Positions 1 through 64,000 of a DNA stretch of 64,000 nucleotides are shown in pieces (positions within the stretch are counted from its first letter, which is position 1; every line of letters starts with the position of its first letter). The stretch is from assembly GCA_031213475.1 (NCBI GenBank), contig JARUPZ010000007.1, positions 5,079,586 through 5,143,585 on the forward strand. The letters run 5' to 3'. Under the pieces are notes generated by a model. That model ran no database searches and was not told the DNA's origin. It saw only the letters and a list, made by a program, of their open reading frames with translations. Source of the stretch: Nereocystis luetkeana (lineage: Eukaryota > Sar > Phaeophyceae > Laminariales > Laminariaceae). The translations under genes and the position numbers were made by a program.

Positions 1-414
1 AAAATGACGAGGACGAACGCGTCAAACTTATCGGCTACCCTATATATTTTTTTTATTCTACCGGTATATATATATTTTTTTCGTACTTGCCCGGGTCGCC
101 CTTCCATCGCCGCCAATACGAGCTTCTGGCCATCCGAGACGACTGACGGCCGCTGTGGGTACCGCGGGGCCCCGAACCGGCTGCACGCCGCAATCCAACA
201 GAAATTAAATTGCGCAAGGTTCTCTTCGTAGCATGCGGAGCGAAACGCCAACCGCACCAAGTCCCAGGTCGTCGCGAACCCTCCGCGGGCGGCAGTGCCC
301 TGAACGGGTCTCCCGCGGGGCGCTCTGTGTACAGTCAAACAACCGAAAGGACCACGGCACCCAGTGGGCGTGCGGAAGTGTGTGAGCGCGCCGCCTTGTG
401 ATGCCCTCCGACCA

Positions 415-969
415 TCAGTAATCGATGCCGCCGTACGATGAACCAAAGGATGGCCAGGAACACGGGCGCAGGAGGACATGTTGAAAGGCGGAGACGTCAT
501 CCAGCGAGGTCATGAAACACCCTTGTGAGGTAACACTAGCCACCCATGCCACCGTATCCATCGAAAACGGGATCTTCTTGCACCGCTTGTTTAACGGCCT
601 CGCGTCGTAAATCAAACGGGGTTTTATCTTTTCTACCGCCAGCGCCATGGCCAAACGGGACCGCGGTGGCCCCCCGGGGTCCCGGACGTCCGCCCACTTC
701 GCGACACCCCCCCGATCGACGAGGGCCTGCATCTCGGCGTCTACAAACTGGCGAAGGCAGGCGGGATGCGTTTAATTTTTTCGAACCCCGCCCCAGGGAA
801 CCGGCCCACGCTATACGGGCGGTCGATCGACGGGCCTCTATATTCCTTGAGGAGGGGGTCGTGAAAGGCCCACCCCGTCGCGTAAGTACGACACCAACGT
901 GCACCGAAGCGGGCGGTCCTGCAGGATGATGTCCTGCCAGAAATCGACATGTCGGCGGACAAAGCCCGG
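415..969 (-). pseudogene. Degenerate reverse transcriptase fragment, DIRS-like
   Basis: Reading the minus strand, two frames carry one broken protein. The first (about 969 to 740) has FEPGFVRRHVDFW and, in a further frame, LLKEYRGPSIDRPYS and RIPPAFASL. The second (732 to 415) has PRLIYDARPLNKRCKK, PFSMDTVAWVASV, FMTSLDDVSAFQHVLLR and SYGGIDY, then a stop. The 'R-L-I-Y-D-x-R-P-L-N' and 'S-L-D-D-x-S-A-F-x-H' blocks are the N-terminal part of a reverse transcriptase. Their spacing resembles DIRS/Ngaro-type elements more than Ty3/gypsy, but this is from memory of family style. The catalytic YxDD block is not reached. Frameshifts and the stop mark it as dead. Downstream parts, such as a recombinase, would lie left of base 1. 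Confidence 0.6.
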
Positions 970-1257
970 CTCGAACTGATCCCCGCCGCCACCCGCGTCC
1001 CATACCGGTGCACCCCACGGCATACGTCGTCGCGGGCCCTGCATGGGATCACGGGCGACGTCCGCCACAGATGGCAACCGCCCGGGAACGGCCGGCAGCG
1101 CCCCCGAGCGCACCCACTCACGTTCGACGGCGCCCAGCGGCGGCGCGGGCAGAATGAGGGGCCGCACGTGAGGGGCCGCACGTGGGCGTGGCGCCTATCG
1201 AGGCGCTGGGGCAGCCCCCGCCTACGGCACCACGTGGCGATAAAAGGGGGGGGTGTA

Positions 1258-1277
1258 CGGATATATATATATATATA
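1258..1277. repeat. Short (TA)n tract
   Basis: Alternating TA dinucleotides inside the AT-rich spacer between the RT fragment and the gag-like remains. Simple sequence; no function implied. Confidence 0.8.
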
Positions 1278-1522
1278 AAAACCCGTCTTGTACACTTACA
1301 GGAATGTTGCCGATAAGGACGCTGCGATCTGTTGGGTCCCGAAAACGAATCGACGTGCGCACGTCGGTGACCGATCTCCCACTTCCTCTCGTATAGCGTT
1401 ACGAGGCGCGCGCGAAGTTTTTTCGTGTACCCCTCGGTGGCGTAAATCGGTTCCACGCAGCGGCGTTTTTTTTTTTGAAAGTGTATATATATACGGTATA
1501 CCTGGTATATCTGTAAGTATTC

Positions 1523-1622
1523 GTGCCAAACGACGAAGCGATGCTGTGCATCCGAGTTTTTTTCTTTTTTCGAAAATATATGTATATACGTGCTAAACGG
1601 CGAAGCGATGCTGTGCATCCAG
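1523..1622. repeat. Two direct copies of a ~67 bp unit
   Basis: The string CGTGC[C/T]AAACG[A/G]CGAAGCG followed by ATGCTGTGCATCC occurs at about 1523-1554 and again at about 1590-1621, separated by a T-rich stretch. It is a small local duplication in the spacer of the dead retroelement. Confidence 0.7.
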
Positions 1623-1794
1623 GCCGGTTGTCAAGAAAACATGACAATTGCACAGACACTGGCAACGCAACTCCTGGCGAAACTACCAGTATGTTATTAC
1701 AGTAAGCATGAAATTTGTGGATAACGAGTTGCGTTGGTGTCTGAGCACGTTTTGGTCTGTCACCCAATCCTACGACGCTGACAGGGCAGCCCGG

Positions 1795-2420
1795 GTACCG
1801 CGACCACACTAACCATGTGTCATACAGTTAGAGAAGATGATCGTGAATCCCTATTGACGTGAGACTAATGCCCTTACCGGCCCCTTGCCTCAACCTACCG
1901 GAGCTCCACGGCAGCGCGGTGACAGCGTGAAGATAAATAAAGCAATACAATGAAATATAAGTATCACATGATCGGGAATCGATGTTGACCTGGGTCGGTT
2001 GTGCTGGAACAACCCTGGCTTTTGCTCGACATAACGGAACCCCCGCGGCCGCGTGGTGACTGCGTGAAACATTTCTTTTTGACAATGACGGAGCGGCCCG
2101 GGGATCGCGACCACGCTACCCATGTGCCATACAGTTAGGCAAGCTGATCGTGAATCCTTATTGACGCGAGGCGAGTGAAACCCTCCCCGCTAAGTCCTGG
2201 GTCAACTCGGCCCCTTGTCTTAACCTAACGGAGCACCGCGGCATCGCGGTGACTGCGTGGACGCACGACGTAAATATGCACCCGCACTCGAACATGAACG
2301 TGCAGCAATGTTGACCTGAGAAGGTTGTCCTGGCTCAAACCTAGCCTTGTCTCGACCTCACTGAGCCCCCACGGCCGTGCTGTGACTGAGTTAAACCAAC
2401 TATTGTACGGAAACGAACCA
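1795..2420. repeat. Diverged tandem repeat, unit about 300 bp
   Basis: Two imperfect copies are visible. A first block near 1797-1925 (ACCGCGACCACACTAACC, CATACAGTTAG, GATCGTGAATCC, TATTGACG) recurs near 2103-2260. A second block near 1980-2068 (GATGTTGACCTGGGTCGGTT, CTCGAC, CGGCCG, GTGACTG) recurs near 2309-2400. Order is conserved, so it is a two-unit tandem. It may be the untranslated or LTR-proximal part of the flanking retroelement. No coding potential was seen. Confidence 0.6.
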
Positions 2421-2588
2421 AATGAAATCCAACATGATGACCGTGAGGCCTTGTCGACGAACGTCGGGTAACGAGCACACCCCGAGCTGAAAACTAAAGT
2501 CAACACCAACCGAAAGCCACCATCCGAATCGCGCAAGAAAAACCCAACCCCCCGATCCTTGTCTCGTATCGCGGAGATGAGCCCATCA

Positions 2589-3290
2589 GTACGGGCATGC
2601 CGCCGCACGGTGTCCCACGCGCTTGCAACGGGAGCAGGCAGAGAACGCACAGTTCCGGAGATCGTGGTTGTGGTTCCTCCCGGCCGCCGTACACCTGTCA
2701 CAAGTAGGATTTCCCGGAACCGGCCGAAAGTGCTGCTGTTCCTCTTGCAATATTCCATTGAAGCTGGAGATCGCCGATAGCACGCGGTTCGACGGCGGTG
2801 GCAGCGGGAGGCTGCCACCCTCTCCACTACCCCCGCCGCCGCCGCCGCCCCCTTTGCGGAATCCCTTCCCACTATTGCATCCCCCCCCCCGTCCCCGGTG
2901 GAAACAAGAGCATGGCCGGCTGCGTAGCGGGGGCGGCCGAACGCCATCCCCCCGCCAGCAGCTGAGCAAAACCGGCGGGCGGCGCCCACTGCCAAGAGCC
3001 CCCAGAGGACGCTGCGTGGCCGCAAAACACGGGCCGACATGGAACCTCGCCCCCGGATGCCGCCCGGAGAGGGCGCCGTCCCAACCTTGGTCCCCGGGCG
3101 CTGGGCCTTCTGGATGGCGTGCCCCAAATCGTTGGCCAGATCGGCCGCCCTGCGCACGGCGTGATCGAAAAAGGAGCCAATTATGGATCCCGTCAGAATT
3201 GCGCGTTTTTTTTGCCATGTCGACGATGCACTGCTGGAACTGTCGCCGAACAACAACAAAAGCCGAGCGGGGAGATATATAGGTAAAAAG
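2589..3290 (-). pseudogene. Degenerate gag-like ORF with CCHC zinc knuckles
   Basis: On the minus strand, the frame ending at 2586 finishes with CSRCKRVGHRAAAC, a canonical C-x2-C-x4-H-x4-C knuckle (about 2595-2636). It is preceded by CDRCTAAGRNHNHDLRNC, a looser Cys/His cluster. Upstream, in another frame (about 3270-3120), is IGSFFDHAVRRAADLANDLG, which looks like a helical gag segment. The middle is Gly/Arg/Pro-rich and frame-ambiguous. Knuckles at the C-terminal end, on the same strand as and upstream of the RT remnant, fit the nucleocapsid end of a retrotransposon gag. No single frame is open throughout, so it is treated as broken. Confidence 0.5.
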
Positions 3291-3351
3291 GTGGGCCCCG
3301 ACGTACCAGATCCAGTATCGTACGGCAACATCGCATAAACAACGGCGTGGG

Positions 3352-6300
3352 CGCCAAGATAGTCGAGAAACGAGCGAGTACCCCGGTACCATACACCTCA
3401 GCATCAGAACATTAGGGGGAAAGCGAGCGGGCACCCCGGTACCCAAGATAGTCGAGAAACGAGCGGGGACCCGGGTACCAGAAACCTCAGCATCAGCAAA
3501 TTAGGGGAGAAGCGAGCGGGCACCCCGGCACCAGAAACCTCAGCATCAGACCCTCACGTACCCACGGCGTGCGTACGAGATCTCCTGAAGCACCTCTCCT
3601 AACATTTTTGCGAAATTTAGACGAGAAACGAGCGGGTACCCCGGTAACAGATACCTCAGCCTCAGATGCTCACATACCCCCGGCGTGTGTACGATCGCAT
3701 GAAGTGCGCTCAATACGCTTCGAGCGGCCCCCACGTACCCACGGCGTGTGTACGAGATCTCATAAAGTACTTCTCCATACAAATTCTAGTGAAGATTAGA
3801 CGAGAAACGAGCGGGTACCCCGGTACCGGGCACCTCAGCCTCAGACGCTCACGTACCCACGGCGTGTGTACGAGATCTCATGAAGTTCTTCTCCATAAAA
3901 TTCTAGTGAAGATTGGATGAGAAACGAACGGGTCCCCCGGAACCCGATACCTCAGCCTCAGACCCTCACATACCCACGGCGTGCGTACAAGATCTCACGA
4001 AGTACTTCTCATAACATTGTAGCGAATTTTCTGACGAGAAACGAGCGGGTACCCCGGTACCGGGCACCTCAGCCTCAGACGCTCACGTACCCACGGCGTG
4101 TGTACTATATCTCACGAAGTGTTTATCAATACGCCCCTAGCGATACTCATGTACCCACGGCGTGTGTACGAGAACTCATGAAGTACTTCTCCTTAAAATT
4201 ATAGTAAAGATCAGGCGAGAAACGAGCGGGCCCCCCGGGACCAGAATACCCCAGAAATTAGACGTACAGATACCTCAGCGTCAGATACTCACGTACACAC
4301 GGCTCAAGCATCCGACCCTCACGTACCCAGGGCGTGCGTACGAGAGCTCACGAAGTACTTCTCATAACAATTTAGCGAAACATTGGACGAGAAACGAGCG
4401 GGTACCCCGGTACCGGGAACCTCCATTCGGACGCTCACGTACCCACGGCGTGTGTACGATATCTCATTAAGTGTTACTCAATACGCCTCTAGCGACACTC
4501 ACGTACCCACGGCGTGTGTACGAGAGCTCATGAAGTATATCTCCATAAAATTCTAGTGAAGATCAGGGGAGCAGCGCGCGGGCACTCCGGTACCAGAAAC
4601 CTCAGCATCAGATCCTCACGTACCCACGGCGTGCGACGAGATCTCCTGAGGCACCTGTCCTATAAATTTTATTTATTTATTTTCTAGCGAATTTACCTCA
4701 GCATCAGACCCTCACGCACCCACGGCGTGCGTACGAGATCTCATGAAGTACTTCTCGTAACATTTTAGCAATTGTTTAGACGAGAAACGAGCGTATACCC
4801 CGGTACCGGGCACTTCAGCCTCAGACGCTCACATACCCACGGCGTGCGTACGATATATCATGCGTACGAGATCTCTTGAAGTGCTTCTCACAACATTGTA
4901 GCGAAATGTTAGACGAGAAACGAGCGGGTACCCCAGTACCGGGTACTTCAGCCTCAGATGCTCGCGTACCCACGGCGTGCGTACAATATCTCGTGAAGTG
5001 TTTCTCAATACGCCTATAGCGACACTCACGTACCCACGGCGTGTGTACGCGATCTCACGAAGTACTTCTCAATAGCATTTTAGCGAAAATTTAGACGAGA
5101 AAACGAGCGGGTACCCCGGTACCGGGCACTTCAGCCTCAGACGCTCACGTACCCACGGCGTGCGTACGAAATCTCATGAAGTACTTCTCATAGCATTTTA
5201 GCGAAATTTTAGACGAGAAGCGAACGGGTACCCCAGTGCTGGGCACTTCAGCCTCAGACGCTCACGTATCCACGGCGTGCGTGCGATATCCCATGCGTAC
5301 GAGATTCATGAAGTACTTCTCATAACATTGTAGCGAATTTTGACAATTTTGACAAGAAACGAGCGGGCACCCCGGTACCGGGCACTTCGGCCTCAGACGC
5401 TCACTCACGTACCCACGGCGTGCGACAATATCTCATGCGTACGAGATTTCATGAAGTACTTTTGATAACATTTTAGCGAAGTTTTAGACGAGAAACGAGC
5501 GGGTACCGCGGTACCGGGCACTTCAGCTTCAGATGCTCACGTACCCACGGCGTGCGTACGATATCTCATGCGTACGAGATTCATGAAGTACTTCTCATAA
5601 CACTTTAGCGAATTTTGACGAAAAACGAGCGGGTACCCCGGTACCGGGCACTTCAGCCTCAGACGCTCACGTATCCACGGCGTGCGTACGATATCTCATG
5701 AAGTGTCTCTCAACACGCCTCTAGCGAAACTCACGTACCCACTGTGTACGAAATCTCATGAAGTACTTCTCCATAAAATTCTAGGGAAGATCAGAAGAAA
5801 AATGTAGACGAGAAACGACCGATACCTCAGCGTCAGATACTCGCGTACACATGGCTCAAACATCCGACCCTCACGTACCCACGTCGTGCGTATGGGAGCT
5901 CATGAAGTACTTGTCCATAAATATTAGCGAGAAATCAGGCGAGAAACGAGCGGGTATCCGGCACCCGATACCTCAGCATCCGACACTCGCGAAATCTCAT
6001 GAAGTGTTTCTCAAAACATTTTAGCGAAATTTTAGACGAGAAACGAGCGGGTACCCCGGTACCGGGCACTTCGGCCTCAGACGCTCACGTACCCACGGCG
6101 TGCGTACAATATCTCATGAAGTGTTTCTCAATACGCCTCTAGCGACACTCACGTACCCACGGCGTGTGTACGAGAGCTCATGAAGTACTTCTCCATAAAA
6201 TTCTACCAGGTAGTGAATATCAGAAGAGGAATTAGCGAAATCTAGACGAGAAACGAGTGGGTACCGAGTACCAGGCACCTCAGCATCAGACACTTCCGTA

Positions 6301-6650
6301 CCCACGGCGGGCGTGCGAAATCTCCCAACTCTCCATAATATTCTATTAATAGCGGAAATAAGACGTGCAGAAACCTCAGCGTCAGATACTCACGCACACA
6401 CGGCTCAAGCATCCGACCCTCACGTACACACGGCGTGCGTACGAGAGCTCATGTAGCACTTGTCCGTAATAGCGAGAAATCAGACGAGATACGAGGGGGT
6501 ATCCGGTACCAAATACCTCAGCATCCGACACTCACGAGACACTCTGTACCCACGGCGTGTGCACGATATCTCATGACGTACTTCTCCATAAATTCTGGCG
6601 GCACTAACGTACCCACTGCGTGCGTAGGAGATCTCATGAAGTACTTCTCC
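3352..6650. repeat. Degenerate satellite array, unit roughly 120-180 bp
   Basis: About twenty imperfect copies of one unit run head to tail. Recurrent blocks in order are: GACGAGAAACGAGCGGGTAC, CCCGGTACCGGGCAC, CTCAGCCTCAGACGCTCACG, TACCCACGGCGTGTGTACG, AGATCTCATGAAGTACTTCT, CATAAAATTCTAGTGAAGAT. The unit contains its own short palindromes: GGTACCCCGGTACC-type, and CGTAC...GTACG around CCACGGCGTGC. Unit length varies because blocks are dropped or doubled, for example two consecutive CGTACGA[T/G]AT blocks near 4840-4870. Short open frames across it are by-products. The array directly abuts the gag remnant on the left and a microsatellite on the right. Confidence 0.85.
6204..6212. repeat. TACCAGGTA palindrome inserted in a satellite unit
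   Basis: Neighbouring satellite units read ATTCTAGTGAAGATCAG. This one reads ATTCTACCAGGTAGTGAATA, so a single TA has become TACCAGGTA. This is the clearest case of the 9-bp element as an insertion with TA duplication. Confidence 0.75.
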
Positions 6651-6666
6651 AATTATTCACCAGGTA

Positions 6667-6695
6667 TTATTTATTATCATTATTAGTATTATTAA

Positions 6696-6739
<44 letters not shown>

Positions 6740-6812
6740 GTATTATTTTTATTATTATTATTATTATTATTAGTAGTAGTAGTAGTAGTAGTATTATTAT
6801 TATAATCTATTA
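6667..6812. repeat. ATT/TTA trinucleotide microsatellite
   Basis: Nearly pure ATT repeat interrupted by TAG triplets (AGTAGTAGTAGTAGTAGTAGT at about 6770-6791). Leucine- and valine-only open frames over it are artefacts of the triplet repeat. Confidence 0.9.
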
Positions 6813-6829
6813 TTAATTATTATTATTGT

Positions 6830-7600
6830 TATCATTATGTTTGTTGTATGTCCTTCGAATTGTTATGTTATTATTATTCTCTGCGACGTTCGGGGGGGGG
6901 TCCACTGGCGTGGTACGAGAGCCGCGACACCGGCCGCTGACTCTCGTTGCCTATCGTACTGCCAGTACCCGGGAGTTCCCCCCCCCAGCCGACTGGTCGG
7001 GGCTCTAACAAACGCAGTCTCGGACGGCCGAGACCCCCAATGGTAGAAAACCATTGACATACCCCAATTCCGAGGTCGCGTCGATACTACGGTGTTCGGC
7101 CCCAAACAGTACCCTGGCCTGGCTGCCTGTGCCCTATCTTTCCCGTCTCTACCAGTTTACGAGATGCCATACCCGCGTCCTCTGGGTTATTGCGGGTGTA
7201 CGTCTTGGAAAACTCTGAAAACTTCCATCTACCTTCTCTCTGGATCGCCCTCTGCGGCACTTCCCCCCCCAGCCGCCGGCGTAGTGGTTGCGGCGATACC
7301 ACAACGGTAGGCCTAGCCTCTAGGCCTATCAATCGGCAGCGAGCAGTGCCGTGCTCTCCTCGTGCACCTATCACGAGAAGCTAGAAGGGGGCACGAAACG
7401 AATGTGACCGTCCTTCTCTTCTCTCTGTGCCTCTGAACAAATTAAGCCATTTAGTTTCCGTCGGTAGAGACCATGACTATAAATAATTAATTCCGTCGGT
7501 TGTGAACAAAACAGGCATCTCACGTGAACTTTGAGATACTACGCATTTATATTGTTTTTTCCTCGATAGCTCAGCCACAGACAGTCGAGTACACGTCGGT
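6830..7600. other. Non-coding stretch, nothing recognised
   Basis: Contains C/G homopolymer runs near 6892-6900, 6979-6987 and 7264-7270. Open frames are short, with no splice-bounded exon, RNA gene or repeat that I can support. Confidence 0.5.
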
Positions 7601-8180
7601 GTGTGGAAACTAGCAGAGGACGAGCGGGCCAGATCCGAGTACCTCGTATCCTCCAAAGAGCAGTACAGACACATGAGCAGTGACGCAAACGAAACAGATT
7701 CGAGTACCTCGTAACCTCCAAACAGCAGTACGGACAAATGAGCAGTGACGCATACGAAACACGAGACATGGAGAGCCCGCCGCCGGCCAGATTCAAGAGC
7801 CTCGTATACCACAAGTGCCTCGTACACAGCAAACAGCAGCACCGGCGGGTAATATTTTTGAGAGGACGAGCGGGTCAGATTCGAGTCCCTCGTGTCCTCT
7901 AAGCAGCCGCACGGACAAATCACCCAATGACGCATATGAAAACACGTGAGAAGGAGAGCACCCCGCGGGCCAGATACATCTATCTCGTATACACCAAACA
8001 GCAGCACGTACGAGGAAGCGGTCGCAACGGACAAGGCCACAGCTGTGCACACGTCCCCGGCTATGGGGGTTATATATCCCCAAGCGGGCTAGCGACAGCA
8101 CCGATGGAGAAAGTCCCTCTGTGCCTCGTATACTCAGAACAGCAGCACGCACGAGGATGCAGCCGCCACGGACAAAGCCA
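7600..8180. repeat. Diverged tandem repeat, unit about 80-130 bp
   Basis: Repeated blocks: CGAGCGGGCCAGATCCGAGT, ACCTCGTATCCTCCAAA, GAGCAGTAC, GGACAAATGAGCAGTGACGC, ATACGAAAC. Copies begin near 7620, 7695, 7787, 7863 and 7965, with weaker remnants (CTCGTATAC, CAGAACAGCAGCACGCACGA) to about 8160. It is unrelated in sequence to the 3.35-6.65 kb satellite. Minus-strand open frames rich in LLF, YEALES and CVCT echo the repeat. Confidence 0.65.
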
Positions 8181-8359
8181 CTCCTCGACTCAGAGCGAGA
8201 GAGTTCTCGTATGAAATCAAAGTCAGCGCGTTTAAATCAATACGTACAGCAGTCGTAGTACAAGAATAATGTTCGTATAAAAAGGAACATAGAAAAGCAG
8301 ATGAAGTGTAAACACACAATGATCATACCGCAGAGCAGTACTCGTACAACCGTGCGTAC

Positions 8360-8708
8360 CTCGGGGGAGTGTGTCTCGGTGATCAGCCCGAGCTGGTCCT
8401 TCTCGGCCTGGGTCTGGTCGTCAGGCTGCCTCGACTCCGCCGCGTCCAAGACATCCGCCCCACCAGCGCTCGCTCCTGCCGGGCCAAGCCCAGGGCGCAC
8501 AAGACTTGAAAACCAGGACCATACCCGCCCCCAAGGCACCCGGGATTAAGCAAGGGAGGTCTTCCAGCAGGGTCGCCGAGTCCACCAACGTAGCAGACGC
8601 CCGATCGGGGTTTGGGTTGGGCAAACGCATCGCGGGCGCCGCCGGGACCGGAGCCGTCGCGTCCTCTGGAGGCGGTGGGGTCGATGTCGACCGCGTGGTT
8701 CGAGGCAT
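8360..8708 (-). CDS. Possible first exon of a minus-strand gene, unassigned
   Basis: Minus-strand ATG at 8708 opens MPRTTRSTSTPPPPEDATAP, a Pro/Thr-rich start of the kind seen in gag or low-complexity N termini. That frame stops at 8421. The overlapping frame from 8539 carries AGGADVLDAAESRQPDDQTQ and ends THSPE at 8360 before a donor-like GTACGC. A frameshift, or a small intron, would be needed to join them. The peptide matches no family I know. It could be a retroelement remnant; GC-rich composition contrasts with the AT-rich flanks. Confidence 0.25.
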
Positions 8709-8709
8709 C

Positions 8710-9730
8710 TCGTTCTACTTCTCAATCAATATTTCGTGCCCGCCTCTGCTCACGAGGTTTTGGGAACGAAAATGACGAGTGATCGTAGGCGACCCCTCCA
8801 CAATACAATTTCATACCTGGTACTATTTCTGATGGTACACCGAGTTCCATGATTTGTACCAAATCATTTCCTCAGTTGCCATCGCCAATTTTACAAGCCC
8901 CAGTGAGGAGGCGGGCATTCTAGAATTAAGTACTCGTAAAACAAAACTTACAAAAAATGTTTTTTTGAATTTACTGACTCAACAATCCCAACCCGCTACG
9001 TACGTTTTCAATTCCGACATGATGGCGAGTGTGGCTCCCTTTTTTTTTCGTACCCCAGGATAATACGCTTGAAGTATTCCTACATTGACTACACTGACTA
9101 CACGCACGTTTTGAGGCGCAAATTACTTGGATAGAGTGTGAGACATATTCCTCCAGTACAGGTACGTCGCTAAAGAACTACTGAGAATGAAGCGATATTA
9201 AACGCTTATGGCTTGAAGAAGGACGTGCGTGCGCAGATTAAGTGTAGCGATTTGATGACGCCGGGTGGGGTGTCTATGCTGCTGTAGTGTTGGGAAGCAA
9301 CACAAATAAGTGTGCTTGTTGTTGATTACTTCGGTTGATTTTCTGTAAAGCAAAATCAAACCGGGGGTGGAGCGTCTACGCTACGGCAGCACGAGAAGTG
9401 TTGGGAGGTAACACAAATCAACATGCTCCATGTTGCCTGTTTGGATCGCTTTTTGGTATTCAAAATCTAAGCGAGTACGTAGGCCTTGTAGATCTGGTTG
9501 CTTTTATTTTAGCTGGTATATTTTAGTAGCATACTATTAATAAACGTCATACAAATAAAGTACATCGATTTCAGTATGCCCATTGTAAACTCTACTCGAA
9601 CGAAAAATGCATGTGTTTCAATGTGCAAATATATAGTATGGGTGAAATAGGACCATACTAAAATGCCGTGTAACTTGTCATGGCTGTTAGTAATCTCGAC
9701 TAACGCCATACATTACACTTACTATCTGTG
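8710..9730. other. AT-rich flank upstream of gene 1, no gene seen
   Basis: AT-rich sequence with short frames only. A partial internal duplication is visible: TGAAGAAGGACG... GGGGTGTCTATGCTGCTGTA near 9270 resembles GGGGTGGAGCGTCTACGCTA near 9364, each followed by AGTGTTGGGA and AACACAAAT. It contains one TACCTGGTA (8814-8822). It would include the promoter of gene 1 if that gene starts at 9791, but no promoter motif is convincing. Confidence 0.5.
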
Positions 9731-9790
9731 GACATGCCGTTTGGCCCCATTGACCCGCCGTCTTTGGACCTGCCCGGCTAGGGTCCTCGC

Positions 9791-10009
9791 ATGCCGTCTG
9801 TTGGCGTTGATATCTCCGGCGATCTACCGTCCGGTGCTATGGAGCTGACCAGGCCGGACGTGCCTGTTGAAGGCACGATCGTTTCTCTCGGGGCGGGACT
9901 GGCTGCGGGCGTGACTGGGGCGGGACTGGCTGCGGGCGTGACTGCGGCTGTCGGTGCTGACGCGGTCGGTCTTGGCTTGTCGGGAAGGAATGACGAGCCG
10001 GAAGGGGAG
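9791..10009 (+). CDS. Exon A0, leftmost and degraded A-type exon
   Basis: From ATG 9791: MPSVGVDISGDLPSGAMELT, then the hydrophobic block and SGRNDEPEGE, with donor GTACGTCC at 10010. The family resemblance continues upstream (VDMPFGPIDPPSLDLPG at about 9732-9781), but a TAG at 9779-9781 interrupts the frame and no acceptor equivalent to the CCCAG of later copies is seen. So either translation starts at 9791 or this is a decayed edge copy. It contains an internal 30-bp direct duplication (GLAAGVTGA twice) absent from all other A exons. Confidence 0.5.
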
Positions 10010-13000
10010 GTACGTCCGTTCTTGGTGTTTGATTGTTGTATCGGTTACAGAGGTAAAATTGTGAAGAATGTGTTGGCGATGGTAACTGTGAACACTTGTG
10101 CCTTTTGATGAAACCAAAAGACTCGTACGTACAACACCATTTTTCGACGATCTCTCAATAGGTTTTGTACGTACTGTTGTTGGCTTGTATGCCGTTTTTT
10201 TGTGGTCAAAATGTCCTCGTTGTTTCTTGCTCCAACACCGTTTCTGTTACTATCGTTTATAGGTTTTGTTGTTTATTAATTTGTTTTTCATTTTGTTTCA
10301 CACCATTTCTCTTGTTTCTGGAATTATCGACCATGCCAATTTCAGATCCCGGATGCGAATGTCTCGGTGCCCAAGATCAGCGAGTCGCTGCCTTTGGTGG
10401 GCCTCGCTGTTGCCTCGGTAGACGTGGATGCGTCTCTCTCGTCCGCCTCGGGTGACTCGCCTGGTGAGTGTTCATCGTTAGGCTTCGAGTGTTTTTTTCT
10501 CGCTTTGTATTGTTATGCGTCGCCTCTTGGGTATCGCGGAACACTTGTGATGCTCGTGTATGAAGCTTGTGCTGCATCTGCTTTACGGACGTGGGGCTGT
10601 ATTCTGTGCTTTAGACGTCTTTATCTGATGTAGTAAGGACTTTTACTCGCACTTCGTGGATCAATAGATTGATTGCATGCTTGCACGTCATGCGTGTCGG
10701 TCCTACAGAAATGACTGGCTAACTCATGACCGATACGACCGTTCGCCACGTGGTGTTCCCTAGGTATTGGCGATGGTCTCGATGCGTCGGTCGACGTGCC
10801 TTCTCTCTCCGTTCACATGCAACCTGGTTTCGTGGACGTGCCGTCTGCGGACTTGTCCGGCCAGCGTACTGACATGCCGTCTGTTGGCGTTGAGATCTGC
10901 GTCGATCTGCCGTTCGGTGATGTGGAGCTGACCGGGCCGGATGTGGATGCTGAGGGCGGGGGCGTTTCTCTCGGGACGGGGCTGGCTGCGGTCGTGACTG
11001 GAGCCGTCGGTGCTGCCGCGGTCGGTCTTTGCTTGTCGGGCAAGGGTGACAAGCCGGAAGGGGAGGTACGCCCGTTCTTGTGTGTGCTCGATTGTTGCAT
11101 CGGTTACAGAGGTAAAAGTGTGGAGAATGTGTTGGCAATGGTAACTGTAAACACTTGTGTCTTCTGATAAAACAAAAAGACTCGTACGTACAACACCATG
11201 TTTCGACGATCTCTCAATAGGTTTTGTTCGTACTGTTGTTGGCTTGTATGTCGTATATTTGTGGTCAAAATGTCCTCGTTGTTTCTTGCTCCAACACCGT
11301 TTCTGTTGATATCGTTTATAAGTTTCGTTGTTTAATTAGTGTTTTCATTTTGTTTCACACCATTTCTCTTGTTTCTGGAATTGTCGACTATGCCAATTTC
11401 AGGTCCCCAATGCGAATGTCTCGGTGCCCGAGATCAGCGAGCGGCTGCCTTTGTTGGGCCTCGCTGTTGCCTCGGTGGACGTGGACGCGTCTCTCTCGTC
11501 CGCCTCCGGTGACCTGCCTGGTGGGTGTTCATCGTTAGGCTTCGAGTGTTTTTTTCTCGCTTTGTATTGTTATGCGTCGCCTCTTGGGTATCGCGGAACG
11601 TTTGCCATGCTCGTGTATGAAACTTGTGCTGTATCTGCTATACGGACGTGGGGCTGTATTCTGTGCTCGCGCCTGGACATAGTTGATGATCGTGTATACT
11701 TTGTACTTGTGTATCTGCTTTAAATAACACGGACTTTTACTCGCACTTCGTGTATCGATCGATTGATTGATTGCGTGCTTGCACCTCATGCGTGTCGGTC
11801 CTACAGAAATGACTGGCTAACACATGGCCGATACGACCGCTTGCCACGTGGTGTTCCCCAGGTATTGGCGATGGTCTCGATGCGTCGGTCGACGTGCCTT
11901 CTCTCTGCATTCACATGCAATCTGGTGTCGTGGACGTGCCGTCTGCGGACTTGTCCGGCCAGCGTACTGACATGCCGTCTGTTGGCGTTGAGATCTGCGT
12001 CGATCTGCCGTTCGGTGATGTCGAGCTGACCGGGCCGGACGTGGATGCTGAGGGCGGGGGCGTTTCTCTCGGGACGGGGCTGGCTGCGGGCGTGACTGGA
12101 GCTGTCGGTGCTGCCGCGGTCGGTCTTTGCTTGTCGGGCAAGGGTGACAAGCCGGAAGGGGAGGTACGCCCGTTCTTGTGTGTGATCGATTGTCGTATCG
12201 GTTACAGAGGTAAAAGTGTGGAGAATGTGTTGGCAATGGTAACTGTAAACACCTGTGTCTTTTGATAAAACAAAGAGACTCGTACGTACAACACCATGTT
12301 TCGACGATCTTTCAATAGGTTTTGTTCGTACTGTTGTTGGCTTGTATGTCGTATATTTGTGGTCGAAATGTCCTCGTTGTTTCTTGCTCCAACACTGTTT
12401 CTGTTACTATCGTTTATAGGTTTTGTTGTTTGATTAGTTTTTTCATTTTGTTTCACACCATTTCTCTTGTTTCTGGAATTGTCGACTATGCCAATTTCAG
12501 ATCCCGGATGCGAATGTCTCGGTGCCCAAGATCAGCGAGTCGCTGCCTTTGGTGGGCCTCGCTGTTGCCTCGGTAGACGTGGATACGTCTCTCTCGTCCG
12601 CCTCCGGTGACCTGCCTGGTGGGTGTTCATCGTTAGGCTTCGAGTGTTTATTCTCGATTTGTATTGTTATGCGTCGCCTCTTGGGTATCGCGGAACGTTT
12701 GCCATGCTCGTGTATGAAACTTGTGCTGTATCTGCTTTACGGACGTGGGGCTGTATTCGGTGCTTTAGACGTCTTAATCTGATATAACACGGACTTTTAC
12801 TCGCACTTCGTGGATCAATAGATTGATTGAATGCGTGCTTGCACCTCATGCGTGTCGGTCCTACTGAACTGACTGGCTAACTCATGACCGATACGACCGT
12901 TCGCCACGTGGTGTTCCCCAGGTATTGGCGATGGTCTCGATGCGTCGGTCGACATGCCTTCTCTCTGCGTTCACATGCAATCTAGGGTCGTGGACGTGCC

Positions 13001-16000
13001 GTCTGCGGACTTGTCCGGCCAGCGTACTGACATGCCGTCTGTTGGCGTTGAGATCTGCGTCGATCTGCCGGTCGGTGATGTGGAGCTGACCGGCCTGGAC
13101 GTGGGTGCTGAGGGCGGGGGCGTTTCTCTCGGGACGGGGCTGGCTGCTGGCGTTATTGGAGCTGTCGGTGCTGCCGCGGTCGGTCTTTGCTTGTCGGGCA
13201 AGGGTGACAAGCCGGAAGGGGAGGTACGCCCGTTCTTGTCTGTGATCGATTGTTGCATCGGTTACAGAGGTAAAAGTGTGAAGAATGTGTTGGCAATGGT
13301 AACTGTAAACACTTGTGTCTTTTGATAAAACAAAGAGACTCGTACGTACAACACCATGTTTCGACGATCTCTCAATAGGTTTTGTTCGTACTGTTGTTGG
13401 CTTGTATGTCGTATATTTGTGGTCAAAATTTCCTCGTTGTTTCTTGCTCCAACACCGTTTCTGTTTCTATCGTTTATAGGTCTTGTAGTTTAATAATTTG
13501 TTTTTCATTTTGTTTCACACCATTTCTCTTGTTTCTGGAATTGTCGACTATGCCAATTTCAGATACCGGATGCGAATGTCTCGGTGCCCAAGATCAGCGA
13601 GTCGCTGCCTTTGGTGGGCCTCGTTGTTGCTTCGGTGGACGTGGATGCGTCTCTCTCGTCCGCCTTAGGTGACCTGCCTGGTGGGTGTTCATCGTTAGGC
13701 TTCGAGTGTTTTTTTCTCGCTTTGTATTGTTATGCGTCGCCTCTTGGGTATCGCGGAACACTTGTGATGCTCGTGTATGAAACTTGTGCTGTATCTGCTA
13801 TACGGACGTGGGGCTGTATTCTGTGCTCGCGCCTGGACATAGTTGATGATCGTGTATACTTTGTACTTGTGTATCTGCTTTAAATAACACGGACTTTTAC
13901 TCGCACTTCGTGTATCGATCGATTGATTGATTGCGTGCTTGCACCTCATGCGTGTCGGTCCTACAGAAATGACTGGCTAACACATGGCCGATACGACCGC
14001 TTGCCACGTGGTGTTCCCCAGGTATTGGCGATGGTCTCGATGCGTCGGTCGACGTGCCTTCTCTCTGCATTCACATGCAATCTGGTGTCGTGGACGTGCC
14101 GTCTGCGGACTTGTCCGGCCAGCGTACTGACATGCCGTCTGTTGGCGTTGAGATCTGCGTCGATCTGCCGTTCGGTGATGTCGAGCTGACCGGGCCGGAC
14201 GTGGATGCTGAGGGCGGGGGCGTTTCTCTCGGGACGGGGCTGGCTGCGGGCGTGACTGGAGCTGTCGGTGCTGCCGCGGTCGGTCTTTGCTTGTCGGGCA
14301 AGGGTGACAAGCCGGAAGGGGAGGTACGCCCGTTCTTGTGTGTGATCGATTGTTGTATCGGTTACAGAGGTAAAAGTGTGGAGAATGTGTTGGCAATGGT
14401 AACTGTAAACACCTGTGTCTTTTGATAAAATAAAGAGACTCGTACGTACAACACCATGTTTCGACGATCTCTCAATAGGTTTTGTTCGTACTGTTGTTGG
14501 CTTGTATGTCGTATATTTGTGGTCGAAATGTCCTCGTTGTTTCTTGCTCCAACACTGTTTCTGTTACTATCGTTTATAGGTTTTGTTGTTTAATAATTTG
14601 TTTTTCATTTTGTTTCACACCATTTCTCTTGTTTCTGGAATTGTCGACTATGCCAATTTCAGATACCGGATGCGAATGTCTCGGTGCCCAAGATCAGCGA
14701 GTCGCTGCCTTTGGTGGGCCTCGTTGTTGCTTCGGTGGACGTGGATGCGTCTCTCTCGTCCGCCTTAGGTGACCTGCCTGGTGGGTGTTCATCGTTAGGC
14801 TTCGAGTGTTTTTTTCTCGCTTTGTATTGTTATGCGTCGCCTCTTGGGTATCGCGGAACACTTGTGATGCTCGTGTATGAAACTTGTGCTGTATCTGCTA
14901 TACGGACGTGGGGCTGTATTCGGTGCTTTAGACGTCTTAATCTGATATAGTACGGACTTTTACTCGCACTTCGTGGATAAATTAATTGATTGATTGCGTG
15001 CTTGCACGCAATGCGTGTCGGTCCTACAGAAATGACTGGCTAACTCATGTCCGATACGACCGTTCGCCACGTGGTGTTCCCCAGGTATTGGCGATGGTCT
15101 CGATGCGTCGGTCGACGTGCCTTCTCTCTCCGTTCACATGCAATCTGGTGTCGTGGACGTGCCGTCTGCGGACTTGTCCGGCCAGCGTACTGACATGCCG
15201 TCGGTTGGCGTTGAGATCTGCGTCGATCTGCCGGTCGGTGATGTGGAGCTGACCGGGACGGACGTGGGTGCTGAGGGCGGGGGCGTTTCTCTCGGGACGG
15301 GGCTGGCTGCGGGCGTGACTGGAGCTGTCGGTGCTGCCGCGGTCGGTCTTTGCTTGTCGGGCAAGGGTGACAAGCCGGAAGGGGAGGTACGCCCGTTCTT
15401 GTGTGTGATCGATTGTCGTATCGGTTATAGAGGTAAAAGTGTGGAGAACGTGTTGGCAATGGTAACTGTAAACACTTGTGTCTTCTGATAAAACAAAGAG
15501 ACTCGTACGTACAACACCATGTTTCGACGATCTCTCAATAGGTTTTGTTCGTACTGTTGTTGGCTTGTATGTCGTATATTTGTGGTCGAAATTTCCTCGT
15601 TGTTTCTTGCTCCAACACCGTTTCTGTTACTATCGTTTATAAGTTTCGTTGTTTAATTAAAAAAAAACATTTTGTTTCACACCATTTCTCTTGTTTCTGG
15701 AATTGTCGACCATGCCAATTTCAGACCCCGGATGCGAATGTCTCGGAGCCCGAGATCAGCGAGTCGCTGCCTTTGGTGGGCCTCGCGGTTGACTCAGTGG
15801 ACGTGGATGCGTCTCTCTCGTCCGCCTCCGGTGACCTGCCTGGTGAGTGTTCATCGTTAGGCTTCGAGTGTTTTTTTCTCGATTTGAATTGTTATGCGTC
15901 GCCTCTTGGGTATCGCGGAACACTTGTCATGCTCGTGTATGAAACTTGGGCTGTATCTGTTATACGGACGTGGGGCTGTATTCGGTGCTCGCGCCTGGAC

Positions 16001-19000
16001 ATAGTTGATGATCGTGTATACTTTGTACTTGTGTGTCTGCTATATATAACACGGACTTTTACTCGCACTTCGTGTATCGATCGATTGATTGATTGCGTGC
16101 TTGCACCTCATGCGTGTCGGTCCTACAGAAATGACTGGCTAACACATGACCGATACGGTTGCTTGCCACGTGGTGTTCCCCAGGTATTGGCGATGGTCTC
16201 GATGCGTCGGTCGACATGCCTTCTCTCTCCGTTCACATGCAATCTGGTGTCGTGGACGTGCCGTCTGCGGACTTGTCCGGCCAGCGTACTGACATGCCGT
16301 CTGTTGGCGTTGAGATCTGCGTCGATCTGCCGGTCGGTGATGTGGAGCTGACCGGGCCGGACGTGGGTGCTGAGGGCGGGGGCGTTTCTCTCGGGACGGG
16401 GCTGGCTGCGGGCGTGACTGGAGCCGTCGGTGCTGCCGCGGTCGGTCTTTGCTTGTCGGGCAAGGGTGACAAGCCGGAAGGGGAGGTACGCCCGTTCTTG
16501 TGTGTGATCGATTGTCGTATCGGTTACAGAGGTAAAAGTGTGGAGAATGTGTTGGCAATGGTAACTGTAAACACTTGTGTCTTTTGATAAAACAAAAAGA
16601 CTCGTACGTACAACACCATGTTTCGACGATCTCTCAATAGGTTTTGTTCGTACTGTTGTTGGCTTGTATGTCGTATATTTGTGGTCGAAATGTCCTCGTT
16701 GTTTCTTGCTCCAACACCGTTTCTGTTACTATCGTTTATACGTTTCGTTGTTTAATTAAAAAAAAACATTTTGTTTCACACCATTTCTCTTGTTTCTGGA
16801 ATTGTCGGCCATGCCAATTTCAGACCCCGGATGCGAATGTCTCGGTGCCCGAGATCAGCGAGTCGCTGCCTTTGGTGGGCCTCGCTGTTGCCTCGATGGA
16901 CGTGGATGCGTCTCTCTCGTCCGCCTCCGGTGACCTGCCTGGTGGGTGTTCATCGTTAGGCTTCTAGTGTTTTTTTCTCGCTTTGTATTGTTATGCGTCG
17001 CCTCTTGGGTATCGCGGAACGTTTGCCATGCTCGTGTATGAAACTTGGGCTGTATCTGCTATACGGACGTGGGGCTGAATTCTGTGCTCGCGCCTGGACA
17101 TAGTTGTTGATCGTGTATACTTTGTATATCTGTATCGGCTATAAATAACACGGACTTTTACTCGCACTTCGTGTATCGATCGATTGATTGATTGCGTGCT
17201 TGCACCTCATGCGTGTCGGTCCTACAGAAATGACTGGCTAACACATGACCGATACGACCGCTTGCCACGTGGTGTTCCCCAGGTATTGGCGATGGTCTCG
17301 ATGCGTCGGTCGACATGCCTTCTCTCTGCGTTCACATGCAATCTGGTGTCGTGGACGTGCCGTCTGCGGACTTGTCCGGCCAGCGTACTGACATGCCGTC
17401 TGTTGGCGTTGAGATCTGCGTCGATCTGCCGTTCGGTGATATGGAGCTGACCGGGCCGGACGTGGGTGCTGAGGGCGGGGGCGTTTCTCTCGGGACGGGG
17501 CTGGCTGCGGGCGTGACTGGAGCTGTCGGTGCTGCCGCGGTCGGTCTTTGCTTGTCGGGCAAGGGTGACAAGCCGGAAGGGGAGGTACGCCCGTTCTTGT
17601 GTGTGATCGATTGTCGTATCGGTTACAGAGGTAAAAGTGTGGAGAATGTGTTGGCGATGGTAACTGTGAACACTTGTGCCTTTTGATGAAACCAAAAGAC
17701 TCGTACGTACAACACCATTTTTCGACGATCTCTCAATAGGTTTTGTACGTACTGTTGTTGGCTTGTATGCCGTTTTTTTGTGGTCAAAATGTCCTCGTTG
17801 TTTCTTGCTCCAACACCGTTTCTGTTACTATCGTTTATAGGTTTTGTTGTTTATTAATTTGTTTTTCATTTTGTTTCACACCATTTCTCTTGTTTCTGGA
17901 ATTATCGACCATGCCAATTTCAGATCCCGGATGCGAATGTCTCGGTGCCCAAGATCAGCGAGTCGCTGCCTTTGGTGGGCCTCGCTGTTGCCTCGGTAGA
18001 CGTGGATGCGTCTCTCTCGTCCGCCTCGGGTGACTCGCCTGGTGAGTGTTCATCGTTAGGCTTCGAGTGTTTTTTTCTCGCTTTGTATTGTTATGCGTCG
18101 CCTCTTGGGTATCGCGGAACACTTGTGATGCTCGTGTATGAAGCTTGTGCTGCATCTGCTTTACGGACGTGGGGCTGTATTCTGTGCTTTAGACGTCTTT
18201 ATCTGATGTAGTAAGGACTTTTACTCGCACTTCGTGGATCAATAGATTGATTGCATGCTTGCACGTCATGCGTGTCGGTCCTACAGAAATGACTGGCTAA
18301 CTCATGACCGATACGACCGTTCGCCACGTGGTGTTCCCTAGGTATTGGCGATGGTCTCGATGCGTCGGTCGACGTGCCTTCTCTCTCCGTTCACATGCAA
18401 CCTGGTTTCGTGGACGTGCCGTCTGCGGACTTGTCCGGCCAGCGTACTGACATGCCGTCTGTTGGCGTTGAGATCTGCGTCGATCTGCCGTTCGGTGATG
18501 TGGAGCTGACCGGGCCGGATGTGGATGCTGAGGGCGGGGGCGTTTCTCTCGGGACGGGGCTGGCTGCGGTCGTGACTGGAGCCGTCGGTGCTGCCGCGGT
18601 CGGTCTTTGCTTGTCGGGCAAGGGTGACAAGCCGGAAGGGGAGGTACGCCCGTTCTTGTGTGTGCTCGATTGTTGCATCGGTTACAGAGGTAAAAGTGTG
18701 GAGAATGTGTTGGCAATGGTAACTGTAAACACTTGTGTCTTCTGATAAAACAAAAAGACTCGTACGTACAACACCATGTTTCGACGATCTCTCAATAGGT
18801 TTTGTTCGTACTGTTGTTGGCTTGTATGTCGTATATTTGTGGTCAAAATGTCCTCGTTGTTTCTTGCTCCAACACCGTTTCTGTTGATATCGTTTATAAG
18901 TTTCGTTGTTTAATTAGTGTTTTCATTTTGTTTCACACCATTTCTCTTGTTTCTGGAATTGTCGACTATGCCAATTTCAGGTCCCCAATGCGAATGTCTC

Positions 19001-22000
19001 GGTGCCCGAGATCAGCGAGCGGCTGCCTTTGTTGGGCCTCGCTGTTGCCTCGGTGGACGTGGACGCGTCTCTCTCGTCCGCCTCCGGTGACCTGCCTGGT
19101 GGGTGTTCATCGTTAGGCTTCGAGTGTTTTTTTCTCGCTTTGTATTGTTATGCGTCGCCTCTTGGGTATCGCGGAACGTTTGCCATGCTCGTGTATGAAA
19201 CTTGTGCTGTATCTGCTATACGGACGTGGGGCTGTATTCTGTGCTCGCGCCTGGACATAGTTGATGATCGTGTATACTTTGTACTTGTGTATCTGCTTTA
19301 AATAACACGGACTTTTACTCGCACTTCGTGTATCGATCGATTGATTGATTGCGTGCTTGCACCTCATGCGTGTCGGTCCTACAGAAATGACTGGCTAACA
19401 CATGGCCGATACGACCGCTTGCCACGTGGTGTTCCCCAGGTATTGGCGATGGTCTCGATGCGTCGGTCGACATGCCTTCTCTCTCCGTTCACATGCAATC
19501 TGGTGTCGTGGACGTGCCGTCTGCGGACTTGTCCGGCCAGCGTACTGACATGCCGTCTGTTGGCGTTGAGATCTGCGTCGATCTGCCGTTCGGTGATGTC
19601 GAGCTGACCGGGCCGGACGTGGGTGCTGAGGGCGGGGGCGTTTCTCTCGGGACGGGGCTGGCTGCGGGCGTGACTGGAGCTGTCGGTGCTGCCGCGGTCG
19701 GTCTTTGCTTGTCGGGCAAGGGTGACAAGCCGGAAGGGGAGGTACGCCCGTTCTTGTGTGTGATCGATTGTTGTATCGGTTACAGAGGTAAAAGTGTGGA
19801 GAATGTGTTGGCAATGGTAACTGTAAACACCTGTGTCTTTTGATAAAACAAAGAGACTCGTACGTACAACACCATGTTTCGACGATCTCTCAATAGGTTT
19901 TGTTCGTACTGTTGTTGGCTTGTATGTCGTATATTTGTGGTCGAAATGTCCTCGTTGTTTCTTGCTCCAACACTGTTTCTGTTACTATCGTTTATAGGTT
20001 TTGTTGTTTGATTAGTTTTTTCATTTTGTTTCACACCATTTCTCTTGTTTCTGGAATTGTCGACTATGCCAATTTCAGATCCCGGATGCGAATGTCTCGG
20101 TGCCCAAGATCAGCGAGTCGCTGCCTTTGGTGGGCCTCGCTGTTGCCTCGGTAGACGTGGATACGTCTCTCTCGTCCGCCTCCGGTGACCTGCCTGGTGG
20201 GTGTTCATCGTTAGGCTTCGAGTGTTTATTCTCGATTTGTATTGTTATGCGTCGCCTCTTGGGTATCGCGGAACGTTTGCCATGCTCGTGTATGAAACTT
20301 GTGCTGTATCTGCTTTACGGACGTGGGGCTGTATTCGGTGCTTTAGACGTCTTAATCTGATATAACACGGACTTTTACTCGCACTTCGTGGATCAATAGA
20401 TTGATTGAATGCGTGCTTGCACCTCATGCGTGTCGGTCCTACTGAACTGACTGGCTAACTCATGACCGATACGACCGTTCGCCACGTGGTGTTCCCCAGG
20501 TATTGGCGATGGTCTCGATGCGTCGGTCGACATGCCTTCTCTCTGCGTTCACATGCAATCTAGGGTCGTGGACGTGCCGTCTGCGGACTTGTCCGGCCAG
20601 CGTACTGACATGCCGTCTGTTGGCGTTGAGATCTGCGTCGATCTGCCGGTCGGTGATGTGGAGCTGACCGGCCTGGACGTGGGTGCTGAGGGCGGGGGCG
20701 TTTCTCTCGGGACGGGGCTGGCTGCTGGCGTTATTGGAGCTGTCGGTGCTGCCGCGGTCGGTCTTTGCTTGTCGGGCAAGGGTGACAAGCCGGAAGGGGA
20801 GGTACGCCCGTTCTTGTCTGTGATCGATTGTTGCATCGGTTACAGAGGTAAAAGTGTGAAGAATGTGTTGGCAATGGTAACTGTAAACACTTGTGTCTTT
20901 TGATAAAACAAAGAGACTCGTACGTACAACACCATGTTTCGACGATCTCTCAATAGGTTTTGTTCGTACTGTTGTTGGCTTGTATGTCGTATATTTGTGG
21001 TCAAAATTTCCTCGTTGTTTCTTGCTCCAACACCGTTTCTGTTTCTATCGTTTATAGGTCTTGTTGTTTAATAATTTGTTTTTCATTTTGTTTCACACCA
21101 TTTCTCTTGTTTCTGGAATTGTCGACTATGCCAATTTCAGATCCCGGATGCGAATGTCTCGGTGCCCAAGATCAGCGAGTCGCTGCCTTTGGTGGGCCTC
21201 GTTGTTGCTTCGGTGGACGTGGATGCGTCTCTCTCGTCCGCCTTAGGTGACCTGCCTGGTGGGTGTTCATCGTTAGGCTTCGAGTGTTTTTTTCTCGCTT
21301 TGTATTGTTATGCGTCGCCTCTTGGGTATCGCGGAACACTTGTGATGCTCGTGTATGAAACTTGTGCTGTATCTGCTATACGGACGTGGGGCTGTATTCT
21401 GTGCTCGCGCCTGGACATAGTTGATGATCGTGTATACTTTGTACTTGTGTATCTGCTTTAAATAACACGGACTTTTACTCGCACTTCGTGTATCGATCGA
21501 TTGATTGATTGCGTGCTTGCACCTCATGCGTGTCGGTCCTACAGAAATGACTGGCTAACACATGGCCGATACGACCGCTTGCCACGTGGTGTTCCCCAGG
21601 TATTGGCGATGGTCTCGATGCGTCGGTCGACGTGCCTTCTCTCTGCATTCACATGCAATCTGGTGTCGTGGACGTGCCGTCTGCGGACTTGTCCGGCCAG
21701 CGTACTGACATGCCGTCTGTTGGCGTTGAGATCTGCGTCGATCTGCCGTTCGGTGATGTCGAGCTGACCGGGCCGGACGTGGATGCTGAGGGCGGGGGCG
21801 TTTCTCTCGGGACGGGGCTGGCTGCGGGCGTGACTGGAGCTGTCGGTGCTGCCGCGGTCGGTCTTTGCTTGTCGGGCAAGGGTGACAAGCCGGAAGGGGA
21901 GGTACGCCCGTTCTTGTGTGTGATCGATTGTTGTATCGGTTACAGAGGTAAAAGTGTGGAGAATGTGTTGGCAATGGTAACTGTAAACACCTGTGTCTTT

Positions 22001-25000
22001 TGATAAAACAAAGAGACTCGTACGTACAACACCATGTTTCGACGATCTCTCAATAGGTTTTGTTCGTACTGTTGTTGGCTTGTATGTCGTATATTTGTGG
22101 TCGAAATGTCCTCGTTGTTTCTTGCTCCAACACTGTTTCTGTTACTATCGTTTATAGGTTTCGTTGTTTGATTAGTTTTTTCATTTTGTTTCACACCATT
22201 TCTCTTGTTTCTGGAATTGTCGACTATGCCAATTTCAGATCCCGGATGCGAATGTCTCGGTGCCCAAGATCAGCGAGTCGCTGCCTTTGGTGGGCCTCGC
22301 TGTTGCCTCGGTAGACGTGGATACGTCTCTCTCGTCCGTCTCCGGTGACCTGCCTGGTGGGTGTTCATCGTTAGGCTTCGAGTGTTTATTCTCGATTTGT
22401 ATTGTTATGCGTCGCCTCTTGGGTATCGCGGAACGTTTGCCATGCTCGTGTATGAAACTTGTGCTGTATCTGCTTTACGGACGTGGGGCTGTATTCGGTG
22501 CTTTAGACGTCTTAATCTGATATAACACGGACTTTTACTCGCACTTCGTGGATCAATAGATTGATTGATTGCGTGCTTGCACCTCATGCGTGTCGGTCCT
22601 ACTGAACTGACTGGCTAACTCATGACCGATACGACCGTTCGCCACGTGGTGTTCCCCAGGTATTGGCGATGGTCTCGATGCGTCGGTCGACATGCCTTCT
22701 CTCTGCGTTCACATGCAATCTAGGGTCGTGGACGTGCCGTCTGCGGACTTGTCCGGCCAGCGTACTGACATGCCGTCTGTTGGCGTTGAGATCTGCGTCG
22801 ATCTGCCGGTCGGTGATGTGGAGCTGACCGGCCTGGACGTGGGTGCTGAGGGCGGGGGCGTTTCTCTCGGGACGGGGCTGGCTGCTGGCGTTATTGGAGC
22901 TGTCGGTGCTGCCGCGGTCGGTCTTTGCTTGTCGGGCAAGGGTGACAAGCCGGAAGGGGAGGTACGCCCGTTCTTGTCTGTGATCGATTGTTGCATCGGT
23001 TACAGAGGTAAAAGTGTGAAGAATGTGTTGGCAATGGTAACTGTAAACACTTGTGTCTTTTGATAAAACAAAGAGACTCGTACGTACAACACCATGTTTC
23101 GACGATCTCTCAATAGGTTTTGTTCGTACTGTTGTTGGCTTGTATGTCGTATATTTGTGGTCAAAATTTCCTCGTTGTTTCTTGCTCCAACACCGTTTCT
23201 GTTTCTATCGTTTATAGGTCTTGTAGTTTAATAATTTGTTTTTCATTTTGTTTCACACCATTTCTCTTGTTTCTGGAATTGTCGACTATGCCAATTTCAG
23301 ATACCGGATGCGAATGTCTCGGTGCCCAAGATCAGCGAGTCGCTGCCTTTGGTGGGCCTCGTTGTTGCTTCGGTGGACGTGGATGCGTCTCTCTCGTCCG
23401 CCTTAGGTGACCTGCCTGGTGGGTGTTCATCGTTAGGCTTCGAGTGTTTTTTTCTCGCTTTGTATTGTTATGCGTCGCCTCTTGGGTATCGCGGAACACT
23501 TGTGATGCTCGTGTATGAAACTTGTGCTGTATCTGCTATACGGACGTGGGGCTGTATTCGGTGCTTTAGACGTCTTAATCTGATATAGTACGGACTTTTA
23601 CTCGCACTTCGTGGATAAATTAATTGATTGATTGCGTGCTTGCACGCAATGCGTGTCGGTCCTACAGAAATGACTGGCTAACTCATGTCCGATACGACCG
23701 TTCGCCACGTGGTGTTCCCCAGGTATTGGCGATGGTCTCGATGCGTCGGTCGACGTGCCTTCTCTCTCCGTTCACATGCAATCTGGTGTCGTGGACGTGC
23801 CGTCTGCGGACTTGTCCGGCCAGCGTACTGACATGCCGTCGGTTGGCGTTGAGATCTGCGTCGATCTGCCGGTCGGTGATGTGGAGCTGACCGGGACGGA
23901 CGTGGGTGCTGAGGGCGGGGGCGTTTCTCTCGGGACGGGGCTGGCTGCGGGCGTGACTGGAGCTGTCGGTGCTGCCGCGGTCGGTCTTTGCTTGTCGGGC
24001 AAGGGTGACAAGCCGGAAGGGGAGGTACGCCCGTTCTTGTGTGTGATCGATTGTCGTATCGGTTATAGAGGTAAAAGTGTGGAGAACGTGTTGGCAATGG
24101 TAACTGTAAACACTTGTGTCTTCTGATAAAACAAAGAGACTCGTACGTACAACACCATGTTTCGACGATCTCTCAATAGGTTTTGTTCGTACTGTTGTTG
24201 GCTTGTATGTCGTATATTTGTGGTCGAAATTTCCTCGTTGTTTCTTGCTCCAACACCGTTTCTGTTACTATCGTTTATAAGTTTCGTTGTTTAATTAAAA
24301 AAAAACATTTTGTTTCACACCATTTCTCTTGTTTCTGGAATTGTCGACCATGCCAATTTCAGACCCCGGATGCGAATGTCTCGGAGCCCGAGATCAGCGA
24401 GTCGCTGCCTTTGGTGGGCCTCGCGGTTGACTCAGTGGACGTGGATGCGTCTCTCTCGTCCGCCTCCGGTGACCTGCCTGGTGAGTGTTCATCGTTAGGC
24501 TTCGAGTGTTTTTTTCTCGATTTGAATTGTTATGCGTCGCCTCTTGGGTATCGCGGAACACTTGTCATGCTCGTGTATGAAACTTGGGCTGTATCTGTTA
24601 TACGGACGTGGGGCTGTATTCGGTGCTCGCGCCTGGACATAGTTGATGATCGTGTATACTTTGTACTTGTGTGTCTGCTATATATAACACGGACTTTTAC
24701 TCGCACTTCGTGTATCGATCGATTGATTGATTGCGTGCTTGCACCTCATGCGTGTCGGTCCTACAGAAATGACTGGCTAACACATGACCGATACGGTTGC
24801 TTGCCACGTGGTGTTCCCCAGGTATTGGCGATGGTCTCGATGCGTCGGTCGACATGCCTTCTCTCTCCGTTCACATGCAATCTGGTGTCGTGGACGTGCC
24901 GTCTGCGGACTTGTCCGGCCAGCGTACTGACATGCCGTCTGTTGGCGTTGAGATCTGCGTCGATCTGCCGGTCGGTGATGTGGAGCTGACCGGGCCGGAC

Positions 25001-28000
25001 GTGGGTGCTGAGGGCGGGGGCGTTTCTCTCGGGACGGGGCTGGCTGCGGGCGTGACTGGAGCTGTCGGTGCTGCCGCGGTCGGTCTTTGCTTGTCGGGCA
25101 AGGGTGACAAGCCGGAAGGGGAGGTACGCCCGTTCTTGTGTGTGATCGATTGTCGTATCGGTTACAGAGGTAAAAGTGTGGAGAATGTGTTGGCAATGGT
25201 AACTGTAAACACTTGTGTCTTTTGATAAAACAAAAAGACTCGTACGTACAACACCATGTTTCGACGATCTCTCAATAGGTTTTGTTCGTACTGTTGTTGG
25301 CTTGTATGTCGTATATTTGTGGTCGAAATGTCCTCGTTGTTTCTTGCTCCAACACCGTTTCTGTTACTATCGTTTATACGTTTCGTTGTTTAATTAAAAA
25401 AAAACATTTTGTTTCACACCATTTCTCTTGTTTCTGGAATTGTCGGCCATGCCAATTTCAGACCCCGGATGCGAATGTCTCGGTGCCCGAGATCAGCGAG
25501 TCGCTGCCTTTGGTGGGCCTCGCTGTTGCCTCGATGGACGTGGATGCGTCTCTCTCGTCCGCCTCCGGTGACCTGCCTGGTGGGTGTTCATCGTTAGGCT
25601 TCTAGTGTTTTTTTCTCGCTTTGTATTGTTATGCGTCGCCTCTTGGGTATCGCGGAACGTTTGCCATGCTCGTGTATGAAACTTGGGCTGTATCTGCTAT
25701 ACGGACGTGGGGCTGAATTCTGTGCTCGCGCCTGGACATAGTTGTTGATCGTGTATACTTTGTATATCTGTATCTGCTATAAATAACACGGACTTTTACT
25801 CGCACTTCGTGTATCGATCGATTGATTGATTGCGTGCTTGCACCTCATGCGTGTCGGTCCTACAGAAATGACTGGCTAACACATGACCGATACGACCGCT
25901 TGCCACGTGGTGTTCCCCAGGTATTGGCGATGGTCTCGATGCGTCGGTCGACATGCCTTCTCTCTGCGTTCACATGCAATCTGGTGTCGTGGACGTGCCG
26001 TCTGCGGACTTGTCCGGCCAGCGTACTGACATGCCGTCTGTTGGCGTTGAGATCTGCGTCGATCTGCCGTTCGGTGATATGGAGCTGACCGGGCCGGACG
26101 TGGGTGCTGAGGGCGGGGGCGTTTCTCTCGGGACGGGGCTGGCTGCGGGCGTGACTGGAGCTGTCGGTGCTGCCGCGGTCGGTCTTTGCTTGTCGGGCAA
26201 GGGTGACAAGCCGGAAGGGGAGGTACGCCCGTTCTTGTGTGTGATCGATTGTCGTATCGGTTACAGAGGTAAAAGTGTGGAGAATGTGTTGGCGATGGTA
26301 ACTGTGAACACTTGTGCCTTTTGATGAAACCAAAAGACTCGTACGTACAACACCATGTTTCGACGATCTCTCAATAGGTTTTGTACGTACTGTTGTTGGC
26401 TTGTATGCCGTTTTTTTGTGGTCAAAATGTCCTCGTTGTTTCTTGCTCCAACACCGTTTCTGTTACTATCGTTTATAGGTTTTGTTGTTTATTAATTTGT
26501 TTTTCATTTTGTTTCACACCATTTCTCTTGTTTCTGGAATTATCGACCATGCCAATTTCAGATCCCGGATGCGAATGTCTCGGTGCCCAAGATCAGCGAG
26601 TCGCTGCCTTTGGTGGGCCTCGCTGTTGCCTCGGTAGACGTGGATGCGTCTCTCTCGTCCGCCTCGGGTGACTCGCCTGGTGAGTGTTCATCGTTAGGCT
26701 TCGAGTGTTTTTTTCTCGCTTTGTATTGTTATGCGTCGCCTCTTGGGTATCGCGGAACACTTGTGATGCTCGTGTATGAAGCTTGTGCTGCATCTGCTTT
26801 ACGGACGTGGGGCTGTATTCTGTGCTTTAGACGTCTTTATCTGATGTAGTAAGGACTTTTACTCGCACTTCGTGGATCAATAGATTGATTGCATGCTTGC
26901 ACGTCATGCGTGTCGGTCCTACAGAAATGACTGGCTAACTCATGACCGATACGACCGTTCGCCACGTGGTGTTCCCTAGGTATTGGCGATGGTCTCGATG
27001 CGTCGGTCGACGTGCCTTCTCTCTCCGTTCACATGCAACCTGGTTTCGTGGACGTGCCGTCTGCGGACTTGTCCGGCCAGCGTACTGACATGCCGTCTGT
27101 TGGCGTTGAGATCTGCGTCGATCTGCCGTTCGGTGATGTGGAGCTGACCGGGCCGGATGTGGATGCTGAGGGCGGGGGCGTTTCTCTCGGGACGGGGCTG
27201 GCTGCGGTCGTGACTGGAGCCGTCGGTGCTGCCGCGGTCGGTCTTTGCTTGTCGGGCAAGGGTGACAAGCCGGAAGGGGAGGTACGCCCGTTCTTGTGTG
27301 TGCTCGATTGTTGCATCGGTTACAGAGGTAAAAGTGTGGAGAATGTGTTGGCAATGGTAACTGTAAACACTTGTGTCTTCTGATAAAACAAAAAGACTCG
27401 TACGTACAACACCATGTTTCGACGATCTCTCAATAGGTTTTGTTCGTACTGTTGTTGGCTTGTATGTCGTATATTTGTGGTCAAAATGTCCTCGTTGTTT
27501 CTTGCTCCAACACCGTTTCTGTTGATATCGTTTATAAGTTTCGTTGTTTAATTAGTGTTTTCATTTTGTTTCACACCATTTCTCTTGTTTCTGGAATTGT
27601 CGACTATCCCAATTTCAGGTCCCCAATGCGAATGTCTCGGTGCCCGAGATCAGCGAGCGGCTGCCTTTGTTGGGCCTCGCTGTTGCCTCGGTGGACGTGG
27701 ACGCGTCTCTCTCGTCCGCCTCCGGTGACCTGCCTGGTGGGTGTTCATCGTTAGGCTTCGAGTGTTTTTTTCTCGCTTTGTATTGTTATGCGTCGCCTCT
27801 TGGGTATCGCGGAACGTTTGCCATGCTCGTGTATGAAACTTGTGCTGTATCTGCTATACGGACGTGGGGCTGTATTCTGTGCTCGCGCCTGGACATAGTT
27901 GATGATCGTGTATACTTTGTACTTGTGTATCTGCTTTAAATAACACGGACTTTTACTCGCACTTCGTGTATCGATCGATTGATTGATTGCGTGCTTGCAC

Positions 28001-31000
28001 CTCATGCGTGTCGGTCCTACAGAAATGACTGGCTAACACATGGCCGATACGACCGCTTGCCACGTGGTGTTCCCCAGGTATTGGCGATGGTCTCGATGCG
28101 TCGGTCGACATGCCTTCTCTCTCCGTTCACATGCAATCTGGTGTCGTGGACGTGCCGTCTGCGGACTTGTCCGGCCAGCGTACTGACATGCCGTCTGTTG
28201 GCGTTGAGATCTGCGTCGATCTGCCGTTCGGTGATGTCGAGCTGACCGGGCCGGACGTGGGTGCTGAGGGCGGGGGCGTTTCTCTCGGGACGGGGCTGGC
28301 TGCGGGCGTGACTGGAGCTGTCGGTGCTGCCGCGGTCGGTCTTTGCTTGTCGGGCAAGGGTGACAAGCCGGAAGGGGAGGTACGCCCGTTCTTGTGTGTG
28401 ATCGATTGTTGTATCGGTTACAGAGGTAAAAGTGTGGAGAATGTGTTGGCAATGGTAACTGTAAACACCTGTGTCTTTTGATAAAACAAAGAGACTCGTA
28501 CGTACAACACCATGTTTCGACGATCTCTCAATAGGTTTTGTTCGTACTGTTGTTGGCTTGTATGTCGTATATTTGTGGTCGAAATGTCCTCGTTGTTTCT
28601 TGCTCCAACACTGTTTCTGTTACTATCGTTTATAGGTTTTGTTGTTTGATTAGTTTTTTCATTTTGTTTCACACCATTTCTCTTGTTTCTGGAATTGTCG
28701 ACTATGCCAATTTCAGATCCCGGATGCGAATGTCTCGGTGCCCAAGATCAGCGAGTCGCTGCCTTTGGTGGGCCTCGCTGTTGCCTCGGTAGACGTGGAT
28801 ACGTCTCTCTCGTCCGCCTCCGGTGACCTGCCTGGTGGGTGTTCATCGTTAGGCTTCGAGTGTTTATTCTCGATTTGTATTGTTATGCGTCGCCTCTTGG
28901 GTATCGCGGAACGTTTGCCATGCTCGTGTATGAAACTTGTGCTGTATCTGCTTTACGGACGTGGGGCTGTATTCGGTGCTTTAGACGTCTTAATCTGATA
29001 TAACACGGACTTTTACTCGCACTTCGTGGATCAATAGATTGATTGAATGCGTGCTTGCACCTCATGCGTGTCGGTCCTACTGAACTGACTGGCTAACTCA
29101 TGACCGATACGACCGTTCGCCACGTGGTGTTCCCCAGGTATTGGCGATGGTCTCGATGCGTCGGTCGACATGCCTTCTCTCTGCGTTCACATGCAATCTA
29201 GGGTCGTGGACGTGCCGTCTGCGGACTTGTCCGGCCAGCGTACTGACATGCCGTCTGTTGGCGTTGAGATCTGCGTCGATCTGCCGGTCGGTGATGTGGA
29301 GCTGACCGGCCTGGACGTGGGTGCTGAGGGCGGGGGCGTTTCTCTCGGGACGGGGCTGGCTGCTGGCGTTATTGGAGCTGTCGGTGCTGCCGCGGTCGGT
29401 CTTTGCTTGTCGGGCAAGGGTGACAAGCCGGAAGGGGAGGTACGCCCGTTCTTGTCTGTGATCGATTGTTGCATCGGTTACAGAGGTAAAAGTGTGAAGA
29501 ATGTGTTGGCAATGGTAACTGTAAACACTTGTGTCTTTTGATAAAACAAAGAGACTCGTACGTACAACACCATGTTTCGACGATCTCTCAATAGGTTTTG
29601 TTCGTACTGTTGTTGGCTTGTATGTCGTATATTTGTGGTCAAAATTTCCTCGTTGTTTCTTGCTCCAACACCGTTTCTGTTTCTATCGTTTATAGGTCTT
29701 GTTGTTTAATAATTTGTTTTTCATTTTGTTTCACACCATTTCTCTTGTTTCTGGAATTGTCGACTATGCCAATTTCAGATCCCGGATGCGAATGTCTCGG
29801 TGCCCAAGATCAGCGAGTCGCTGCCTTTGGTGGGCCTCGTTGTTGCTTCGGTGGACGTGGATGCGTCTCTCTCGTCCGCCTTAGGTGACCTGCCTGGTGG
29901 GTGTTCATCGTTAGGCTTCGAGTGTTTTTTTCTCGCTTTGTATTGTTATGCGTCGCCTCTTGGGTATCGCGGAACACTTGTGATGCTCGTGTATGAAACT
30001 TGTGCTGTATCTGCTATACGGACGTGGGGCTGTATTCGGTGCTTTAGACGTCTTAATCTGATATAGTACGGACTTTTACTCGCACTTCGTGGATAAATTA
30101 ATTGATTGATTGCGTGCTTGCACGCAATGCGTGTCGGTCCTACAGAAATGACTGGCTAACTCATGTCCGATACGACCGTTCGCCACGTGGTGTTCCCCAG
30201 GTATTGGCGATGGTCTCGATGCGTCGGTCGACGTGCCTTCTCTCTCCGTTCACATGCAATCTGGTGTCGTGGACGTGCCGTCTGCGGACTTGTCCGGCCA
30301 GCGTACTGACATGCCGTCGGTTGGCGTTGAGATCTGCGTCGATCTGCCGGTCGGTGATGTGGAGCTGACCGGGACGGACGTGGGTGCTGAGGGCGGGGGC
30401 GTTTCTCTCGGGACGGGGCTGGCTGCGGGCGTGACTGGAGCTGTCGGTGCTGCCGCGGTCGGTCTTTGCTTGTCGGGCAAGGGTGACAAGCCGGAAGGGG
30501 AGGTACGTCCGTTCTTGTCTGTGATCGATTGTTGTATCGGTTATAGAGGTAAAAGTGTGGAGAACGTGTTGGCAATGGTAACTGTAAACACTTGTGTCTT
30601 CTGATAAAACAAAGAGACTCGTACGTACAACACCATGTTTCGACGATCTCTCAATAGGTTTTGTTCGTACTGTTGTTGGCTTGTATGTCGTATATTTGTG
30701 GTCGAAATGTCCTCGTTGTTTCTTGCTCCAACACCGTTTCTGTTACTATCGTTTATACGTTTCGTTGTTTAATTAAAAAAAAACATTTTGTTTCACACCA
30801 TTTCTCTTGTTTCTGGAATTGTCGGCCATGCCAATTTCAGACCCCGGATGCGAATGTCTCGGTGCCCGAGATCAGCGAGTCGCTGCCTTTGGTGGGCCTC
30901 GCTGTTGCCTCGATGGACGTGGATGCGTCTCTCTCGTCCGCCTCCGGTGACCTGCCTGGTGGGTGTTCATCGTTAGGCTTCTAGTGTTTTTTTCTCGCTT

Positions 31001-34000
31001 TGTATTGTTATGCGTCGCCTCTTGGGTATCGCGGAACGTTTGCCATGCTCGTGTATGAAACTTGGGCTGTATCTGCTATACGGACGTGGGGCTGAATTCT
31101 GTGCTCGCGCCTGGACATAGTTGTTGATCGTGTATACTTTGTATATCTGTATCTGCTATAAATAACACGGACTTTTACTCGCACTTCGTGTATCGATCGA
31201 TTGATTGATTGCGTGCTTGCACCTCATGCGTGTCGGTCCTACAGAAATGACTGGCTAACACATGACCGATACGACCGCTTGCCACGTGGTGTTCCCCAGG
31301 TATTGGCGATGGTCTCGATGCGTCGGTCGACATGCCTTCTCTCTGCGTTCACATGCAATCTGGTGTCGTGGACGTGCCGTCTGCGGACTTGTCCGGCCAG
31401 CGTACTGACATGCCGTCTGTTGGCGTTGAGATCTGCGTCGATCTGCCGTTCGGTGATATGGAGCTGACCGGGCCGGACGTGGGTGCTGAGGGCGGGGGCG
31501 TTTCTCTCGGGACGGGGCTGGCTGCGGGCGTGACTGGAGCTGTCGGTGCTGCCGCGGTCGGTCTTTGCTTGTCGGGCAAGGGTGACAAGCCGGAAGGGGA
31601 GGTACGCCCGTTCTTGTGTGTGATCGATTGTTGTATCGGTTACAGAGGTAAAAGTGTGGAGAATGTGTTGGCAATGGTAACTGTAAACACCTGTGTCTTT
31701 TGATAAAACAAAGAGACTCGTACGTACAACACCATGTTTCGACGATCTCTCAATAGGTTTTGTTCGTACTGTTGTTGGCGTGTATATCGTTTTTTTGTGG
31801 TCGAAATTCCTTGTTGTTTCTTGCTCCAACACTGTGTCAGTCAGCATCGTTGGGAGGCCTTGTTATTTTTATTTTTTTTGTACTTTTGTTTCACACCATT
31901 TCTCTTGTTTCTGGAATCGTCGACTATGCCATTTTCAGATCCCGTATGCCAGTGTGTCGGTGCCCAAGATCATCGGGTCGCTGCCTCAGGTGTCTGGGGA
32001 CGAATCAGTGCCTTCTGTAGGCGGCAGCTTGGATGTGGGCGTCGCTGTTGCCTCGGTAGACGTGAACGCGTCTCTCCCGTCCGCCTCCGGTAACCTGTCT
32101 GGTGAGTGCAAATCGTTAGGTGTTGAGTGTTTTTTTCTCGCTTTGTATTGTTGTGCGTCGCCTGTTGGGTATCACGGCGCGTTTGTGATGCTCCTGTACG
32201 AATCTTGTGTTATACCTGGTATCTGCTTTACGGACGCGGGCCTGTACTCGGTGCTCGCTCCTAGATATATTTGATGATCGTGTATACCTGTACTTCTGTA
32301 TCTGCTACGAGGTATAAAATACGCGGCCTTGTACTCGCACTTCGTGTATCGATCGATTGATTGATTGCGTGTTTGCACTTCGTGTGTATCGACCCTACAG
32401 AAGTGACTAGCTGGCACATGACCGATGCGACCGCTTGCCACGTGGTGTTCCCCAGGTGGTGGTCGTGGGCTCGATGCGTCGGTCGACATGCCTTATGTCT
32501 CTGGGGACATGCCGTCTGGATCCGTTGACCTGCCGTCTGTGGACCCGTCCGCGAAGGGATCTCTCATGCCGTCTGTTGGCGGTGAGATCTGCAGCGAGCT
32601 GGCGCCCAGTGCTGTGGATCTGACTGGGCCGGACTCGGGAGTTGTGGTCGGGGGCGTTTCTCTTGGGTCGGGACTGGCTGCGGGCGTGACTGCGGCTGTC
32701 GGTGCAGCCGCGGTCGGTCTTTGCTTGTCGGGCAAAGATAACGAGCCAGAAGGGGAGGTGCGTCCGTTCTTGCGTATGATTGTTTGTTGCATCGGTTTCA
32801 GAGGTAAACGTTTGGAGAATGTGTTGGCAATGGTGACTGTAAGCACTTGTGTCTCTTGAAAGACTAAAATGACTCGTACGTAAAACACAATTGTGCGACG
32901 ATATCTCAATAGGTTTGGTACGTACTGTTGTTGGCTTGTATATCGTTTCTTTGTGGTCGAAATTTCCTCGTTGATTTTTGCTCCGACACCGTTTCAGTCT
33001 TAATCTGTTTTAAGCCTTGTCGTTGTTATTTTTTCATTGCATATTTGTTTATACCATTTTTCTTGTTTCTGGAATTGTCGACTATGCCTATTTCAGATCC
33101 CGGAGGCTAGCGCTTCTGTGCCCGAGATGAGCGGTTCGCTGCCTGAGGTGTCTGGGGACGTTTCAGTGCCTTCTGCAGACGGCGGCTTGGATGTGGGCGT
33201 CGCTGTTCCCTCAGTAGACTTGAACGCGTCTCTCCCGTCCGCCTCCGGTGGCCTGTCTGGCGAGTGCAAATCGTTAGGTTTTGAGCGTTTTTTTCTCGGT
33301 TTGTTTTGTTGTGCGTCTCCTATTGAGTATCGCGGAGCGTTTGTGATGATCGTGTATGAAACTTGTGCTGTATCTGCTTTACGGACGCGGGCCTGTACTC
33401 TGTGCTCGCAGCGGGACATATTTGATGATCGTGTATACTTTGTACTTCTGTATCTGCTTAAAAGCACGCGGGCTTGTACTCGCGCTTCTTGTGTCGATCG
33501 ATTGATTGATTGCGTGCTTGCTTGCACCTCGTGTGTATCGATTTAGCGGAAGTGACTGGCTAACACATAACCGATACGACCGAACCGCTTGCCACGTGGT
33601 GTTCCCCAGGTGTTGGGTATGGCCTCGATGCGTCGGTCGACATGCCTTGTGTCTCCGTTGACATGCAATCTGGTTTCGTTGGCCTGCTGTTTGTGGGCCC
33701 GTCCGGGAAGGACTATCGCAAACGGTCTGTTAGCGGTGAGATCTGCGGCGATCTGCCATCCGGTGCTGTGGAGCTCACTGGACCGGACGTGAGTGTTGAG
33801 GGCGGCGGCGTTTCTCTCGGGGCGGGACTGGCTGCGGGCGTGACTGGAGCTGTCGGTGCCGCCGCGGTCGGTCTTGGATTGCCGGGCAGGGATAACGAGC
33901 CGGAAGGGGAGGTGCGTCCGTTCTTGTGTGTGATTGATTGTTGTATCGGTTTCAGAGGTAAATCTTCGGGGAATGTGTCGGCAATGGTGACTGTAAATAC

Positions 34001-37000
34001 TTCTCTATTTTATTGTAGTGAGGTTTCTGCTTATAAACTTCGCGGAGAGTGCTGGGCCAAGTGCATACCAGTTCTAGACTATACCAATAGAGTTTTTTTT
34101 AAAGGTGGTACGTTGTTTGTTGATACTATCCTCTCTCAAATCCATGCGGTTACAGAGATAGGATTGTGAAATCTACTGCCTGTGCACACTACCTGTCCTC
34201 GTATACATTGTGTGTTGTGCGCTGATAGGGTTTTGCTGAGAGCGCTGCCTTCGCCTGGTGCAAATCCGAATTACTGCACTCGTTTTTCGGCGTTCTCAGG
34301 TTTGGTGTTTGTATTCGCTAATTCATATGTATGCGTCCCTTGTCCACGATCGCGTTGCCAGGTGCCGGACGTGAACCTGACTGATCCGGACGTCTGCCTG
34401 TCTGCTCCTGTCATGCCGTCGGGAGATGTGGATGTTGGCCTGTCGGCACCTGACATACTGTCGGGTGACGTTGACGCTAGCGTGTCTGTTCCTAACATGG
34501 CGTTTGTAGATGTCAAGACGCCCAAGAAGGGCTTATTCGGCAACTTCCTCAGCAAGAAATCAAGCAAGACTGGCAGTGACGTGAGTGACTCGCTTCAGCC
34601 GCGTCTGTCGTCCCGGATGTTGTCAAACGGTCTGGGGCGGAATAATCCGTTTACGGTTGTAATATGAGCTCCGGTACTGATCACCCTTTTCTGACATCTC
34701 GTTTAACCCCTTTATGACGACACTCATGTGTGGGGGGGGCATTACTTGAAACGCGGAACGGATCACGATCTAAATCTACTGTACTGTAGGTCACAACCTC
34801 CCGTTCAGAGGTATTCGGCAGGATCTGTATAGTTCAGATCTAGTCCAAGAAACAGGTCGTGTGCAGATCATGCAGACTGTATGGCTCACACCGTGCAACG
34901 TGGCCTAGACGATACCATTCAGGAATTCATTTTGTCTGATTGACCTACCAGGTAGAGTAGATCGTCGATTGGGAATCGATTATCTGTCCGAGGTGTTCCA
35001 ACAACTTGGAATTAGTCGGGGATACTATTTGCAGCCGTACAAGGGTTTACCACTCGGGGCGTGAATACAAGGAACGCATGGTCTTCAACTTAAGGGTCTA
35101 AGCGGACCTTATATCTTGGCCCAGAGTGATATGTTTCGCTTGATACAACGAAGAGTTCGTTCCTTACTCTCTCGTGCGATACGTACATAAGTTGTCGTTA
35201 TCTTGGATCGGAATCCCGCGTTGGTTTGAACGAACATTGTTGAAGTTTGCATCGTTGTTTTTTATTATGTGCCATTATTTTTCGCAGATGCCGGAGGCTA
35301 GCGCTTCTGTGCCCGAGATGAGCGGATCGCTGCCTGACGTGTCTGGGGACGTTTCAGTGCCTTCTGTAGACGGCGGCTTGGATGTGATCGTCGCTGCGCC
35401 TTCGACAGACGTGGATGCGTCTCTCCCGTCCCCCTCCGGTGACCTGCCCGGTGAGCGCAAATCGTTAGGTTTCGAGTGTATTTATCTCGATTAGGTTTGC
35501 TATGCGTTGCCTATTGGGTTTCGCGGGGCATTTGAGATGCTCGTGTATGAAACCTGTCCCGTATCTGCTTTACGGACGCGGGCCTATACTCTGCGTTTGC
35601 ACCTGGACATAGTTCATGATCGTGTATACTTTGTACTTCTGTATCTGCTGTCAAAAGCACGAGCTTGTACTCACACTTCATGTATCGATCGATTGATTCA
35701 TTGCGGACTCGCACCTTGCGTGTATCGATTCTAGAGAAGTGACTGGCTAACAGATGACCGATACGACCACTTGCCACGTGGCGTTCCCCAGGTGTTGGGG
35801 GTGGCCTCGATGCGTCGGTCGGCATGCCGTCTGGCTTGGTTGACCTGCCGTCTTTGGACTTGTCCGGCAAGGGTCCTGGCATGCCGCCTGTTGGCGGTGA
35901 GATCTGCTGCGATCTGCCGTCCGGTGATGTGGGGCTGACCGGGCCGGACGTTGGTGTTGAAGACGGTGGCGTTTCTCTCGGGACGGGACTGGCTGCGAGC
36001 GTGACAGCGACTGTCGGTGCTGCCGCGGGCGGCCTTTGCCTGTCGGGCAAGGCTGACAAGCCGGGAGGGAAGGTACGTGCGTTGGCGGTGTTTTGTTTTT
36101 TCGTTTGGGCTACGGTTCTAGACTCGTGGAGCATACGGGTACTGCTGTAGGTCGTGCTACGCAGTGACCAGTCCCGTGTTTGCTGCGCCAGGCGCATGCA
36201 TACCTATCTTTTTGTTTCTTCTACGTGCGAACCTTTCGTGATTTGGTTTTGATTCCTCGCTATTGGTCTGTGCTCTCGTAAATCAAAACCATATTCCTCC
36301 TAGAACCCGTACTCACGACGGTCGTCGTTGTTGTAGTTGCCAGGACCCGGACGTCAGCCTGTCTGCTCCTGACATTACGTCGGGAGATGTGGAAGTTAGC
36401 TTGTCTGAGCGTGGGATTACGTCGAGTGACGTGGACGCTAGCGTGTCTGTCCCTGACATGCCGGATTTGCTTTTATTAAAGACACCCCAGTTTAGAGAGC
36501 GAAACTTCAATCGAAACTCATGTTTTACGAGCCTGGTGGGAGGGATACTACGATCACGCGCGTGCCACACACGATTAAGGCCAAGAAACCTGGACCCAGC
36601 AGACGCTTGTCGTCAATGCCATCCTTGCTCGATTTCTTCCTGAGCTTACCGAACACTTGTTTTTTGGCGTTAATCGTGTGTGACACGCGCGAAATCGTAG
36701 TATCCCACTCAGCTCGTAAAACATGAGTTTCGCTTGAAGTTTCGCTCTCTTAGCTGAGGTGTCTTTAAAAAACGCAAAAAACTCGTACGTAAACCTCAAT
36801 TTTGCGGCACTTTCTATATATGCTTTCCGCGTACTGCTGTTGCCTTGTATACCGTTTCTTTTTGGTCAAAGTTCCTTGTTGTTTCTTGCTCCAATGCCCT
36901 TCCAGTCAGGCCTTGTCGTTTTATTTCTATTTGTTTACTTTTTTGTTGTTTCTGGAATTGTCGACCATACCAATCTCAGATGCCGGATGCCAGTGTCTCG

Positions 37001-40000
37001 GTGCCTGTGATGAGTGGATCGCTGCCTGAGGTGTCTGGGGACGTTTCGGTGCCGTCAGTGGGTGACGGCTTAGACGTGGGTACCGCTGTTCCCTCGGTAG
37101 ACGTGGACGCGTCTCTCCCGTCCGCCGCCCGTGACCTACCCGGTGAGCACAAAGCATTAGGTTTGAGGTTCTTGCTGATGTTTGGAAACCGTCGCGTGCT
37201 GGATGAATTGAACACTTTTTATGCTTAGCGTACGGTGCACTCTCTGTACTCAGGTGAATTGCCTATCTTGTGGATACCAGGTGCCATCCTCCTAGATAGT
37301 CCCGCCTCGTTAGACACAAGTTCAAGGTCATGCCCAAGGTCTTTTCATTCAGTTCCGTTTTGACCCGGGGTACCCAAGTCGGTGTGTACTTCACATCACA
37401 ACCACGCAATATGTGAACATGCCCCGGGCGTTCGCCCCACATTGGCGTCGTCCACAGTCGTCCGTGTTTCAAACCATAGTACGTACATACTTCATTTACT
37501 CTGCTCGCCCCTCGTTTATCGATTGATAGATTGCTACGTACTCACATATAGCACCTCGTGTACCTGGTATCGACTTGGGTTTGGTCGTAGTGACAAGTAA
37601 CACGTGGCCGACACGATCGCGTGCCATATGGTGTTTGGTCTCAGGTGTTGGCGTTGACCTTGATGCTTCAGCCAGCATGTCATCTGGCTCTTTGGACATG
37701 GCGTCTGGCTCCGTGGACATGCCGTCTGTGGACCTGACCGGGGTGGGTCCTGACATGCCCTCTGTCGGCGGAGAAATATCCAAAGACCTGCCTTCCGCTG
37801 GCCTGGACGCGAGTGGGTCGCTGTCTTCGGGAGTTGTGGGCGTCTCCATGCCGTCTGGGTCTGTGGACATCCCGTCCGTGGATTTGAAGAGGCCCAAGAA
37901 GAGTCTAATCGGTGATGTCGGCAGTATGTTGGGCTCGGGCAAGGGGAAGGTAGAGGTGAGCCGCATTCAATTTTGGGGAGATTTTGGTTGTGATCTGTTT
38001 GTTTTTTTATTTGGTGTCTTTTGTTTTGGGGGGGGGGCACAGAGGAACTTTTTTTTTGTGAGTCACTTTTTTCGTGGTTGTACTCAGTGTGCGTGTGCAG
38101 GAAATGTTTGAATCTATTTTCTGGAGTTCATTCGCCTGCTTGGCGTTTGTGGCGTGGGTGGGCGTGAGCGTGTCGTGGTGGTTGTCTCAACGGTTTCGTC
38201 TACTGCGTTAGTGTCGTTTTTATCAGGCAAATCTGCTCCGGAACGTGTGGGCGATTGTTAGGGCCCAAGAATATGAACACATAATCGTTTTTGTTGTTGT
38301 TGCTGTAAGTTCGACAAGACTAGTTCCCGCCTGAGCAGTTATATGTATATATATATATATATATAAGATGTATATATATTCAGCTGTACGCTCGACGACA
38401 CATGTTTGCGTTGGCTCTCATCTACACTCTGCTGCATGCAGGCCCCGAATGTCGATACCGCTATTGACGTACCCGATGTGTCCGGAGACGTGTTCGTGGC
38501 TGCCCCCGAGGTGTCGCTGCCCGATATTTCCGGAGAAGCGTCTCTGCCGTCTGTCGGAGGAGACATGCCGTTCCCTTCGGTGAGCTCTACCGACAGATCA
38601 TGGATTCCCATTGGATGATCTAGACATTTCAGGGAAGAAGTATTCCTCATCTGCATGATATATGCTGTAGGTCATGTTGCGGGGTCGGAACCGTATGCTG
38701 TAGCGAGCAGGATATACAATAGAACATGTTTCCTGGGTTGAATCTGTACGAAATACAGATTCTGCACAATACCTCATAACGGTAGGCTCGGATCTAGATT
38801 GTCTACAGATGATCTACAGATAGATTGTGATCTGTCCGGCATGTACACCCCGATAATTATGATTGGTCGAATGTGGACTACCAGGTATGTACCTACCGTA
38901 GACCATATAAATATGTAAGTAGACATTTTTCCGTATATCCCCGAAAAATCACTCGTTGTTGTTTCTCGATTGGGCCGCACAAGCGGGTTAGATATTTATC
39001 CACTGGGAGTGTTGCAGCTTGAATGAAACTATCCGTGCGCCACGATTTTTATTTCAGTTTTGAGCAACTCAAAATACGTCTTGAGGAATACAGCCACTCA
39101 GGTTCGCGGCGTGCCACGGCGAGGTGGTCTGGAGACGATTACGTAGAGTAAATAAGCATGCCTAACTAAGCAACGAAAAACCCGTATAAGCAAAAACCGT
39201 AACAACCCCATTATTACGTTGCTCACCAACACTACTTCAAGTCTACCGGCGTGCTAAATAATATATCAAGGTCGTGTTGGAAGGGTCTGGAAGGCCGCTT
39301 CTATCTTTTGGGAATGCGGGGATGATATCCCAACATCTCCTGCTCTTGTAATATTTAGGTTTTGGTGTGGCACTTCGTTTGTGTGGAAAATTATGTGGTA
39401 CTGTGGTTCACAGCTGGTCTGATTTGATTTGTATGGGATTTAGTATGGTTTGGTACCCCCCTATACGCCGGAGGGTCCCGACAATGAAGTTTTGACCCCC
39501 CCTTCCCCCCTCCTATATTTGGTTTGCGAAAACTTTACCAGGTAATTTGGAGTGGGGCGGCAGAATTATTATATTCGAAGACCCCTGGGCAACCCCTGAT
39601 TGTTTGCATTTTTACGGAACGACAGTCCTGATGTTCACGCCATTTTTTTGATAGACCCTGAAATATGTCATACGAGTTCTATAGACCCCTGCCGACCGGT
39701 TACATAATTTGTTTTTTTGTTTGCCGGAAATTTTGGCTCGTGAAGACCCAAATATCCCAAAAACGTACTTAAGTTGGTGGACATTTGGGCAAACCAAAAA
39801 ATCTCAGTTTGCAACGGGTTTGCAGGGAACACACGTGCCACATTTCAGAGTCCATCTCTAAGATATGCCGTAGCATCCCTAAGACATGCCACGGATGCTT
39901 AGTGAATTTGGGGCGGTATGCTTAAACCAGCTCGTAGTATTGTTAGTTAGATACATACAAAAATAGCCCAATGGATCGTGTTTCGGGCTTACAGTGGCTT

Positions 40001-43000
40001 ACGATTGTCCCCGAATATCATGAACTGTTGGGTGGGGTGTGAAGCTCCTCAGGCGAGGAACTTCAGAAAGTTTAGCTGCCATCCCTACCGTTGCACGCGG
40101 CTTATGAGTACCATAGGTGCACGGGAAGCCTGGATAGTGCGCTAAACATGTTCTATGAGACTCTGCAAGGTGCTGTGCGTACCGCAAAGGATACTTGCCT
40201 CGCGGCGGGTATCCTCTCGCGACGTCCGGCCGCAATTTGCGGGTAGCAGGCCCACCTTGCAGCGACATACACCTCATCGGCTCGACCATCTCTCACGCGA
40301 TTATTTATTATTTGGGCTGTATATACTATCACACGAAAAAATCTCCTCGGGCTTGGCAGTCTTTTGTCGCTGTCGGTTTTCCGTCGGGTCTGTTGGTGTC
40401 GATTGGATTGTCGGACGACTTGTTTGTGGTTGTTCGTATTCTTGTCCTCCGCCCAGATGAGGAAACCGGTATGCTTGTTGGGGCATGAAACTGAGCTTCT
40501 GCGTGTTTTGCATCCCCCCCTATCCTCGCCCCCCGTCGCTCTGTCAATGGTTTCTGATACAGGAGACATCTCCGCGCCAGGGAGAAGGCGTCCAACGTGC
40601 ATTGGGCGACAAAGCGACGACGGAAGGACGGTGAGTCGGAAAAAGTGTGTGTGCTGTTTATTCGACCTGGCTGTTGACCGTTAAGGCAGACGTCTCACTT
40701 TAGCTTCGTTTGTCCTTGTCTGGTGCATGTAGATGGTCATGCGATGTTTTTTTTCTAATCATCACTTTTACTTTCCAGCCTAACTCGTAGGAGGTTTTAC
40801 CCTCAGCGATCTTCTGGAAAAGCCGTGGTCACAGGTGTCGTCCCTTCTTCCCGGTACGTGCCTTCATTTTTTGTCGCGCAAGGGCGGCGTCCCCGGTGGC
40901 TTGGTAGGTGGTCCGCGTGCCTATCAAGATCAATTTCGTGGGTTCAAGTCTCACCGAGTGCGTGCTCGTAGCGACGTTTTCTTGCATAAAAAGATAATTG
41001 TCGGAAAGCGCGAGAGCGTGAGTTTGCTACATTCGATGAAAATCGACGAGCAGTGAGAATGCTGAACCCTATGCGCGACAAAACAAAAACAAAAGGCACG
41101 TACCGGGGGGGAGAGGGATAGACACCTGTGACCACGGCTTGTCCAGAAGCTCGTTGAGGGTAAAACCTCCTACGAGTTAGGCTGAAACATGAAAGTGATG
41201 ATTAAAAACAAATAATAGGGTTCAGCACTCCCACTACTCGTCGATTTTCATCCAATGTAATCAACTCATGCTTTCGCGCTTTCCGCTAAACAACTTTTAC
41301 GCAAGAAAGAGTCCTTACAAGAATGCACTTGGTGATACTTGAACCCATGAAATTGATCTCAGTAAGCAAGCGGACTGCCTACTAAGCCATCGGGGTGTTG
41401 CCTTAAAACTAACTATTACCAGGTTGTTGTTTATGTCAAGGGTATGTATAATTTGGGAGGTTTGTTTCATTAAATCTTAAGTTTTTTTTCGGGATTTCGG
41501 GAGCACGATACATACTTCGTATCACAGTAGGTGACAGTAATTTTAAGACGTTGTTTGTTCCGAGGACTGTTTAGCTTAGGGAGGTTTGCGAATAGTTACC
41601 GTGAATGTTATAGGAGTTCGGGGATGCGGTACACTGCAGCGTGGTACAAATACATTTCCCTCTCGACTGCACGTCTACGCGCCCGTCCGTCCCACCGCGC
41701 ACCCTTTCACGTCCACAACGGGCGTTCCGTCCGTACAAAGTTAACCCGCCATGTTATATTTTCCCTTTCTTCCCCGTGGGGGGATTTGGTACGCATTACA
41801 CTTGATATCAGGTCTGAGGGTTTCTGTGGTGTGGATAAGGCGCCCTCTCACGAAACCGCTCCGCCTGACATCCCGTTCGGAGTGGACATGGTGGGTGCCT
41901 CCCGAGAAGGTGGTGTGTCAGGGCGAGCTCACGGCGTGGAGGAAGCTTCGATCGGTGTGGAGGGGGCGGCTAAAGCACACGTCGGTAGGACTGCCCGAGT
42001 GCTGCGGCCAGACACAGGGAAGCCGTCTGTGGAAGTTGCACCGGACACCGCCAAGATGGTGTCCGTTTGTGTTCGGTACGATGAGCACGAAGAGGTGGGT
42101 GGGACAAGCCCCGATGGTCCGTTCTGCGGCTCTGCGAGAAGACTCTGGCCTTTCGTATCCGCCAGCGTACTCTGTCCTTTTGCACAGCTGCAAGATTTCA
42201 TCAGGGTAGTTTCAACGAGCCTTGACTCTCCGACCCTATTATGCGGCAGACCGGTCTCGGCTGCTATTCTCGATGGTAGGTTGACATTGAGATCGTAGCC
42301 CGCTGTGTATTTGTTCCCCCAAGGTACGCTTTTGTAGTGATGTTGATGATCGCCAGGCGAAATATTCGAAGGGTTGCCTGCCCTCCTCCCGCTGTCATTT
42401 GAGCGAGTGCCTCATCAGACGATTTTCGATGGAGTGCTGGTGATTCCTCTTTCTGCGTGGGAGTAGACCCTTTGTTGTGTGTAGTTTTCGCTCTGAAGAC
42501 GTCGTCGGCGATGGGTCGGATAAAACATCATGAGACATAACAGGGGCAAACAAGCAGGCTACCTTGTAGCAGATTTAGGGAAGAGCAGTCGATATCGCGA
42601 CAATCACGTGGTACAGGCGGGGCGCGAACCCGGCGTTGCTCGTTTGGGTTTTCTATCGCACCTCGCTGGCTTGGTCCAGCCCGAGGTTTCCGCTGCTGCG
42701 TGCGTTGATGCCCTCCTCGGTTTAGACTGAGTCTTGCGCTTCCCCGCCATATTCCAGGACACGATGACTATTTTGGTGGACTCGTTCCGCGTGATGTTCG
42801 GTGGATCGTACGATGTCGACACCGAGCGAAGGGTGGTCTCGATGAAAGGCCAGGGGCGCTGTAACATGCCCCGAAAGGCTGCACAGTGCTTGGAGTATGC
42901 GCTTCGCGTCTGCCGAGAAGACGGGTTCCAGGCAAGACACACCGGAAGAAATCGCCCATAAGTCTATTGATTTTGATGGAAGTCGACGGGATATGAAGGA

Positions 43001-46000
43001 AGCACACTAATCAAACATACATATTAAGGTTCTATTTGGCTGAGTATCATAGCGCAAGGCGTCATGCGCCAGATGGTCGCTCGAGAACTTCGACTAGTGC
43101 CCCAGGCATGCTCGACAAAAACCTGACGGCGCCGGCTGTAGAGATGCTGGCAACGTAGGCTTCGTGCTGTGTTTACTGTGTTCGCGCCGTAGGATCTCGT
43201 CAACAAAGGTCTCGGGGCGTGTCAGAAACCCTGTCTCTTCCCTTGCTCCGCGCATTTGTCCACTTGGTTTCGTATCTCCAGCCGTCAGATTTCGCAATGG
43301 TCCGAGCAAGGAAAGCTGTTCAAGGAGAAATCCCGTGCGGTGCCAACAAACACCTTATCCTCGAAAAAGATATCCCTGGCGCCACTTTCTACAGCAGGCT
43401 CGCCGATCTTTATGGCACAGTTGTCCTCAAGGTGGAGCCGGAAGTCCTTGCTTTTTCGCCAGCAGATTTCGGCGGTGGAGCTGGTGCCGGCGCACCTTTG
43501 CAGCAATGGCCTCAATTTTTGTCGCCCACTGCCCCGTGTAACACGGACGAGCGCCTGCAGGTGGTTCAGCTGTGGGGGTTGAGACACTGTGTTTCCCCAT
43601 TGCTCGAACGCCTGTCATCCACGGAGTGGCAGAAAACCATAAGAATGGGCGCTGCGGATACCGGCACTCTCAAGAACACGTTGTTCGAAGGCCACGGCTC
43701 GGCGAGGGTGAGTGCACTGCGCTGCTTGGTAGCAGGAGCCCTTGCCTGCTTACTCGCTGGCGTTGTAGCGGGTGGACTCGCGAAACAGACGCCCTGCACG
43801 CCGTGGACAAGTGGCCTGGTATGGAATGGTGTGGTTGTGTGGTGATTGTGTACCCGACACGTCTTGAGTTTCGACAGCGGTGGAAAACGAATGTGGCAGC
43901 TTGATATCGACATTGCACGAGTTTCGGCTAGCGCGTGTGTCATTTTGGGGCCCTCGCCTTCAGTATTGCAATGACACGATGATAAAGCGTGGGGGGTGGT
44001 AACACCGCGTATGAAGTGGTTCGTGTGTAATGTCAATGTACATTATGTAGCTGAGGGTTTATCGAGAGGTCCCTTGAGCCGCACGGTCGAACATCGTGAG
44101 TTGTCGGAAACGACACCGGGCTGAGCAGGATTCCGGTGGTGTCGCAGTATGCTGATCGTGATTCATCATGGATTTCGTTAGCTGAGAGTCATTACCTTTC
44201 CCCTCCACTTGCAGGTCGAGCTCAACACTAAGGATGGAGAGTTGAGTGTTAAGGGCGAAGACAAAGATGTCGATGCGCTCTTCCCTTCTGTCGTGGATGT
44301 CCTGAAGTCCGAGCTGCCGCACGTAATCGACACGGTAAGCTAAGTGACGTCAAGACGTGACATGAAAGCTCTGAAACACAGCCCCCACACTACCTCCGCT
44401 CCTTTTCGGCTCTGGAAAGTGGCACGGTCACTCGGAACAGACCAAGCGTAGCTCTAGTCGAGAGGCGCTTCCTACGATACGTTATGCCCCCTTCCAGTAG
44501 GCAACCCGAGGGAAGCGTAAATTGGCTCCAACACTGCAACGGACTGCATATGCCGACGTCTTCCTTCTTTGCAACAGGTGAAAATGTTCGGTCCCTGCGC
44601 CATGCGACGATTCTTGGCGCCAAGTGCGCTTTCCTCGATCGAGGAGGAGGCCGGGGTCCGCCGTGACCTCATTTCTCTAGTGCCGTGGTGGCAGAAGTCG
44701 CGTGTGCTGGTGGTGGTGGCGGGTGGCGGAAACAACAAGGATGTCATCAAACGAGTGGTGAGTGACGCCGTTCAGTGGCTACCGTTCCGTTCAGTTATCG
44801 CCGCCCACGTCGAGATGGATCGCGAGCGCCGCTGGTGCTCTGCTCTGCTGCTTCACATTGCTTTGCTAGACCCTTGAGGTCAATTTGGTCCAGCTTGGGG
44901 TACGAACCGACGCGATTACGTTCCCATCGGGCTGGGTGAGTTGTGTTCCTTCGCGAGGAAACAGCTGCGTTGCGTTGCTTTGCTAGACACTCGAGGCCTT
45001 TTCTTCTGTTGAGGTACGTCCCCATGCGCGCAATCTACGTGCGGTGTTTTATTTACGGACTTGCAAGTAACTTGTGTTGTATAACCGCCTTCCGCGACCT
45101 TCCACCCCCTCTTTCAACCATCTCCCCGGGCTTCTACGCTTCTGACAGTGCGCCGTGATTGCCGGCAAAGTGCAGCGAGGGCGCAGCCGTCGCGTGCACG
45201 TACACCTCCGGCCGAAGCTTTTGAACAAAGAGTTCGCCGGACCCCCGGTAAAATATGCCGCCAAGAATAGCAATGACGTGCAACCTGCCTTCGTTCTTGC
45301 CATGGCGAAGGCTACGGACCTCGATCTGTGGCTCGACGGTCACCGGTTGAAGGGGCTCGTCGCCGACGCCGCCCGCCGTCCTTCTGCTCAGGACAAGCTT
45401 GAGAAACAGGTAAGCTGAAGGCTTAAATGTATGTATAGGCATACAAGGCCCCGCATGTGTACCGACATTCGCCGATAGGCATGCTCTGGGAAGGGGAGAA
45501 GGGGTTGGGGGGTGATGTGGAAGATGCCTTGAGCTTAACGTGAAGCCGTGGAGTTAACGATGCCAACTGTTTCATCGGACGATTGTTGTAGATGGGTGTC
45601 ATTTTTGCCACAATGGTGTGGGTGTAGACTCCAACGATGTATCACATCAGCCCACAATTATATTTGACTGCACTTTTTTGTTGTTGAAATAAGTCGTTTT
45701 CTTGCCAAAGATGGGTTGCTGAACAAAGCACAGATCCTGGTTTCGCAACGTAATTGATTTGGCAATGACAAGAGTAAGCCCGTAGTTTTACTTTTAGCTG
45801 CAGCTATAGCATGCGCAAACGTCTCTCTCACTGTGAGGTCCTGTTTATACTTGTTTATACTTTTAATACGTTGACAGGGGTACTTGATGCATTCGAGTAA
45901 GCTAAGAAAATGACCTCATGCCAGAAGATACTTTTTTTGTCTTTCGATTTTGTCAGTATTTCAGCCTTCCAAGATACACGATCTGCGGAGTATTATACTC

Positions 46001-46021
46001 GCATCGAGTGCGGGAACGTAA
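9791..46021 (+). CDS. Gene 1: giant modular repeat protein, multi-exon
   Basis: Proposed exon chain: A0, twenty B-A cassettes, two diverged cassettes (B21-A21, B22-A22), then C1, B23, A23, C'1, B24, D1, E1, F1, G1, H1, I1, J1, K1, L1 and a terminal exon. Every join is phase-compatible: B 0/1, A 1/0, C 0/0, D 1/0, E 0/0, F 0/2, G 2/0, H to L 0/0. The product would be roughly 4,200 residues. Repeats are rich in Asp, Val, Pro, Ser and Gly with 'D-V-x-x-P-S' periodicity, reminiscent of AHNAK-type repeats but without established homology. Each A exon adds a Gly/Ala hydrophobic segment. Start at 9791 is uncertain because the first A-type exon is degraded upstream of that ATG. I do not know its function; a structural, surface or membrane-associated scaffold role is inference. 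Confidence 0.6.
10346..11065 (+). CDS. Cassette 1: exons B1 10346-10463, A1 10764-11065
   Basis: B1 follows CAATTTCAG and reads IPDANVSVPKISESLPLVGL, ending SASGDSPG (Ser where most copies have Leu), donor GTGAGT. A1 follows CCCTAG, the only array type with a TAG instead of CAG acceptor. It reads GIGDGLDASVDVPSLSVHMQ, then PGFVDV, with AAVVTG in place of AAGVTG, and ends KPEGE before GTACGC. Short (S) unit. Type 1. Confidence 0.8.
11403..12163 (+). CDS. Cassette 2: exons B2 11403-11520, A2 11862-12163
   Basis: B2 is the most distinctive B copy: VPNANVSVPEISERLPLLGL, donor GTGGGT. A2 reads VPSLCIHMQSGVV, LPFGDVELTGPDVDAEGG. Long (L) unit whose B-A intron contains the CTCGCGCCTGG block. Type 2. 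Confidence 0.8.
12501..13223 (+). CDS. Cassette 3: exons B3 12501-12618, A3 12922-13223
   Basis: B3 has Thr in VDVDTSLSSASG. A3 has MPSLCVHMQSRVV (Arg for Gly), TGLDVGAEGG and AAGVIGAVG (Ile for Thr in the hydrophobic segment). Short unit. The intron after B3 has the variant GTTTATTCTCGATTTG. Type 3. Confidence 0.8.
13563..14323 (+). CDS. Cassette 4: exons B4 13563-13680, A4 14022-14323
   Basis: B4 has LVGLVVASV and SSALGDLPG. A4 is the same protein as A2 (VPSLCIHMQSGVV, PDVDAEGG), so this cassette pairs a type-4/5 B exon with a type-2 A exon, a recombinant-looking combination. Long unit. Type 4. Confidence 0.8.
14663..15386 (+). CDS. Cassette 5: exons B5 14663-14780, A5 15085-15386
   Basis: B5 equals B4 in protein. 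A5 reads VPSLSVHMQSGVV, LPVGDVELTGTDVGAEGG; the Thr-Asp-Val is diagnostic. Short unit with a GGATAAATTAATTGATTG intron variant before the acceptor. Type 5. Confidence 0.8.
15725..16485 (+). CDS. Cassette 6: exons B6 15725-15842, A6 16184-16485
   Basis: B6 begins TPDANVSEPEISES and has GLAVDSVDV, making it the most acidic B copy. A6 reads MPSLSVHMQSGVV, LPVGDVELTGPDVGAEGG. Preceding intron carries TTAATTAAAAAAAAACATT. Long unit. Type 6. The open frame running from the A5-B6 intron through B6 into A6 (15545-16351) is intron read-through. Confidence 0.8.
16824..17584 (+). CDS. Cassette 7: exons B7 16824-16941, A7 17283-17584
   Basis: B7 begins TPDANVSVPEISES with VASMDVDA (Met for Val). A7 has LPFGDMELTGPDVG (Met for Val). 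In the intron after B7 the usual GGCTTCGAGTG is GGCTTCTAGTG. Long unit; last of higher-order block 1. Type 7. Confidence 0.8.
17924..18643 (+). CDS. Cassette 8: exons B8 17924-18041, A8 18342-18643
   Basis: Start of higher-order block 2, a copy of cassette 1 at +7,578 bp. It shares the GDSPG end of B, the CCCTAG acceptor and AAVVTG in A. Type 1. Confidence 0.8.
18981..19741 (+). CDS. Cassette 9: exons B9 18981-19098, A9 19440-19741
   Basis: B9 equals B2 (VPNANVSVPEISER). A9 differs from A2: MPSLSVHMQ and PDVGAEGG instead of VPSLCIHMQ and PDVDAEGG, while keeping LPFGDVELTG. This suggests conversion from another A type after the block duplicated. Type 2'. Confidence 0.8.
20079..20801 (+). CDS. 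Cassette 10: exons B10 20079-20196, A10 20500-20801
   Basis: Same protein as cassette 3 (VDTSLSS, HMQSRVV, TGLDVG, AAGVIGAVG), at +7,578 bp. Type 3. Confidence 0.8.
21141..21901 (+). CDS. Cassette 11: exons B11 21141-21258, A11 21600-21901
   Basis: Same as cassette 4 in protein (GLVVASV, SSALGD; VPSLCIHMQ, PDVDAEGG). The first codon of B is ATC here and ATA in cassette 4, a silent change. Type 4. Confidence 0.8.
22239..22961 (+). CDS. Cassette 12: exons B12 22239-22356, A12 22660-22961
   Basis: An extra type-3 cassette present only in block 2. B12 has VDTSLSSVSGDLPG (Val unique to this copy); A12 equals A3. Its insertion makes block 2 8,638 bp rather than 7,578 bp. Type 3'. Confidence 0.8.
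23301..24024 (+). CDS. Cassette 13: exons B13 23301-23418, A13 23723-24024
   Basis: Matches cassette 5 (GLVVASV, SSALGD; TGTDVGAEGG) including its intron variants. Type 5. Confidence 0.8.
24363..25123 (+). CDS. Cassette 14: exons B14 24363-24480, A14 24822-25123
   Basis: Matches cassette 6 (TPDANVSEPEISES, AVDSVDV; LPVGDVELTGPDVG). One silent GCC/GCT difference in the hydrophobic segment separates A6 from A14. Type 6. Confidence 0.8.
25462..26222 (+). CDS. Cassette 15: exons B15 25462-25579, A15 25921-26222
   Basis: Matches cassette 7 (VASMDVDA; LPFGDMELTG). The intron after B15 has TGTATCTGCTATAAATAAC where cassette 7 has TGTATCGGCTATAAATAAC. Last of block 2. Type 7. Confidence 0.8.
26562..27281 (+). 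CDS. Cassette 16: exons B16 26562-26679, A16 26980-27281
   Basis: Start of block 3; copy of cassettes 1 and 8, at +8,638 bp from cassette 8, with the same CCCTAG acceptor and GDSPG. Type 1. Confidence 0.8.
27619..28379 (+). CDS. Cassette 17: exons B17 27619-27736, A17 28078-28379
   Basis: Protein-identical to cassette 9. The pre-acceptor intron reads GACTATCCCAATTTCAG where all other copies have GACTATGCC, one of the few single-base markers in this block. Type 2'. Confidence 0.8.
28717..29439 (+). CDS. Cassette 18: exons B18 28717-28834, A18 29138-29439
   Basis: Protein-identical to cassettes 3 and 10. Followed directly by a type-5 cassette, so block 3 lacks types 4 and 3'. Type 3. Confidence 0.8.
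29779..30502 (+). CDS. Cassette 19: exons B19 29779-29896, A19 30201-30502
   Basis: Coding sequence of type 5 (TGTDVGAEGG). The intron after A19 is a mixture: GTACGTCCGTTCTTGTCTG instead of GTACGCCCGTTCTTGTGTG, then type-5 GGTTATAGAGG. Confidence 0.8.
30841..31601 (+). CDS. Cassette 20: exons B20 30841-30958, A20 31300-31601
   Basis: Type 7 coding sequence (VASMDVDA; GDMELTG). The following intron has CACCTGTGTCTTTTGATAAAA as in types 2 and 4 rather than type 7. Last homogenised unit; everything downstream is diverged. Type 7'. Confidence 0.8.
31939..32757 (+). CDS. Cassette 21 (diverged): B21 31939-32101, A21 32456-32757
   Basis: B21 is 163 bp, not 118. It retains 15 residues (about QVSGDESVPSVGGSLDV) lost from all 20 array copies, reading IPYASVSVPKIIGSLPQ through NASLPSASGNLSG. 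A21 is still 302 bp but differs widely: GGGRGLDASVDMPYVSGDMP, PSVDPSAKGS, CSELAPSAVDLTGPDSGVVV, then SLGSGLAAGVTAAVG and KDNEPEGE. Phases are those of the array. The B21-A21 intron carries an extra TACCTGGTA at 32213. Confidence 0.75.
32213..32221. repeat. TACCTGGTA palindrome inserted in a B-A intron
   Basis: Array introns read CTTGTGCTGTATCTGCTTTA. This intron reads CTTGTGTTATACCTGGTATC followed by TGCTTTA. Aligning the flanks, one TA is replaced by TACCTGGTA. Confidence 0.75.
33097..33911 (+). CDS. Cassette 22 (diverged): B22 33097-33259, A22 33610-33911
   Basis: B22 (163 bp) reads IPEASASVPEMSGSLPEVSG, SVPSADGGLDVGVAVPSVDL, NASLPSASGGLSG. Its donor is GCGAGT, a GC-AG intron. A22 (302 bp) reads GVGYGLDASVDMPCVSVDMQ, SGFVGLLFVGPSGKDYRKRS, VSGEICGDLPSGAVELTGPD, then the hydrophobic block and GRDNEPEGE. 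The middle (GLLFVGPSGKDYRKR) departs from the DVPSADLSG pattern. The left edge of the 12.8-kb segmental duplication lies in or near this exon. Confidence 0.7.
34362..34580 (+). CDS. Exon C1
   Basis: 219 bp, phase 0/0, acceptor TTGCCAG, donor GTGAGT. Reads VPDVNLTDPDVCLSAPVMPS, GDVDVGLSAPDILSGDVDAS, VSVPNMAFVDVKTPKKGLFG, NFLSKKSSKTGSD. Three 'P-S/L-S-G-D-V-D' repeats are followed by a basic tail VDVKTPKKGLFGNFLSKK. The acidic repeat plus Lys-rich end is the most AHNAK-like part of the protein, though homology is not shown. Conserved in gene 2 (51408-51626) with several amino acid changes but no frameshift. Confidence 0.75.
34581..35287. other. Intron C1-B23
   Basis: 707 bp without coding potential; contains TACCAGGTA at 34946-34954. 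The gene 2 equivalent (51627-52331) is alignable throughout and shares the TACCAGGTA, so that site predates the duplication. Confidence 0.65.
35288..36072 (+). CDS. Exons B23 35288-35450 and A23 35792-36072
   Basis: B23: MPEASASVPEMSGSLPDVSG, SVPSVDGGLDVIVAAPSTDV, DASLPSPSGDLPG; donor GTGAGC. A23 is 281 bp, 21 bp shorter than array A exons, because the HMQSGVV stretch is missing. It reads GVGGGLDASVGMPSGLVDLP, SLDLSGKGPGMPPVGGEICC, DLPSGDVGLTGPDVGVEDGG, then VSLGTGLAASVTATVGAAAG and KPGGK. The Gly-rich end KPGGK replaces KPEGE. Phases 0/1 and 1/0 are kept despite the length change. Confidence 0.75.
36344..36535 (+). CDS. Exon C'1, C-type exon interrupted by a foldback element
   Basis: Acceptor GTTGCCAG. 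Reads DPDVSLSAPDITSGDVEVSL, SERGITSSDVDASVSVPDMP, DLLLLKTPQ..., paralogous to exon C up to SVSVPDMP. After that, an inserted element starting at 36480 replaces the normal VDVKxPKKGLFG tail. A phase-0 donor (CTG before GTGGGA) exists inside the element at 36535/36536. Using it would exonise about 56 bp of transposon sequence (TPQFRERNFNRNSCFTSL). The true donor cannot be fixed from sequence. Confidence 0.45.
36480..36764. mobile_element. 285-bp foldback/MITE with TTAA target duplication, copy 1
   Basis: Terminal inverted repeats of about 105-110 bp: left 36480-36590 (AGACACCCCAGTTTAGAGAG...), right 36659-36764, whose reverse complement is AGACACCTCAGCTAAGAGAG.... They share GCGAAACTTCAA[T/G]CGAAAC and ATGTTTTACGAGC, and CACACACGATTAA. 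TTAA flanks both ends (36476-36479 and 36765-36768). TTAA duplications are typical of piggyBac-type transposition; no transposase is encoded, so it would be non-autonomous. It sits in the 3' part of a C-type exon. Confidence 0.75.
36980..37955 (+). CDS. Exons B24 36980-37142 and D1 37645-37955
   Basis: B24: MPDASVSVPVMSGSLPEVSG, SVPSVGDGLDVGTAVPSVDV, DASLPSAARDLPG. D1 (311 bp, phase 1/0, acceptor GGTCTCAG, donor GTGAGC) takes the place of an A exon. It reads GVGVDLDASASMSSGSLDMA, SGSVDMPSVDLTGVGPDMPS, VGGEISKDLPSAGLDASGSL, then SGSVDIPSVDLKRPKKSLIG and GSGKGKVE. It lacks the Gly/Ala hydrophobic segment and ends in a basic VDLKRPKKSLIG motif like that of exon C. D thus looks like an A-head joined to a C-tail. 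Confidence 0.75.
37561..37569. repeat. TACCTGGTA palindrome in the B24-D1 intron
   Basis: Related introns read CACCTCGTGTGTATCGATT (33527-33543 and 52757-52775). Here the sequence is CACCTCGTGTACCTGGTATC followed by GACTT, so TGTA corresponds to TACCTGGTA. The gene 2 copy (54604-54612) has it too. Confidence 0.7.
38340..38382. repeat. (TA)n microsatellite before exon E1
   Basis: TATATGTATATATATATATATATATAAG-type tract in the D1-E1 intron. The gene 2 copy (55384-55420) is shorter, a length difference since duplication. Confidence 0.8.
38442..38579 (+). CDS. Exon E1
   Basis: 138 bp, phase 0/0, acceptor CATGCAG, donor GTGAGC. Reads APNVDTAIDVPDVSGDVFVA, APEVSLPDISGEASLPSVGG, DMPFPS. It repeats the 'P-D-V/I-S-G-D/E' theme. 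The gene 2 copy differs by Ser to Pro and Val to Ala only. Confidence 0.75.
38580..40562. other. Long intron E1-F1, no gene seen
   Basis: About 2 kb, AT-rich at first, with TACCAGGTA at 38879-38887 and 39536-39544. A minus-strand open frame (40289-39999, MVEPMRCMSLQGG...) is conserved in the gene 2 copy at 57292-57002. The surrounding intron is equally similar, so conservation does not argue for coding. The gene 2 copy has several indels at 39.48-39.85 kb. Confidence 0.5.
40563..40630 (+). CDS. Exon F1 (small linker exon)
   Basis: 68 bp, acceptor TGATACAG, donor GTGAGT; phase 0 in, 2 out. Reads ETSPRQGEGVQRALGDKATT, EG, plus CG of a split Arg codon. It is supported mainly because it is the one small exon that converts the phase-0 end of E into the phase-2 start of G without a stop. 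The same holds in gene 2 (57567-57634, ETPPRQ). Confidence 0.55.
40755..41405. repeat. Inverted pair of tRNA-derived SINE-like sequences in the F1-G1 intron
   Basis: Plus-strand copy: A-box-like TGGCTTGGTAGGTGG (40897-40911) and B-box-like GGGTTCAAGTCTC (40940-40952) at tRNA spacing, with a GTGGG/CTCAC T-stem. Minus-strand copy, reverse complement of about 41400-41210: GATGGCTTAGTAGGC, GGGTTCAAGTATC. A second shared block (CCTAACTCGTAGGAGGTTTT...GTGGTCACAGGTGTC) occurs at 40780-40855 and inverted at 41115-41185. The arms would form a long hairpin in the pre-mRNA. Both copies are preserved in gene 2 (57760-58440). Confidence 0.65.
41812..42094 (+). CDS. Exon G1
   Basis: 283 bp, phase 2/0, acceptor GATATCAG, donor GTGGGT. 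Reads (R)SEGFCGVDKAPSHETAPPDI, PFGVDMVGASREGGVSGRAH, GVEEASIGVEGAAKAHVGRT, ARVLRPDTGKPSVEVAPDTA, KMVSVCVRYDEHEE. Retains 'P-P-D-I-P-F' and acidic residues of the repeat region but is not clearly repetitive. The gene 2 version differs at several residues around GAAKAHVGRTARVLRP, so this exon is evolving faster than its neighbours. An overlapping second frame (41751-42209) is also open; phase argues for the one given. Confidence 0.55.
42758..42931 (+). CDS. Exon H1
   Basis: 174 bp, phase 0/0, acceptor ATATTCCAG. Donor is GCAAGA, a GC-AG intron with a strong CAG/GCAAG match. Reads DTMTILVDSFRVMFGGSYDV, DTERRVVSMKGQGRCNMPRK, AAQCLEYALRVCREDGFQ. First exon of the 3' part with globular-protein composition (aromatics, Arg, Cys). 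The single difference between the gene copies inside the exon (GTC/GTG) is silent, which supports coding. No family recognised. Confidence 0.65.
43282..43707 (+). CDS. Exon I1
   Basis: 426 bp, phase 0/0, acceptor TATCTCCAG, donor GTGAGT. Reads PSDFAMVRARKAVQGEIPCG, ANKHLILEKDIPGATFYSRL, ADLYGTVVLKVEPEVLAFSP, ADFGGGAGAGAPLQQWPQFL, then LQVVQLWGLRHCVSPLLERL and TLKNTLFEGHGSAR. It is the longest single-copy exon. Mixed alpha/beta composition with a Gly/Ala linker; no motif identified. Gene 2 differs by Lys/Arg, Gly/Cys, Leu/Ile and Gly/Ser. Confidence 0.65.
44215..44334 (+). CDS. Exon J1
   Basis: 120 bp, phase 0/0, acceptor CTTGCAG, donor GTAAGC. Reads VELNTKDGELSVKGEDKDVD, ALFPSVVDVLKSELPHVIDT. 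Charged, with a helix-like end. Identical in gene 2. Confidence 0.65.
44578..44757 (+). CDS. Exon K1
   Basis: 180 bp, phase 0/0, acceptor GCAACAG, donor GTGAGT. Reads VKMFGPCAMRRFLAPSALSS, IEEEAGVRRDLISLVPWWQK, SRVLVVVAGGGNNKDVIKRV. The VLVVVAGGGNN strand-turn looks like a nucleotide-fold strand but lacks any complete P-loop or Rossmann signature. One silent GGC/GGT difference in gene 2. Confidence 0.65.
45149..45409 (+). CDS. Exon L1
   Basis: 261 bp, phase 0/0, acceptor TCTGACAG, donor GTAAGC. Reads CAVIAGKVQRGRSRRVHVHL, RPKLLNKEFAGPPVKYAAKN, SNDVQPAFVLAMAKATDLDL, WLDGHRLKGLVADAARRPSA, QDKLEKQ. Strongly basic, in contrast with the acidic repeats. Identical in gene 2. Followed by an intron of about 555 bp if the terminal exon proposed below is right. 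Confidence 0.65.
45965..46021 (+). CDS. Probable terminal exon of gene 1
   Basis: After a long polypyrimidine run (CTTTTTTTGTCTTTCG...GTATTTCAG), phase 0 reads PSKIHDLRSIILASSAGT and stops at TAA. The peptide is identical in gene 2 (63230-63286), where the acceptor is TTTTAG. Alternative terminal exon: acceptor CATTCGCAG at 46039, reading VTVGITRSRESQLIEADDLT, LREQCASSFIALPRAS, stop at 46150. That one is also open in both copies but with four substitutions. Either puts the end of gene 1 at 46.0-46.15 kb. Confidence 0.45.
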   Translation, partial: PSKIHDLRSIILASSAGT

Positions 46022-46123
46022 ATGTGGCAGCATTCGCAGGTCACGGTGGGCATCACGCGTTCTCGCGAATCGCAGCTGATAGAGGCGGACGACCTGACGT
46101 TGCGCGAGCAGTGTGCAAGTTCA

Positions 46124-46199
46124 TTTATAGCACTCCCACGGGCCAGTTGAAGCCGGACCCATTTATAGCACTCCCACGGGCCAGTTGAAGCCGGACCCA
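46124..46199. repeat. 38-bp tandem duplication
   Basis: TTTATAGCACTCCCACGGGC followed by CAGTTGAAGCCGGACCCA occurs twice here and once in the gene 2 flank (about 63389-63426). A duplication private to copy 1, just past the gene end. Confidence 0.9.
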
Positions 46200-47309
46200 C
46201 TACAGTAGAAGCGAAGAGAGTCGTTTGGGTTTAGTAAGGCCGACAAACAACCCGCGGGAAGGCTATTCATACACGAATGAGTTACGGCAGTGAGAGAAGA
46301 GCAAAAGGGACGACAATAATGGGTGTGATCAAATGCCGCAGAAGAGAGGCCTCGTTGATCCCCAGCTATATATACGAATTAGTGCGACGACGGAATGTCA
46401 CCACGGTAGTCTTAGATTCAAAAGGCGTGGACGCAGCAAGTGTGTTCCTGGGTATGAATAAAACCTCCGGGCTGTAGAGAGAGAGCGAGATAATTCAATG
46501 ACAAGCACCCGTCTCTCTACCCCGACTCGACCATAGCCCGGAAAAATAGGAAGAGGTCAGGGGAAAAAAATGCCGTTCTGCCCGCCCGTCCTTAAGCGTG
46601 AGACACGCCGACAACGACGTCAGTTTTGTAGTGTTAATTTTATCGGGGTGACTACTCTCTGCGACGAGGTGCCGCGTTGATTGCCGGTGATTCAGCGCGG
46701 GGGTAGTAGGCCTGGGTGAGAGTCTCCGGCTGATCGCAGCAGAGAGTCGTCATCAATCCCAAACTACATACCTGGTTCGAATTATTGCGACGACGAAATG
46801 TTACCAGAGTATAATTCTCGCGGGATGCAAAGTAGTGTGACATCAGTGACACATAACGCGGAAAACATCAAAATGAGGCTCGGGCATCTGTCGCAAAAGT
46901 GACATCCTGATTTGTGTCTTCTTGTTTTTGTGTGTTTTCGCTCATATCTCTTCGTTCGCGCATCGATTGCCAAACCCCTAAGTTGGTGTTCAGAGGAATG
47001 TTGCCTGTGCATGGCCATGCAGGTTTGAGCGCGAGCCGTTCCTCTCAAAGTTTGTTTTCGGTGGGAATGGGCACGACAATTTCCCGGGCTTTCTCTGTGA
47101 GCCGTGATTTCATATCATCTGTTTTCAAACGTTTTTTTTGCTGATACTTATCTCTTAAAGAAAGGGCACGGTTGATTACCTACAACTCCGGGCTCCCTGT
47201 GCAGGGACAAGTCTAGGGTATATTGCTAGCGAAGTTGGACGCTCTGCGTACTGTGTGCCCTGTGTTTTGCGATTTTTTTGTTCGTAGACAAACAAGAACA
47301 GGGCTCGGA

Positions 47310-47515
47310 TCCAAATATAGCTTGAGTGAAACTTTGAATTTGGGGTCGCGGGTTCGAGAGCTGCCTCCGTTCCTTTCTTTGTGGTTTCCTTTTTTGTTCG
47401 TTTTGTCTGCTGCGTATTGTATCAGTGGGTTGACTAGCCGGTCACTGCGGTGGTCTAGTTGTTAAAATCGAATACTACTAGAGTTGATGTCCCAGGGCTC
47501 AAGTCTCCGTATGGA
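47310..47515 (+). repeat. tRNA-like (SINE-type) internal promoter sequences
   Basis: A-box-like TGGTCTAGTTGTT (47451-47463) and B-box-like GGGCTCAAGTCTC (47495-47507) are spaced 44 bp start to start, as in a tRNA. Just upstream is a second pair, TAGCTTGAGTG (47318-47328) and GGGTTCGAGAGC (47350-47361), with shorter spacing. Neither folds convincingly into a full tRNA by eye, so tRNA-derived SINE heads are more likely than functional tRNA genes. Confidence 0.4.
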
Positions 47516-47939
47516 ATTCTTTATTCTCAAATGACACCGAGTGTCGGGAGCGCCTATTGTAGTGCGGGTTGGCATATTTCGACACGTGTCGACGAGGGAA
47601 AAATGTGCTGAATCATTCTCGAGATAAAAATGAAAGACATGTACCGTAACGGCGAGGGGGGAGAGAAGAGCCTACTTTGTTATAACCCGAATCTAAGGCA
47701 TGTCTACTGCACGAGCAGGGGGGAGCAGGAAGAAGAAGGTCGAAGATTGTACTGGGATGGGAAAAAAGAGCAAAAAAATATAGTAAGCCCTCGGACGGGT
47801 TTTTCGTTGCGGTCGGTTTAGAGCAACTTCATATTATGATCGCAATGGGCAGTTATTAAGACGCCCAAAATATTGGAAAGAAAGAAGATAATCTGCTCAA
47901 TTGCAAACAAATAAAAATCTAAAAAATGTCAAATATTTC

Positions 47940-48670
47940 GGTAAATATGAGCTGTGCTGCTGCTGTTGCTGCTGTAAGGCACAACAAAAATCCTGACTGA
48001 ACAAACCGAGAACCGGACTTCGAGCCTTAGCAAGCGCTCCTGTTTTCGTTTTCTGTAGTTGCCTTTTTGGTACTTTTGCTTTTTGTTGCGTTGTCTTTTG
48101 TTTGGTGTTTATCAATCGATACAGTTGCTCTCCTTGAACCTGATATTTGATTCCCTCGCCTTAGAGCGAAGATTTTACAAAAAAAATGGTCGCAACGAGC
48201 ACAGTTGTTAAGATGTGGCCTACATACTAAATAGACCATCACAACAACCGTAGTTTTGATTGTGCTGTTTTTTGGAGCAGCTGCTATACACTCAAACTCC
48301 TTACCCGGAAAATCGAGGACCGGAGTTCGAGGCCCGTCAAGCGCTCCTCTGATCTTGTTTTATTCTGCCTTTACTGCTTTCTTTTTCGCGTGGTCTATTG
48401 TGTGTTTTCTGCTTGTTTTATCGATGTGCTGCTGTAGTCGTCCTCCGACCTGGAATTTGTTCCCGTTGATTTGTAGCGATTATGTGTGTATAGGTCACAA
48501 CATGCGACTAATAGGATGACCAAAAGTACAGAACATGCCTGTAGAACAAGTGTAAAAAAACTCGGTTTTTTCCGGCCTGCACGAGCAAGCCTTCTGCTGC
48601 TGCTTGCTGCTGTCAACACACACAGCACAATTCCTCCCTGAAAAAATCGCGCGTAGCCGGGAACACACGG
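47940..48670. repeat. Diverged tandem copies with minus-strand B-box-like motifs
   Basis: A block GCTGCTGCTGTTGCTGCTG / ACAACAAAAATCC / GAGAACCGGACTTCGAGCC / AAGCGCTCCTG (47955-48040) recurs in diverged form at 48270-48355 (GGACCGGAGTTCGAGGCCCG, AAGCGCTCCTC). It recurs more weakly at 48575-48665 (CTGCTGCTGCTTGCTGCTG, ACACAGCACAATTCC). On the minus strand the GGCTCGAAGTCC and GGCCTCGAACTCC cores fit a tRNA B box. A SINE or tandem-duplicated element is likely. Confidence 0.45.
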
Positions 48671-49951
48671 GGTTGATGATATCATAATCACCATGTCAAC
48701 CCTTTAACCCTACCTGCATGTTCATACGAAGATAAACGATTGCTAGATTTACGATATCAACAGCACAGCAGTAGCATAGTACTATGAAGATGTTACCTAC
48801 TGAGCTATAGGGTTCAAACATATCGATCGGTTTCCCAGCCCAGGGTAAGGCTCACACAGCAATCTCCCCCCCTCTGGACGGCGGGATATTTGGTACGTGA
48901 CGGTACCGTATACGACCGTACGTGGGCCCTCTCGTTTCGTTCGAATACCTGGGGAGCCAGGGAGACATGCTCATAGAGACACACGCGCAAGCGTTTCTAT
49001 AAAAGATACCTGGTACGTTCGAAAAGCGTGCTGCTGTCGACGCCAAATGTGACGGTGTTACGTTTTGAGCTATACCTGGTACAAGTAAAGTATCTACCAA
49101 TTACCCAATCCATGGTAAACATTTTACAACAACCCCTGGATTAATTTTGCGATTTTGACTGATGTGTGTAGGACCAGATAACACGTTGCATATCTTATTT
49201 TTATCCCGACACGTAGGTATTATATATGTTTCATATTTTACGGGTGTTATTCGCCGAATAATAGTCAGATGTTGGATGCTTTACGTTCGTTCTGGCGCCA
49301 TTCCTCTAGGCATATGCCGGAGGACAACCTTGTACATATATATACACAGAGTATATTGTGACACTGATGTTGTTGGCTCTGCCATTGGATCGTAGCATTG
49401 AGAGAAAATCAGAAAAAATACGCGAATGTGCCCGGGTCAAGCTCGAATCATAACGATCTATCGACGCGGGGCTCTGTCGTTTCCGTCAGCGTCGGGCATG
49501 GTGCCGTTGTCCTTCCGGTTACAGCTCTACCCTACTGTAGTACCCGCGCGTGCACATGTTGTGGTGATTTGCACGCGTTTGGCATGCATATAGGTAAGCC
49601 TGCCGGCATTGAATTGGCGTCAACATTTTTATTCTCGACACCGTTAAAGACGCCGGCCCCACCTGTTACCAATGCAAGGACACCGTCGCAGTTAAAATGC
49701 GCGATTTTTAGTTTCGTTCTCCTTGTGTGGGAAAAGAGACCCTGCCGACGGTAAAGACTGCACAACGACAACAGAGTTTATACGGTAGCTCCTGTACTGT
49801 AGCTCTTGCCGCCTGAAGGGTTACTTTTTGCCATCGATTCGACCCTCTGGCCATTTCCGAGCCTGCGTATTTAGCAACATACACCCCAATCGCACGTTAA
49901 TCACCCTTGAAGCCTGCTAAACTTATTCTGTATCTGTCCGGGGTTCCGCAG

Positions 49952-50947
49952 GTTATGGAACTAGGGAAAAAGTGGGCGGTGAAGGAACCAATCGTTCACC
50001 AGAGCGACGACCAGCAGCAGAAGCAGCAGCAGCAGCCACCCACGCCGCGACCCCAACAGAAGCACCAGCAGCAGTCACCCCAACAAGTCCAGCGTCGCCA
50101 ACCCAACCGGCACCAGCAGCAGCAGCAGCCGCAGCTTAATCGACCCGAACAGCAACACCAACAGGAGCCAAACCAACAGAGCCACTTCCAAGGTCACCAA
50201 GGCCCGTGTCGACACCAGCGCAGGTACCAGAACCAGCAGCAAGGTGGCATGCAGGATACGCATCACCGACCGGTTCCTTCCAATCATCACCTGGCCTACC
50301 CGCAGTCGCACCCTGAGGTATTTCCAGGTCGTTTGTTGTGCCGACCGCAGCAACCGCCGCCGTACTATCAGCCACCAAGATCAGCTGCACCTATCGTAGC
50401 TCCTACGAATGCGCATGCTTTCGCAGGCGGTGGTGATCATGCAGGTCAAGGTAGTGTCGGCGCTAACCGCATATCGCCGGGTGCATCCGCGCACCCCATG
50501 CAGGAGTGTACCAGTTTTACCGCCAGCGGTGGGTACATGGCTGATGGTGTGTGGGTCGGTGGCGGTGGCGGCAGTGGAAGCGGTGGTGGCGTGGGTAATG
50601 ATGGGTGGGTCGGGGGTGGTGGGGGTGACGGTAGCGGCGACTGCGGTGCTGGGGGTGCCCTCGATGCGTCGGTCGACATGCCTTTTGTTTCCGTTCACAT
50701 GCAATCTGGGTTCGTGGACCTGCCGTCTGCAGACATGTCCGGCAAGCGTACTGACATGCCGTCTGTTGGCGGTGAGATCTGCGACGATCTCCCGTTCGCT
50801 GATATGGAGAGGACTGGGTCGGACTTGGGTGTTGGGGGCGGCGGCGTTTCTCTCGGGGCGGGACTGGCTGCGGGCGTGACTGGAGCTGTCGGTGCTGCCG
50901 CGGGCGGTCTTGGCTTGTCGTGCAAGGCTGACAAGCCGGAAGGGGAG
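49952..50947 (+). CDS. Chimeric exon: Gln-rich + Gly-rich segment fused to A25
   Basis: 996 bp open, phase 0/0. Residues 1-25: VMELGKKWAVKEPIVHQSDD. Residues ~25-110 are Gln/Pro/His/Arg-rich (CAG/CAA-rich). Residues ~110-190 are Pro/Tyr/His-rich (QQPPPYYQPP). Residues ~190-235 are Gly-rich (VWVGGGGGSGSGGGVGN, WVGGGGGDGSGDCG). Then the exon passes without an intron into ALDASVDMPFVSVHMQSGF, LPSADMSGKRTDMPSVGGE and the hydrophobic segment, ending KPEGE, donor GTGCGT. The GIGDG head and CAG acceptor of normal A exons are gone. The Gln-rich part is prion-like in composition only. Confidence 0.65.
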
Positions 50948-53900
50948 GTGCGTGTGTTCTTGTCTGTGATCGATTGTTGTATTGGTTAGAGAGGTAAAAT
51001 AGTGGAGAATGTGTTGGCAATGGTAACTGTACACAGATCTATCTTTTTTTTTGTATTGAATTTTCTGCAGATGAAGTTCGTGGAGAGTGCCGGACTAAGT
51101 ACATACCAGGGTACCGGTTCTATACTATACCAATAGAGGTTTTCTGAAAGGTTGTATGTTGTATGTTGATTTTTTTTTCTCTCATATCCATGCGGTTACA
51201 GAGATAGAATTGTGAAATCTGCTGCCTATTCACACTACCTGGCATGGTATAAATTGTGTGTTGTGCGTTGATAAGGTTTTGCTAAGAGCACAGCCTGCGC
51301 CTGGTGAAAACCCGAATCGCTGCACTCGTTTTTCGACGTTCGCAGGTTTGGTGTTCATATTCGCTAATTCATCTGTATGCCTCTCTTCTTCACGATCGCG
51401 TTGCCAGGTGCCGGACGTGAACCTAACTGATCCGGACGTCTGCCGGTCTGCTCCTGTCATGCCGTCGGGAGATGTGGATGTTGGCCTGTCGGCACCTGAC
51501 ATGCTGTCGGGTGACGTTGACGCTAGCGTGTCTGTCCCTAACATGGCGTCGGTAGATGTCAAGGCGCCCAAGAAGGGCTTATTCGGCAAGTTTCTCAACA
51601 AGAAGCCAAGCAAGACTGGCAGTGACGTGAGTGACACGCGTCAGCCGCGTCTGACGTCCCGGATGTTGCCAAACGGCCTGAGGAGGAATAATCCGTTTAC
51701 GGTTGTAATATGAGCTCCGGGTACATCACCCTTTTCTGACATCACTCCTAACACCTTTAGGACGTCACTCATGTGTGGGGGGCGCATTACTTAAAACGTG
51801 GAACGGATCACGATCTACACCTACTGTACTGTAGGTCACAACATCCCGTTCGGAGGTATTCGGCAGGATCTGTATAGTTCAGATCCAGTCCAAGAAACAG
51901 GTCGTGTGCAGATCATGCAGACTGTATGGCTCACACCTGGCAACGTGGCCTAGACGATACCATTCAGGAATTCATTTTGTCTGATTGACCTACCAGGTAG
52001 AGTAGATCATCGATTGGGTCGGATTATCTGTCCGAGGTGTTCCAACAACTTGGAACTAGTCGGGGATACTATTTGCAGCCGTACAAGGGTTTACCACTCG
52101 GGGCGTGAATACAAGGAACGCTTGGTCTTCAACTTAAGAGTCTAAGCGGACCTTATATCTTGGCCGAGAGTGACATGTTTCGCTTGATACAACAAAGGTT
52201 TCGCTCCTTACTCTCTCGTGCGATACGTACATAGGTTGTCATTATCTTGGATCGGAATCCCGCGTTGCTCTGAACGAATATTGTTGAAGTTTGCATCGTT
52301 GTTGTCCATCCTGTGCCATTATTTTTCGCAGATGCCGGAGGCTAGCGCTTCTGCGCCCGAGATAAGCGGTTCGCTGCCTGAAGTGTCTGGGGACGTTTCA
52401 GTGCCTGCTGTAGGCGGCGGCTTGGATGGGATCGTCGCCGAGCCTTCGATAGATGTTGACGCGTCTCTCCCGTCCCCCTCCGGTGACCTGCCCGGTGAGC
52501 GCAAATCGTTAGGTTTCGAGTATTTTTCTCGATTAGTTTTGCTATGCGTTGCCTATTGGGTTTCGCGGGGCATCTGTGATGCTCGTGTATTAAACTTGTG
52601 CTGTATCTGCTTTACGGACGCGGACCAGTACTCTGTACTCGCACCTGGACAAGTGTAATGGTCGTGTATACTTTGTACTTCTGTATCTACTTCGAAGAAT
52701 ACGGGCTTCTACTCGCACTTCTTGTATCGATCGATTGATTCATTGCGTACTTTCACCTCGTGTGTATCGATTCTACAGTAGTGACTAGCTAACACATGAC
52801 CGATACGACCGCTTGCCACGTGGCGTTCCCCAGGTGTTGGGGGGGGCCTCGATGCGTCGGTCGAGATGTCGTCTGGCTCGGTTGACATGCAATCTGTGGA
52901 CTTGTCCGGCAAGGGTCCTGGCATGCCGTCTGTTGGCGGTGAGATCTGCTGCGATCTGCCGTCCGGTGATGTGGGGCTGACCGGGCCGGACGTTGGTGTT
53001 GAAGACGGTGGCGTTTCTCTCGGGGCGGGGCTGGCTGGGGGCGTGACTGGGGCTGTCGGTGCTGCCGCGGGCGGTCTTTGCCTGTCGGCCAAGGCTGACA
53101 CGCCGGAAGGGAAGGTACGTGCGTTGGCGGTGTTTTGTTTTTTCGTTTGGGCTACGGTTCTAGACTTGTGGAGCATACGGGTACTGCTGTAGGTCGTGCT
53201 ACGCAGTGACCATTCTCGTGTTTGCTGCGCCAGGCGCATGCATACCTATCTTTTTGTTTCTTCTACGTGCGTACCTGTCATGCTTTGGTTTTGATTCCTC
53301 GCTATTGGTCTGTGCTCTCGTAAATCAAAACCATATTCCTCCTAGAACCCGTACTCACGACGGTCGTCGTTGTTGTAGTTGCCAGGACCCGGACGTCAGC
53401 CTGTCTGCTCATGACATTACGTCGGGAGATGTGGAAGTTAGCTTGTCTGCGCGTGAAATTACGTCGGGTGACGTGGACGCTAGCGTGTCTGTCCCTGACA
53501 TGCCGGATTTGCTTTTATTAAAGACACCCCAGTTTAGAGAGCGAAACTTCAATCGAAACTCATGTTTTACGAGCCTGGTGGGAGGGATACTACGATCACG
53601 CGCGTGCCACACACGATTAAGGCCAAGAAACCTGGACCCAGCTGACGCTTGTCGTCAATGCCATCCTTGCTCGATTTCTTCCTGAGCTTACCGAACACTT
53701 GTTTTTTGGCGTTAATCGTGTGTGACACGCGCGAAATCGTAGTATCCCACTCAGCTCGTAAAACATGAGTTTCGCTTGAAGTTTCGCTCTCTCAGCTGAG
53801 GTGTCTTTAAAAAACGCAAAAAACTCGTACGTAAACCTCAATTTTGCGGCACTTTCTATATATGCTTTCCGCGTACTGCTGTTGCCTTGTATACCGTTTC

Positions 53901-56900
53901 TTTTTGGTCAAAGTTCCTTGTTGTTTCTTGCTCCAATGCCCTTCCAGTCAGGCCTTGTCGTTTTATTTCTATTTGGTTACTTTTTTGTTGTTTCTGGAAT
54001 TGTCGACCATACCAATCTCAGATGCCGGATGCCAGTGTCTCGGTGCCTGTGATGAGTGGATCGCTGCCTGAGGTGTCTGGGGACGCTTCGGTGCCGTCAG
54101 TGGGTGACGGCTTAGACGTGGGTACCGCTGTTCCCTTGGTAGACGTGGACGCGTCTCTCCCGTCCGCCGCCCGTGACCTACCCGGTGAGCACAAAGCATT
54201 AGGTTTGAGGTTTTTGCTGTGTGTTTGGACACCGTCGCGTGCTGGGAGAATTGAACACTTTTAATGCTTAGCGTACGGTGCACTCTCTGTACTCAGGTGA
54301 ATTGCCTATCTTGTGGATACCAGGTGCCATCCTCCTAGATAGTCCCGCCTCGTTAGACACAAGTTCAAGGTCATGCCCAAGGTCTTTTCATTCAGTTCCG
54401 TTTTGACCCGAGGTACCCAAGTCGGTGTGTACTTCACACCACAACCACGCAAGATGTAAACATGCCCCGGGCGTTTGCCCCACATTGGTGTCGTCCACAG
54501 TCGTCCGTGTTTCAAACCATAGTACGTACATACTTCATTTACTCTGCTCGCCTCTCGTTTATCGATTGATAGATTGCTACGTACTCACATATAGCACCTC
54601 GTGTACCTGGTATCGACCTAGGTTTGGTCGTAGTGACAAGTAACACGTGGCCGACACGATCGCGTGCCATGTGGTGTTTGGTCTCAGGTGTTTGCGTTGA
54701 CCTTGATGCGTCGGCCAGCATGTCATCTGGCTCTTTGGACATAGCGTCTGGCTCCGTGGACATGCCGTCTGTGGACCTGACCGGGGTGGGTCCTGATATG
54801 CCCTCTGTCGGCGGAGAAATATCCAAAGACCTGCCTTCCGCTGGCCTGAAAGCGAGTGGGTCGCTGTCTTCGGGAGTTGTGGACGTCTCCATGCCGTCTG
54901 GGTCTGTGGACATTCCGTCCGTGGATGTGAAGAGGCCCAAGAAGAGTCTAATCGGTAGTATCGGCAGTATGTTGGGCTCGGGCAAGGGGAAGGTGGAGGT
55001 GAGCCGCATTCAATTTTGGGGAGATTTTGGTTGTGATCTGTTTGTTTTTTTTATTTGGTGTCTTTTGTTTTGGGGGAGGGGCACAGAGGAACTTTTTTTT
55101 TGTGAGTCACTTTTTTCGTGGTTGTACTCAGTGTGCGTGCGCAGGAAATGTTTGAATCTATTTTCTGGAGTTCATTCGCCTGCTTGGCGTTTGTGGCGTG
55201 GGTGGGCGTGAGCGTGTCGTGGTGGTTGTCTCAACGGTTTCGTCTACTGCGCTAGTGTCGTTTTTATCAGGTAAATCTGCTCCGGAACGTGTGGGCGATT
55301 GTTAGGGCCCAAGAATATGAACACGTAATCGTTTTTGTTGTTGTTGCTGTAAGTTCGACAAGACTAGTTCCCGCCTGAGCAGTTATATGTATATATATAA
55401 GATGTATATATATATTCAGCTGTACGCTCGACGACACATGTTTGCGTTGGCTCTCATCTACACTCTGCTGCATGCAGGCCCCGAATGTCGATACCGCTAT
55501 TGACGTACCCGATGTGCCCGGAGACGTGTTCGCGGCTGCCCCCGAGGTGTCGCTGCCCGATATTTCCGGAGAAGCGTCTCTGCCGTCTGTCGGAGGAGAC
55601 ATGCCGTTCCCTTCGGTGAGCTCTACCGACAGATCATGGATTCCCATTGGATGATCTAGACATTTCAGGGAAGAAGTATTCCTCATCTGCATGATATATG
55701 CTGTAGGTCATGTTGCGGGGTCGGAACCGTATACTGTAGCGAGCAGGATATACAATAGAACATGTTTCCTGGGTTGAATCTGTACGAAATACAGATTCTG
55801 CACAATACCTCATAACGGTAGGCTCGGATCTAGATTGTCTACAGATGATCTACAGATAGATTGTGATCTGTCCGGCATGTACACCCCGATAATTATGATT
55901 GGTCGAATGTGGACTACCAGGTATGTACCTACCGTAGACCATATAAATATGTAAGTAGACATTTTTCCGTATATCCCCGAAAAATCACTCGTTGTTGTTT
56001 CTCTATTGGGCCGCACAAGCGGGTTAGATATGTATCCATTGGGAGTGTTGCAGCTTGAATGAAACTATCCGTGCGCCACGATTTTTATTTCAGTTTTGGG
56101 CAACTCAAGACACTTCTAGAGGAATACAGCCACTCAGGTTCGCGGCGTTCCACGGCGAGGTGGTCTAGAGACGATTACGTAGAGTAAATAAGCATGCCTA
56201 ACTAAGCAACGAAAAACCCGAATAAGCAAAAACCAAAGCAACCCCATTATTACGTTGCTCACCAACACTACTTCAAGTCTACCGGCGTGCTAAATAATAT
56301 ATCAAGGTCGTGTTGGAAGGGTCTGGAAGGCCGCTCCTATCTTTTGGGAATGCGGGGATGATATCCCAACATTTCCTGCTCTTGTAATATTTAGGTTTTG
56401 GTGTGGCACTTCGTTTGTGTGGAGGATTATGTGGTACTGTGGTTCACAGCTGGTCTGATTTGATTTGTATGGGATTTAGTATGGTTTGGTACCCCACTAC
56501 GGTATACGCCGGAGGGTCCCGACAATGAAGTTCTGACCCCCCCCTCCTATATTTGGTTTGACAAGTGGGGCGTCAGAATTATTTCATTCGAAGACACCTG
56601 GGCAACCCCGATTGTTTCATTTTTACGGAACGACAGTCCTGATGTTCACGCCGTTTTTTAGATCGACCCTGAAATATGTCATACGAGTTCTATAGACCCC
56701 TGCCGACCGGTTACAGAATTTCTTTGTGTGTTTGGTTTTTTGTTTGCCGGAATTTTTGGCTTTGTTAAGACCCAAATATCCCAAAAACATACTTAAGTTG
56801 GTGGACATTTAACCGAAATAAAAAATCTCAGTTTGCAACGGGTTTGTAGGAAACACACGGGCCACATTTCAGAGGCCATCTCTAAGACATGCCACGGATG

Positions 56901-59900
56901 CTTAGTGAATTTGGGGCGGTATGCTTAAACCAGCTCGTAGTATTGTTAGTTAGATACATACAAAAATAGCCCAATGGATCGTGTTTCGGGCTTACAGTGG
57001 CTTACGATTGTCCCCGAATATCATGAACTGTTGGGTGGGGTGTGAAGCTCCTCAGGCGAGGAACTTCAGAAAGTTTAGCTGCCATCCCTACCGTTGCACG
57101 CGGCTTATGAGTACCATAGGTGCACGGGAAGCCTGGATAGTGCGCTAAACATGTTCTGTGAGACTCTGTAAGGTGCTTTGCGTACCGCAAAGGAGACTTG
57201 TCTCGCGGCGGGTATCCTCTCGCGACGTCCCGCCGCAATTTGCGGGTAGCAGGCCCACCTTGCAGCGACATACACCTCATCGGCTCGACCATCTCTCACG
57301 CGATTGTTTATTCTTCGGGCTGTATATACTATCACACGGAAAAATCTCCTTGGGCTTGGCCGTCTTTTGTCGCTGTCGGTTTTCCGTCGGGTCTGTTGGT
57401 GTCGATTGGATTGTCGGACGACTTGTTTGTGGTTGTTTTGTGTTCTTGTCCTCCGCCCAGAGGAGGAAACCGGTATGCTTATTGGGGCATGAAGCTGAGC
57501 TTCTGCGTGTTTTGCACCCCCCCCTATCCACGCCCCCCGTCGCTCTGTCAATGGTTTCTGATACAGGAGACACCTCCGCGCCAGGGAGAAGGCGTCCAAC
57601 GTGCATTGGGCGACAAAGCGACGACGGAAGGACGGTGAGTCGGAAAAAGTGTGTGTGCTGTTTGTTCGACCTGGCTGTTGACCGTTAAGGCAGACGTCTC
57701 ACTTTAGCTTCATTCGTCCTTGTCTGGTGCATGTAGATGGTCATGCGATGTTTTTTTTCTAATCATCACTTTTACTTTCCAGCCTAACTCGTAGGAGGTT
57801 TTACCCTCAGCGATCTTCTGGAAAAGCCGTGGTCACAGGTGTCGTCCCTTCTCCTTCCCGGTACGTGCCTTCATTTTTTGTCGCGCAAGGGCGGCGCCCC
57901 CGGTGGCTTGGTAGGTGGTCCGCGTGCCTATCAAGATCAATTTCGTGGGTTCAAGTCTCACCGAGTGCATGCTCGTAGCGACGTTTTCTTGCATGAAAAG
58001 ATAATTATCGGAAAGCGCGAGAGCGTGAGTTTGCTACATTCGATGAAAATCGACGAGCAGTGGGAATGCTGAACCCTATGCGCGACAAAACAAAAAACAA
58101 GGGCACGTACCGGGGGGGAGAGGGATAGACACCTGTGACCACGGCTTGTCCAGAAGCTCGTTGAGGGTAAAACCTCCTACGAGTTAGGCTGAAAAGTGAA
58201 AGTGATGATTAAAAACAAATAATAGGGTTCAGCACTCCCACTACTCGTCGATTTTCATCCAATGTAATTAACTCATGCTTTCGCGCTTTCCGCTAAACAA
58301 CTTTTATGCAAGAAAGAGTCCTTACAAGAATGCACTTGGTGATACTTGAACCCATGAAATTGATCTCAGTAAGCAAGCGGACTGCCTACTAAGCCATCGG
58401 GGTGTTGCCTTAAAACTAACTATTACCGGGTTGTTGTTTATGTCAAGGGTATGCATAATTTGGGAGGTTTGTTTCATTAAATCTTGAGTTTTTTTTTCGG
58501 GATTTCGGGAGCACGATACATACTTCGTATCACAGCAGGTGACAGTAATTTTAAGACGTTGCTTGTTCCGAGGACTGTTTAGCTTAGGGAGGTTTGCGAA
58601 TAGTTACCGTGAATGTTATAGGAGTTCGGGGATGCGGTACACTGCGGCGTGGTACAAATACATTTCCCTCTCGACTGCACGTCTACGCGCCCGTCCGTCC
58701 CACCGCGCACCCTTTCACGTCCACAACGGGCGTTCCGTCTGTACAAAGTTAACCCGCCATGTTATATTTTCCCTTTCTTCCCCGTGGGGGGATTTGGTAC
58801 GCATTACACTTGATATCAGGTCTGATGGTTTCTGTGGTGTGGATAAGGCGCCCTCTCACGAAACCGCTCCGCCTGACATCCCGTTCGGAGTGGACATGGT
58901 GGGTGCCTCCCGAGAAGGTGGTGTGTCAGGGCGAGCTCACGGCGTGGAGGAAGCTTCGATCGGTGTGGGGGCGGCGGCTAAAACACACGTCGGCAGGGCT
59001 ACCCGAGCGCTGCAGCCAGACACAGGGAAGCCGCTTGTGGAAGTTGCACCGGACACCGCCAAGATGGTGTCCGTTTGTGTTCGGTACGATGAGCACGAAG
59101 AGGTGGGTGGGACAAGCCCCGATGGTCCGTTCTGCGGCTCTGCGAGAAGACTCTGGCCTTTCGTATCCGCCAGCGTACTCTGTCCTTTTGCACAGCTGCA
59201 AGATTTCATCAGGGTAGTTTCAACGAGCCTTGACTCTCCGACCCTATTATGCGGCAGACCGGTCTCGGCTGCTATTCTCGATGGTAGGTTGACATTGAGA
59301 TCGTAGCCCGCTGTGTATTTGTTCCCCCAAGGTACGCTTTTGTAGTGATGTTGATGATCGCCAGGCGAAATATTCGAAGGGTTGCCTGCCCTCCTCCCGC
59401 TGTCATTTAAGCAAGTGCCTCATCAGACGATTTTCGATGGAGTGCTGGTGATTCCTCTTTCTGCGTGGGAGTAGACCCTTTGTTGTGTGTAGTTTTCGCT
59501 CTGAAGACGTCGTCGGCGATGGGTCGGATAAAACATCATGAGACATAACAGGGGCAAACAAGCAGGCTGCCTTGTAGCAGATTTAGGGAAGAGCAGTCGA
59601 TATCGCGACAATCACGTGGTACAGGCGGGGCGCGAATCCGGCGTTGCTCGTTTGGGTTTTCTATCGCACCTCGCTGGCTTGGTCCAGCCCGAGGTTTCCG
59701 CTGCTGCGTGCGTTGATGCCCTCCTCGGTTTAGACTGAGTCTTGCGCTTCCCCGCCATATTCCAGGACACGATGACTATTTTGGTGGACTCGTTCCGCGT
59801 GATGTTCGGTGGATCGTACGATGTGGACACCGAGCGAAGGGTGGTCTCGATGAAAGGCCAGGGGCGCTGTAACATGCCCCGAAAGGCTGCACAGTGCTTG

Positions 59901-62900
59901 GAGTATGCGCTTCGCGTCTGCCGAGAAGACGGGTTCCAGGCAAGACACACCGGAAGAAATCGCCCATAAGTCTATTGATTTTGATGGAAGTCGACGGGAT
60001 ATGAAGGAAGCACACTAATCAAACATACAGATTAAGGTTCTATTTGGCTGAGTATCATAGCGCAAGGCGTCATGCGCCAGATGGTCGCTCGAGAACTTCG
60101 ACTAGTGCCCCAGGCATGCTCGACAAAAACCTGACGGCGCAGGCTGTAGAGATACTGGCAACGTAGGCTTCGTGCTGTGTTTACTGTGTTCGCGCCGTAG
60201 GATCTCGTCAACAAAGGTCTCGGGGCGTGTCAGAAACCCTGTCTCTTCCCTTGCTCCGCGCATTTGTCCACTTGGTTTCGTATCTCCAGCCGTCAGACTT
60301 CGCAATGGTCCGAGCAAGAAGAGCTGTTCAAGGAGAAATCCCGTGCGGTGCCAACAAACACCTTATCCTCGAAAAAGATATCCCTTGCGCCACTTTCTAC
60401 AGCAGGCTCGCCGATATTTATGGCACAGTTGTCCTCAAGGTGGAGCCGGAAGTCCTTGCTTTTTCGCCAGCAGATTTCGGCGGTGGAGCTAGTGCCGGCG
60501 CACCTTTGCAGCAATGGCCTCAATTTTTGTCGCCCACTGCCCCGTGTAACACGGACGAGCGCCTGCAGGTGGTTCAGCTGTGGGGGTTGAGACACTGTGT
60601 TTCCCCATTGCTCGAACGCCTGTCATCCACGGAGTGGCAGAAAACCATAAGAATGGGCGCTGCGGATACCGGCACTCTCAAGAACACGTTGTTCGAAGGG
60701 CACGGCTCGGCGAGGGTGAGTGCACTGCGCTGCTTGGTAGCAGGAGCCCTTGCCTGCTTACTCGCTGGCGTTGTAGCGGGTGGACTCGCGAAACAGACGC
60801 CCTGCACGCCGTGGACAAGTGGCCTGGTATGGAATGGTGTGGTTGTGTGGTGATTGTGTACCCGACACGTCTTGAGTTTCGACAGCGGTGGAAAACGAAT
60901 GTGGCAGCTTGATATCGACATTGCACGAGTTTCGGCTAGCGCGTGTGTCATTTTGGGGCCCTCGCCTTCAGTATTGCAATGACACGATGATAAAGCGTGG
61001 GGGGTGGTAACACCGCGTATGAAGTGGTTCGTGTGTAATGTCAATGTACATTATGTAGCTGAGGGTTTATCGAGAGGTCCCTTGAGCCGCACGGTCGAAC
61101 ATCGTGAGTTGTCGGAAACGACACCGGGCTGAGCAGGATTCCGGTGGTGTCGCAGTATGCTGATCGTGATTCATCATGGATTTCGTTAGCTGAGAGTCAT
61201 TACCTTTCCCCTCCACTTGCAGGTCGAGCTCAACACTAAGGATGGAGAGTTGAGTGTTAAGGGCGAAGACAAAGATGTCGATGCGCTCTTCCCTTCTGTC
61301 GTGGATGTCCTGAAGTCCGAGCTGCCGCACGTAATCGACACGGTAAGCTAAGTGACGTCAAGACGTGACATGAAAGCTCTGAAACACAGCCCCCACACTA
61401 CCTCCGCTCCTTTTCGGCTCTGGAAAGTGGCACGGTCACTCGGAACAGACCAAGCGTAGCTCTAGTCGAGAGGCGCTTCCTACGATACGTTATGCCCCCT
61501 TCCAGTAGGCAACCCGAGGGAAGCGTAAATTGGCTCCAACACTGCAACGGACTGCATATGCCGACGTCTTCCTTCTTTGCAACAGGTGAAAATGTTCGGT
61601 CCCTGCGCCATGCGACGATTCTTGGCGCCAAGTGCGCTTTCCTCGATCGAGGAGGAGGCCGGGGTCCGCCGTGACCTCATTTCTCTAGTGCCGTGGTGGC
61701 AGAAGTCGCGTGTGCTGGTGGTGGTGGCGGGTGGTGGAAACAACAAGGATGTCATCAAACGAGTGGTGAGTGACGCCGTTCAGTGGCTACCGTTCCGTTC
61801 AGTTATCGCCGCCCACGTCGAGATGGATCGCGAGCGCCGCTGGTGCTCTGCTCTGCTGCTTCACATTGCTTTGCTAGACCCTTGAGGTCAATTTGGTCCA
61901 GCTTGGGGTACGAACCGACGCGATTACGTTCCCATCGGGCTGGGTGAGTTGTGTTCCTTCGCGAGGAAACAGCTGCGTTGCGTTGCTTTGCTAGACACTC
62001 GAGGCCTTTTCTTCTGTTGAGGTACGTCCCCATGCGCGCAATCTACGTGCGGTGTTTTATTTACGGACTTGCAAGTAACTTGTGTTGTATAACCGCCTTC
62101 CGCGACCTTCCACCCCCTCTTTCAACCATCTCCCCGGGCTTCTACGCTTCTGACAGTGCGCCGTGATTGCCGGCAAAGTGCAGCGAGGGCGCAGCCGTCG
62201 CGTGCACGTACACCTCCGGCCGAAGCTTTTGAACAAAGAGTTCGCCGGACCCCCGGTAAAATATGCCGCCAAGAATAGCAATGACGTGCAACCTGCCTTC
62301 GTTCTTGCCATGGCGAAGGCTACGGACCTCGATCTGTGGCTCGACGGTCACCGGTTGAAGGGGCTCGTCGCCGACGCCGCCCGCCGTCCTTCTGCTCAGG
62401 ACAAGCTTGAGAAACAGGTAAGCTGAAGGCTTAAATGTATGTATAGGCATACAAGGCCCCGCATGTGTACCGACATTCGCCGATAGGCATGCTCTGGGAA
62501 GGGGAGAAGGGGTTGGGGGGTGATGTGGAAGATGCCTTAACTCACCCCACGGTAGGGGTTGCACTTTTTGGGCCAAAGGTTTCAGACCGATTGAGTTACC
62601 GACGTGAGAAACCAGCAGTTAGGATGTTTTTTTCTCGTATTTGTTTGAGGACTAGCGGCATAGAAGTGCCGGTCGGGTGGCGCGAACTAATCGCTTCCAA
62701 GGTTTGTATCGGGTGAAATATTGAGCCCCGAGTGTGAGGGGCTCAGGAACTTCTGGTGCACCCCTACTATGGGATGGCTCCCTTGAGTTTTAACGTGAAG
62801 CCGTGGAGTGATCGACGATGCCAACAGCTTGAAAATGTATCGGACGATTGTTGTAGACGGGTGTCATTTTTGCCGCAATGATGTGGGTGCAGACTCCAAC

Positions 62901-63286
62901 GATGTATCACCTTAGCCCACGATTATATTTGATTACACTTTTTTGTTCTTGAAACAAGTCGTTTTCTTGCCAAAGATGGGCTGCTGAACAAAGCACACAT
63001 CCTGGTTTCGCAACGTAATTGATTTGGCTTACTACACGAATGAAAACAGCAAGCCGGTAGTTTTACTTCTAGTTGCAGCTGTAGCATGCGCAAACGTCTC
63101 TCTCACTGTGAGGTCCTGTCTAAACTTTTAATACATTGACAGGGGTACTTGATGCATTCGTTTAAGTTTTTAAATGACCTCATGCCAGAAAATGTTTTTT
63201 TTTGTCTTTCGATTTTATCAGTATTTTAGCCTTCCAAGATACACGATCTGCGGAGTATTATACTCGCATCGAGTGCGGGAACGTAA
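49952..63286 (+). CDS. Gene 2: tandem paralogue of the 3' half of gene 1
   Basis: Exons: Q/G-rich::A25 49952-50947, C2, B25, A26, C'2, B26, D2, E2, F2, G2, H2, I2, J2, K2, L2 and terminal exon. Phases match gene 1 at every join. About 1,340 residues. It carries only two A exons, against 24 in gene 1, so the cassette amplification is private to gene 1. The 5' end is unsure. ATG at 49955 could start translation, or exon 49952 could be spliced (TTCCGCAG acceptor, phase 0) from an upstream exon, conceivably even from gene 1's phase-0 exon L1. Function unknown; see individual exons. Confidence 0.55.
51408..51626 (+). CDS. Exon C2
   Basis: VPDVNLTDPDVCRSAPVMPS, GDVDVGLSAPDMLSGDVDAS, VSVPNMASVDVKAPKKGLFG, KFLNKKPSKTGSD; same splice sites as C1. 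Differences from C1 (Leu/Arg, Ile/Met, Phe/Ser, Thr/Ala, Asn/Lys, Ser/Asn) cluster in the basic tail, yet the Lys pattern KAPKKGLFGKFLNKK is intact. Confidence 0.75.
52332..53114 (+). CDS. Exons B25 52332-52494 and A26 52834-53114
   Basis: B25: MPEASASAPEISGSLPEVSG, SVPAVGGGLDGIVAEPSIDV, DASLPSPSGDLPG. A26 (281 bp): GVGGGLDASVEMSSGSVDMQ, SVDLSGKGPGMPSVGGEICC, DLPSGDVGLTGPDVGVEDGG, then SLGAGLAGGVTGAVGAAAGG and TPEGK. This is the only full B-A cassette of gene 2, orthologous to B23-A23. Confidence 0.75.
53386..53577 (+). CDS. Exon C'2, interrupted by the foldback element
   Basis: DPDVSLSAHDITSGDVEVSL, SAREITSGDVDASVSVPDMP, then the element at 53522. Same ambiguity of donor as C'1. Pro to His and Glu-Arg-Gly to Ala-Arg-Glu changes relative to C'1 suggest relaxed constraint. 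Confidence 0.4.
53522..53806. mobile_element. 285-bp foldback/MITE, copy 2
   Basis: Same element, orientation and TTAA flanks (53518-53521, 53807-53810) as at 36480. It therefore inserted before the segmental duplication and is not an independent insertion. Confidence 0.75.
54022..54998 (+). CDS. Exons B26 54022-54184 and D2 54688-54998
   Basis: B26: MPDASVSVPVMSGSLPEVSG, then DASVPSVGDGLDVGTAVPLV and DASLPSAARDLPG. D2: GVCVDLDASASMSSGSLDIA, SGSVDMPSVDLTGVGPDMPS, GLKASGSLSSGVVDVSMPSG, SVDIPSVDVKRPKKSLIGSI, GSMLGSGKGKVE. The intron between them carries TACCTGGTA (54604-54612) as in gene 1. Confidence 0.75.
55478..55615 (+). CDS. Exon E2
   Basis: APNVDTAIDVPDVPGDVFAA, APEVSLPDISGEASLPSVGG, DMPFPS. 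Two substitutions relative to E1; same splice sites. Confidence 0.75.
57567..57634 (+). CDS. Exon F2
   Basis: ETPPRQGEGVQRALGDKATT, EG plus split Arg. One substitution (Ser to Pro) relative to F1. The following intron contains the second copy of the inverted SINE pair (57760-58440). Confidence 0.55.
58820..59102 (+). CDS. Exon G2
   Basis: (R)SDGFCGVDKAPSHETAPPDI, PFGVDMVGASREGGVSGRAH, GVEEASIGVGAAAKTHVGRA, TRALQPDTGKPLVEVAPDTA, KMVSVCVRYDEHEE. Central 25 residues differ markedly from G1 while both ends are identical. Confidence 0.55.
59766..59939 (+). CDS. Exon H2
   Basis: Protein identical to H1; GC donor (GCAAGA) also conserved. Phase 0/0. Confidence 0.65.
60290..60715 (+). CDS. Exon I2
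   Basis: As I1 with RARRAVQGE, KDIPCATFYSRLADIYG and GGGASAGAPL. The frame is uninterrupted and both splice sites are identical. Confidence 0.65.
61223..61342 (+). CDS. Exon J2
   Basis: Identical to J1, as are the flanking introns over several hundred bases, pointing to recent conversion or duplication of this part. Confidence 0.65.
61586..61765 (+). CDS. Exon K2
   Basis: Protein identical to K1; a single silent GGT/GGC difference in the AGGGNN turn. Confidence 0.65.
62157..62417 (+). CDS. Exon L2
   Basis: Identical to L1. The intron that follows is longer than in gene 1 because of a ~260 bp segment at 62.54-62.80 kb. Confidence 0.65.
62538..62797. other. ~260 bp segment present only in gene 2's last intron
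   Basis: Gene 1 reads GATGCCTTGAGCTTAACGTG (45522-45541). Gene 2 has about 260 bp between GATGCC and CCTTGAGTTTTAACGTG. A CCTT microhomology at the breakpoints makes deletion in gene 1 as likely as insertion in gene 2. The segment has GAGCCCCGAGTGTGAGGGGCTC (a small stem) but no terminal repeats. Confidence 0.7.
63230..63286 (+). CDS. Probable terminal exon of gene 2
   Basis: PSKIHDLRSIILASSAGT then TAA, after a polypyrimidine tract ending TATTTTAG. Peptide identical to gene 1's. The alternative 63305-63415 reads VAVGITRSRESPLIEADALT, LREQCASSFIALPQVS, stop. Confidence 0.45.
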   Translation, partial: PSKIHDLRSIILASSAGT

Positions 63287-63626
63287 GTGTGGCAGCGTGC
63301 TCAGGTCGCGGTGGGCATCACGCGTTCTCGCGAATCGCCGCTGATAGAGGCGGACGCCCTGACGTTGCGCGAGCAGTGTGCAAGTTCTTTTATAGCACTC
63401 CCACAGGTCAGTTGAAGCCGGACCCACTACAGTAGGAGCGAAGAGAGTTGTTTGGGCCTAGTAAGGCTGACAGACAACCCGTGGGAAGGCTATTAATACA
63501 TAAATGAGTTACGGCAGTGAGAGAAGAACAAAAGGGACGACAATAATGGGTGTGATCTAATGCCGCAGAAGAGAGGCCTCGTTGATCCTCAGCTGTATAT
63601 ACGAATCAGGGCTACCACTGAATGTT

Positions 63627-63885
63627 ACTGTAGTATTCTGACTCGTAGTCCTGGATCATTTGATATAAGTATTGGATTTTTAGATGAGGCCTCCTGCGCG
63701 GCAGGGGTCCGCGTCCGGTATTTCGCCCCGCGCTGAGAGAACGCGCGCGTCGCCTGCACTGCGCGGGGCTAATACCTGCAAATGATCTGGGAAACCAAGC
63801 CTATAAATACTCATACTACTGTAGTATTCTTACCCGTAGTCCTGGATCGTTTGATGTAAGTATTGGATTTTTGGATGAGGCCTCC
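63627..63885. repeat. ~70 bp direct repeats flanking a GC-rich palindromic core
   Basis: CTGTAGTATTCTGACTCGTA with GTCCTGGATCATTTGATATA and AGTATTGGATTTTTAGATGA (63630-63700) recurs at 63818-63885 with few changes. Between them lies a GC-rich stretch with GCCCCGCGC (63726-63734) and its complement GCGCGGGGC. This could be part of a terminal-repeat element continuing past the window; not identified. Confidence 0.6.
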
Positions 63886-64000
63886 CGAGGTCTCGCCCAT
63901 ACTTCGTTGCGTCGTTGGATATTATTTTATTGTGTGTGTTCTTAGTAGATCACTGGTCGGATACGTAGCTGTCTCACCCTAACTTCTTTATGCTTGCCTC

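What the first reader, a model, noticed from the sequence alone, without database searches (positions are those of the whole stretch)
10346..31601. Giant gene expanded by a frame-neutral two-exon cassette
Seen: 20 tandem 1.06-1.10 kb units, each with exon B (118 bp, phase 0/1) and exon A (302 bp, phase 1/0). Neither exon alone is a multiple of 3, but the pair is exactly 420 nt. Only the pair, not a single exon, can be duplicated, lost or skipped without a frameshift. Inference: the locus is an evolvable length-variable protein, like other giant repeat proteins, but with the unit spread over two exons and two introns. I know of no described family with this repeat.
Basis: partly seen in the sequence, partly recalled or inferred. 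Interest (0 to 1): 0.9.

Follow-up and report, generated by a model that had tools for sequence, protein, structure and literature searches.

The report
Brown-algal giant repeat-protein gene
A seaweed-type gene carries 20 near-identical copies of a two-exon block that together would encode a giant acidic repeat protein; the protein family appears undescribed, but growth of a gene by copying an exon pair is already known from human apolipoprotein(a) and spider silk.

Summary
Window 10346-31601 contains 20 tandem units (1057-1100 bp), each with exon B (118 nt) and exon A (302 nt). All 40 exons are stop-free in one frame and have AG/GT borders. B+A is exactly 420 nt (140 aa).

Relatives support coding. 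Ectocarpus, Laminaria and Pylaiella encode the same repeat, and a Laminaria digitata protein runs through the predicted B|A junction without a gap there. In five diverged unit pairs, exon indels are multiples of three; B-A intron indels never are.

The array forms a higher-order repeat, abcdefg|abcdcefg|abce'g', with chimeric units, which fits recent unequal homologous exchange.

Two claims fail or weaken. The architecture has precedents (LPA KIV-2, Argiope MaSp2). Selection on the amino acids is not detectable in these copies (omega 0.87, not distinguishable from 1).

What seems new is the family: AHNAK-like "VDMPSVD" strands, a Gly/Ala-rich hydrophobic segment in the A exons, and a basic KPKKGLFGGLF-like motif in exons C and D. 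In Ectocarpus the module adjoins TPRs, once also an MLKL-like domain and a kinase. I infer a membrane-associated scaffold whose length follows cassette number; two structure predictions gave no fold. Expression, the 5' start and length polymorphism are untested.

The parts
9725..10009 (+). A0: truncated A-like exon 5' of the array; in-frame TAG at 9779-9781, ATG at 9791, donor GT after 10009
10346..11065 (+). Unit 1 (type a): B 10346-10463, A 10764-11065
11403..12163 (+). Unit 2 (type b, A exon like d): B 11403-11520, A 11862-12163
12501..13223 (+). Unit 3 (type c): B 12501-12618, A 12922-13223
13563..14323 (+). Unit 4 (type d): B 13563-13680, A 14022-14323
14663..15386 (+). Unit 5 (type e): B 14663-14780, A 15085-15386
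15725..16485 (+). Unit 6 (type f): B 15725-15842, A 16184-16485
16824..17584 (+). Unit 7 (type g): B 16824-16941, A 17283-17584
17924..18643 (+). Unit 8 (type a): B 17924-18041, A 18342-18643
18981..19741 (+). Unit 9 (type b): B 18981-19098, A 19440-19741
20079..20801 (+). Unit 10 (type c): B 20079-20196, A 20500-20801
21141..21901 (+). Unit 11 (type d): B 21141-21258, A 21600-21901
22239..22961 (+). Unit 12 (type c, extra copy): B 22239-22356, A 22660-22961
23301..24024 (+). Unit 13 (type e): B 23301-23418, A 23723-24024
24363..25123 (+). Unit 14 (type f): B 24363-24480, A 24822-25123
25462..26222 (+). Unit 15 (type g): B 25462-25579, A 25921-26222
26562..27281 (+). Unit 16 (type a): B 26562-26679, A 26980-27281
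27619..28379 (+). Unit 17 (type b): B 27619-27736, A 28078-28379
28717..29439 (+). Unit 18 (type c): B 28717-28834, A 29138-29439
29779..30502 (+). Unit 19 (e', chimera d/e/f; resembles f at the end of the intron after A): B 29779-29896, A 30201-30502
30841..31601 (+). Unit 20 (type g'): B 30841-30958, A 31300-31601
31939..32757 (+). Diverged unit 21: B-long 31939-32101 (163 nt), A 32456-32757
33097..33911 (+). Diverged unit 22: B-long 33097-33259 (GC donor), A 33610-33911
34362..34580 (+). Exon C1 (219 nt, phase 0-0), encodes VKTPKKGLFGNFLSKK basic motif
35288..36072 (+). Unit 23: B-long 35288-35450, A 35792-36072 (21-nt in-frame deletion)
36344..36475 (+). Exon C2 remnant, interrupted by a MITE-like insert; probably skipped (inference)
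36476..36768 (.). MITE-like insert with terminal inverted repeats of about 110 bp (87%)
36980..37142 (+). B-long exon 24
37645..37955 (+). Exon D (311 nt), A-like start joined to LKRPKKSLIG basic motif; no strong hydrophobic segment
38442..38579 (+). Exon E (138 nt, phase 0-0); the frame could also run on to TGA 38616-38618
49955..50947 (+). Gene 2 first exon: Gln/Gly-rich ORF fused in frame with an A-type exon
51408..55615 (+). Gene 2 exons C1 51408-51626, Bl23 52332-52494, A23 52834-53114, Bl24 54022-54184, D 54688-54998, E 55478-55615; no cassette array

Best explanation
A nuclear gene of a brown alga encodes a giant acidic repeat protein, about 3600 residues (345 kDa) in my model. Its length is set by the number of tandem B+A cassettes. 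Shown: cassettes, phases, splice borders, higher-order repeat, relatives. Inferred: cassettes are gained and lost by unequal homologous exchange, which always changes the protein by whole 140-residue units. Inferred with less certainty: the protein is a membrane-associated scaffold. Each A exon would contribute a membrane-seeking Gly/Ala-rich segment between AHNAK-like acidic strands, and the basic KPKKGLFGGLF-like motif of the C and D exons would bind acidic lipid, so cassette number would tune reach or valency. Rough confidence: coding family and two-exon splicing 0.9; unequal exchange 0.85; array gene intact and translated 0.6; membrane scaffold 0.3 (lowered from 0.35 after the second structure prediction).
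For: Exact geometry and open frame in 20 of 20 units. Laminaria digitata protein P0003 aligns to spliced unit 22 over 149 columns at 57% identity; there is no gap at the B|A junction, the nearest being one residue four residues beyond it (whether Laminaria has an intron there was not seen). Further relatives from Ectocarpus, Laminaria and Pylaiella. In five diverged unit pairs the exon indels were 45, 45, 21 and 45 nt (0 of 4 out of frame; two distinct events), while 16 of 16 B-A intron indels were not multiples of three. Between the two 3' copies, 6 exons have no indel and 5 introns have 6 indels, none a multiple of three. Type string abcdefg|abcdcefg|abce'g' with 0-7 mismatches between same-type units, apart from unit 20 (35-37, in its 3' intron but for one), and mosaic units 2 and 19. 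Hydrophobic Gly/Ala segment of 1.82-2.09 in 20 of 20 array A exons; a like segment in 28 of 55 homologue hits, 12 of 13 named brown-algal ones and 0 of 8 named animal hits. Model pI 4.05.
Against: pN/pS is 0.77 among nine representative units, and the control frames give 0.61 and 0.93. The codon model on 13 A exons gives omega 0.87, not better than 1 (lnL -1233.90 against -1234.21). The stop-loss simulation is not decisive: single exons stay open by chance with P 0.32-0.74, the three A exons tested against unit 1 together about 0.08. A0 has an in-frame TAG and no clear first exon was found. In 3 of 25 full A exons (35792, 50646, 52834) the hydrophobic peak is only 1.46-1.54, and exon D has none. 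AlphaFold2 gave pLDDT 45.5 for a relative and 49.2 for exon A with 25 rows, no secondary structure reported. There are no RNA data.
Confidence: 0.62

Rival explanations
1. The array is a decaying or silent paralogue: its 5' exons were lost (A0 carries a TAG), and the cassettes expanded as a minisatellite-like repeat without being translated. Gene 2 would be the working copy.
For: In-frame TAG in A0, and no upstream stretch like gene 2's Gln-rich exon in the self-comparison (first 120 rows shown). Omega near 1. Exon B diverges as fast as the introns (6.3% against 6.2-8.0%).
Against: No stop or broken splice dinucleotide in 20 of 20 units. Exon A varies about three-fold less than the introns (2.3%). 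ATG 9791 leads in frame into the first cassette.
Confidence: 0.27
2. The array is a row of separate small genes, or retained-intron transcripts, rather than one giant gene.
For: Each unit has its own introns of similar length, and unspliced A of unit 20 lies in a 145-codon ORF.
Against: The spliced frame has no stop in any unit; A ends in phase 0 and B begins in phase 0. Ectocarpus P0009 and P0002 carry several repeats in one protein.
Confidence: 0.07
3. The identical higher-order blocks are partly an assembly artefact and the true number of cassettes differs.
For: Units 8-10 and 16-18 differ by 0-1 base each.
Against: The three blocks differ in composition (c duplicated in block 2, d and f missing in block 3), which a simple duplicated join would not give. 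There are no N in the window.
Confidence: 0.12

Closest known systems
LPA (apolipoprotein(a)) KIV-2 repeat
   Same: 5.6-kb tandem unit with two exons (160 and 182 bp) separated by introns; neither exon is a multiple of 3 but the pair is (342); copy number sets protein size (PMC6314250, passages)
   Different: Kringle domain of vertebrates; sequence relation not tested, none expected from recall; allele variation proven there, not here
Argiope MaSp2 spidroin genes
   Same: In some of these genes two exons plus two introns form the repeated core unit, with homogenised introns (PMC9779670, passages)
   Different: Silk protein; sequence relation not tested
Brown-algal ROCO and NB-TPR genes
   Same: Brown algae too; tandem in-phase repeat exons that shuffle; TPRs also adjoin our module in Ectocarpus (PMC11378527, passages)
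   Different: One LRR per 72-bp phase-2 exon; a different repeat
Tetrahymena 90-bp exon LRR genes
   Same: Long in-phase exon arrays attributed to unequal crossing over, possibly with retrotransposition (PMC6564038, passages)
   Different: Single exons of 90 bp, LRR
AHNAK / AHNAK2
   Same: Large proteins with short VDxPxVD-like strands; weak hits
   Different: No Gly/Ala segment in the AHNAK-named hits P0011, P0015, P0046, P0055, nor in the 4 other named animal hits; single-giant-exon coding of AHNAK is recalled, not tested

Membership tests
Brown-algal zipper-repeat family (unnamed; e.g. P0001-P0009, P0013, P0017-P0030) | A-type domain with Gly/Ala-rich hydrophobic segment flanked by PDVxVEGG and LSGK/D-KPxxE | tested here: met
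   Window A exons align with these proteins and carry the segment
Brown-algal zipper-repeat family (unnamed; e.g. P0001-P0009, P0013, P0017-P0030) | Basic K-x-PKK-[GS]-LFG-like motif in the neighbouring exon | tested here: met
   Exon C1 and, in a weaker form, D; relatives. Absent from the 20 array units themselves
AHNAK | Significant similarity to AHNAK repeats beyond composition | tested here: inconclusive
   A-exon profile best-domain 10.6 and 16.0 bits for AHNAK-named P0011 and P0015, 13.6-13.9 for P0012, P0014 and P0016, against at most 3.8 for 20 shuffles each and 3.6 for reversed sequences; DUF4097 is matched by P0011, P0015 and relative P0034; the motif is short and could converge
AHNAK | No regular Gly/Ala hydrophobic segments, as in the animal hits | tested here: not met
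   20 of 20 array A exons have one; 0 of 8 named animal hits
Tandem two-exon cassette genes (as LPA KIV-2) | Unit of two asymmetric exons whose sum is a multiple of 3, repeated in tandem with introns | tested here: met
Tandem two-exon cassette genes (as LPA KIV-2) | Copy number differs between alleles | not testable with these tools
   Only one haplotype; the search of the window's own genome did not complete
Immune-type receptors (MLKL_N-kinase-TPR of Ectocarpus P0013) | MLKL_N, kinase or TPR in the same gene | tested here: not met
   All 27 matches of P0013 in the window lie in its residues 577-829, outside kinase and TPRs; no such Pfam hit in 8 ORFs. Other ORFs of the window were not scanned with Pfam

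The most novel reading that the evidence does not exclude
An undescribed algal module family (AHNAK-like strands, Gly/Ala-rich segment, basic LFG motif) builds giant multi-membrane-anchor scaffolds. In Ectocarpus-like proteins the B-A-C repeat reads like a single phase 0-0 exon, whereas in this and other kelp-like sequences introns split it into B, A and C. Splitting an ancestral exon would then have created the asymmetric cassette that later expanded 20-fold. In Ectocarpus the same module serves as linker in an MLKL-like kinase-TPR protein, so the giant protein may be tied to membrane-based defence signalling. A like module in a protein labelled Ulvmu1 (Ulva) suggests a wider, older distribution.
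Probability: 0.18. Interest if true: 0.68.

Novelty: new member of a known kind. Interest (0 to 1): 0.42.

Why it matters
It adds a brown-algal case to the genes whose protein length is set by a multi-exon tandem unit, with a readable record of unit gain and loss. It also points to an unnamed protein module shared by brown algae (and apparently Ulva) that can be expressed and tested for membrane binding. A clear comparison of unsplit (Ectocarpus-like) and split (kelp-like) repeat exons would show whether introns entered before the expansion.

Tried and rejected
Membership in AHNAK was set aside as unproven and discordant in the hydrophobic segment. Structure predictions of relative P0002 with 10 rows (mean pLDDT 45.5) and of exon A with 25 rows (49.2) gave no confident fold, so no fold search was made. 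The PDB profile search gave one match at E 0.78, treated as chance. In viral contigs 61 stretches matched a pattern and none was confirmed. No Rfam family reached its gathering score and no tRNA was found. The look-alike P0010, whose 83% identical relative lies in Thiolinea disciformis, scores 26.6 bits against at most 2.0 for its 20 shuffles; convergence is not excluded. In one search the B query was cut wrongly (5497 bases); one search replaced it. Each of the three protein searches scored only the roughly 7990 candidates sharing most words. Papers holding both AHNAK and Ectocarpus: 0; AHNAK and brown alga: 1, unrelated. These and the listings are the whole basis for calling the family undescribed; most subscription papers and preprints were not covered.
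Full report
Observation. The array is real and exact. A scan with exons A and B of unit 1 recovered 20 B and 25 A copies in the window; 20 A copies pair with the 20 B copies at 10346-31601. Each B is 118 nt, each A 302 nt, with AG before and GT after. The joined frame has 2800 codons and no stop. Of 900 slides of the same exon geometry, only the stated one has all four splice dinucleotides in all 20 units. Units are 1057-1100 bp.

Surroundings. The array is followed by two diverged B-long+A units, a symmetric exon C (219 nt), a further B-long+A, an interrupted exon C2, B-long, D and E. C2 carries a 293-bp insert with inverted ends of about 110 bp; the same insert, 99.4% identical, sits in the second copy, so it probably predates that duplication. 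The 3' part recurs about 17 kb downstream. There the gene begins with a Gln/Gly-rich ORF fused in frame to one A exon and has no array. Upstream of the array, A0 carries an in-frame TAG at 9779; an ATG at 9791 leads in frame into the first cassette. Whether translation starts there is not known.

How the array grew. Whole-unit comparison sorts the units into types abcdefg|abcdcefg|abce'g' (my labels). Same-type units differ by 0-7 bases, except unit 20, which is like g but differs by 35-37 bases. Different types differ by 19 to 91. Unit 2 has the A exon of type d. Unit 19 begins like d, continues as e and resembles f at the end of the intron after A; unit 20's differences lie in the intron after A, all but one. 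This fits unequal exchange and conversion between homologous positions. Such exchange always moves whole 420-nt coding units, so the frame-neutral pair is a consequence and not a special device.

Is it coding? For: a Laminaria digitata protein (P0003, unnamed product in NCBI) aligns to the spliced B+A of unit 22 over 149 columns at 57% identity with 10 gapped columns. None lies at the junction; the nearest is one residue, four residues beyond it. This shows that B and A are contiguous in a kelp protein; whether an intron separates them in Laminaria DNA was not seen. Between diverged units, exon indels are 45, 45, 21 and 45 nt (two distinct events), while none of 16 B-A intron indels is a multiple of three (the same events recur in several pairs). 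Between the two 3' copies, six exons have no indel and five introns have six, none a multiple of three. Exon A varies less (2.3%) than the introns (6.2% and 8.0%), but exon B does not (6.3%). Against or neutral: pN/pS is 0.77 in frame, against 0.61 and 0.93 in the control frames. It is 0.74 for B and 0.76 for A taken apart, and 0.81 between the two 3' copies. For the diverged A exons 32456, 33610 and 50646 against unit 1 it is 0.86-0.93, no lower than in the other frames as a whole (0.74-1.09). The codon model gives omega 0.87 and does not reject 1. The open frame of three diverged A exons could arise by chance at about 0.08. So the family is coding, but amino-acid constraint on these copies is not demonstrated.

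What the protein is. The module has three parts: short acidic strands of the VDMPSVD type, a Gly/Ala-rich hydrophobic segment in A exons, and a basic KPKKGLFGGLF-like motif in C and D. The 19-residue hydropathy peak is 1.82-2.09 in 20 of 20 array A exons and at least 1.6 in 22 of 25 full A exons; the other three reach 1.46-1.54. The model protein has 3608 residues, 345 kDa, pI 4.05, and 29 stretches reaching 1.6, some of them in B exons; its first exon is uncertain. Three protein searches returned 8, 8 and 50 hits, 55 distinct proteins in all. The segment is present in 28 of 55 hits, in 12 of 13 hits named as brown algae (the 13th, P0021, starts inside it) and in 0 of 8 named animal hits. P0033, labelled Ulvmu1 (Ulva, by recall of the code), has segment and basic motif with a diacylglycerol-kinase accessory domain. 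In Ectocarpus the module adjoins TPRs (P0004, P0005, P0019; P0005 just above the cut-off), and in P0013 it lies between an MLKL_N plus kinase part and TPRs. None of these partners was found in the window ORFs scanned or by P0013 itself.

Exon history, by reading protein letters only. In six relatives (P0001, P0025-P0029) exon A seems to stand alone, with intron-like letters on both sides. In P0007, P0018, P0023, P0024 and P0034 B-like and A parts run on without interruption, in P0007 and P0018 through C as well. P0032 and P0006 were ambiguous and left out; NCBI gene models were not counted because they may be spliced. All eleven lack a printed organism. This suggests that a single exon was split by introns in one lineage, or that introns were lost in the other.

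Mechanism. I infer a membrane-associated scaffold whose number of anchors follows cassette number. The hydropathy, the basic motif and the partner domains of relatives point that way. No fold, localisation or expression result supports it, and both structure predictions were uninformative.

Comparison. LPA KIV-2 and Argiope MaSp2 work like this at the gene level; a sequence relation was not tested. Brown-algal ROCO genes show another in-phase repeat exon system in brown algae. For these and for Tetrahymena I read passages found by term, not whole papers. A brown alga nearer to kelps than to Ectocarpus is inferred: A exons 22 and 23 match Laminaria P0003 and P0008 at 58-65% and the Ectocarpus and Pylaiella proteins compared at 38-53%. 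P0042 (ENA, organism not shown) matches 173 of 175 residues of a window ORF, intron letters included.

Noticed in passing
34066-46412 and 51112-63639: A duplication at a spacing of about 17.0-17.3 kb; the 14 two-copy families listed are 84-99% identical. The second copy has no cassette array.
   Followed up: partly
36476-36768 and 53518-53810: MITE-like insert with 87% inverted ends of about 110 bp inside exon C2 of both gene copies.
   Followed up: partly
3354-6650: Minisatellite-like region of degenerate repeats (reported periods 64-179 bp, several near 117-133) upstream of the gene.
   Followed up: no
49955-50947: Gln-rich then Gly-rich ORF fused in frame to an A-type exon; could be the missing kind of first exon for the array gene.
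   Followed up: partly
33260: GC instead of GT donor after B-long exon 22.
   Followed up: no
33564-34169: Protein P0042 (ENA, contig 2782 bp, organism not shown) matches this window ORF at 173 of 175 residues, intron letters included: same or sister species.
   Followed up: partly
L001:3001-7170: Thiolinea disciformis encodes a relative (best segment 83%) of P0010, a protein with similar short strands and four Gly/Ala hydrophobic segments; distant homology or convergence is open.
   Followed up: partly
11801-12403 and similar, minus strand: Antisense ORFs of 200 codons recur across exon A in many units; probably a by-product of codon use.
   Followed up: no
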